37,691 bases of DNA from an uncultured Eubacterium sp. Its GTDB lineage: Bacteria > Bacillota > Clostridia > Lachnospirales > Lachnospiraceae. Where the stretch lies: the NCBI GenBank assembly GCA_947090545.1, contig CAMUPC010000013.1, positions 1 through 37,691 on the forward strand, given 5' to 3'. The translations under genes and the position numbers were made by a program. Below are positions 1-37,691 of the stretch, piece after piece (within the stretch, counting starts at the first letter, position 1; every line of letters starts with the position of its first letter). The notes beneath the pieces are model-generated. The model did no database searches. It was not told the origin of the DNA and was given only the letters and a program-made list of their open reading frames with translations.

Positions 1-1127
1 TCAACAAATTTATAAGTCAGGCTAGGGTGCAGGCATCTATCTAATTCATCTATAACATATGTTTTACCTTTTTCAGACAATAACACTTCTAATAAATCTA
101 AAAGCCTTACCGTACCATCAGACTCTTCTGATAATTCATATAAAATATTCTTTTTTGCGTGTGAAAACTTAATCGTCTTGCAAATAATATTTTCTTCTTT
201 ATCGATATTGAGAATGAAAAAGTCTCTATTGCTCCGCATAATAATTCCTATTTCATTTACATCCGCATCTGTCTTTAGATTCACAGATTTTTTTTCAATA
301 TCAGCAAGCAAATCCTCTTGTATCCTTTTCGGTAAATGTCCTAATACCTTTTCAACAGGAACCTCTACCATCTGAAAATCTGTAATGCCAGTTCCAAAAG
401 CCGCTATCATTCTACATATTTCTTCTACATTTTCTGTTTTCGCCATATAGGAATAATCAGAAATAGGCCTGTCTGGATAGTTCATATCTAACTTATGTCT
501 TATCCACATATACACATCCTGGAATACAGCAGCCTGTTCAAACTGCTGGTACAAAGTTTTCTTATTCTGATTCATGATAGTAAGCAATAATACACCGGTA
601 TCCTCCTGTATGTCCTCGGCATAGACATTCAGTTTTTCTATCAGTCCTTTTGTTTTTACCTCTCCTCCGAACTCATACGTTCCTTTTATAATATCGCGGC
701 TAAAAATCAATTTTTCCTTGTTGTCTGATGTTAATTCCACTAACCATTCCGATGTAAATTTGCCTTGATTTAAAATCACTTCAAACCCATAGGCATAATA
801 TTTATCGTTTAACAAGATTTCCAACTCAAAGTAACTTTCCTTATCCTTACATTCTGTAGCAACCTTGCAATACTTTTCGGTATGTCCTTCTGGTAAACCT
901 GACACAACCATTCTTTTCATAAAATCTATTGCTTTTACCAAATTAGATTTGCCAGAAGCATTTGCTCCATAAACCGCAGCAAATTTTAGAAGTTTTATTT
1001 TTCCATCCTCATATACGTGTTCTTTTTTACTTCTTACTTTTCCAGCAATCATAGAAAACTCTTCTGATTTTCCATCTTCCCTATCCGAAAATGACAGAAA
1101 ATTTTTTATATTAAATCGAATAAGCAA
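1..1127 (-). CDS. AAA15-family (COG1106-like) ATPase, partial
   Basis: The gene runs off the left edge; 375 codons are visible, starting at a TTG (1125-1127) placed 7 nt after an AGGAGGTG ribosome site (1135-1142). The N-terminus is LLIRFNIKNFLSF, a typical ABC-type ATPase opening. A Walker A motif GANASGKSN lies near residue 55. Near the visible end come SEESDGTVRLLDLL, which resembles an ABC signature region, and a Walker B (YVIDELD) followed by LHPSLTYKF. This order matches the COG1106 / AAA15 family (RloA-like), SMC-like ATPases often found in defence or accessory islands, sometimes with a RloB partner. The partner, if any, would lie outside the window to the left. The family call is confident; the role in defence is only inference. 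Confidence 0.85.
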   Translation of the reverse strand, partial: MLIRFNIKNFLSFSDREDGKSEEFSMIAGKVRSKKEHVYEDGKIKLLKFAAVYGANASGKSNLVKAIDFMKRMVVSGLPEGHTEKYCKVATECKDKESYFELEILLNDKYYAYGFEVILNQGKFTSEWLVELTSDNKEKLIFSRDIIKGTYEFGGEVKTKGLIEKLNVYAEDIQEDTGVLLLTIMNQNKKTLYQQFEQAAVFQDVYMWIRHKLDMNYPDRPISDYSYMAKTENVEEICRMIAAFGTGITDFQMVEVPVEKVLGHLPKRIQEDLLADIEKKSVNLKTDADVNEIGIIMRSNRDFFILNIDKEENIICKTIKFSHAKKNILYELSEESDGTVRLLDLLEVLLSEKGKTYVIDELDRCLHPSLTYKFV

Positions 1128-1472
1128 CTTATAACACCTCCTATATTGAACAGGTACAATATAGGTGATTTTTCCACTTTTGTCAACATTATATCCAACT
1201 TTTTATATAGAATTATTTATTATAAGTGATTTTTTCTCTTTTATTTGCTATATATCAAAAAACTATTTTTTTGTACACAAAAAGCTGGCTCAGAAATATA
1301 TCCTCCTATCTGTATTTATTGACTTTTTCGTGTAAACCTCTTACAATAGATGCAGGTTTTCATGCTTATCATACAACTTAGCGTGTACTTTAAGTCTCAG
1401 AACAAGCTTCCACATAGATCCTATAAAACCAGATTGAATAAAATCTGATGTACAAACGAAAGGAGTATTCTC
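1128..1472. other. AT-rich divergent intergenic region
   Basis: These 345 bases separate the leftward ATPase from the rightward ferredoxin gene. They contain the ATPase ribosome site (1135-1142), a clear rightward promoter (1319-1347) and an AAGGAG ribosome site about 8-10 nt before the ATG at 1473. The rest is AT-rich and I see no small gene, tRNA or strong hairpin in it. No convincing leftward promoter for the ATPase could be pinned down. Confidence 0.6.
1319..1347 (+). promoter_or_regulatory. sigma-A-type promoter for the EFR1 ferredoxin gene
   Basis: TTGACT at 1319-1324 and TACAAT at 1342-1347 are separated by 17 nt, close to the consensus. Transcription would begin near 1354, leaving a leader of about 120 nt before the ATG at 1473. 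Confidence 0.7.
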
Positions 1473-2243
1473 ATGTCAGTCTACAATATTGTATTCAGTC
1501 CCACCGGAGGCACAAAAAAAGCCGCCGATTTTTTTACCAACGCCTTCAGCCCGGAAAGCATCCCAATCGACCTTACCTGCCGCGATACGAATTTTTCCCA
1601 ATATTCCTTCTGCAAAAAAGACCTGTGCATCATCTCCGTTCCATCCTACGGCGGCAGAGTGCCAGCCATCGCCGTATCGCGCCTGTTGCAGATGAAAGGA
1701 AATGGCGCAGGCGCCGTTTTGCTTGCAGCATACGGAAACCGGGCGTATGATGATACTTTGCTGGAATTACAGGACACACTGGTACATTCCGGTTTTTCCT
1801 GTATCGCCGCAGTAGCAGCAATCGCCGAGCATTCCATTATGCGCCAGTTCGCCGCAGGACGGCCGGACACAGCGGATGAAAAGGAGCTTGCCGGCTTTGC
1901 AAAAACAATCCGCTCCCGATGGGAAGCAGGCACATTGTCCTCCGGCCTAAAGCTGCCGGGAAACCGCCCTTACCGGGCATACGGCGGCGTTCCGATGAAG
2001 CCGCAAGCATCCGGCGCCTGTACAAAATGCGGCGTCTGCGAAAAAGAATGCCCGGTTGGAGCCATTGATGCGCAAGACCCTTCCAAAACCGATGCAGGAC
2101 GCTGCATTTCCTGTATGCGCTGCATCGCTGTCTGTCCGCAGAAAGCGCGCGGCGTCAATAAGGTGCTTCTTGCCGCCGGAAGCATGAAGCTGAAAAAGGC
2201 ATGTGCGGGTTACAAGAAAAATGAATTGTTTGTCGTATCGTAA
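1473..2243 (+). CDS. EFR1-type ferredoxin with flavodoxin-like N-terminal domain
   Basis: The 256-residue protein has a flavodoxin-like N-terminal half (YNIVFSPTGGTKKAADFF, the FMN-phosphate loop type SPTGGT, then IISVPSYGGRVP) and a C-terminal bacterial ferredoxin domain with two 4Fe-4S motifs, CTKCGVCEKECP near residue 183 and CISCMRCIAVCP near residue 210. This arrangement is that of EFR1-family ferredoxins, common in Clostridia; they are thought to be small electron-transfer proteins, but the physiological partner is not known to me. It has its own promoter (1319-1347) and an AAGGAG ribosome site. An 84-nt gap separates it from the broken methyltransferase on the same strand, which could be co-transcribed. 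Full length, no defects seen. Confidence 0.9.
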   Translation: MSVYNIVFSPTGGTKKAADFFTNAFSPESIPIDLTCRDTNFSQYSFCKKDLCIISVPSYGGRVPAIAVSRLLQMKGNGAGAVLLAAYGNRAYDDTLLELQDTLVHSGFSCIAAVAAIAEHSIMRQFAAGRPDTADEKELAGFAKTIRSRWEAGTLSSGLKLPGNRPYRAYGGVPMKPQASGACTKCGVCEKECPVGAIDAQDPSKTDAGRCISCMRCIAVCPQKARGVNKVLLAAGSMKLKKACAGYKKNELFVVS

Positions 2244-2327
2244 GCGCAATACTCTGAGCAACTGTCTTGGTAAGTACCTGACAGTTTGCTGTAATACAAG
2301 TAAATCAGAACAGGAGAACCATGGGAT

Positions 2328-3056
2328 ATGCATAACGAATATGATAATGAACATTTTTTTCAGGAATACGCAAAAATGCCCCGCAGCAGCAACGGTTTAA
2401 GCGCAGCCGGAGAATGGCATCAGCTAAAACCCCTGTTCCCCTCTCTTTTTGGAAAAAAAGTGCTCGATCTGGGATGCGGGTACGGCTGGCATTGTAAATT
2501 TGCAGCAGGACAGGGTGCTGTGCAGGTATTAGGGCTTGATTTGAGCAAAAAAATGATAGAGGCTGCAAAAAAACAAAACGCAGATACCGCCATTACCTAT
2601 CGTATCTGCGGAATCGAAGAATATGAGTACCCGCAGGCGACGTGGGATTGTGTCGTTTCCAATCTTGCCCTGCACTATGTGGAAGATCTCGCTGGTATCT
2701 TCTAAAAGGTACATCAAACGCTCAAACCAAGAGGGATATTTCTTTTTAATATCGAGCATCCGGTTTTTACCGCAGGAATCGGACAGGACTGGATTTATAC
2801 GGAAGCTGGAGAGCCCCTGTACTGGCCGGTAGACTCTTATTTCTTTCCGGGAGAGCGCAGCACACACTTTTTGGGGTGTCCTATTGTCAAGCAGCATCAC
2901 ACGCTCACACAGATCTTAATGGGATTATTGGATAATGGCTTTGAACTGGAAGCTGTGGTGGAAGCGAAACCGCCTGAAGAAATGCTGGAGCTTCCAGGAA
3001 TGAAAGACGAACTGCGCCGCCCAATGATGCTGCTTGTAAAGGCACGGAAAAAATAG
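2328..3056 (+). pseudogene. class I SAM methyltransferase interrupted by an in-frame TAA
   Basis: Codons 1-125 (2328-2702) give a Rossmann methyltransferase start with motif I VLDLGCGYGWHC near residue 46 and motif II LGLDLSKKMIEAA. A TAA at 2703-2705 ends it after EDLAGIF. The same frame continues without any other stop to 3056 and reads as the missing C-terminal half (KVHQTLKPRGIFLFNIEHP, then WIYTEAGEPLYWPV and a final ELRRPMMLLVKARKK). Motif order and length (242 codons plus stop) fit the family, so one base change explains the break; GAA to TAA is the simplest. AGGAG lies upstream of the ATG at 2328; the nearer ATG at 2319 stops after four codons. The N-terminal fragment lacks the C-terminal part of the fold and is probably inactive. 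Confidence 0.85.
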
Positions 3057-3118
3057 GCTATTTTAAGGCTGCTGTATATCAGCCGAATGATACGCCTTGG
3101 CAGTGCTGTACCAGCCAT

Positions 3119-4057
3119 TTATTTCCTGTCCCCATCCTTATTTCGCATAAAAAGCATCCAACTGGCAAAGGCTGCATATAAATCACCTAAAATCAAAACG
3201 ATCCGATGCATTACCGCAGCTAAGATTACAAGCTCTTCCTGGAAAAAAGGCGACAAGATACTGACTAAAACCGCCTCGCGCACACCGATTCCACCTGGTG
3301 CGCCAGGCGTTACAAATCCAAGAAACACAGCAACATAATTTGCAGACAACACGATAAACACATTGCGAAAACCAACTGTTCCATATTGCCCAAGCAATAC
3401 AACATACTCCATGGCAGAGAGTATTGTCCCAAAAGAACATAGTAAAAAAGACAGGAAAAATGTGTCCCAAAATACACGCGACCGAACAAAATTCATACAT
3501 ACGGATACATATTTATTTTTTCTAAGGCAATAAAAAACTATACAAGCCAGCAGGAATAAAATACAAAATACAACCGCTATTTTTTTGAAAAAAACTTCTG
3601 AAAACCAATCATCTGTTTTTCCTGTTATATTAGGCACACAAAAAAGCGCACAGCAGCATACCATAGATAGCGTACTATATAAAATTTCCAAAACAGATGC
3701 TTTTATAAGCGCTGCCTGACTTATTCCCAACTCAGCTCCAAAAAATTGCCTGCCCGCATAATGTCCAATATTGCCAGGCAGATATTTCATTAGGTTCGCC
3801 TGCGCATAAGCACGAAAGGAACTGCCTGTCTGAACGAAGTTCCCGGAGAAAAACTGAAGGCTGAGCTTCCAGCAATACGAATTTATGAAAATTACGAGAA
3901 TGGCAAAAAACGGCATAATCATTGTCATTGCCATGTTCATCGGTGTTATCAGTTTTGCAAAGTCTACATGCAAAGCCATCATACGCTGAACCAAAAAGAG
4001 GACAGCCAAAACCGTCAGTACCATGCCTATCCCATTCATAACTTTGCTCTTTTTCAA
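3119..4057 (-). CDS. flippase-like / LPG-synthase-type transmembrane protein (UPF0104)
   Basis: This 312-residue, strongly hydrophobic protein has about eight membrane helices. It carries the family landmarks KYLPGNIGHYAGR near residue 95 and GFVTPGAPGGIGVREAVL near residue 265, typical of the lysylphosphatidylglycerol-synthase TM-region / AglD-like family. Members sit in glycan clusters and are suspected of moving or modifying lipid-linked sugars; direct biochemical evidence is thin. The start is a TTG at 4055-4057 about 11 nt after AAAGGAG; an ATG seven codons in (4037-4039) is an alternative. It is the last gene of the polysaccharide operon, after a gap of about 170-220 nt, and meets the plus-strand methyltransferase pseudogene tail to tail. 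Confidence 0.8.
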   Translation of the reverse strand: MKKSKVMNGIGMVLTVLAVLFLVQRMMALHVDFAKLITPMNMAMTMIMPFFAILVIFINSYCWKLSLQFFSGNFVQTGSSFRAYAQANLMKYLPGNIGHYAGRQFFGAELGISQAALIKASVLEILYSTLSMVCCCALFCVPNITGKTDDWFSEVFFKKIAVVFCILFLLACIVFYCLRKNKYVSVCMNFVRSRVFWDTFFLSFLLCSFGTILSAMEYVVLLGQYGTVGFRNVFIVLSANYVAVFLGFVTPGAPGGIGVREAVLVSILSPFFQEELVILAAVMHRIVLILGDLYAAFASWMLFMRNKDGDRK

Positions 4058-4281
4058 GTGCTTCTATTCTCCTTTCGTAAAAACAATATTGTATCTTTTC
4101 AGCCTTCTTCCTATATTTTCTTCAGCAGCTTTGGCCTGCACACCTTTTTGCCTGCACATTTCCTCGTATTCCTGGCACGCAGCTTTCTCTTTTCTACATA
4201 GCCGTCAATGCTCGTACACGGAAGGCTGTTACTCCTTTACCCTGACAAGCAGGATGATCCAGGGACAAGCCGATGCAGCTT

Positions 4282-4857
4282 TCACAAGCTCTGTTTTACC
4301 CCCCCCTTTTCCAAAACCAACTTTTGAAATGACCGCTTATTCCAGTGTTGTACATGCCCCGGCGTATTGCCAAGCCTGCCCAGGTATTTTCCGCGCGCCA
4401 TATTTAAAATCCTCCAAAGCGGCTCGTTTGGCACCGTAAGAAAAAGATACCCTTGACACACATTCAGGAGGCTTTGGACAGCAAGCGCTGGGTCATCCAT
4501 ATGCTCTAACACCTCGCTTGCCACAACCAAATCATAGCTGCGCCCTTTTGGTATTTCGTAAATACTCCCTACACGGAATGAAACATTTGGGCATTTTTTC
4601 TGTGCTTTCGCCACACAGCTTCTACTGATGTCAAATGCTTCCAGACTTGCACTTTTTCCATATTTTTTATACAGAAACCTTGTAAATTCCCCCTCTCCGC
4701 AGCCCGCTTCCAAAATAGCTCCCGTTTTAGACTTTACTTCCTTTAAAACCACCTCGCATTTATGAAAAAAATGTTTCATCAGCAACTGTTCTATTTTGTT
4801 TTTTGTATGGTATTTGTCATAATAATTACCTTCTGGCTGTAACTCCTGCCCCTTCAT
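4282..4857 (-). CDS. class I SAM methyltransferase with a poly-G tract that shifts its C-terminus
   Basis: Motif I is ILEAGCGEGEFTRFLYKK, motif II LEAFDISRSCVAKA, and the later acidic motif YDLVVASEVLEHMDDP, all typical of Methyltransf_11/12 enzymes in glycan clusters. I start it at the ATG 4855-4857 (MKGQELQ), which follows GAGAGGGGTG, rather than at the upstream ATG at 4875, so it overlaps the previous gene by 32 nt. The last codons run through eight G on the coding strand (4299-4306) and end VKQSL-stop. With nine G the frame would continue as KTELVKAASACPWIILLV and stop at 4229-4231. That ending, with a PW before a hydrophobic strand, looks like the usual final strand of these enzymes. As assembled the protein therefore lacks about 23 native residues and may be off or altered. 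Confidence 0.8.
   Translation of the reverse strand: MKGQELQPEGNYYDKYHTKNKIEQLLMKHFFHKCEVVLKEVKSKTGAILEAGCGEGEFTRFLYKKYGKSASLEAFDISRSCVAKAQKKCPNVSFRVGSIYEIPKGRSYDLVVASEVLEHMDDPALAVQSLLNVCQGYLFLTVPNEPLWRILNMARGKYLGRLGNTPGHVQHWNKRSFQKLVLEKGGVKQSL
4299..4306 (-). repeat. poly-G tract (G8 on the coding strand) in the methyltransferase gene
   Basis: Eight C on the plus strand are eight G in the mRNA sense of the methyltransferase. Eight G gives the short VKQSL ending, nine G gives the conserved-looking ending to 4229, and seven G stops at once (GGG GGG TAA). Such tracts are typical slipped-strand contingency sites; a homopolymer miscount in the assembly is the alternative. Confidence 0.8.
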
Positions 4858-5851
4858 CCCATTCACCCCTCTCACAGAAAGTTCCTTCTATCTCTGCACT
4901 GGCAGCCTGGCTGCCGCCATAGGCAAGCCTGCGCACCTGATACTGCACATCCTCCAGGATCTTCCGGTTCGACGCAATAATATCTGCTTGCAGCCCAATC
5001 ATATAGGTCATAAATCCGATCATCAATAACGTGCTTGCCAGGATCAGAGACTGTACATGCCCACCAGCATTTCCCAGGCACATATGCACCAAAAAACGTA
5101 TCCCAACGCCCATCCCAGCAACAAAGGGAATGGAGCCTAAAATTGTAAAAAACTGCAAAGGCTTATACATCATAAATGCACGGATAATCGTCAGCATCGA
5201 TTTTTTTACATACCCGAACATACTGCCAAACAGCCTGGACGGGCGAAGCTGTGCGTTCGTGCGGATAGGCACCGAGTCCATAGCCATCCGTTCCCTTCCA
5301 GCCTGCACAATCGTCTCCAACGTATAGGTATATTCATTCGTCACATTCAGGCGCATCGCCGCATCCCTGCTGTATGCGCGAAACCCGCTCGGCGCGTCCG
5401 GGATATCCGTTTTGGAAGCTTTTCGCACGACCCAGCTTCCAAAATGCTGGAGTTTCTTTTTTAATGGAGAAAAATGCTCTGTCTGGTCAATCGGGCGTTC
5501 CCCGATCACGATATCCGCTTTCCCTTCCAAAATCGGGCGCACCAGCTTTTCGATATCAGCGCCGCAATACTGGTTGTCCGCATCCGTATTGACAATAATG
5601 TCCGCCTGGTTTCTTAAACACGCGTCCATGCCAGCCATAAATCCTTTTGCCAGCCCTTTATTCCTGGTAAAATTTACAACGTAATGGACGCCCCAGTTTT
5701 TCGCCACTTCCACCGTGCGGTCACTGCTTCCGTCATTGATAATTAAATACTCGATCGCATCAATCCCATCTATTTGCTTTGGCAAATCATTTAATGCTAT
5801 TTGCAGTGTCTCTGCTTCGTTGTAGCATGGTATCTGAATGATTAGCTTCAT
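4826..5851 (-). CDS. GT2 polyprenyl-phosphate glycosyltransferase (DPM1-like)
   Basis: This is a 341-residue family-2 glycosyltransferase. It has the GT-A start KLIIQIPCYNEAETL, the nucleotide-binding LIINDGSSDRT, and a DXD-type NTDADNQY near residue 88. The catalytic domain (about 1-215) is followed by two membrane helices (about 228-252 and 265-287) and a cytoplasmic tail. This layout is that of dolichol/undecaprenyl-phosphate sugar transferases, which load a sugar onto the lipid carrier at the inner face of the membrane for a GT-C enzyme to use outside. The start ATG follows GGAGAAATTAAC. Its 3' end overlaps the start of the methyltransferase. The sugar donor cannot be told from sequence. 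Confidence 0.88.
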   Translation of the reverse strand: MKLIIQIPCYNEAETLQIALNDLPKQIDGIDAIEYLIINDGSSDRTVEVAKNWGVHYVVNFTRNKGLAKGFMAGMDACLRNQADIIVNTDADNQYCGADIEKLVRPILEGKADIVIGERPIDQTEHFSPLKKKLQHFGSWVVRKASKTDIPDAPSGFRAYSRDAAMRLNVTNEYTYTLETIVQAGRERMAMDSVPIRTNAQLRPSRLFGSMFGYVKKSMLTIIRAFMMYKPLQFFTILGSIPFVAGMGVGIRFLVHMCLGNAGGHVQSLILASTLLMIGFMTYMIGLQADIIASNRKILEDVQYQVRRLAYGGSQAASAEIEGTFCERGEWDEGAGVTARR

Positions 5852-5885
5852 GTTAATTTCTCCATTTCCATTTTTTCTGATCGTT

Positions 5886-6839
5886 TTACTGCTGTATTAC
5901 ATCACGGATTTCAACCTGATAGATATTTACATGTTCCTGTGTAAAATCAGTTTTTACATATGGAGCGTATTTTTCTCGCACTTGAATATACAATGTTCCT
6001 TCTTCCTTGTAAAATTCCGGCTCCATAATAAAGCTTCCAAGTCCGTTTTCCCCAACTGTCATATCCTTATAAAATTCATGGTTCACCCATACCTCATAGA
6101 TCCCTGCTTCTTCCTTCGTCTGAATGGCAAATCCTGAAGCACCATTTTCATCCAGATTAAATCCTTCGTTGCTAACGATCTTATCTGGATAAGTCTGTAC
6201 AATCTCCACACTCCTTGCAGGCGACTTTAACGCAACCGGAGCATGATAGATCCCATACGTTTTGTCCAGATATTCGCAAGTAACAGCGGGGGTTTCCAAA
6301 TATTTGTCAGAAACTTCACAAAAAACCAGCCCTGCATTTTTTCCCGTATGTATATCAGATACCTGTTCGCTGCTTAACAGGCGGATTCTGTGGTACCCTT
6401 TTAGATCTTTGGCATCTCCCTTCTTTGGCGCCCATGACATCAGCAAATGGGTCTTTGGCGTACTCCAAAACCTCATATCATAATCCAAATCTGGCGCAGG
6501 TGTATCATTGACCAAAAACTCAAATTGTTCCATATCATTTTGATCTGCAAATGTACTCAATGCTGCCCCAAAGCATCCGCGTTTTTCAAATCCATTTCGT
6601 TCTACTGTAACCATGCTTCCAAGAAAAAAGGTCAGTAAAAGAAAAATCGTAACAGTCTTTTGATACCACTGCTTTTTCCATATCAAAACGATTAGTTTTA
6701 TTACTGTGCAAAAAACAACGAGCCCATACAGCTTGTATAAATATAAAATTTCTCTGGTATGAAACGTCTCTAAAAAACCATTTCTTAGATCAAAAATATT
6801 TCCTTTTACCAAAATAAAAACAGAAAAACATATCAACAA
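5886..6839 (-). CDS. C-terminal part of a split GT-C-like membrane protein (extracytoplasmic domain)
   Basis: This frame of 317 codons begins nominally at a TTG (6837-6839), 12 nt after the TAG that ends the upstream frame, and is in the same reading frame. It opens inside a membrane helix (LLICFSVFILVKG), has two more helices to about residue 75, and then a soluble domain of about 240 residues to EIRDVIQQ. The soluble part resembles the extracytoplasmic tail of large GT-C proteins in layout only; I recognise no named domain. The only Shine-Dalgarno-like sequence (GAGG) is 2 nt from the TTG, too close. I therefore regard this as the second half of one ~693-codon gene spanning 5886-7967, not an independent gene, though reinitiation is possible. 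Confidence 0.7.
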   Translation of the reverse strand: MLICFSVFILVKGNIFDLRNGFLETFHTREILYLYKLYGLVVFCTVIKLIVLIWKKQWYQKTVTIFLLLTFFLGSMVTVERNGFEKRGCFGAALSTFADQNDMEQFEFLVNDTPAPDLDYDMRFWSTPKTHLLMSWAPKKGDAKDLKGYHRIRLLSSEQVSDIHTGKNAGLVFCEVSDKYLETPAVTCEYLDKTYGIYHAPVALKSPARSVEIVQTYPDKIVSNEGFNLDENGASGFAIQTKEEAGIYEVWVNHEFYKDMTVGENGLGSFIMEPEFYKEEGTLYIQVREKYAPYVKTDFTQEHVNIYQVEIRDVIQQ

Positions 6840-6851
6840 AACCTCTACAAA

Positions 6852-7967
6852 CTAGTATAACAGCAAATATTTCTTGTTTTGCTCAAGATCTATTTTATTT
6901 TCTAAAATTTTCGCTATAATAATCCACATAGCAGGTATATAAATTAAATATCTTCCCAAAATATAAGCAACGTTTGGATAATTATAATCCGCACGCCAAG
7001 AATGACGTACCGCAGTCACAAAAAGCATCACACTGATTCCCATAAACAAAAATATAGACTTTGCATATCGTTCCTCAATTTCACCTCTTATGCTTTCTTG
7101 TACCGCATAAGCATTGATTGCAAACGTATACAATACTGCAAGTACTATATATGCTGTATACAAAATAATCATACGGGCAAGTGCCGTACCTGTTGCGTAA
7201 GAAGCAACTGCTTCTTTGCCGATGCCGTTACTTACCTGCAAACCAAGAATCTCTCCAAACGGATATCCCTGTAATAATCTTAAAAGTACCCATCCGCCGT
7301 ATACAGCAATGTATCCGAACAATATTGCTAATCCTTTTATAATCTTTTGTTTGTTCCAATTCATTTTCCACTTTTTATTTTCACCAAGCTCTATAATCCA
7401 AATAAAAGCAAACACTGGCAAAATCACAATTGTAATATATCTCGTCAACTGTAATATAGCGAATAATATTCCTAAAAATACACATTTTATTATTGCAATA
7501 TTAGAATCAAACAGTGCTTTCAAATAAAAATACAAGGTTAAAAACAACAACGGAAAATATAAATTTTCACTCATAATACTTGTGCACATTGTATACTGCC
7601 AAGGAAGCAGAGCAATGATAAATACACCCATAAAGCTGGTTTTTCGGTCTGTAAATAACCTGCATATTTTCCATATGGCAAAGTAAACAACAATAGACAA
7701 CGCTACGTTTATGCCTTTCATAACTGTGTAAAAATCCTGAAAGAAAAAAGCTACTGACAAGATTAGTGAATACACCGGCGGATAATTTGTAACCCAATAT
7801 CTCTGCTCAGAAAACAACTCCATCGCGCCTTTTTTATACAACCATTCATCAAAATATAAAATTGGTCCAGGAATGTCCATAATCAGAACGATTTTCACGA
7901 CAAATGTTATAGCTGTCAAGATCCCAAACGCGATCACCCATCTGTCAATATTGGTTCTTATTTTCAT
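6852..7967 (-). CDS. N-terminal part of a split GT-C-like membrane glycosyltransferase
   Basis: The frame gives 371 residues with about nine membrane helices. The first loop holds a DEW acidic motif (YFDEWLYKKGAMELF near residue 40) and TNYPPVYSL, typical of GT-C/ArnT-like lipid-linked sugar transferases acting on the outer face of the membrane. Its ATG overlaps the stop of the GtrB-like gene (ATGA, 7964-7967), so the two are translationally coupled, which fits a GtrB/GT-C pair. It ends at TAG 6852-6854 just inside a new hydrophobic stretch (KYLLLY). Reading through the TAG completes a helix and leads into the next frame, so the gene is probably broken by one amber codon. Base composition is more AT-rich than in neighbouring genes. 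Confidence 0.75.
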   Translation of the reverse strand: MKIRTNIDRWVIAFGILTAITFVVKIVLIMDIPGPILYFDEWLYKKGAMELFSEQRYWVTNYPPVYSLILSVAFFFQDFYTVMKGINVALSIVVYFAIWKICRLFTDRKTSFMGVFIIALLPWQYTMCTSIMSENLYFPLLFLTLYFYLKALFDSNIAIIKCVFLGILFAILQLTRYITIVILPVFAFIWIIELGENKKWKMNWNKQKIIKGLAILFGYIAVYGGWVLLRLLQGYPFGEILGLQVSNGIGKEAVASYATGTALARMIILYTAYIVLAVLYTFAINAYAVQESIRGEIEERYAKSIFLFMGISVMLFVTAVRHSWRADYNYPNVAYILGRYLIYIPAMWIIIAKILENKIDLEQNKKYLLLY

Positions 7968-8902
7968 GATTTTTCGTCACTCCATTCACTCACAACATAA
8001 TGCGGCCGCCTCTTCGTTTCCGTATACGTTTTTCCAAGATACTGCCCGATAATTCCCAGCGCAAACAACTGCATCCCGCCAAGAAACAGCATCACGCACA
8101 TATTGGAAGCCCATCCCTGCACCGGGTCTCCCCATAAAAGCTTCCGAACCATAATAAACACAATTGCCATTACCGATATTGCTGTACATCCCATCCCCAT
8201 CCACGACGCAATATTTAACGGCACCTGTGAAAAGCTGACAATTCCTTCCATAGAATATTTTAAAAGCTTCCAAAAACTCCACTTTGTTTCCCCTGCCCGA
8301 CGCTGAATATTTTGAAACGAAAGCCAATACGTACGAAAACCAATCCACCCAAAAATCCCCTTTGAAAAACGGTTTCTTTCGCTCATTTGTACAATCACAT
8401 CCACCATTTCCTTTTTCATCAGCCGATAGTCCCTTGCTCCGTCGACAATCTCAATATCTGAGATTCGATTGACGAAACGATAGAATACCCTGGCAAAAAA
8501 AGAACGTATCAAAGGCTCCCCTTCTCTGTCCGCACGGCGTGTCGCAACACTGTCGAAGCCGCCGCTTTCTAAGATATCCACCATTTCGGGCAATAATGCC
8601 GGAGGGTCCTGCAAATCCGCATCCATCACCGCGACATAATCCCCTTTAGCATGAGAAAACCCTGCATACATTGCAGCCTCCTTTCCAAAATTTCTGGAAA
8701 AGGAAAGATACCTGACATTTTTCCTCTCTGCTGCAAATTTGCGCAAATACGGCAAAGTCTGGTCTGTCGAACCATCGTCAATATAAATCATTTCAAACTC
8801 ATACTGGTTCATCTGGTTCATGATTTTTGTAATTTCCTCATCAAACAGCACAAGGCTTTCTTCTTCATTATAGCAAGGTACAATTAAGCTTATTTTTTTC
8901 AT
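7964..8902 (-). CDS. GT2 bactoprenol-phosphate glycosyltransferase, GtrB-like
   Basis: The 312-residue protein has the GtrB/DPM layout. It has ISLIVPCYNEEESL, the donor-site MIYIDDGSTDQT, the DXD motif VMDADLQDPP near residue 94, FSKGIFGWIGF near residue 190, and two C-terminal membrane helices (about 230-255 and 265-290). Enzymes of this group transfer glucose or a related sugar from a nucleotide donor to undecaprenyl phosphate. The RBS is AAAGGA a few nt before the ATG. It overlaps the start of the following GT-C-like gene by 4 nt, matching the known pairing of a carrier-loading GT2 with a GT-C that uses the lipid-linked sugar. The donor sugar is not determinable here. Confidence 0.9.
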   Translation of the reverse strand: MKKISLIVPCYNEEESLVLFDEEITKIMNQMNQYEFEMIYIDDGSTDQTLPYLRKFAAERKNVRYLSFSRNFGKEAAMYAGFSHAKGDYVAVMDADLQDPPALLPEMVDILESGGFDSVATRRADREGEPLIRSFFARVFYRFVNRISDIEIVDGARDYRLMKKEMVDVIVQMSERNRFSKGIFGWIGFRTYWLSFQNIQRRAGETKWSFWKLLKYSMEGIVSFSQVPLNIASWMGMGCTAISVMAIVFIMVRKLLWGDPVQGWASNMCVMLFLGGMQLFALGIIGQYLGKTYTETKRRPHYVVSEWSDEKS

Positions 8903-8935
8903 TTTAGATATTCCTTTTGCCTGGAGCGATTTTTA

Positions 8936-10363
8936 TTATTCCTTCCGTTCGATCTCCGTAACTCTTCCATTTTGATAATTCCATAATACATACGGCGCAC
9001 AAAGCTCCACATCTTGGCCGTTTTCCAGTACTTGTACGTTTAAGGACAAATCCTGATACAACAGCTTGCATATGCCGCCTTCTCCATAGAAAAACGGCGT
9101 ATAATCCATACCGTCCAAATTGCGAATATAAATCGTGGCACCTTCTGCCGGCGGCTTGATCTGTTCGATATCCTCCCATGCCGCTTTTTCCATACCTGCG
9201 TTTCTAAGCCAGTAATTTCTTGTCTGGACAGCACTTGTGGATGCACCGGATGCCAAAAACAAGCACATAAGCACTATCGAGGTATCACAGCAGCAATGCA
9301 GCCTGTTTGCCGCACACGCGACCAGCAGCCCAAGAAAAACCGCCGGAAAATACAGATACAGCATATGCACCTGATTTACCATAGGCAGCACAATCACAAT
9401 CGAAATCCCCGCCGCAATATAACAAAAAAGAAGTTCTGTTTTTCTGTGCGCTACAGCTTTCCAGACAGCAGCACAAAAACCTGCCGCAATTAAAATTGTT
9501 CCAAGTAAGCCTGTGATAGAAAACACATAGCCCCAGCCTGCATGTTCCAAATCAAAGCACATCATACTGTATTTCAATAGATTTTGAAGCATATGGATCG
9601 GATTCATCGACTGATAATAAGGATTATTCCTATCATTGGTCATGCTACCCTGCATTTTGCAATACAGTATCCTTCCAAAAAACAAGGCAAAGACCGACAG
9701 GCTGATCGGAATGCTTTTTGTAAAATGCCTTCGTTCTTTGCTTAAGAACATTTCCCACATTTCATAAACAACAAATAAAAACGGCAAAATGAGAAACATT
9801 TCCTTCGTCCGAATCGCAAGGTAATAAAACAGTAGTGTAAAAACAAAATTCTGTCCCTTGTACACCTTTTCTCTGCGGTAGCGCAAATAAAAAATTAGAG
9901 ACAAAAGGCTAAAAAACGTACCAAGCAGGTCATAAATTGCCGCCGTCCACTGCACAGCCATCTGCGTTTTCGCCCACATGCCAAAAAATGCAGCCGCGAC
10001 AATTCCTCCGCAAAAACATGTTTGCTCTTCCTCATACTTCCGCGCAAATAGATGCTTCACAATAAGAAAAACGAAATACACATTACACAAATGCAGAAGG
10101 ATCAAAACCACATGAAAGCAACCATAATCCAGCCCAAAGCTTTCATACAAATATTTGATAAACAGTACTCCCACGGGCCTGTCTGCATATGCCGACCGTG
10201 GCAGAAAATGAAAGATCTCCTCATAAGAGCTTGTACTCACCGTCAGCAAAAGCGATATATCATCAAAGCAAAAGCTGTTTTCTTTTGATGCCATCCAAAA
10301 CACTGCCAAAAGAGAAAACGAAAATAAAAGGATAAGATTGATCTTTTTTCTGCTATCTGACAT
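8936..10363 (-). CDS. GT-C-like multispanning membrane protein
   Basis: I start this at the ATG 10361-10363 (MSDSRKKINLILL), preceded by GGGGGAGGG, which overlaps the acyltransferase stop by 11 nt; that gives 475 residues. The longer version would extend 31 codons into the acyltransferase. The protein has about ten membrane helices. An acidic pair sits in the first outer loop (CFDDISLLLTV near residue 35) and RPVGVLFIKYLYESFG follows, the pattern of GT-C glycosyltransferases and related polymer-modifying proteins. A soluble tail of about 90 residues (from about 385) ends in TEIERKE. No specific family can be named. Position between an O-acyltransferase and a GtrB suggests it adds or polymerises sugars outside the cell. 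Confidence 0.75.
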   Translation of the reverse strand: MSDSRKKINLILLFSFSLLAVFWMASKENSFCFDDISLLLTVSTSSYEEIFHFLPRSAYADRPVGVLFIKYLYESFGLDYGCFHVVLILLHLCNVYFVFLIVKHLFARKYEEEQTCFCGGIVAAAFFGMWAKTQMAVQWTAAIYDLLGTFFSLLSLIFYLRYRREKVYKGQNFVFTLLFYYLAIRTKEMFLILPFLFVVYEMWEMFLSKERRHFTKSIPISLSVFALFFGRILYCKMQGSMTNDRNNPYYQSMNPIHMLQNLLKYSMMCFDLEHAGWGYVFSITGLLGTILIAAGFCAAVWKAVAHRKTELLFCYIAAGISIVIVLPMVNQVHMLYLYFPAVFLGLLVACAANRLHCCCDTSIVLMCLFLASGASTSAVQTRNYWLRNAGMEKAAWEDIEQIKPPAEGATIYIRNLDGMDYTPFFYGEGGICKLLYQDLSLNVQVLENGQDVELCAPYVLWNYQNGRVTEIERKE

Positions 10364-11444
10364 ATCTGCCCTCCCCCTGCTTTTTGTTATGCCAAACGCT
10401 TGCATTGACCAGGTAATCCGTCCAAGCATTCTTTTCCGCGAACCATGCAATCGCACTGCACAGCAGAATCGTAGCTGCCGTTATGAAAATCCATCCTCCA
10501 TTTGACGCCGTCTGTGCATCTGGCGTAAGCTGCCGCAACTGCTGCATCGGCAAAATCCCTGTATAGGCACCTGCTGCAAAAAGCAGCTTAAACACTGCAA
10601 AATGGGTAACAAGGACACAATAGGTATGTTTTCCCAACCATTGCAGGCATCGCACTTTTCTCATAGAAACGGCTGCGCAATAGACAAGATAAAAAGCCGC
10701 AAAACAAGAAAGGCATTGTATAAAAGGATCTGCAAACTCCCTTGTCGGCCAATTCATTGGCAATGTTCCAAAAAAATACCCCCCCCCGGAAAAAATTGTC
10801 ACTATGACACAAAAAGGCAGCATAATATTCCTGTCAATCTGTTCAAAAACATGCGCTCTTGCCATCCATAACCCTGCCGCAAAATAAAAACATGCCAAAA
10901 AAGCCAGATCAAAAGAATAAGGAAGCACGATGTGTTTTACCACAAGCGTATATCCACATCCTCCCGCCAACAAAACCAGTCCCAAAAAGCCCCATTTACA
11001 TCGAAACTTTTGAGTCATCCATTCCAACAGCCTGACAATCACCTGCACTTCAAATAACACAAATAAAAACCAAGTTGCCCCTCCTAACTCTGTAGTCTGC
11101 AAATGTAACAACAGCCCCGTCATCCATTTTGAAAAGCGCAAAGGCTCTGTGGCAGTAAAACAAGCATACACAGGATATCTGCCCATTACACTGTATATCA
11201 CAATATACAAAACATTGATGCATATCGCGGGCAGCAGAATCGTAACAATTTTTTTTCTGATAAACGCTGCCAGCGTATAATGCCCGCCGCGATAGGTATA
11301 GCCGGATAACAGAAAAAAAGCTGGCATATGAAATAAATAGATATACGTGACCAGCGGGCTTGTTGAATGTCCAGCCACAACTGCCAGAATTAAGAAAGCT
11401 TTCATGCTGTCCACCCAGTCAATCTGCTTCTTTTGCTCTTCCAT
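10353..11444 (-). CDS. acyltransferase family 3 (OafA-like) membrane O-acyltransferase with a poly-G tract
   Basis: The 363-residue protein begins at ATG 11442-11444 (MEEQKKQIDWVDSMK), 6 nt after GGAGAG; an upstream ATG overlapping the previous stop is less likely. It has about ten membrane helices and the Acyltransferase_3 hallmarks: IDWVDSMKAFLILAVVAGHS with the catalytic-type histidine, and YLFHMPAFFLLSGY. These enzymes acetylate or otherwise acylate surface polysaccharide using a cytoplasmic acyl donor. Nine G on the coding strand (10779-10787) encode Gly-Gly-Gly near residues 219-222, between two helices. With eight G translation stops within 8 codons; with ten it runs about 67 foreign codons and stops at 10588. 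The gene is in the full-length register as assembled. Confidence 0.88.
   Translation of the reverse strand: MEEQKKQIDWVDSMKAFLILAVVAGHSTSPLVTYIYLFHMPAFFLLSGYTYRGGHYTLAAFIRKKIVTILLPAICINVLYIVIYSVMGRYPVYACFTATEPLRFSKWMTGLLLHLQTTELGGATWFLFVLFEVQVIVRLLEWMTQKFRCKWGFLGLVLLAGGCGYTLVVKHIVLPYSFDLAFLACFYFAAGLWMARAHVFEQIDRNIMLPFCVIVTIFSGGGYFFGTLPMNWPTREFADPFIQCLSCFAAFYLVYCAAVSMRKVRCLQWLGKHTYCVLVTHFAVFKLLFAAGAYTGILPMQQLRQLTPDAQTASNGGWIFITAATILLCSAIAWFAEKNAWTDYLVNASVWHNKKQGEGRYVR
10779..10787 (-). repeat. poly-G tract (G9 on the coding strand) in the acyltransferase gene
   Basis: Nine C on the plus strand. The tract is in frame at nine G and encodes three glycines in a loop between membrane helices. A change of one base either way destroys the C-terminal third of the acyltransferase, so it could act as an ON/OFF switch for acylation. 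Confidence 0.8.
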
Positions 11445-11461
11445 ACACTCTCCTTCCTGCA

Positions 11462-14400
11462 TCAGACTTCACACCCCTGGCTCGTCCCGGCATCCACCCC
11501 ATCCCGATACCTCGGCATCCGCCACACCTTCTTCCACTTCTTCTCAAAAATCTTTCTGTTTTCCTCAAAGATCCTCTGATACTCCGCATCCTCCAGCTTA
11601 GCAAACGAAGCCCTCTGCATATGATGCACAAACGCATCCTCCGCAATAACGATCCGGTATCCGGCGCGCAGCACCTTTTCCGTAAAATCATCATCCTCAA
11701 ACATCCCAACCTTATAAGCCTCGTCGAGCAGCCCAACCTCTTCCAGCACACTCCTTCGGATCATCGTAGCAAACAGCGGCAGCCTGTCCACACGATGGTA
11801 TTCCTCTCCCATATGCGTTTGCGTATAGCAGTACGCAAACTGCGCTAATTCCGCAGCGCCGTGATAGTGCGCTTCGATCTTGGATTCGTTTCCAATCGAA
11901 TTGGTAACAGGATTGCACATAGCATAGCTGCGGTCATTTTCCAGATGCTTTACAAGGCTTGTCATCCACCCTCTTGTCACATACGTATCGTTATTCAGCA
12001 ATACGACATACACTCCATCCGCCGCTTTGATCCCGCAGTTATTCCCGCCCGCAAAGCCCAGGTTTTCGTTATTTAAGATGATCTTGACATTGTGCCTGTT
12101 CTGAGCGTCCAGTTCCTGCAAATACGCCCTTGTACCGTCCGTAGACGCATTATCTACTACGATCAGCTCAAAATGAGGATAAGCCGTCTGCGTCAGAATG
12201 CTTTCGATGCACTTTCTGTTTACCGCCTCGTTATTGTAGGCAAGCACAACGACACTGACTTTTGGCACCATTGCCTGGCAAGCGGCTGCAAAGTGCCCAA
12301 ACCGTTCCTGCCAGTCGTTTTGTCCTGCAAATTCCATGCATTCCCGCGCAGAATTTAACGTATCCTTCCGCTCTAAGCACAGCTTTACATAATTAAGAAA
12401 TTCGTCGTTGTCATTGGACAGATACACATACCGATCGCGGTATGGGCGCAGCTCCGGGATCTCGGTCGCCACAATCTTTTTGCCTGCGCTTAGGTACTCA
12501 TAAAACTTGACCGGGTTCGTTGCCCGGATCAGATCCGTACCCGTATCAAACGGGATCAGGCAGACGTCAAAATACGCCAGATGCTCCGGCAGCTTATCGT
12601 AATCCATTTCTCCAAGCAGACGGATATTTTTCCGCTTTTCCAAGTCACGCCTGTGTGCTGTTACTTCGCCGATTATGACAACCTCGCATTCCGGCAGCGC
12701 ATCTGCTACGTAGCATACTTTCTCATACGCGAACCAGTGTGCGACCGCACCGTAATAGCCGATAACTTTGCCTGAGACATCCGTGTCCGTATCCTGTGCA
12801 CGCCGCATGGCATATGCCTTTTGAAAATGCGCTGTCTGCGTACCGTTGCGAATCAGGCAGATCCGGGATTCGTCTGTGAATCTTTTTGCAATGTCGTATA
12901 AAAAGCTGGAGCTTGCCACGACCAAATCGCTTGTAGTTAACAGCTCTTTGCAGTTTTTCTTTAAAAACGGCTCTGCGGTTGCCGCAAATCCGGTGTAGTC
13001 GTCCATATAATCGGTGACGATCCGAAAACCGTAAGTTTCCCTCAGATAGTTTGCTCCAGCCAGCCAGTTTGGGTAATCGACAATGGTGACCGCGTCACGG
13101 ATGGCGTAGCGTTCCAATAGGGCATTCAGCGCCTTGTGCAGCCAGCCCTCGTTTTTGCGCCAGTCCGCGGTGTAGATATTGCTTGTCTTTTGGCTGTTCC
13201 AGTTTACGAGATACAGGTTTTCCCGCTTTTTTCGTATCGCGGCAGGGCTGGTAAAATTCGCGTTGATATAAAAGACCCGATGCCCGTGTTCTGCGAATTT
13301 TTCCGCAAAATGCTGGGGACGCTGATGCCTGAAATCGTAGTCTATTACGGATAATATAATGACGTCATACTTCGTATAGGGCTGCTTTAACATTGCTTTT
13401 GTCCTGTCGGATAATGGATGTTCCCTGCCTGTGGTTTTCTGCCCGTGATGCGCCTGTTTTGCCTTTTCACTTGTACATGCCAATGCTTCTGAAAGCCTTT
13501 GGTGTACATCCATCCAGGGATTAAAGCGGCAGACGTCTGCCGTATCGTGATTTGTCCCTGAGGCTTTGCCTTTCAGCCATTTTAAAAATGCTTTTCTTTC
13601 TGCTTTGCTGCCGCGCATATACTGGACGTGCAGGCGGATCAGCAGATGGTTGAAACGGCTTAGCTTTGCGGATGCGTAGCTGATGCACAGAGACTGGATC
13701 TGCCTGATTCTAGCTTCTGCCTGCTTGTTTTTTATTTCCATGGCAGAGATCATTTCTTCAAGTGCCAGGATCTGTTTCTGCTGTTCTGATTTCCTGCTGT
13801 TTTCTTCTGCAAGCTGCTTTTTCTGCGCCTGTATCTGTTCCATCTGATCATGAAGCTGCTTTTCCTGCGCCTTTAGGCATTCGCTCTGATTATGAAGCTG
13901 CTTTTCCTGTACCTGTAGTTGGCTGTTTTGTTTGTCAAGCTCTCTTTTACTATTGTCTGCTAATTCTTTGAATGTCTCTATCTGATACTCTTTTTCCCTT
14001 TCCTGCTGCTTCCAGTTGTTTTGTTCTTGTTCTGTCACTTGTCTTTGCGCTCTCATACAGTCACTATCAATATTTTCTACCAAATCTGATAAACGGCTGT
14101 ATATTTTCTGCTTAGCATAAATAAGCAAAATTTGTTCATATGGATAATAGACAGAACCACATTCCGCAGACTTTGCGTATACAAGATAGCTGTCCCCTAC
14201 ACGCAGGGGAATATCCTTTGTATAAAAAACACTTTCATGTTCTTCAATAACCCCTTGCTCTTCTCTGTATGGCATCAGAATCAGCGCATATTTCTCCGCC
14301 CTGCGGCAAATATGTTCGATCACATCATATGGCTGCTTAAAGTGTTCCACTACATTAGACGCGATGACAACCGGATACTTCTTTTCCTTGTCCGGTTTGA

Positions 14401-16048
14401 AAATATCGCCTACTTGAAACAAAAACTCAGGATAATTTTTTTGAGCTTTTGCTATTGCACTTTCAGAAAAATCTTCTCCTGCGATCTCCGATGTCCGAAA
14501 AGCCTGTTTATAGATTGTTAATGCATCTCCTTGCGCGCAGCCCAAATCACAGACTGCATCCCTATTTTCATTGATCTCATAAATCAGCCATTCTGGAAGC
14601 ATTTCTATCAACAGATCTGCAAAATAACGGGTTTGTTCTTTTCCGCCATACATTTCCCAATTTGATTCAAATCTGAAATTCCAGTATTCCTGGCTGTTCC
14701 TGGCAAACTCCACCGATTCTTGGCTTTCCTGTTTTTGTATTTTTTGTTCCTGCTTTTCGTTTGCAGCTTTTATCATCTCTAATAATTCCTTATCTTTAAT
14801 TATTCCAGCCGGAGGCTGATAATTTGGCGGTATCCGTATGTTTTTCGCTCCGGCTTTTTTTAGATACGCCCATATATCATCGATATAATCGTATCGCATA
14901 AATGATTCACATTGCAGACAATAGTCTGGAAGCATCTCCCAGTGAAACATCGCTTCCCGTAAATTTTGATAATTTTTCCCATTCCATACTGCTTCAATGC
15001 CATTGTCCTTTATCTTATCAATAATCCCAAAGGATGCGCAGCACGGTGAAACAGTCTGATCCGGCTGGATAAACATCACTTCAAACGGATTGGTGCAATA
15101 CGGCAAACAGATTTCTTCATGATCCCGTATTTTTTTCTTTTCCGTCTTAACTCTTCTGCTGGCTGTTTCCTCACAATGGAATTTGTCAAAATCCAAGTAT
15201 GGCTGTATCTGCTTTAGTTGTTCCAATTGTGCAAAAATAGCTTTCTGGTCAAATAGTTTCCCATCCTCAAATCCACTCCAGGAAATAACATTGTTGACCA
15301 CGATCTTTTGGTCCGCATTCCATTTTAAAATTTCCTGAAACTGCTGTTCTACTATTTCTTTGTCAGATTCTCTCAGGCGCAGTAACTGAATGACCTGATC
15401 CTCTTCGTATCCATAGACGTCATTAAATGTAATATAATCGATCCCATAAGTTACGGCTGCCTGGCACAGATCTTTTAGCTGTGTCATATTTAGACGATTT
15501 ACAACAACACACCATTGCAAAACGGTATCTGGCAGTGCAGCCCTCAGCTTTTTTACATTTTCCAATACATGGCTAAGCTTCGCTCCCAGGCGAAGAATCT
15601 CAAACGTTTTTGGATCTACACTGTCAATCGAAACCGCTATAATATTGACTCCCTTTTTTCCGTCTACCCCCCCCCCTAATTTTGAAAGCTCATACCTGTC
15701 AAGCTGCGTTCCGTTATTCGTAAGCTGCATACTGCAAAGTGCATCACTTTCTCTGCAAATTTCAATAAAAGCATCAAAATCATGATACAGGAATGGTTCC
15801 CCTCTTCCAGAAGGATTTACAAACTTCGCGCAATGCAGATACGGTTTTAATTGTTTCAGCAATTCCAATGGAATACTGACGGGTTTTTCTATTTTGGACA
15901 TACAAAAGCCACAATAATGGCAAAATGCGCAATGAAGGTTGCACACATTGGTAAGCCCAAACATGAACTGGACAGGGCTGCTGTCCATCCTGCTTTTTTT
16001 CTGTACTACATTCTCTATAAACTGCTGAAAATTATCATTCCTGTCCAC
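11462..16048 (-). CDS. multidomain radical SAM / methyltransferase / coiled-coil / GT4 / GT2 protein
   Basis: The 1528-residue protein starts at GTG 16046-16048, 7 nt after GGAGG. Domains in order: radical SAM with CX3CX2C (CNLHCAFC, residues 36-43) to about 250; a SPASM-like cysteine region about 320-400 (CLPYCTNPFEV, SPCCASFG, LPDYCLQC); a SAM methyltransferase about 453-590 (VCDLGCAQGDALTIY, VVIASNVVEHF); a charged coiled coil about 666-790 with KQL-type repeats; a GT4/TuaH-like glycosyltransferase about 890-1235 (RPQHFAEKFAEHGHRVFYIN, NPVKFYEYLSAGKKIVATE); and a GT2 glycosyltransferase from about 1260 (VSVVVLAYNN, LIVVDNASTDGT, VLLNNDTYV, MFEDDDF). The methyltransferase and GTs fit glycan assembly; the radical SAM reaction is unknown. 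Ten G on the coding strand at codons 125-127 are in frame, and a one-base slip either way stops translation within about 20 codons. It lies between the exporter ATPase and the acyltransferase. Confidence 0.88.
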   Translation of the reverse strand: MDRNDNFQQFIENVVQKKSRMDSSPVQFMFGLTNVCNLHCAFCHYCGFCMSKIEKPVSIPLELLKQLKPYLHCAKFVNPSGRGEPFLYHDFDAFIEICRESDALCSMQLTNNGTQLDRYELSKLGGGVDGKKGVNIIAVSIDSVDPKTFEILRLGAKLSHVLENVKKLRAALPDTVLQWCVVVNRLNMTQLKDLCQAAVTYGIDYITFNDVYGYEEDQVIQLLRLRESDKEIVEQQFQEILKWNADQKIVVNNVISWSGFEDGKLFDQKAIFAQLEQLKQIQPYLDFDKFHCEETASRRVKTEKKKIRDHEEICLPYCTNPFEVMFIQPDQTVSPCCASFGIIDKIKDNGIEAVWNGKNYQNLREAMFHWEMLPDYCLQCESFMRYDYIDDIWAYLKKAGAKNIRIPPNYQPPAGIIKDKELLEMIKAANEKQEQKIQKQESQESVEFARNSQEYWNFRFESNWEMYGGKEQTRYFADLLIEMLPEWLIYEINENRDAVCDLGCAQGDALTIYKQAFRTSEIAGEDFSESAIAKAQKNYPEFLFQVGDIFKPDKEKKYPVVIASNVVEHFKQPYDVIEHICRRAEKYALILMPYREEQGVIEEHESVFYTKDIPLRVGDSYLVYAKSAECGSVYYPYEQILLIYAKQKIYSRLSDLVENIDSDCMRAQRQVTEQEQNNWKQQEREKEYQIETFKELADNSKRELDKQNSQLQVQEKQLHNQSECLKAQEKQLHDQMEQIQAQKKQLAEENSRKSEQQKQILALEEMISAMEIKNKQAEARIRQIQSLCISYASAKLSRFNHLLIRLHVQYMRGSKAERKAFLKWLKGKASGTNHDTADVCRFNPWMDVHQRLSEALACTSEKAKQAHHGQKTTGREHPLSDRTKAMLKQPYTKYDVIILSVIDYDFRHQRPQHFAEKFAEHGHRVFYINANFTSPAAIRKKRENLYLVNWNSQKTSNIYTADWRKNEGWLHKALNALLERYAIRDAVTIVDYPNWLAGANYLRETYGFRIVTDYMDDYTGFAATAEPFLKKNCKELLTTSDLVVASSSFLYDIAKRFTDESRICLIRNGTQTAHFQKAYAMRRAQDTDTDVSGKVIGYYGAVAHWFAYEKVCYVADALPECEVVIIGEVTAHRRDLEKRKNIRLLGEMDYDKLPEHLAYFDVCLIPFDTGTDLIRATNPVKFYEYLSAGKKIVATEIPELRPYRDRYVYLSNDNDEFLNYVKLCLERKDTLNSARECMEFAGQNDWQERFGHFAAACQAMVPKVSVVVLAYNNEAVNRKCIESILTQTAYPHFELIVVDNASTDGTRAYLQELDAQNRHNVKIILNNENLGFAGGNNCGIKAADGVYVVLLNNDTYVTRGWMTSLVKHLENDRSYAMCNPVTNSIGNESKIEAHYHGAAELAQFAYCYTQTHMGEEYHRVDRLPLFATMIRRSVLEEVGLLDEAYKVGMFEDDDFTEKVLRAGYRIVIAEDAFVHHMQRASFAKLEDAEYQRIFEENRKIFEKKWKKVWRMPRYRDGVDAGTSQGCEV
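13690..14050 (-). repeat. repetitive coiled-coil coding segment
   Basis: Residues about 666-790 of the multidomain protein are rich in Q, K and E with near-repeats of QEKQLHNQSECLKA, QEKQLHDQMEQIQA and QKKQLAEENSRKSE (a 14-residue, 42-nt period). The DNA shows a matching direct repeat, tgaagctgcttttcctg at about 13851 and about 13893. It probably acts as a dimerising spacer between the methyltransferase and the glycosyltransferase domains, and the repeats could change number by recombination. Confidence 0.65.
15667..15676 (-). repeat. poly-G tract (G10 on the coding strand) in the multidomain radical SAM gene
   Basis: Ten C on the plus strand. The tract encodes Gly-Gly-Gly (residues 125-127) plus the first base of the next valine codon, in a loop just before the strand NIIAVSID of the radical SAM fold. 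Nine G gives GGG GGG GGG TAG, an immediate stop; eleven G stops about 15 codons later. It is in frame as assembled. Confidence 0.8.
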
Positions 16049-16063
16049 AATTGATCCTCCGCA

Positions 16064-16837
16064 TCATGTTTCTTTCTGTTCCCGTTCCTGCTTTATCCTT
16101 TGCAGATACCGCCCATGCACCTCCCTGGGCTCCCCAATCTCCTTCACCCGCCCATCCTCGATCCAGACCGTCCGGTCACAGATCTGTTCTATCTGGCTCA
16201 TCGCATGAGATACAATCACAATCGTCGTGCCGGCACGCTTAATTTCCTCCAGCCTGGCAAAGCATTTCTGCTGGAAACCGACGTCGCCGACCGCCAGTAT
16301 TTCATCGATCAGCAGCACGTCCGCGTCCACATGGATCGCCACTGAAAACGCCAGCCGCATGTACATGCCCGATGAATAGGTGCGTACCGGGTGGTCGATC
16401 GACTCTTCGATCTCGGAAAACTGGATGATCTCGTCCACTCTTTGCGCGATCTCCTTCCGATTCAGCCCAAAGACCGCGGCGTTCATATAGATATTTTCCC
16501 GCCCGCTCATGTCCGGGTGAAATCCTGCGCCCAGTTCCAGCAGGCTGGAAACCCTGCCCTGTATCGCAATGCTGCCGCTGTCTGGGTAGATGATTTTGGC
16601 GAGCAGCTTTAGCGTCGTGCTTTTCCCGCATCCGTTTTTTCCGATCATGCCAACCGCTTCCCCTTTTTTTACCTGAAACGTCACGCCCTTGAGCACTTCC
16701 CTGCGCTCGTAGCGGCTTCTTCCTCTGGATAAAATCCTGTCTTTGATTGTAAATCCGCGGTCGTTATAGATTTTAAACGCTTTTTTTACATCGCTGACCG
16801 CAATGGCGGTTTGCCTGCCTGCTTCTTCCCTTTTCAC
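16064..16837 (-). CDS. polysaccharide ABC exporter, ATP-binding subunit (Wzt/TagH/RfbE type)
   Basis: I start this at GTG 16835-16837 (VKREEAGRQ), 11 nt after GAGAGGA and just past the permease stop; the ATG at 16933 would overlap the permease by 76 nt and adds a sequence unlike the family. The 257-residue protein has Walker A GMIGKNGCGKSTTLKLL near residue 60. It also has the subfamily block SSLLELGAGFHPDMSGRENI, the signature TYSSGMYMRLAFS, and Walker B DVLLIDEILAVGD with the H-loop IVIVSHAM. This is the Wzt/TagH group that powers export of O-antigen-, teichoic- or rhamnan-type polysaccharide. It lacks the long C-terminal sugar-binding domain of some Wzt proteins. It works with the adjoining permease. 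Confidence 0.92.
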   Translation of the reverse strand: MKREEAGRQTAIAVSDVKKAFKIYNDRGFTIKDRILSRGRSRYERREVLKGVTFQVKKGEAVGMIGKNGCGKSTTLKLLAKIIYPDSGSIAIQGRVSSLLELGAGFHPDMSGRENIYMNAAVFGLNRKEIAQRVDEIIQFSEIEESIDHPVRTYSSGMYMRLAFSVAIHVDADVLLIDEILAVGDVGFQQKCFARLEEIKRAGTTIVIVSHAMSQIEQICDRTVWIEDGRVKEIGEPREVHGRYLQRIKQEREQKET

Positions 16838-16857
16838 AATGATAAAAGTCCTCTCTG

Positions 16858-17637
16858 TTATAGCTCTTCTACAAAATGCTTCTGCAATTTCCGAAAAACC
16901 TGCCACCCTGCAAGAAGCAGCACAATTCCCCAAAGCACCGCATAAGAAAGCGTCTGTAAGTCCGGCGCATGTTTATAATACAAAATATCGCGGTACGCGA
17001 TGATTACTGACGTCATCGGATTCAGATACAAAAAGCCCCGAATCGTCTCCGGTACGGTTTCTAGGGGATATAAAATCGGTGTCAAATACATCCACGCCAT
17101 CGTCAGGATATTTAAAATATATTCCAAATCCCTGAAATAGACCGTCCATGCGGAAAACAGCAGCGCCCCTCCAATTCCCATAACAAATTCAACAAAAAAA
17201 ACCAGCGGCAAATACCAAAGCACACGCACATCCACGCCGATTCCTGATAACAGCAGCGCCTCAAATACGACCAGAAAGCTTAGCAGCATATTGATAAAAT
17301 AGCTTGCCACCGCGGAGACAGGCAGCACCATCCTTGGAAAATAGATTTTTGCTACCAGGTTTTTCTGCTGGATAATCGACAGGGCTCCCGTGGAAATACA
17401 ACTGTTAAAAAAGAACCACGGGATCAGCGCGACAAATAAAAACATAGAAAAATGTTCTATTTCCGAGCGCATAAAAACCGAAAACACAATCGTATAAACC
17501 AGCAGTTGAAATAACGGCAGCAACAGGCTCCAGAAAAATCCCAGCACAGAGCCTTTGTATTTTCCGCGCAGCTCTTTGTGCACCAGGCTTCGGATCATCT
17601 CCCGGTACTGGTACAGCTCTTTCATATCCAAAAACAT
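16858..17637 (-). CDS. polysaccharide ABC exporter, permease subunit (ABC-2, Wzm/TagG type)
   Basis: I start at ATG 17635-17637 (MFLDMKELYQYREMIRSLV), 4 nt after the wecB stop and 9 nt after AAAGGGA; the longer frame from 17736 would overlap wecB by 95 nt. The 259-residue protein has the ABC-2 N-terminus with the amphipathic KELRGKYKGSVLGFFWSLL, about six membrane helices, and the family pattern ALIPWFFFNSC, AKIYFPRMVLPVSAV and YLTPILYP, then LNPMTSVIIAYRDI. With the ATPase just downstream it forms a transporter that moves undecaprenyl-linked polysaccharide across the membrane. It suggests an ABC-dependent rather than Wzx/Wzy-dependent pathway. Confidence 0.92.
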   Translation of the reverse strand: MFLDMKELYQYREMIRSLVHKELRGKYKGSVLGFFWSLLLPLFQLLVYTIVFSVFMRSEIEHFSMFLFVALIPWFFFNSCISTGALSIIQQKNLVAKIYFPRMVLPVSAVASYFINMLLSFLVVFEALLLSGIGVDVRVLWYLPLVFFVEFVMGIGGALLFSAWTVYFRDLEYILNILTMAWMYLTPILYPLETVPETIRGFLYLNPMTSVIIAYRDILYYKHAPDLQTLSYAVLWGIVLLLAGWQVFRKLQKHFVEEL

Positions 17638-17641
17638 AGCG

Positions 17642-18757
17642 TTACATCCCTTTCTGCCACTCCATAATACGCTGTACGATCCGTTCGCACGCATGTCCGT
17701 CTCCATATGGATTGACTGCCTTTGCCATCGCTTCATAGGCGGCGGGCTGATCGATCAGCCTGGATGCTTCGCGGACAATGTCCTCTTCCTGCACGCCTGC
17801 GACCTTAACTGTCCCAGCGGCAACCGCTTCCGGGCGTTCTGTCTCTGTGCGCAGGACGAGTACCGGCACGCCGAACGCCGGTGCCTCTTCCTGCAAGCCG
17901 CCGGAGTCTGTCAGGACAAGGTAGCTGCGGCTTAACAGGTTGTGCATGTCCTGGACGTCGAGCGGTGAAAGCAGCGCTGCGTTTGGAATGCCTGCCAGTA
18001 TGCTTTCTGCTGTGGAACGTACCGCAGGATTTAAGTGTACGGGATATACAAACTGCATCTGCCGATAACGGATGGCAAGCCGCCGGACTGCCCGACAGAT
18101 CTGCTCCAGCGGGCGTCCCAGGTTTTCCCTGCGGTGCGCTGTAACCAGTATCGTTTTGTGTTTCCCTGGATGGAGCTGTCGCAGTGTGCTGTTTTCAAAC
18201 ACATAGTTCTTGTGAATCGTTGTTTGAAATGCGTCCATCACGGTATTTCCCGTGACGAACACATTTTTTTCGATTCGTTCCCTGCGCAGGTTTTCCTTGT
18301 TCTGCTCTGTCGGCGCAAAATGCAGCTCCGCGATCTTTGCGGTCAGGTTTCGGTTCATCTCCTCTGGAAACGGTGAATATTTGTCATAGGTACGCAGCCC
18401 CGCCTCTACATGCCCGACTGGTATGTGCTGGTAAAAGGCGGCAAGAGCCGCCGCAAAGGAGGTCGAGGTATCGCCGTGCACAAGCACCAGGTTCGGCTGT
18501 TCCAAACGCAGCACCTGTTCAAATTTTTCCAGTACGCGCGTGGTAATCGTCGTCAAAGTCTGCCCAGGGCGCATAATATCCAGGTCATACTGCGGCTTGA
18601 TAGCAAAAATATCCATGACCTTGCCTAACATTTCCCGATGCTGCCCGCTCAGGCAGACAATGCTTTGTATGTCAGGATGCTTTTCCAGTTTTTGCACAAG
18701 CGGGCACATTTTTACCGCTTCCGGCCTTGTTCCAAATATGGACATTACTTTTATCAT
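17642..18757 (-). CDS. wecB: UDP-N-acetylglucosamine 2-epimerase (non-hydrolysing)
   Basis: The 371-residue protein shows MSIFGTRPEAVKMCPLV at the start, CLSGQHREML, VLVHGDTSTSFAAALAAF, GHVEAGLRTYDKYSPFPEE near residue 120, and LVTAHRRENLG plus LLTDSGGLQEEAPAFGVPVLVLR later. These are landmarks of WecB/MnaA, which interconverts UDP-GlcNAc and UDP-ManNAc in the cytoplasm. The product feeds ManNAc-containing polymers or linkage units such as the teichoic-acid linker. The gene lies 7 nt after the upstream glycosyltransferase and 4 nt before the exporter permease, so it is firmly inside the operon. ManNAc is therefore a likely component of the exported glycan (inference). Confidence 0.93.
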   Translation of the reverse strand: MIKVMSIFGTRPEAVKMCPLVQKLEKHPDIQSIVCLSGQHREMLGKVMDIFAIKPQYDLDIMRPGQTLTTITTRVLEKFEQVLRLEQPNLVLVHGDTSTSFAAALAAFYQHIPVGHVEAGLRTYDKYSPFPEEMNRNLTAKIAELHFAPTEQNKENLRRERIEKNVFVTGNTVMDAFQTTIHKNYVFENSTLRQLHPGKHKTILVTAHRRENLGRPLEQICRAVRRLAIRYRQMQFVYPVHLNPAVRSTAESILAGIPNAALLSPLDVQDMHNLLSRSYLVLTDSGGLQEEAPAFGVPVLVLRTETERPEAVAAGTVKVAGVQEEDIVREASRLIDQPAAYEAMAKAVNPYGDGHACERIVQRIMEWQKGM

Positions 18758-18764
18758 CTTCCCA

Positions 18765-19856
18765 TTAGTTCCTTTCCCGATCGTTCTTAAGCACTTGTTC
18801 CATTGCCCTCACTCTGGACTCCCAGCAGTTTTCTTCCAAAAACCTGCGATGCTGTGCCGGGCTGGAAAACGGACGCTTTGCCTTTGGAATCTGCGCGGCA
18901 AGCTCGTCCACACTGCTGTAAAGCGTCAGGTACTGCTCCAATTGGCTCGTCTCTTTGCTCTTTACCGCAAGCACCGGCTTATTCAGCGACAGGTATTCAT
19001 AGATTTTTACCGGATTGACCGTGTCTAACAGCGGCGTCTGTTTAAAATTATACAGACAGATATCAAAGGACTGTATGACCGCGGCAAGCTCGCTGTTTTT
19101 CCGAACGCCCAAATCATGGACTCTTTTGTCTGCCATCGGTTTTAAATAATTCCTGCCTGCAAGGAAGATCTCATACTGCGGGTCCAACTCCAGCAGTTTT
19201 TCTATTACCGCTGTATCGAACCATTCGCCGATCGTCCCTATATACCCGAAGCGTTTTACGTCTGCGACCGGCGCGTAAGAAACCGGAACGGATGCAAACT
19301 GGCTGGATACCGCGTTTGGAATCCAATACACGTGTTCTTTTTTCGGTTTTAGCTGCTCATAAAACAGGCGGCTTGTCACGAACAGAATGTCTGCAAGCTC
19401 TGTCAGCTTCTGTGCGCCGCGCTTTAATGTCATTTTCTGAAACACGGAGGATGCCAGCAGGTATTCTTCATCCATTTTGTCAAAGACGATGCATTTGTTT
19501 TTGATATGGCGCACAAGCGTATACCAGCCCGCATATCCGACCCAAACGACATCACATGCCGCAATCAGCCTGGATAACTGAAACAGCTCTGCCCAGTTAT
19601 TGACCCCGCACAGATCAAAGATTTCCATACTTTTATGGCACGTCAGGCTGCCGTTTAACCGGATCACCCAAAGCCTTTTTCCGGCACGCTTCTTCCTGCC
19701 CAAAAAGGTACGCCCGCCTTTTAACAGCCACCGCAGGCTGCTGACCGTTGGCTCGATATAATATACGTCATGATTTTTTGACAGGCACTGCGCGACCTGC
19801 TGCGGGCGCTGCTTCATATCATCATAATAAATAGGGGCAAGGTACAAGATCTTCAT
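18765..19856 (-). CDS. glycosyltransferase, TuaH/GT4-like
   Basis: Start at ATG 19854-19856 (MKILYLAPIYYDDMKQRPQQ), overlapping the 3' neighbourhood of the preceding gene (stop 19861-19863) and preceded by AAGGCGGTG; the ORF from 20111 would sit inside that gene. The 363-residue protein resembles GT-B enzymes of the TuaH group. It has RPQQVAQCLSKNHDVYYIEP near the N-terminus, VWVGYAGWYTLVRHI and IVFDKMDEEYLL in the middle, and the donor-site NPVKIYEYLSLNKPVLAVK near residue 285. The same layout appears in the GT4-like domain of the multidomain protein in this operon, so the two may be paralogues. Acceptor and donor are unknown. No membrane helices. Confidence 0.85.
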   Translation of the reverse strand: MKILYLAPIYYDDMKQRPQQVAQCLSKNHDVYYIEPTVSSLRWLLKGGRTFLGRKKRAGKRLWVIRLNGSLTCHKSMEIFDLCGVNNWAELFQLSRLIAACDVVWVGYAGWYTLVRHIKNKCIVFDKMDEEYLLASSVFQKMTLKRGAQKLTELADILFVTSRLFYEQLKPKKEHVYWIPNAVSSQFASVPVSYAPVADVKRFGYIGTIGEWFDTAVIEKLLELDPQYEIFLAGRNYLKPMADKRVHDLGVRKNSELAAVIQSFDICLYNFKQTPLLDTVNPVKIYEYLSLNKPVLAVKSKETSQLEQYLTLYSSVDELAAQIPKAKRPFSSPAQHRRFLEENCWESRVRAMEQVLKNDRERN

Positions 19857-19860
19857 ATGA

Positions 19861-22047
19861 TCACCGCCTTTTTCCTGCTGTTTTTTGAAATCTTTGCAGC
19901 AAACTACCGGCAAGCGTTTCGGGCATTCCCAAAAGGAGCAGGTCAAAATAAGCGTATTTGCGGCAAAACCTTCGGTAACGGAAAATGCCAAAGGCATCCC
20001 TGTTTTTTCGTGCGTCCGCAAATGCCTGCATTTGCTGTTCGTTCGGATAATGAATGCCGCGTGCGCGCATTTCCTGCACCAGCCTGTACATGGGAAGGAC
20101 CCGTTTTTCATAATAATCCTGCCTGTTCGCGATCGCTGCGAGCGCCTGCGTCTGGTTGCCGCGGTGCCTGCGGTAGCGGACTAACGGCTGCGGCACAAAA
20201 GCGACTGTGCCATATGCCGACGCATATGCTGCAACCCACTGGTCGCAATAGGCATCGCAAGCAAACGGCACCGCTTTTTTAACAAGCTCTGACCGCACGA
20301 GCATACTGCATCCAGCCGTACAGTTGTCCGCCAGATAATAAGCCGTCGTTCCTTTTCCATGCACAAACCGCAGCCCCCTGCGCAGGTTCCGAAGGCTTTT
20401 GTGCAGCATCCTGCCTGTTTCGTCAATCACAGACATATCACTGTACGCCATAACCGCGTGCTCCTTTTTCAGTGCATTCAGCAGTTTTTCCAGCTTCCTG
20501 CGCTCCCAGATATCATCCTGGTCGCAAAAAGCCATATACTGTCCGTGCGCAAGGCGCGCCAGCCTTTCAAACGCTTTATTTGAGCCTTCATTCCTGCTGT
20601 TTTTCTGCAAGGTTACCTTATGGCTGCAAGCGGCATCCAAAAGCTGCCAGGCTGCTGTCTCTGTCCGCTCCCACTCACCGCATATCCGCATACCAACAGC
20701 CACCGTATCCTTGATCTTCTCAAGCGGTATCCGTTTCGATCCGTCATCCAGCAGCAGGATTTCAAACTTCTGGTACGTCTGGTTTTTGATCGAACGTACC
20801 AGTGCGAGCAGCCAGTCCAGGTTTGGCTCATAAACAGCGATCAATATAGAAACCAGCGGCTTATATGCCATTCCCTCATAAATCTTTTGCATCTGCCTTT
20901 TGACTCTATTGCAGTCATATGCCGCAATCTTTTTTCGGTTGTACGCACCGCACGCAGCCCGAAGCTGGCTGTTTTTTAACAAGTCCAGGACGCTTTTTTT
21001 TAGTGCTTCCGTCTGTTTTAAGGAATACAGGCTGCCGCCGCATGGGTCAATCAGCTCTCTGTTTCCGCGGATATCAGACGCCACACAAGCAAGCCCTGCC
21101 GCCATCGCCTCCATCAAAGCCGCGGGCATCCCTTCTCTTTTGGACGGAAACAGGAAAAGGCCTGCATTTTGATAAAGAAAGGGCATCTGCTCCTGGTAGC
21201 CAGGCATACGGATATACGCTCCGATTCCAAGCCGTTTTGCCTGCGCTTTCAGCCTGTCCCCAAGCTTTCCCTGCCCGCAGATCAGATAATACACATCGTC
21301 TCCTAAGATTCCTGACAGCGCCTGGATTGCCTGGCGGTGGTTTTTTCCTTTATTTAATTCTCCAACGGATAAGATCACCAGCGCATGATCTGGTATGCGA
21401 TAATACCTGCAAAATCGTTTATGCCCATCCGCAAGGCTGCTTTTGGTGTCTGCGCTTTGTTCTTCGCCGCTTGGGTGCGCAAATTTTTGCGTATCAATGC
21501 CAACGCCGAAAATCCGGTATACGTTTTTCACATGCAAATGCTTCTTGGCAAATACATAGTCCTCTTCGTTGACCGTAATCAGCACATCGGTCCAGTACGA
21601 CAGCAGCTTCTCCGCCGGATAGTACACCAGCCAGTGAAAATATGGCGCTCCTTTGTAAAAATGGAAGCCATGCGCAGTATAAACAACACGCACTCCCAAA
21701 CGATGCGCCGCTGTCCTTAACAGTGCGCCGCCGACCGGAGACTGACTGTGTATCCATGCAAACGGGTACCGTTTTAACAGCTCCAGGATCTGGAGATAAG
21801 CCCTGCCGCATTTCCACACAGGCAAAATCCCGCGCGGGCAGTCCCACTGATGCAGCGTAACATGCAGCGCATGTAATCTGTTTTTCAGCTTTTTGATCCG
21901 CCTGTCGTCGCAGGTATTGCCTTTCTTAAAATTGCACGCCACATGCACCTCATATCCCAGATCCAGCAGCAGCCGGATATTGGGCATATTAAACTGGTCG
22001 ATCATGGAAGCTACAGACGCCGCAACGAGTACCTTCTCTTGTTTCAT
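19861..22047 (-). CDS. GT4-GT2 fusion glycosyltransferase
   Basis: The ATG at 22045-22047 overlaps the XRE stop (ATGA), so I take MKQEKVLVAASVASMIDQF as the start, giving 728 residues; the longer ORF would run into the regulator. Residues about 1-375 are an EpsD/CapM-like GT4: PNIRLLLDLGYEVHVACNF, VVYTAHGFHFYKGAP, LSVGELNKGKNH, and the EX7E motif REGMPAALMEAMAAGLACVA. Residues about 380-728 are a GT2: VSILIAVYEPNLDWLLALV, ILLLDDGSK, the DXD-like FCDQDDIWERRKL, and RYRRHRGNQTQ, typical of rhamnosyltransferase-like enzymes. Two joined transferases probably add successive sugars to the same lipid-linked acceptor. It is the first biosynthetic gene of the operon. Confidence 0.88.
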   Translation of the reverse strand: MKQEKVLVAASVASMIDQFNMPNIRLLLDLGYEVHVACNFKKGNTCDDRRIKKLKNRLHALHVTLHQWDCPRGILPVWKCGRAYLQILELLKRYPFAWIHSQSPVGGALLRTAAHRLGVRVVYTAHGFHFYKGAPYFHWLVYYPAEKLLSYWTDVLITVNEEDYVFAKKHLHVKNVYRIFGVGIDTQKFAHPSGEEQSADTKSSLADGHKRFCRYYRIPDHALVILSVGELNKGKNHRQAIQALSGILGDDVYYLICGQGKLGDRLKAQAKRLGIGAYIRMPGYQEQMPFLYQNAGLFLFPSKREGMPAALMEAMAAGLACVASDIRGNRELIDPCGGSLYSLKQTEALKKSVLDLLKNSQLRAACGAYNRKKIAAYDCNRVKRQMQKIYEGMAYKPLVSILIAVYEPNLDWLLALVRSIKNQTYQKFEILLLDDGSKRIPLEKIKDTVAVGMRICGEWERTETAAWQLLDAACSHKVTLQKNSRNEGSNKAFERLARLAHGQYMAFCDQDDIWERRKLEKLLNALKKEHAVMAYSDMSVIDETGRMLHKSLRNLRRGLRFVHGKGTTAYYLADNCTAGCSMLVRSELVKKAVPFACDAYCDQWVAAYASAYGTVAFVPQPLVRYRRHRGNQTQALAAIANRQDYYEKRVLPMYRLVQEMRARGIHYPNEQQMQAFADARKNRDAFGIFRYRRFCRKYAYFDLLLLGMPETLAGSLLQRFQKTAGKRR

Positions 22048-22439
22048 TTGATGCCTTCTTTGTCCGCACATGCTCTGTGAGGTTTCGTTTCCTCTGCTTC
22101 CTGCCCTGCGTTTCCCATAATATCCGCTACAGATTTCATGATCTGTATATACATCAGATAGTTGCCCTCTGCTTTCTGCTTTTGCTGTCTCCACATGCTT
22201 TTGATCATATCCTCAGAAGGCTGCGTCATACCAAAGAGCAGCGCGTCGGCATCTGTCTCCAGCTCCCTGCACATCGTTACAAACGTATCCATGCTCATTT
22301 TTTTCGTCCCGCGCTCAATATTGCCCATAAAGCTCAGGCTGATGCCGCACCGTCTGGCAAGCGTATCCTGTGACAGCCCTTTCAGCTTTCGGATCTTTCC
22401 GATCCTTGCCCCCATTTTTGCGTAATCTAACTGTTCCAT
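22044..22439 (-). CDS. XRE-family transcriptional regulator, first gene of the polysaccharide operon
   Basis: I start this at ATG 22437-22439 (MEQLDYAKMGARIGK), preceded by CGGGAGGG; 131 residues. A helix-turn-helix of Cro/C1 type covers about residues 9-63 (IGKIRKLKGLSQDTLARRCG, FMGNIERGTKKMSMDTF). The C-terminal half (SEDMIKSMWRQQKQKAEGNYL) is helical and unassigned. It overlaps the glycosyltransferase start by 4 nt (ATGA), so it is co-translated with the operon, and it is the first gene downstream of the predicted invertible promoter. It could autoregulate the operon or regulate other loci according to the switch state; the sequence alone does not decide. Confidence 0.9.
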   Translation of the reverse strand: MEQLDYAKMGARIGKIRKLKGLSQDTLARRCGISLSFMGNIERGTKKMSMDTFVTMCRELETDADALLFGMTQPSEDMIKSMWRQQKQKAEGNYLMYIQIMKSVADIMGNAGQEAEETKPHRACADKEGIK

Positions 22440-22491
22440 AAAACCCTCCCGGCAGATTAAAATAAAAGGAAATAAAACTCTTTTTATAATA

Positions 22492-22514
22492 CATAACATT
22501 TTCTAAAGAATTGT
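22492..22514 (+). repeat. left inverted repeat of the predicted invertible segment
   Basis: The 23-bp arm matches the reverse complement of 22820-22842 without mismatch. The next bases on both sides differ, so the repeat boundary is sharp. The local sequence also forms a smaller palindrome (ACATAACA at 22491-22498 and TGTTATGT at 22512-22519), absent from the right arm's surroundings. Confidence 0.85.
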
Positions 22515-22735
22515 TATGTACGACTCGTTTCGTTAAAACGCGAAAGCCCGCTGCCACAAAGGATTTGGCTTCTTTTGGATCAACATTTTCCCGCGGCGAT
22601 CTCGCAAGCTCTTTTTTGATACAGGTTTTATGCAAGTTTTGTGTAAATATTTCCGCTTTTTTATGCTTCTTTACTAATTTCAGCAAAAAATACAGCTTGA
22701 AATTTATAAAAATGGTACAAAATTTTGGATGGGGG

Positions 22736-22764
22736 TTGCAAAATCGTGAAAAAGCGAATAGAAT
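22736..22764 (+). promoter_or_regulatory. sigma-A-type promoter inside the invertible segment, facing away from the operon
   Basis: TTGCAA at 22736-22741 and TAGAAT at 22759-22764 are 17 nt apart on the plus strand. As assembled it fires toward 22842 and the antisense side of the next gene. I found no comparable leftward promoter in the segment. Confidence 0.6.
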
Positions 22765-22819
22765 ACTTATGAGCTGTTTTCAATGTATTTTTATTGACTA
22801 TAAGAATGATATTGACGTG

Positions 22820-22842
22820 ACAATTCTTTAGAAAATGTTATG
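22820..22842 (-). repeat. right inverted repeat of the predicted invertible segment
   Basis: Exact reverse complement of 22492-22514. It is preceded by ATTGAC (22811-22816), which after inversion would lie next to the left arm and could act as an additional -35 element reading toward the operon. Confidence 0.85.
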
Positions 22843-22851
22843 CCCTGAAAT

Positions 22852-22883
22852 AAAAAAACGATCACATAAAACGTATGTGACCG
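22852..22883 (-). terminator. rho-independent terminator of the AAA-ATPase-like gene
   Basis: On the minus strand CGGTCACAT (22883-22875) pairs with ATGTGATCG (22867-22859) around a 7-nt loop, with one G-U pair, and is followed by seven T. It lies 37 nt past the stop of the gene at 22921 and insulates the invertible region from transcription coming from the right. Confidence 0.8.
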
Positions 22884-22920
22884 TTGTGACCATTTTTTTG
22901 AAGCTTTTTATTCTGTTCCC

Positions 22921-24624
22921 TTATTCTTTTACCATTTCCCGGATCTCTTCCAGATACCCTCCCTCAATCCAAACCTCTTTTCCGCAAAACGCAAACCCAT
23001 AGATCCGAACCTGCCCTGCCCCGCCTCTTGTTTCCAATACAGCCTCATACTTTTTGTCCAAAATCTGCCGCAGCGCCGACCATGCCGTATCTTTTAGGCT
23101 TTGTTCCCCGGCGGATTGCTCAAACACTTTAAACTCTAAAATCATCCCGTCGTCATCACCGCCGCATGGTTCCAGCAGCACATCATATCTGCCAAACCCG
23201 CTTTCCCTGTTCGACGTGACTCGATACCTTCCGGCAAGATCTACGACAAGCCCAAGCACAAAACCGTGATAAAAGCGTTCCGGCTCTGTCTGCACAGAAG
23301 GCTTTTTCGCCGCAACCTGGTTCATATAGGCGTTCATGCCTTTTAAGTCGCCTGCAACCAATGCCTTTAAGAAACCGTTGTATTCGTATCTCTGATTCGC
23401 AAACCAGCCCTGGATCAATCTGCGAAACGCAACCAATGCCTCCTGGTTTGTCAGCGCCACCTCGTAGCTGCCGCCTCCGCTGCAAACCAAATCAGCCCCA
23501 TGATAAGCTGTAATTTTCAAATAACCGCTTGCCAGTAAAAAACTCCACACCGCATCACTGCGAACATCCAGTTCTCCAAAAACAATTTGCTCGTCCATCT
23601 GCACGCAAATCGTTTTGTTTTGCAAAAGATCTTCAAAAGCAGCCTTGATCTCTGCGTCCGCTTCCCGGACCAGCTTCCCTGCCAGGCTGCTGGAACTCGT
23701 ATTTGCCCAATACGGCGCAAGCACTTTTTCATCCAAAAACTGTGTAATTGACCACGGATTATAGATACTGTCACATGTTCCAAACCGAAACCCGTCATAC
23801 CAATGCTTTACCTCCGGCATCCGGTCCTGCATTCCAAACTCTCCCAATGCCTGGAATACTTCTTCCTCTGTAAAGCCAAACGCCGTATCATATTTTTTCG
23901 TCGTCGTAGTCACAACGGCAAGGTTATTCAAATCCGAAAAAACCGATTCCCTGCTCACTCTCGTAATGCCTGTCATCACAGCGCGTTCCAGGTACTGGTT
24001 CGTTTTAAACGTAAGATTGAACATGCCGCTGATAAACCTTGTAAATACCTCCCAGTAGCCATTCAAATATGCCTCCTGCATCGGAGTATCATACTCATCC
24101 AGTAAAATAATTACCTTTTTCCCATAGTAATAGTATAAATATTCCGACAGCACTTGCAAAGCCGCCTTGCATTCGCTGACAGAAACAGCACCGTCCATCA
24201 TGCGCGAAAACTGTCCTCTGGAGACCTGAATGCTTTCGTCTTTCAAAAGAAAGGCATATTTGCGGTATTCCTGCGCAATCAGCCCGCAGATATCCGAATA
24301 TGCTTCATCAAAGCTTGCCGCCTTTACTCCCGCAAAGCTTAAAAAAAGAACCGGATATGTCCCCTGTAGCAATCTGTAGCCGTCCTCCTTCCAGATATCC
24401 AGATCTTGAAACAAATCGCTCCGGCAGGCATAATGAACCGAGAAAAAGTCATACAGCAAAGACATCGCAAGCGTTTTTCCAAATCTCCTGGGACGGGTAA
24501 TTAACGTAACGGTATCCCCATTTTCCCACCATTCTTTGATAAAATTCGTTTTATCAACGTAAAAATATTGATTCTCAATGATTTTGCAAAAATCCTGCTC
24601 TCCGACTGCGACTGTCCTTGCCAT
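22921..24624 (-). CDS. AAA-ATPase-like protein with PD-(D/E)XK nuclease domain (DUF1703 type)
   Basis: I start this at ATG 24622-24624 (MARTVAVGEQDFCKIIENQ), after a GGGGGA site; the longer frame from 24732 reaches into the promoter. The 567-residue protein has the AAA-ATPase-like N-terminus with FYVDKTNFIKEWW, the P-loop-like RPRRFGKTLAMSLLYDFF near residue 45, and VIILLDEYDTPMQEAYLNGY near residue 180. A PD-(D/E)XK-like end follows, GRYDVLLEPCGG then MILEFKVF (the D and E-x-K pair), near residues 505-525. Proteins of this kind are numerous and often multi-copy in Bacteroidetes and Clostridia, and their role is unsettled (mobile or defence functions have been suggested). It forms its own unit, with promoter and terminator. 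Confidence 0.88.
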   Translation of the reverse strand: MARTVAVGEQDFCKIIENQYFYVDKTNFIKEWWENGDTVTLITRPRRFGKTLAMSLLYDFFSVHYACRSDLFQDLDIWKEDGYRLLQGTYPVLFLSFAGVKAASFDEAYSDICGLIAQEYRKYAFLLKDESIQVSRGQFSRMMDGAVSVSECKAALQVLSEYLYYYYGKKVIILLDEYDTPMQEAYLNGYWEVFTRFISGMFNLTFKTNQYLERAVMTGITRVSRESVFSDLNNLAVVTTTTKKYDTAFGFTEEEVFQALGEFGMQDRMPEVKHWYDGFRFGTCDSIYNPWSITQFLDEKVLAPYWANTSSSSLAGKLVREADAEIKAAFEDLLQNKTICVQMDEQIVFGELDVRSDAVWSFLLASGYLKITAYHGADLVCSGGGSYEVALTNQEALVAFRRLIQGWFANQRYEYNGFLKALVAGDLKGMNAYMNQVAAKKPSVQTEPERFYHGFVLGLVVDLAGRYRVTSNRESGFGRYDVLLEPCGGDDDGMILEFKVFEQSAGEQSLKDTAWSALRQILDKKYEAVLETRGGAGQVRIYGFAFCGKEVWIEGGYLEEIREMVKE

Positions 24625-24655
24625 CCTGATATCCCCCGCTTTTTCATTTTTTCTT

Positions 24656-24684
24656 ATTGTAGCTGATGCAAAGCAAAAAAACAA
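24656..24684 (-). promoter_or_regulatory. promoter for the AAA-ATPase-like gene
   Basis: On the minus strand TTGTTT (24684-24679) and TACAAT (24661-24656) are 17 nt apart, leaving a leader of about 25 nt before the ATG at 24624. Confidence 0.55.
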
Positions 24685-24725
24685 GGCACTTTCCATTGCT
24701 AAATAGAAAGCACCCCGCGTTGTCC

Positions 24726-24755
24726 TTGACAATCCCTATCCTACTGCATTATGAT
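24726..24755 (+). promoter_or_regulatory. promoter for the truncated AraC-type gene
   Basis: TTGACA (24726-24731) and TATGAT (24750-24755) are 18 nt apart, followed 75 nt later by the ATG at 24831 with AAGGAG upstream. The promoter survives although its gene is destroyed. Confidence 0.65.
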
Positions 24756-24830
24756 GGAAAAAAACAGGCGTGCCTTTGACTTCTTTTAAGTCGATATTGA
24801 CCTGTCTTTTTCTATCAAAAGGAGATTCCC

Positions 24831-25038
24831 ATGCAAAAGCCATACAATGAAATCATACTGGAAACGAGCACACTCGGCATAAAATTCGCCTTTCATACAA
24901 AAGAAGGCGGATCGACGCCCCTGCATTGGCACGAGGAAATGGAGATTTTATACCCCTTAAACGGAGAAAGCGACGTACAGATTGACGGCGTCTCTTACCG
25001 CCTGAAAAATAAGCAGCTGATCGTCATCGATTCCCACT
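24831..25038 (+). pseudogene. AraC-family regulator, N-terminal remnant
   Basis: The first ~68 codons are the cupin (AraC_binding) start of an AraC/XylS-type regulator: IKFAFHTKEGGSTPLHWHEEMEILY contains the HWHEEME cupin motif, followed by GVSYRLKNKQLIVIDSH. After about 25035 the frame continues only as the antisense of the solute-binding protein gene, so the rest of the cupin and both helix-turn-helix motifs are missing. RBS AAGGAG and a good promoter remain. Loss of about 200 codons means no DNA-binding function. The junction coincides with the shortened end of the convergent gene, pointing to one deletion. Confidence 0.85.
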
Positions 25039-25927
25039 ACTGCGCAATCGCCGCATTCACATACAAAAGCAATTCCGCATCTTCCCTGCGCACCGCCGCT
25101 CCATACCGCTGCCCGCCAAAGCGGTCATTTAAAATCTTTGTCTGGCTGTCCACATATCCGTTTAAAATACTGACATCTACCGCCATCACATCAATCGAGC
25201 CTTCCTTAAGTGCCGAAAACAGTGCCTCATAACTCTTATATTCAAAAAACATCGGCGCCGTTTTGATACTATTCATCGTTTCCATATAGTCTAAAAACAT
25301 TTTCCGTGTCGTCGCATGTTTCGCAACGCCGATCTTTTTTCCATCCAGGTCTGCGATCGAGCGGATATCACTCGTGCCAAGGGAATTGGCATCTGTCCCG
25401 GTTTCCCTGACCATCATGCCGATATAGTCAGTATAATAGCTGTCTGAAAACGCAAACTTCTGTTTTCGCTCTTGTGTAATCGTATACGTCGCAAACAGGC
25501 AGTCTACTTCGCGCTGTTCCAGCTTTTCCTCACGGTCAGCTACCGTGACGCCGACAAAGGATACCAGCCCCTGCTGCTTTGCTTCGCCGATACTAACGCC
25601 GAACAGCTCTGCCGCCGTCTGGTAGGCAAGCTCGACCTCCAGCCCGGCCCAGGTATCTGTCTGACTGTCATACAGGCTGAGCCCCGGCACGTCCGTCTTG
25701 CAGCCAGCAAGCAAATACCCGCGCTCTTTGATCTTTTGCACAATCTCAGATTCCTGTCCAGCGTCCTGTGTGCCTGTACTGCCATCCTGAGGATTATTCG
25801 TAGCGTCCTGTGTGCCTGTACTGTCATTTTGAGGCGGGTTTGGCGTATTTTTTGTCTCGTTTGCACAGCCGCACAGGGCTGCGGCAAGAAACAGCGCCAG
25901 CACCCAAAACCGTGCCTTCCTATGCAT
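25037..25927 (-). CDS. amino-acid-type ABC solute-binding lipoprotein (SBP_bac_3), C-terminally truncated
   Basis: The 296-residue protein begins with a lipoprotein signal (ALFLAAALCGC, lipobox ALCGC) and a T/Q/D/N-rich linker holding two GTQDA units coded by a 21-bp direct repeat (25761-25781 and 25803-25823). The SBP_bac_3 domain runs from about residue 63 (EIVQKIKERGYLLAGCK) with TWAGLEVELAYQTA, KQKFAFSDSYYTDYIGMMV and DLDGKKIGVAKHATTRKMF. It ends at RREDAELLLYVNAAIAQ-stop, where relatives usually go on for some 20-30 residues to close the last helix. The stop lies at the deletion junction with the AraC remnant. The start overlaps the symporter stop by 8 nt (RBS GGAGG). Probably translated, of doubtful function. 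Confidence 0.85.
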   Translation of the reverse strand: MHRKARFWVLALFLAAALCGCANETKNTPNPPQNDSTGTQDATNNPQDGSTGTQDAGQESEIVQKIKERGYLLAGCKTDVPGLSLYDSQTDTWAGLEVELAYQTAAELFGVSIGEAKQQGLVSFVGVTVADREEKLEQREVDCLFATYTITQERKQKFAFSDSYYTDYIGMMVRETGTDANSLGTSDIRSIADLDGKKIGVAKHATTRKMFLDYMETMNSIKTAPMFFEYKSYEALFSALKEGSIDVMAVDVSILNGYVDSQTKILNDRFGGQRYGAAVRREDAELLLYVNAAIAQ

Positions 25928-27212
25928 GTTTTTCCTCCATTCTGTTAAATACCTCGCGGTCTAAGTCGCCGTTTTGGTGTGCTACAATCGTCGTACATAC
26001 GGCGTCGCCCGTAATATTGACTGCCGTACGCACCATATCCAGAATACGGTCAACGCCCATGATCAGCATAATCGCTTCCACTGGAATCCCAACGGCAGTA
26101 AATACCATCGACAGCGTTACAAGCCCCACGGACGGAATGCCTGCTGTCCCAATCGAGGCAAGCGTCGCGGTCGCAATAACCGTCAGATACCCCTGCGCGC
26201 CGAGCTGCATCCCATATGCCTGTGCCGCGAATACGACTGCCACGCCCTGCATAATGGAAGTCCCGTCCATATTGATCGTCGCGCCAAGCGGGATCGTAAA
26301 CGAAGAGATTTTTCTGGATACGCCGATTCTTTCCTCAAGCGTATCAATATTCATCGGAATCGTAGCGTTGGACGTCGAGGTAGAAAACGCAAACGCCATA
26401 ACCGGGAAAAATTTTTTGATAAAGCGCGCCGGATTTAATCTCGTAAACACAATTAACAAAATCATATACACGCCGAAGCACTGGAGCACCAGCCCAAGCA
26501 GGACGCTTCCCATGTATTTTAAAAGCGGGAGGAACGCGTCAAAGCCCAGGTTTGCAAACGTCTTTGCAATCATACAAAATACGCCGACCGGGGCTAAATT
26601 CATGACCAGATTGGTCATTTCCATCATCAGCTCGTTGCACTGGTTTAACAGGTTGGCAACCAGCTCCGCCCGCTCCCCCATTTTGGCAAGCAGCACGCCG
26701 ATCAGCAGGGCAAACAGAATGATTTGCAGCATCGTGCCGTCGGCAAGCGCCCCGATAGGGTTTTCCGGTATAATATTTAAAATCGTATCCGCTACCGATA
26801 CATTTTCCGCAACTGCCACCTCATTCGTCTCAATCGACGACATATCCAGCCCTACGCCCGGCTTTACAATGGTAGCAACCGTAATCGCCACGGATACGGC
26901 AAGCGCTGTCGTCAGCAGGTAAAAGGCAATCGTCTTGCCGCCTACTTTCCCCAGGGACTTTGTATCGCCAATCGCGGAGCTCCCGCACACGAGCGAGCAG
27001 AACACAAGCGGCACGACGAGCATCTTCATCAGGCGGATAAATCCGTTTCCTATCACATAAAAGATCCCGTCCACAAGCACATCATCCCTGACATAAGAAT
27101 GCGGAACCCACAAATTCAAAACAACACCCAGCACAAGGCCCCCGATCAAGCCAATAAAAATCTTCGTCGTAAGCCCTAGTTTCTTTTTTTCTGTTCGGTT
27201 TTCTTTAGGCAT
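25920..27212 (-). CDS. dicarboxylate/amino acid:cation symporter (DAACS/GltP family)
   Basis: The 430-residue membrane protein is full length for the family. It shows IFIGLIGGLVLGVVLN, LMKMLVVPLVFCSLVCG, the re-entrant loop serine-rich AFSTSTSNATIPMNI near residue 275, and the NMDGTSIMQG substrate/cation motif near residue 310, followed by SIGTAGIPSVGLV. These are the conserved elements of GltP/GltT/SstT-type transporters that import glutamate, aspartate, dicarboxylates or serine with Na+ or H+. It lies 24 nt after the RmlD-like gene and overlaps the binding-protein gene, so the three are likely one transcript, although the secondary transporter does not need a binding protein. Confidence 0.93.
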   Translation of the reverse strand: MPKENRTEKKKLGLTTKIFIGLIGGLVLGVVLNLWVPHSYVRDDVLVDGIFYVIGNGFIRLMKMLVVPLVFCSLVCGSSAIGDTKSLGKVGGKTIAFYLLTTALAVSVAITVATIVKPGVGLDMSSIETNEVAVAENVSVADTILNIIPENPIGALADGTMLQIILFALLIGVLLAKMGERAELVANLLNQCNELMMEMTNLVMNLAPVGVFCMIAKTFANLGFDAFLPLLKYMGSVLLGLVLQCFGVYMILLIVFTRLNPARFIKKFFPVMAFAFSTSTSNATIPMNIDTLEERIGVSRKISSFTIPLGATINMDGTSIMQGVAVVFAAQAYGMQLGAQGYLTVIATATLASIGTAGIPSVGLVTLSMVFTAVGIPVEAIMLIMGVDRILDMVRTAVNITGDAVCTTIVAHQNGDLDREVFNRMEEKHA

Positions 27213-27236
27213 GTCACCCTCCTATCGTTCTATTTA

Positions 27237-28112
27237 TTATTTCCAGCTTTCTGATTGCTTAGCACTGATTTCCACATATTTTTTCAATTCGTCAAACCAC
27301 TGCGGCATCGTATACTGCCCCGTCATTTTCATCATCAAATTTTCCAGCAGAATCGAAATCCTGCCCCTGTTTTCCACCAGAAAATAACCCTTCGCAAGCT
27401 CCGTATCATACCCTGACAAAGCAAGGATCGCAGTCGCAAACTCATGCCTGGAGCACATGCCTTCGCAGGAAGCATGAAAAATGCCGTACTCCGCCTTATC
27501 CAGCATACACCGAATAAAGTCCGCAAGCACCCGCGCGCTCGTAGGGCTTCCAATCCGGTCAAGCGGTGCTTCAAACGGCGTCTTGGACTTGCCGCACCGT
27601 ATGACATAAGAAAAATAATCCTCCTTTGCCTCGTCGTTTGCCGCGCCGTATACCCAGGAGCTTCGGATAATCAAGTGCTTCGGATTTAATTCTTTGACAT
27701 AATTTTCTCCTGCAAACTTGGACTTGCCGTATACCGACTGCGGGTCCGGCAGGTCAAACTCCGTCAGGTGCCCGGCTGTCCTGCCGCTGAACACATCATC
27801 GGTGGACAGGTGAACGATCTTTGCATTCGCGCCTCTGGACGCAGCCGCCAGGTTCCTTGCGCCAAGCGCATTGACCTTAAAAGCCTCGACCATATTTTGC
27901 TCACAATAATCCGCGTCTGAAATGCTGGCACAGTTGATTACGATATTGGGACGGTATACCTTGATGCACTGCTCTACCGCTTCCATATCCGTAATATCCA
28001 CATCCAGATCCGTTCCTACGACTTTATTGTCCATATCCTTTTTCAGCAGCTCAACGAGCGCGGAGCCAAGGCGCCCCTCCGCCCCGGTGATCCAGATTGC
28101 ATTTTTTAACAT
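27237..28112 (-). CDS. RmlD-like NAD(P)-dependent sugar-nucleotide reductase
   Basis: I start at ATG 28110-28112 (MLKNAIWITGAEGRLG) after AGGAGG; the longer frame adds a non-homologous leader. The 291-residue protein is a short-chain dehydrogenase of the dTDP-4-dehydrorhamnose reductase (RmlD) group: the Rossmann ITGAEGRLGSALVELL, DVDITDMEAV, IVINCASISDADYCE, STDDVFSGRTAGHLTE and the active-site YGKSKFAGENYV. RmlD makes dTDP-L-rhamnose, a candidate substrate for the polysaccharide operon nearby, but the other rml genes are absent here and MAT2B-like relatives exist, so the substrate is not certain. It is preceded by a promoter and a hairpin (28178-28248). Confidence 0.8.
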   Translation of the reverse strand: MLKNAIWITGAEGRLGSALVELLKKDMDNKVVGTDLDVDITDMEAVEQCIKVYRPNIVINCASISDADYCEQNMVEAFKVNALGARNLAAASRGANAKIVHLSTDDVFSGRTAGHLTEFDLPDPQSVYGKSKFAGENYVKELNPKHLIIRSSWVYGAANDEAKEDYFSYVIRCGKSKTPFEAPLDRIGSPTSARVLADFIRCMLDKAEYGIFHASCEGMCSRHEFATAILALSGYDTELAKGYFLVENRGRISILLENLMMKMTGQYTMPQWFDELKKYVEISAKQSESWK

Positions 28113-28172
28113 AGAAAACCTCCTCTTCTGATTCTCGTTGTTTTTGTACTGGCATATGTTACATACCAACCG

Positions 28173-28207
28173 AAAAAATGTGCATCTCTGCTGGCAGAAA
28201 TGCACAT
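28173..28207 (-). terminator. terminator-like hairpin in the leader of the RmlD-like gene
   Basis: On the minus strand a 13-nt arm (28207-28195) pairs with 28190-28178 around a 4-nt loop with a single mismatch-like G/T position, followed by six T. It may end transcripts from the fic side, or act as an attenuator for the promoter at 28220-28248, since it begins only a few nt after the predicted start of transcription. Confidence 0.75.
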
Positions 28208-28219
28208 TTAGATAAAACT

Positions 28220-28248
28220 ATTATATCATTTTCTTGGTGGAATTGCAA
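28220..28248 (-). promoter_or_regulatory. promoter upstream of the RmlD-like gene
   Basis: On the minus strand TTGCAA (28248-28243) and a perfect TATAAT (28225-28220) are 17 nt apart. Transcription would start near 28213, just before the hairpin at 28207-28178, and about 100 nt before the ATG at 28112. Confidence 0.75.
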
Positions 28249-28275
28249 GAATTTCATTTTTATCCCTGCACGCAC

Positions 28276-28953
28276 TTATTGTAAAGTCCCAGACGCAGCC
28301 ATCGCAAGATACCGGGCTTCCAGCGCGTTAAAATAATCCAGCCGATTCTCCTTTGCGATCGATATGGGCGCAAAGCCGTTTGCCATAAGCTGATAGTTCA
28401 TCATCAGCCTGGAAGTTCTTCCATTCCCATCTGCAAACGGATGGATCTTAACAAATTCCCCATGCGTCCATGCGGCAAGCTCGATCCCATTCATCTGCTG
28501 TCCTTTCCATAGCAGATCTGCATAGAAATCCTTTACCTGCCGGTACATCTCATTCGGGGACGGCGGCGTGTGCTGTGCGCCGGAAATATACACATCCACA
28601 TTTCGGTAAACCCCGCCCACCATAATATTTTCCAGTAGCATGGCATGGATTTCCTTGACGATTGTTTCATTCAGGGCACACCCTTTCGCGATACAATCCT
28701 TGACATAGCAAAACGCCTTTTGATGGTTCACCTGCTCGTAGATCTCGCGCAGGCTTTTGCCGCCGACACTGATTCCATCCTCCAGCACCAGCTTTGTCTC
28801 GATCAGAGTCAGCGTATTTCCTTCTATGGCGGTAGAATGATGCGTATATTCGATTTCAAATGCCCGCTCGAAGCTTTCCATCGTAAGCTTAGGAATGTAC
28901 GCCTTCCCTTTTTGGTATGCGTCCCGTTTCCGCAGCAATTCCTGGTAGTCCAT
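28276..28953 (-). CDS. Fic-domain protein, class II (N-terminal inhibitory helix)
   Basis: The 225-residue protein has the full Fic core HPFADGNGRTSR near residue 165 and, near residue 40, STAIEGNTLT, which matches the inhibitory motif (S/T)xxxE(G/N) in the N-terminal position. This is the class II arrangement, in which the helix blocks ATP binding until relieved, so no separate antitoxin is needed and none is seen. Fic enzymes usually transfer AMP to protein targets. The ATG follows GGGAGGGG and lies 15 nt after rseP, making it the last gene of the housekeeping operon; that position is unusual and may be a passenger insertion. The target is unknown. Confidence 0.9.
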   Translation of the reverse strand: MDYQELLRKRDAYQKGKAYIPKLTMESFERAFEIEYTHHSTAIEGNTLTLIETKLVLEDGISVGGKSLREIYEQVNHQKAFCYVKDCIAKGCALNETIVKEIHAMLLENIMVGGVYRNVDVYISGAQHTPPSPNEMYRQVKDFYADLLWKGQQMNGIELAAWTHGEFVKIHPFADGNGRTSRLMMNYQLMANGFAPISIAKENRLDYFNALEARYLAMAASGTLQ

Positions 28954-28968
28954 GTGCCCCTCCCGCCG

Positions 28969-30003
28969 TTACATCACAATTTTTCGGATATCATTAAACA
29001 TAATCACAACCATCAGCGCCATCAGCAGCATCAAAAACACCAGATTGACCGCCCCTTCCTTATTCGGGTCTAACCGCTTGCCGCGAACCGCTTCCACGAT
29101 CAAAAATACAAGCCTGCCCCCGTCTAACGCCGGGATCGGCAAAAGGTTCATAATGCCAAGGTTTGCCGACAGCAGGATACAGATATTGAGCATATTTAAA
29201 AAGACCATAAACGCGCCGCTGGATTTGACCTCGGTATACGTATCCCCGATCGTCTTTACAATCCCAACCGGCCCGGACATATCGTTAATGCCCACATGCC
29301 CGGTAAAAAGCTGCCCCAGGCTCTCGATCGTAGAACAGATCCAGTATTTTACCTCATAGACGCTGTAGCGCAGCGTATCGGCAAGGCTTCCTCTGGCGCG
29401 TGCCGTCGTGCCGTAAAAGCCGAACAGATAACGCCCGCTCTCTTGGTCATACAGCGGCTCAAGGACGGCCGTATGCTTTTCGCCGTCCCGCTCATACGTT
29501 ACTTCCACCGATTCATTCGCGTGAAAGTATGTATACACAGATACTTCCCGGTACAAATGAATCCGTTTGTTTCCCATTTTGACAATCTCGTCGCCAGCCT
29601 GCATCCCTGCTTCGGCAGCCGGATAGCCTTCCATCACGTCGGTCAGCACCGGGCGGTCAAACCCGACGCTTGCTACTAAGACCAGGGAAAACGCGATCGC
29701 CATAATAAAATTAAAGATCGGGCCAGCCGCCACGATCGAAGCGCGCTGTAAGACAGACTTGTTGTTAAAGCCCCTGTCATCATCGCTTGCCTCATCCTCG
29801 CCTTCCATCATACAGGCGCCGCCAAACGGCAGCAGCTTTAAGGAGTACTTCGTTTCCCCTTTTGTAAAGCCGACCACCGTAGGCCCAAGCCCCAGGCAAA
29901 ACTCATTAACCCTGACGTCATTATGCTTTGCCAGCAGAAAATGTCCCAATTCATGGAACAAAATAATCACACTGAAAATAACCAATGCCAAAACAATATT
30001 CAA
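28969..30003 (-). CDS. rseP: site-2 (RIP) membrane zinc metalloprotease
   Basis: The 344-residue membrane protein carries HELGH at residues 17-21 in its first helix (the zinc site HExxH), one PDZ domain around residues 115-195 (EGYPAAEAGMQAGDEIV), and the third zinc-ligand motif NLLPIPALDGGRLVF near residue 305. This is the RseP/RasP/YluC family, which cuts membrane-spanning anti-sigma factors and signal-peptide remnants. The start is a TTG (30001-30003) just 1 nt after the dxr stop, with AGGTGG upstream. Order cdsA-dxr-rseP is conserved in Firmicutes. Confidence 0.93.
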   Translation of the reverse strand: MNIVLALVIFSVIILFHELGHFLLAKHNDVRVNEFCLGLGPTVVGFTKGETKYSLKLLPFGGACMMEGEDEASDDDRGFNNKSVLQRASIVAAGPIFNFIMAIAFSLVLVASVGFDRPVLTDVMEGYPAAEAGMQAGDEIVKMGNKRIHLYREVSVYTYFHANESVEVTYERDGEKHTAVLEPLYDQESGRYLFGFYGTTARARGSLADTLRYSVYEVKYWICSTIESLGQLFTGHVGINDMSGPVGIVKTIGDTYTEVKSSGAFMVFLNMLNICILLSANLGIMNLLPIPALDGGRLVFLIVEAVRGKRLDPNKEGAVNLVFLMLLMALMVVIMFNDIRKIVM

Positions 30004-30004
30004 C

Positions 30005-31147
30005 TTACCACCTGCTTTCTATCCATTCATATACGACATGCTCTGTTTCCAAAACCTGCTCCAGATCCGGCTGTTTCAGATACTTACAGTGCCGCATACA
30101 ATCTTCAATGATCTTAGTAATATCCAAAAAACCGATCCTGCGCTCCAAAAATTTTGCAACGGCACGCTCATTTGCCGCATTAAAAATCGTCGGCAGGTTG
30201 CCGCCGCGCTCCGCTGCTTCATAAGCGAGCCGCAGCCCGTCAAATGTCTCAAGGTCCGGTGCTTCAAACGTAATGCTGCCAAGCTTATAAAAATCCAGCC
30301 TCTGCCCGGACAGCGGCATACGCTTCGGATAATACAGCGCGTACTGGATCGGCAGCCGCATATCCGGCGTGCCAAGCTGCGCGATAATGCTGCCGTCCTC
30401 ATACTCTACCATCGAATGAATGACAGACTGCGGCTGCACAACGACCTGGATCTTGGATAGCTCCGTGCCGAACAGCCATTTTGCTTCCATCACTTCCAGC
30501 CCTTTATTTACCATGGTCGCAGAATCGATTGTAATTTTCTTTCCCATGCTCCAGTTCGGATGGCGCAGCGCGTCCTCCACCTGCATCCCGGCAAGCTCCT
30601 TTTTGGACTTTCCGCGGAACGGCCCGCCCGAAGCGGTCAGCAGTATTTTGTGGATGCGGTTTCCCGCTTCTCCGTTTAACGACTGAAAAATCGCGCTGTG
30701 CTCGCTGTCTACCGGAAGGATCGGCACGCCGTATTCCTCTGCCAGGGGCATAATCAGATGCCCCGCTGTCACAAGCGTCTCTTTATTTGCCAGCGCAATC
30801 TTTTTTTTCGCACGGATCGCCGCCACGGTCGGACGCAGCCCGATCATGCCGACGATTGCCGTCACAAGCATCTCCGCCTGCGGAAGCACCGCCGCCTCGA
30901 TCATGCCGTCCATACCGCTGACAATGCGCACAGACAGGTCGCTGACCCTGGTACGCAGCTCTTTTGCGTCCTTTTCTTCCCAGACTGCGGCGAGCACTGG
31001 GGCAAATTCACGGATCTGGCGCTCCAGCAAATCGATATTTTTCCCTGCGGCAAGCGCCCAGACCCTGATGTCTCCCTGCTCCCTTACAATTTCAAGCGTC
31101 TGCGTCCCGATGGAGCCGGTCGAGCCAAGGATCGCTATATTTTTCAT
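30005..31147 (-). CDS. dxr: 1-deoxy-D-xylulose 5-phosphate reductoisomerase
   Basis: The 380-residue protein matches DXR along its whole length: NADPH-binding ILGSTGSIGTQTLEIVRE, ALANKETLVTAGHLIM, the metal and substrate site PVDSEHSAIFQSL, LTASGGPFRG, and HPNWSMGKKITIDSATMVNK with GLEVMEAKWLFG. It makes 2-C-methyl-D-erythritol 4-phosphate, the committed step of the MEP pathway that supplies the isoprenoid for undecaprenyl phosphate. It sits between cdsA and rseP, consistent with envelope supply. A run of TCCTAT repeats lies upstream (31165-31192). RBS GGTGAGG. Confidence 0.95.
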   Translation of the reverse strand: MKNIAILGSTGSIGTQTLEIVREQGDIRVWALAAGKNIDLLERQIREFAPVLAAVWEEKDAKELRTRVSDLSVRIVSGMDGMIEAAVLPQAEMLVTAIVGMIGLRPTVAAIRAKKKIALANKETLVTAGHLIMPLAEEYGVPILPVDSEHSAIFQSLNGEAGNRIHKILLTASGGPFRGKSKKELAGMQVEDALRHPNWSMGKKITIDSATMVNKGLEVMEAKWLFGTELSKIQVVVQPQSVIHSMVEYEDGSIIAQLGTPDMRLPIQYALYYPKRMPLSGQRLDFYKLGSITFEAPDLETFDGLRLAYEAAERGGNLPTIFNAANERAVAKFLERRIGFLDITKIIEDCMRHCKYLKQPDLEQVLETEHVVYEWIESRW

Positions 31148-31164
31148 TGTTCCTCACCTTTCCT

Positions 31165-31192
31165 ATTTTATCCTATCTTATCCTATTTCTAT
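31165..31192 (-). repeat. short TCCTAT tandem repeats before dxr
   Basis: The plus strand reads three imperfect 10-nt units (TCCTATTTTA, TCCTATCTTA, TCCTATTTCT) in the 68-nt gap between cdsA and dxr. On the mRNA sense this is GGATAA-rich and lies 15-45 nt before the dxr start. Copy-number change could alter leader length; no function is established. Confidence 0.5.
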
Positions 31193-31215
31193 GCAGCCGA
31201 TACCAAGATCCTGCA

Positions 31216-32016
31216 CTACAGCAAATATTTTGCTAAATAACAAATGACCGGCGCCGTAAAAATCACGCTGTCAAAACGGTCTAAAATGCCGCCGTGCCCT
31301 GGGATGAGCGTTCCGTAATCCTTGATCTCATAGTTTCTTTTGATCGCGGACGCCGCCAGGTCGCCGACCATCGAGATCACGCCGCCTGCCGAGCTGATCG
31401 CGGCAAGCACAAGCACCTGCATACTTGTAATGCCCATCTGCGAGCGGAACACCGACGCATACAGCGCCGTCAGCAAAAATGTCCCCGCAATGCCGCCGAT
31501 GGCTCCTTCTACCGATTTTTTCGGCGAGAGCAGCGGAGACATCTTGTGCTTCCCAAGCTTAACGCCGACGCAGTACGCGCACGTATCGCATCCCCAGGAG
31601 CATAAAAAGATCAGCCAGACAAGATACTGCCCCTGCTCCATGGCACGCACCTGGTAAATGCCGGAAAGCATCACCGCTACATAAAACACACCAAAAAATA
31701 CAGCCGTCACCTGCGACGCATGGTACTTCGGATACGCAAGCACATAGGCCCCAAGCAGCACAATCAAAAGAACAACGACAAATACCATCGTATCCGGTAT
31801 CCAGTGAAAATACAGATCCAAATAATACAGCGCCGCCGCCGAATATCCTACAAACGCTGCGGCCGTCCGCTCGATTTGATAGACACGGTACAGCTCATAC
31901 ATTCCGATCAGCGAAATCACACAAGAGGCAAACAGCAGCACTTCCCCGCCTGTTATAATAAAAAACAACGCTGCCGCGACCAGTATCATTCCGCTGATTA
32001 ACCTTGTTTTAAACAT
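31216..32016 (-). CDS. cdsA: phosphatidate cytidylyltransferase
   Basis: The 266-residue protein has about eight membrane helices and the C-terminal CDP-alcohol synthase signature, SAIKRNYEIKDYGTLIPGHG followed by GILDRFDS, with the conserved K-D and PGHGG-D-R-D pattern near residues 215-245. It converts phosphatidic acid and CTP to CDP-diacylglycerol, the precursor of anionic phospholipids. It follows uppS by about 50 nt with AAGGAG upstream, and precedes dxr, the usual Firmicute order. Confidence 0.95.
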   Translation of the reverse strand: MFKTRLISGMILVAAALFFIITGGEVLLFASCVISLIGMYELYRVYQIERTAAAFVGYSAAALYYLDLYFHWIPDTMVFVVVLLIVLLGAYVLAYPKYHASQVTAVFFGVFYVAVMLSGIYQVRAMEQGQYLVWLIFLCSWGCDTCAYCVGVKLGKHKMSPLLSPKKSVEGAIGGIAGTFLLTALYASVFRSQMGITSMQVLVLAAISSAGGVISMVGDLAASAIKRNYEIKDYGTLIPGHGGILDRFDSVIFTAPVICYLAKYLL

Positions 32017-32066
32017 TTCCTTCTCCTTTTTGATACCCCATTTCCTGTTTCTATGCCCTTATAAGC

Positions 32067-32774
32067 TTACGCTAACCCGCCATACCTGCGTTCCCTGTTC
32101 TGGTAGGCTTCCACTGCTTTTTGCAGCTCTTTTTCGTCAAAATCCGGCCACGGGATATCGGTAAAATAAAACTCGCTGTACGCAAGCTGCCAAAGCAGGT
32201 AGTTTGACAGGCGCTGCTCCCCGCTCGTACGGATCAAAAGGTCAGGGTCAGGAATGCCTGCGGTATCCAGATAGCCGGAAAAGGCTTCCTCCGTAACGCT
32301 GTCCTTTGCAAGCCTGCCTGCTTCGATCTCTGCGTACATCTTTTTCATGGCGCGCAGCATCTCATCCCGGCTGCCATAGTTTAAGGCAATCTGAAAATAA
32401 AAGCCGTCATACTGGCTTGACACTTCCTCCAGCTCCCGGATCTGTTCCTGCAATTTTGGCGTCAGGCGGGAAATATCGCCCAGCACCCGCACGCGCATAT
32501 TGTTTTTCTTCGCCGTTTTCTGGCAGGTTTTCATATAGCTTCCAAGCAGGCGCATCAGTTCGTCTACTTCCTCCTTGGGACGGCTCCAGTTTTCCGTCGA
32601 AAACGCATAAACTGTAAGATATTTTATGCCCATGTGCCCTGCTGCATCACATATTTTCTCTACATTTTTTGCGCCTATTTTATGCCCGTAATTGCGCGGC
32701 ATTCCTTTGCTCTTTGCCCATCTCCCGTTGCCGTCCAGAATAATCGCCACATGCTGTGGTATTTTTGCATCCAT
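32067..32774 (-). CDS. uppS: undecaprenyl diphosphate synthase
   Basis: I prefer ATG 32772-32774 (MDAKIPQHVAIILDGNGRWA), which has GGAG 9 nt upstream; the ATG at 32789 sits directly on the T-run of a terminator with no ribosome site. That gives 235 residues. Motifs are IILDGNGRWAKSKGMPRNYG with the catalytic Asp, VYAFSTENWSRP, and the C-terminal LLIRTSGEQRLSNYLLWQLAYSEF. UppS condenses isopentenyl diphosphate onto farnesyl diphosphate to make the C55 carrier used by peptidoglycan and by the polysaccharide operon of this window. Confidence 0.94.
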   Translation of the reverse strand: MDAKIPQHVAIILDGNGRWAKSKGMPRNYGHKIGAKNVEKICDAAGHMGIKYLTVYAFSTENWSRPKEEVDELMRLLGSYMKTCQKTAKKNNMRVRVLGDISRLTPKLQEQIRELEEVSSQYDGFYFQIALNYGSRDEMLRAMKKMYAEIEAGRLAKDSVTEEAFSGYLDTAGIPDPDLLIRTSGEQRLSNYLLWQLAYSEFYFTDIPWPDFDEKELQKAVEAYQNRERRYGGLA

Positions 32775-32789
32775 ATTTAGAATCTCCAT

Positions 32790-32823
32790 AAAAAGAAGGG
32801 AACATCGCCGCGGCTATGTTCCC
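32790..32823 (-). terminator. terminator hairpin between frr and uppS
   Basis: On the minus strand GGGAACAT (32823-32816) pairs with ATGTTCCC (32805-32798) around a GC-rich 10-nt loop, followed by TTCTTTTT. It begins 10 nt after the frr stop and ends about 15 nt before the uppS start, so there is no room for a promoter in between. It probably reduces rather than abolishes uppS transcription. Confidence 0.75.
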
Positions 32824-32832
32824 CGATTATCG

Positions 32833-33387
32833 CTAAACAGTCATAATTTCTTTCGTCTTTTCTTCCACCGCTTTGTCAATGTCAGCAATAAATTTGTCCG
32901 TCATCTTCTGAACCTTTCCTTCCAGCTCTTTGATCTCATCTTCGGAAATGTCCTCTTTTTTGCCCAGCTTTTTAAATGAGTCGTTTGCGTCACGCCGGAT
33001 ATTGCGGACTGCGACCTTAGCCGCCTCCCCTTTTTTCTTGATGTCTTTTGAAAGGTCTTTCCGTCGCTCTTCGGTCAGCTCTGGGAAAACAAGACGGATT
33101 GATTTGCCGTCATTGGTCGGATTGATCCCAAGATCCGAGGTCATAATCACCTTTTCGATCTCCTTTACCATCGAAGGCTCCCACGGCTGAATCTGGATCA
33201 TCCTCGGTTCCGGTACATTTACATTTGCTACCTGCTGGATGGGTGTCGGCGTGCCGTAATAATCAACACGCAGCTTATCCAAGACGTGCGGATTCGCCCG
33301 TCCCGCACGGATGCTGCCAAACTCTTCCTGCAAGTTTCGCATCGTTTTTTGCATTTTATCGTCATACTGAACTAACCTGTCATCCAT
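32833..33387 (-). CDS. frr: ribosome recycling factor
   Basis: ATG 33385-33387 (MDDRLVQYDDKMQKTMRNL) after AGGAAAGAG is the family start, giving 184 residues; the longer frame overlaps pyrH. It contains FGSIRAGRANPHVLDKLRVDYYG, PEPRMIQIQPWEPSMVKEIE, and FPELTEERRKDL, then VRNIRRDAND, all characteristic of RRF, which splits post-termination ribosomes with EF-G. It follows pyrH closely (19 nt) as in most bacteria and is followed by a terminator. Confidence 0.96.
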   Translation of the reverse strand: MDDRLVQYDDKMQKTMRNLQEEFGSIRAGRANPHVLDKLRVDYYGTPTPIQQVANVNVPEPRMIQIQPWEPSMVKEIEKVIMTSDLGINPTNDGKSIRLVFPELTEERRKDLSKDIKKKGEAAKVAVRNIRRDANDSFKKLGKKEDISEDEIKELEGKVQKMTDKFIADIDKAVEEKTKEIMTV

Positions 33388-33406
33388 ACTGCTCTTTCCT
33401 CCGTCC

Positions 33407-34102
33407 CTATACGGTGATGACCGTTCCATTGAAACTGCCGCTCATTGCTTTGACAATACTGTCCGGCTCCTTTAGGCTGAATACATACATCGGCAGCTTA
33501 TGCTCCATACACATAATCGAAGCCGTCAGGTCAACGACCGCTAACTTTTTGCCGATCACCTCTTCAATCGTGAGCGTGTCATAGCGGACCGCGTTCGGAT
33601 TCAGCTTCGGGTCGCTGTCATACACGCCGTCTACAGCCTTTGCCAGCAGCATCCCGTCCGCTTCGATCTCTACCGCGCGCAGAACCGCCGCCGTATCTGT
33701 GGAAAAATACGGATGCCCTGTCCCGCCGGCAAAAAAGACGACCATATTGTGCTCGAAATATTTGTTCGCGCGGTCTTTGGAAAACAGTTTCGTAAAAGAG
33801 CCGCAGGAAAACGGCGTCAGTACATTTGTTTTCATGCCCTGCGAACGAAAAATCTCCGACACATAAATACAGTTCATCACCGTTGCGAGCATACCGATCT
33901 GGTCTGCCTTTGTACGGTCAATCGAATCACTCGTCCGTCCGCGCCAGAAGTTGCCGCCGCCAATGACAATGCCGACCTGGATACCGTCATCGACCAGCTT
34001 TTTCACCTGTTTTGCAACATTACATACGGTCGCTTCGTCAAATCCGGCCTTTTTTTCGCCGGCTAAAGCTTCCCCGCTTAATTTCAACAGAACTCTCTTC
34101 AT
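33407..34102 (-). CDS. pyrH: UMP kinase
   Basis: The 231-residue protein shows RVLLKLSGEALAG at the start, VIGGGNFWRGR near residue 47, ADQIGMLATVMNCI, FAGGTGHPYFSTDTAAVLRA near residue 124, and LLAKAVDGVYDSDPKLNP. This is the bacterial hexameric UMP kinase of the amino-acid-kinase fold, which makes UDP and is allosterically controlled by GTP and UTP in known members. It is followed by frr as usual, but instead of tsf the upstream gene is a bactofilin. RBS GGAAAGG. Confidence 0.96.
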   Translation of the reverse strand: MKRVLLKLSGEALAGEKKAGFDEATVCNVAKQVKKLVDDGIQVGIVIGGGNFWRGRTSDSIDRTKADQIGMLATVMNCIYVSEIFRSQGMKTNVLTPFSCGSFTKLFSKDRANKYFEHNMVVFFAGGTGHPYFSTDTAAVLRAVEIEADGMLLAKAVDGVYDSDPKLNPNAVRYDTLTIEEVIGKKLAVVDLTASIMCMEHKLPMYVFSLKEPDSIVKAMSGSFNGTVITV

Positions 34103-34120
34103 ATATTTGCCTTTCCGCGA

Positions 34121-35332
34121 TTATTTGCCCTTCTTATTCTCTCCAAACAGGCTGTCCACGTCAATATCTGCATAGCACTGAGAACAGAAGCCCTCGATAA
34201 CTGCGCCATTGTTGATCTGTACAGACCGGGACTTGATATTGCCGACAATGACCGCGGAAGTATCTACGACAACCGGGCCCTGCACATCAATATCACCTTT
34301 GACTGCGCCTGCGATCACTGCGGATGTCGCTGCAATATTTCCTACTACAACAGAGCCAAGCCCGATCTTAACCGTACCTGTGCTCATAATTTCCCCTTCA
34401 ATTTTTGCTGCGTCTGAAAAGACTTCTGAAGATGAGCTGTTTCCTTTAATCGTGCCGGTAACCTCCAGCTTGCCGTTACACTGCACGTTTCCTTCTACGC
34501 GGCCGCTGATGCTGAATGATCCTGTCGTAGACAGATTTCCTTTGATTGTCGTACCCGTTGTAATAATCGATACCTCGTCTGTTACCTCCAGCGATTCCGT
34601 GGAAAGGTCGTCCTCCATCGTGACTGCTGCCATCTCCTTTGTCAATTCCTCGTTCATTGGTATTTCCTCCTTCATAGTTGTACTTGGTTTCCTATCATCA
34701 AAATTTTGCGTATTTTGCACTTTTGGCTCCGGCTGCTTCGGCTGCGGCTTTGGCTGTGGAACCGGCTTTGGCTGCCGCATGTTCGGCTGCGAGCGCTGCG
34801 GCTTCTCTTCGGCTTCCCGAAGCAGCGCGTCAAAATCAAACGGAAGGTCGTCCTTGTCCTTTGGCTCTTCCTTTTTCTCAGGCTCTAAAATGGTATCAAA
34901 ACGGCTGATTGCCGCCTGAATGGACTCTTCCTTCTGCGCGGCCTTTGACGGCTGCGGCTTTGGCTGCTCCTTCACAGCAGGCTTTGGCTGTTCCTTGGCT
35001 GCCGGCTGCGGCTTTGGCTGTTCTTTGGCTGGCGGCGCAGCCTGAGGCTTCTTTACCGGTGCGGGCTGTTCCCTGGCTGGAGCCTTCGCCTGTTCCAATA
35101 CTGGCTCTTCCGGCTGGATCTGCACATGCTTTACCGGCTCTTTTGCCTCTACATGCTCCAAAAGGCCGTCCAGCTTTGACAGTTCAGACTCAATGTCCAA
35201 GTCTCCGTCCAGAGTGTTCACCATCATCTCTGAAGAATCGTCCATTTCCTCTTCCATCTCAAAATCTTCCCCCGGCAGCAGCTCATTGACTGCCAGCGAC
35301 AGATCATCCTTGAAATCCTTAAAAAAACTCAT
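34121..35332 (-). CDS. bactofilin family polymer-forming protein with long P/K/Q-rich N-terminus
   Basis: The 403-residue protein has an acidic N-terminus (residues 1-60), a low-complexity region about 70-215 rich in KPQP and KEQPKP units, and a C-terminal bactofilin (DUF583) beta-helix about 255-380 (SIITTGTTIKGNLSTTGSF, then GRVEGNVQCNGKLEVTG and repeated V-x-G-x-I turns such as AVIVGNIKSRSVQI). Bactofilins polymerise without nucleotide into membrane-associated filaments and often position cell-wall enzymes. Such a long disordered arm, about two thirds of the protein, is unusual. It lies 28 nt from a NodB deacetylase, suggesting the filament acts with it in wall morphogenesis (inference). 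RBS GGAGG. Confidence 0.9.
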   Translation of the reverse strand: MSFFKDFKDDLSLAVNELLPGEDFEMEEEMDDSSEMMVNTLDGDLDIESELSKLDGLLEHVEAKEPVKHVQIQPEEPVLEQAKAPAREQPAPVKKPQAAPPAKEQPKPQPAAKEQPKPAVKEQPKPQPSKAAQKEESIQAAISRFDTILEPEKKEEPKDKDDLPFDFDALLREAEEKPQRSQPNMRQPKPVPQPKPQPKQPEPKVQNTQNFDDRKPSTTMKEEIPMNEELTKEMAAVTMEDDLSTESLEVTDEVSIITTGTTIKGNLSTTGSFSISGRVEGNVQCNGKLEVTGTIKGNSSSSEVFSDAAKIEGEIMSTGTVKIGLGSVVVGNIAATSAVIAGAVKGDIDVQGPVVVDTSAVIVGNIKSRSVQINNGAVIEGFCSQCYADIDVDSLFGENKKGK

Positions 35333-35359
35333 TTCTTACCTCCATTTATCCGTATGTAG

Positions 35360-36388
35360 TCATTCTTCCACACTTTCTGCCGAAACATGCTGGACAAGCG
35401 ATGTATTTTCATCAATCGGCAAAATGCTTGCATCCATTTCCAGCAGCTTTTCAATAATTACCGGCAGCGCTTTGACCGTTTTGGACTTATTTTCCGCATC
35501 ATGCATCAGAACAACCGACGTATGATACTTTACAACGTCTTTCATTACGTTGTCAACCATCTCTTTCGCCGTATAAGAATGAGAGGACGCATCTCCGCAT
35601 TCTACATTCCAGTCAAAATAGGTGATCTTTCTTTCCTTTAATACGCGGATGAACTCTTTCATATCCAGCTTGCTGACCTGGTTGCTGCTCCCGCCCGGAA
35701 AGCGGTACAGCCTGCATGTGATGCCTGCCGCGTCAAAAATCCGGCTTTGAATCTGCTCCAAATCCTGTTCAAACGTATCGACCGACGCATAAATCTCATC
35801 GTATTTATGGCTATAGGAATGCATTCCGATCGTATGCCCGCGCTTTGCGATCTCCTGATAGAGCTTCAGCGAAGCCTCGTCCTGCCTGCCCGTCAGAAAA
35901 AACGTCGCTTTCACGCCGTATCGGTCGAGAATCTTTAATATTTTTTCTGTATTCTTGCTCGGCCCGTCATCAAAAGTCAGATAAACCTTGCGTTCTTCCT
36001 GCACCTTCTCTTTTTGATCCGTCTTTTTTTCTGTGCTTTTTGAATCCCCCTTGTCTGTATCTGTCTTTTTTGTCGTATCCGGCGCCTTTACCGACAGCAC
36101 GGCTTTTTCTGAACTGCTTGCCGCTGCTTCTCCTGTCACGGATTCGTATTTTTTATCCGTATTCGGCATATGGTTTTCCTGCTGGTCAACCTGCTGGCTG
36201 CGGATCGTATTTTCTGTAATAATATCGATCTGTTCTTGCAGTGAATGGACTTTCGCGATTAAAGTAACGGAAATCAGCATCAGTGCCAGCATCCACGTAA
36301 TCAACAGCCAGAGCAGCCCCGTCTTCATACGCTTCACCCGTTTTTTGCGTTCAAGGCGGTCATTCAACCCTTCATTTTTATCACTCAT
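35360..36388 (-). CDS. membrane-anchored NodB-type polysaccharide deacetylase
   Basis: The 342-residue protein has a basic cytoplasmic start, one membrane helix about residues 24-46 (LLWLLITWMLALMLISVTLI), a T/D/K-rich linker, and a NodB domain from about 137. It shows the metal-site block VYLTFDDGPSKNTEKIL (TFDDGP), the HxxxH motif HTIGMHSYSH near residue 190, and RFPGGSSN near residue 230. Enzymes of this group (CE4) deacetylate GlcNAc or MurNAc in peptidoglycan or related glycans outside the membrane. It heads the operon, with an extended -10 promoter upstream, and is followed by the bactofilin. Confidence 0.92.
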   Translation of the reverse strand: MSDKNEGLNDRLERKKRVKRMKTGLLWLLITWMLALMLISVTLIAKVHSLQEQIDIITENTIRSQQVDQQENHMPNTDKKYESVTGEAAASSSEKAVLSVKAPDTTKKTDTDKGDSKSTEKKTDQKEKVQEERKVYLTFDDGPSKNTEKILKILDRYGVKATFFLTGRQDEASLKLYQEIAKRGHTIGMHSYSHKYDEIYASVDTFEQDLEQIQSRIFDAAGITCRLYRFPGGSSNQVSKLDMKEFIRVLKERKITYFDWNVECGDASSHSYTAKEMVDNVMKDVVKYHTSVVLMHDAENKSKTVKALPVIIEKLLEMDASILPIDENTSLVQHVSAESVEE

Positions 36389-36815
36389 TCAATTATCCCA
36401 GCCCCCTGGTCATTATTATCCAAACCATTGTATCATATTTGCTTCCCGATGAATACGATTTTTTTGCGTTGTATTGTTGTTTTTTTAAGAGATAGTATTG
36501 TGATTGTTCTGTCTATTTGTTTAATCGTTTGTTGTTTTCTGTGTTTTTGAATATTTGTCTGAAAATTTGGAGGACAGAATCCAACAAAATTTTAAATGGA
36601 TGCTTCACTGCCTTATCTTTTTTGATTTGTGTTGGTGTTTTGGAAGTGTTCGTTCGGCTGTGCTGCAACAACAGTATAGCACTGTTTTTGTTGCTTGTCA
36701 TTATGAAATATTTTCTTTTTTCCTATTATATTTATTGTATATCGGGTAGTTTTTCCGGGAGCGGGGATGGTGTTTTGTTCTTTTTTTAGGTTTGGGGGTT
36801 TGGCGAACGGACGCT
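36389..36815. other. AT-rich intergenic region without a convincing gene
   Basis: Beyond the deacetylase promoter this stretch is very rich in T on the plus strand. The open frames in it (for example about 36517-36789) are low-complexity, F/L/I/C-rich, lack ribosome sites and resemble nothing I know. I see no tRNA or clear terminator. Confidence 0.6.
36427..36435 (-). promoter_or_regulatory. extended -10 promoter for the deacetylase operon
   Basis: On the minus strand TGATACAAT gives a TGnTACAAT extended -10 (TACAAT at 36432-36427), about 40 nt before the ATG at 36388. The -35 region is poor (near ATTCAT), which is usual for extended -10 promoters. Confidence 0.55.
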
Positions 36816-37045
36816 GGGAGAGGGGATTGACACGCCCTGGCTGCGTCCGTTCCAGAAGGTTAAGAAGCTCTAGGCATCCTGCGGGAAGCTGTGGCACCGT
36901 CCGGGCGCGGCACCTAGTTCGCCCTGGCGTTCCGCCAGCAGCTAAAGGTGCCGCTTGGCTTCGCCCCTGCTTTAGTTCAGCAGGATGCCAAGTGCTTCTA
37001 AACCTTCTTCCAAGGCCCAGCCAGGGCGTGTCAATCTCCTCTCCC
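36816..37045. repeat. large inverted repeat with nested hairpins
   Basis: Arm A (36816-36881) and arm B (36981-37045) are about 65-nt near-perfect inverted copies, both containing the word for CACGCCCTGGCTG and AGAAGGTT(T)AGAAGC with a few mismatches. The 99-nt centre is GC-rich and contains further nested inverted words: GGCACC (36919-36924) against GGTGCC (36947-36952), and CTGGCG against CGCCAG with a 3-nt loop. Transcribed, it would fold into a long branched hairpin. It may be a dispersed intergenic element or a structured RNA; no transposase is present. Confidence 0.7.
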
Positions 37046-37316
37046 GGCTGGTTTTCGCAAATTCTACGAAAAAATATCGGTACATTGTGTGCAGTCGTGT
37101 TTCTGGAAACTCTTGTTTTTTAGAAGTAATGGTCAGATTTTAGGCTGCTTGTCATTGTTGTTTCTGGATGCAAGCAATCCCTCTCCCGGCTGGTTTTCGC
37201 ATATTCTGCGAAAAAATATCGGTACATTGTGTGCAACCGTGTTTCTGGAGATTCTTGTTTTTTAGAAGTAATGGTCAGATTTTAGGCTGCTTGTCATTGT
37301 TGGTTCTGGATACAAG
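37039..37316. repeat. two direct repeats of ~136 bp
   Basis: 37039-37174 and 37181-37316 are about 90 percent or more identical by eye, offset by 142 nt. Each starts CTCTCCCGGCTGG, contains a small hairpin (TTTTCGCA, five bases, TGCGAAAA in the second copy, one base different in the first) and ends near TTCTGGAT(G/A)CAAG. The first copy overlaps arm B of the adjoining inverted repeat. Confidence 0.75.
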
Positions 37317-37555
37317 GCTTGCTGCCTGTATGCCGTAGTTGATGTAGAGTCCTCGGAGATCAGTCAGCAAAAGGAGAAACATAAGCTGAACTGGCTTCCA
37401 ATTTCCTTCCTGCGTCTGCCGCTCCCAATCTCTGGATAAGACAAGCCCAAAGCCAACTTGAAAAAAGCCATATAGGACTCGTAGCCGTTCAGGAACAAAT
37501 CATGGCTTACCACAGGCATTAACGCACATAAACAAGCAACTGCCAACAACGCTCC

Positions 37556-37691
37556 CTGCTGCACAATGTACCGCAATTTTTTGTAAAACATGCGAAAACC
37601 AGCCGGGAGAGGGGATTGGCACGCCCTGGCTGCGGACTTGGAAGAAGGTTTAGAAGCCCTTAGCATCCTGCTGAACCAAAGCAGGGGCGAA
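37556..37691 (-). repeat. inverted copy of the 36960-37091 repeat, running off the window
   Basis: Read on the minus strand from the right edge, this matches the plus strand at 36960-37091 over about 130 nt (TTCGCCCCTGCTTT, CAGCAGGATGC, CTTCTAAACCTTCTTCC, CTCTCCCGGCTGGTTTTCGCA) with roughly one mismatch in ten. It ends at the window edge, so the outer limit is unknown. The ~460 nt between the copies (37092-37555) has the second direct repeat and no recognisable gene. Confidence 0.7.

Follow-up and report, generated by a model that had tools for sequence, protein, structure and literature searches.

A putative invertible promoter, seen in the OFF orientation, ahead of a glycan operon in an uncultured Eubacterium

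The segment at positions 22492–22842 of the window (the whole stretch of 37,691 nucleotides from an uncultured Eubacterium sp. analysed here) is very probably, judging from its sequence, a site-specifically invertible promoter in the OFF orientation, both orientations being seen in related loci. The genome has about 20 such units, of which this is one, and most are OFF. A sequence-only reading had already placed an invertible promoter, switched OFF, before a glycan operon at this position, and that proposal is now supported by a family of recombination sites, by their paired cores, and by the presence of both orientations in relatives. As in an inverton, inverted repeats at the window flank a promoter beside the gene that it would regulate, and within the family both orientations occur with breakpoints at the repeats; the window itself is seen OFF.

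We infer inversion at the window locus, the enzyme responsible, the effect on transcription, and the surface location of the glycan, in the following form. A recombinase, likely of the tyrosine type and acting in trans, would exchange strands at two inverted 27-bp sites, and this exchange, at 10-bp half-sites with a 7-nt overlap, would flip the 351-bp segment. In the orientation seen, with the promoter directed away from the operon, the XRE-led glycan operon should be silent, and the flipped promoter would drive transcription of the XRE gene and the 19-kb operon, the leader being about 124 nt long. With up to about 20 units in each genome, most of them OFF, cells of one population would differ in their surface glycans, and the bacterium probably alters its surface when one of its switches is turned ON.

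The switch region and the operon behind it

The two perfect 23-bp inverted repeats around 305 bp that had been noted earlier were verified at 22492–22514 and 22820–22842, and the repeat extends to 28 nt at 93%. The longest perfect inverted repeat in the region 22001–23300 is 23 nt, whereas across 1000 first-order resamples such repeats reached 14 nt at most. Taken singly, the arms are 27-bp near-palindromic sites, members of a large family in the genome. The operon-side site (22492–22518), which has no mismatches to the family site pattern, comprises half-sites 22492–22501 and 22509–22518 on both sides of the 7-nt core TCTAAAG (22502–22508). The far-side site (22816–22842) carries the same core, inverted, and the half-site on its inner side, towards the promoter, has the variant ending GTCACG; this variant implies that the switch may be slow. 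Between the sites lies the interior of the invertible segment (22519–22815; neither it nor the sites are assigned a strand), in which comparison with related segments reveals a promoter end conserved across the family and a variable remainder.

The promoter, TTGCAA-N17-TAGAAT, is located at 22736–22764 on the plus strand and points away from the operon. It had been described as the sole good promoter, directed rightward, with none directed leftward. The first part stands, as a single promoter-like match, counting either strand, was found in 21500–23800; the second part does not hold at looser settings, under which one weak leftward match appears inside the segment (10/12, spacer 18, -10 TACCAT). 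A promoter scan of shuffled sequence gave a mean of 3.1 matches, and the scan alone is therefore no evidence; the weight of this promoter comes from its conservation across related segments. The -35 hexamer, TTGCAA instead of TTGACA, may be the site of a regulator. After inversion the end of the -10 element would fall at 22570 and, with the transcription start taken 7 nt beyond it, the computed start site is 22563, 124 nt before the ATG of the XRE gene, close to the distance of about 130 nt estimated previously.

The switch was correctly placed between the terminator of the right-hand gene and the XRE gene: a terminator-like hairpin ending that gene lies just beyond the switch on the minus strand (22857–22885, read from 22885 to 22857), and the XRE gene starts at 22439, within an open reading frame listed from 22499. 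The right-hand neighbour (22924–24732, minus strand), which is outside the switch, encodes an AAA-ATPase_like/PDDEXK_9 protein according to the Pfam scan. On the other side, the leader gene and first gene of the operon (22047–22439, minus strand) encodes an XRE/HTH_3 protein of 131 residues (HTH_3, 5.9e-08). The glycan operon of 19 kb reported behind it is borne out by the open reading frames and Pfam families of a leftward gene run from 22439 to about 3119 (3119–22439, minus strand), about 19.3 kb in all. Ten proteins of the window, nine from the operon and the right-hand neighbour, were scanned against Pfam. Families were assigned to seven of the nine operon proteins and none to the other two; they comprise HTH, glycosyltransferases, UDP-GlcNAc 2-epimerase, ABC-2 permease, ABC ATPase, and acyltransferase. 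The ABC-2 permease and the ABC ATPase (16067–17736, minus strand; PF01061 and PF00005) form a Wzm/Wzt-like exporter. At 11462–16048, a single open reading frame of 1528 residues joins regions resembling radical SAM, methyltransferase, and glycosyltransferase proteins.

A family of switches in the genus

The genome to which the window belongs (G000, 4.42 Mb in 380 contigs) was compared with those of Eubacterium plexicaudatum ASF492 (G001) and of uncultured Eubacterium, Eubacteriaceae, and Lachnospiraceae, names being available for 80 of the 85 loci outside G000. Copies of the arm elsewhere in the genome had been proposed as a check, and a large family of them was found. When G000 was searched at the DNA level with the switch region, eight other contigs were found to contain related pieces, and a search with the arm pattern returned inverted pairs; the 27-base pattern gave 36 strand matches, with palindromic sites counted twice, and its backwards control gave none. 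Each of the nine segments of G000 found by the DNA search leads into a small XRE gene, beyond which lie glycosyltransferase-like and ABC-2 exporter-like genes, judged by eye at the other loci and by Pfam for the window operon. G000 has 21 XRE places in total, and in 18 of them a resolved pair of sites is present directly upstream. Two of the remaining places (on C37 and C17) are truncated where their contig stops, and the third (on C14) has no site.

A profile built from eight XRE proteins detected the XRE family in 11 of 13 genus genomes. The two genomes without it, G007 and G010, have one and zero site matches, respectively. Among 299 sampled genomes of the bacterial family, the symmetric site pattern matched G000 and one other, the latter at a single place with two mismatches. 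Outside the genus, single weak XRE matches in G104 and G125 have no good site within the 1.9 and 3.3 kb examined, and viral contigs searched with one XRE protein contained no relative.

Two groups of XRE genes deviate from the common arrangement. The member on C14 of G000 (L218, 32042–32368), which lacks an upstream site, is followed by 5.5 kb with no same-strand open reading frame of at least 150 residues and may be a free-standing regulator. In ASF492, the XRE gene of the trusted ON locus (L176, near 610.9 kb) is split over two reading frames and gives two partial matches, and a split of the same kind affects the copies near 628.9 and 6247.5 kb.

Anatomy of the sites

Site pairs were sought at 147 XRE places in 11 genomes; 110 of them have a distal site 250–380 bp away, and 37 are without a resolved pair. 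The partner was picked with the seven central positions masked. The family site derived from the 110 pairs is CATAACATTT-TNNNNNA-AAATGTTATG, in which inverted half-sites of 10 bp enclose a core of 7 nt. Both members of a pair have the same core in 100 of the 110 pairs, whereas 2000 shuffled pairings averaged 3.0 such matches and reached 9 at most. Identity within pairs is 0.93–0.97 at positions 11–17, and between loci it is 0.32–0.58 at positions 11–16 and 0.94 at position 17. Such a pair-specific core is a signature by which recombinase sites could be found from sequence alone.

In the 100 segments left after cleaning, the promoter takes one of two positions. The distance between its end and the segment's near end is 77–78 bp in 19 of them, the window included, and 34–35 bp in 81; segments of the former class measure 339–371 bp between outer arm ends and those of the latter mostly 292 to 336 bp. 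The -35 hexamer is identical in 95 and the -10 hexamer in 87 of these 100 segments, in which the positions were picked by best match to the same hexamers.

Inversion sites of tyrosine recombinases have a matched overlap of 6–8 nt between inverted half-sites, and for serine invertases a 2-bp matched centre suffices. The matched core of 7 nt falls within the former range and therefore argues for a tyrosine rather than a serine recombinase. Another idea about the cores, that they serve as an address code kept distinct within each genome against recombination between loci, found no support: 22 within-genome duplicates were counted and 14.4 were expected (P(<=observed)=0.999). Near-tandem copies in G002 contribute to these duplicates.

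Orientation of the switches

Comparison of orientation in relatives, put forward earlier as a check, brought to light related loci with a reversed promoter. The promoter points away from the XRE gene (OFF) in 92 of the 100 cleaned pairs and towards it (ON) in eight. The ON pairs are found one each in G000, G001, G004, G005, and G008, with three in G002; there are none in G003, G009, G011, and G012, and G006 has no cleaned pair. The ON locus of G000 is on C45. Ten of the 110 pairs were left out of this count, with core identity among the filters. They comprise one pair on C8 of G000 with promoters scored both ways, of which the one at the customary position is OFF; two pairs called ON but with a poor distal arm (G001:1626k and G006:C216); three pairs without a promoter call; and four that were mispaired, weak, or mismatched in the core.

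The outermost bases of the inner half-site provide a marker of inversion. Of 73 informative OFF pairs, 72 have the variant inner half-site on the side of the promoter, and in all six informative ON pairs it is on the XRE side, having moved with the promoter (Fisher P 2.5e-8; 19 OFF and two ON pairs are uninformative). This joint movement is what strand exchange inside the core predicts. Among these six ON pairs, two (C42a and C50a) belong to paired copies in G002. On C42 of that genome, two units have flanks of 597 and 133 bp at 100% identity, between which the 351-bp segment is reversed from arm to arm, also at 100% identity. On C50, 297 bp are inverted at 100% identity between flanks of 546 bp (99.8%) and 113 bp (99.1%), and further inverted copies are present on C2 and C47. 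The paired copies could be tandem duplicates or two states strung together in the assembly; under either origin inversion is needed, though not necessarily a recent one. In addition, on C47 of G002 an inverton at 41745–42083 (L096/L267) lies between two divergent XRE genes, with 346 bp of identical flanks, and the same core occurs again about 14 kb away on that contig; this arrangement could be a larger inversion or a product of assembly.

Contig ends are unusually frequent near the switches. Of the 147 XRE places, 18 have a contig end within 200 bp upstream of the gene, where 1.56 would be expected (Poisson P 1e-13); only one has an end within that distance downstream. Eight of the 18 belong to G004. 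Coexisting orientations would produce such an excess, although strain variation in glycan loci could also be its cause. Five contigs of G000 (C44, C45, C31, C5, and C24; L039, L038, L040, L042, and L210, respectively) begin about 180–470 bp past the far arm of a switch, and assembly thus breaks upstream of the switches too.

Eight XRE paralogues of one genome share much of their helix-turn-helix region without variation, and a promoter block is common to related segments; because both are conserved across loci, cross-locus control is possible. We can tentatively speculate that the genus has an expression-site system, in which about 20 glycan operons are OFF and roughly one is ON per cell through cross-binding by XRE, although we consider this the less probable course. 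The XRE protein from the ON locus would then bind the promoter regions of other loci and stop their use or inversion.

The window could instead carry a former inverton that has become, in this strain, a relic locked OFF. Its half-site on the promoter side is a variant, 92 of the 100 related pairs are OFF, and two relatives keep a one-armed remnant only, in the same orientation. In these orthologues of the window locus, G002:C9 (L077) and G004:C80 (L078), the operon beside the switch is lost, and one far-side site and the promoter remain in the OFF orientation of the window; an AAA-ATPase_like gene still adjoins the site, which keeps the same or a similar variant half-site. However, the core, both arms, and the promoter are intact at the window, the genome has an ON locus as well as four small candidate recombinases, and the OFF bias is general in the family rather than special to this locus, all of which makes a relic improbable. 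The reading of the arms as operators, in which an XRE dimer would bind both palindromic sites and loop the promoter with no inversion, is hardly tenable: the near-palindromic arms, the XRE gene next to every segment found by the DNA search, and the conserved -35 TTGCAA, itself palindromic, would suit it, but operators need no pair-specific 7-nt centre of the kind that matches within pairs and differs between loci, nor do they account for ON and OFF orientations with swapped half-sites or for the same segment lying both ways in G002.

Candidate recombinases

If the segment is inverted by a site-specific recombinase, as we favour, the enzyme is likely, with good confidence, of the tyrosine type. 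A check of the genome for recombinase genes, also proposed with the sequence-only reading, turned up candidates of both the tyrosine and serine types. G000 has 16 tyrosine-recombinase matches, none of them on the contig of the window; the only one that shares a contig with a resolved switch is on C24, about 24 kb away from it.

Four of the proteins encoded in G000 (on C4, C100, C74, and C22), of about 191 residues and FimB/E-like, form a family designated here A2, which we regard as a candidate with roughly even prospects of being the enzyme. They match the models of tyrosine-type DNA invertases NF007371 and NF007370 over nearly their full length, with 44–54 bits for NF007371, below its cut-off of 222; the best model for each is archaeal XerA, likewise below cut-off. 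A2 proteins (E<=1e-20) are present in seven of the 13 genus genomes, namely the six with a trusted ON pair and G009. At the same threshold, they were not found in G003, G006, G011, and G012, which have XRE genes and site matches, with resolved pairs in G003, G011, and G012; A2 was therefore rejected as the universal enzyme. ON orientation occurs in 8 of 80 pairs from genomes with A2 and in 0 of 20 from those without (Fisher P 0.35). Nor is the family diagnostic, because it is present in many genomes without sites: it was found in 31 of the 299 sampled family genomes, G000 included, nearly all of which lack them.

Extraction of the A2 genes and their tree covered 22 of 23 entries. Two A2 genes, on C74 of G000 (L044, 7514–8252) and on C9 of G005 (L234), are situated between inverted sites of a related kind, with the half-site GCAACA-TTT and matching inverted cores, and this recombinase cassette may itself flip. 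It is a lead only, since the downstream site copy on C74 also resembles a terminator hairpin followed by T's and since 20 of the 22 extracted A2 genes have no flanking pair of sites.

A housekeeping Xer recombinase might flip the sites in place of the small FimB/E-like family, which we regard as unlikely but worth keeping in view. An XerS-like protein of about 348 residues, 84–93% identical, was present in all eight genomes extracted (by a motif, which misses XerC/D-like proteins lacking it), among them G003, G011, and G012, which have site pairs without the small family. It is, however, equally conserved in G007 and G010, in which the XRE family is missing and site matches number one and zero. 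Still less probable is that a small Mpi-like serine invertase flips the sites. Genus genomes both with and without the switch system encode serine recombinases of about 205 residues (12 of 14 were extracted), but close relatives of the small ones of G000 are also present in G007, which has one site match and no XRE family, and the 7 nt matched within pairs exceed the 2-bp centre that such enzymes need.

Comparison with known systems

Capsule switching by many invertible promoters is best known from Bacteroidota, and Mpi of Bacteroides fragilis, which inverts such promoters, is a serine invertase. Unlike Mpi, the recombinase proposed here is probably of the tyrosine type. The strategy known from Bacteroidota capsules apparently recurs in a Gram-positive gut genus, where it seems to be built from different parts. 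B. fragilis has eight capsule loci, PSA–PSH, with UpxY/UpxZ leader genes, and seven of them have inverting promoters under one invertase (PMC12632263). The two systems agree in having many glycan operons per genome, each behind its own invertible promoter with inverted repeats (18 resolved pairs in G000), and regulator genes as the first in the operon. They differ in the host, here a Lachnospiraceae-type gut genus and not a member of Bacteroidota; in the leader, here HTH_3/XRE and not UpxY/UpxZ; in the locus-specific 7-nt core of the site; in the ABC-2 exporter pair of the window operon; and in the number of loci, here about 20 rather than eight, more than twice that of B. fragilis.

The fim switch of E. 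coli, acted on by FimB and FimE, is an invertible promoter segment of about 300 bp. The segment described here is of similar size, and the A2 candidates match models of tyrosine-type DNA invertases, although their scores are below the cut-off of the curated FimB/FimE family. In contrast to fim, there are many loci rather than one, and no recombinase gene lies beside the window switch.

RecV belongs to the invertible switches of Clostridioides difficile. Those switches have other targets than the ones described here. Several invertible promoters in this clostridial genome are covered by a phase-variation review, pdcB/pdcC among the cases named (PMC11868660). In the hCom2 gut community, Clostridia-like (Firmicutes_A) genomes have a median of three invertons each, with repeat motifs that were previously unpublished; the main text of that survey, whose motifs are in the supplements, contains no mention of capsular, Lachnospiraceae, or Eubacterium (PMC11892184). 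A literature search on invertons in Lachnospiraceae, Firmicutes, and E. plexicaudatum/ASF492, with most subscription papers outside its scope, found no description of this system.

E. plexicaudatum ASF492 is a member of the altered Schaedler flora, a defined mouse community, and the system could therefore be tested in gnotobiotic mice. Questions suited to such animals include which glycan is ON, how fast the switches flip, and whether their state is under selection by phages or immunity. A last observation concerns the right end of the window: pieces of 36809–37691 repeat internally and match several places in G002:C9, and are probably part of a dispersed repeat.
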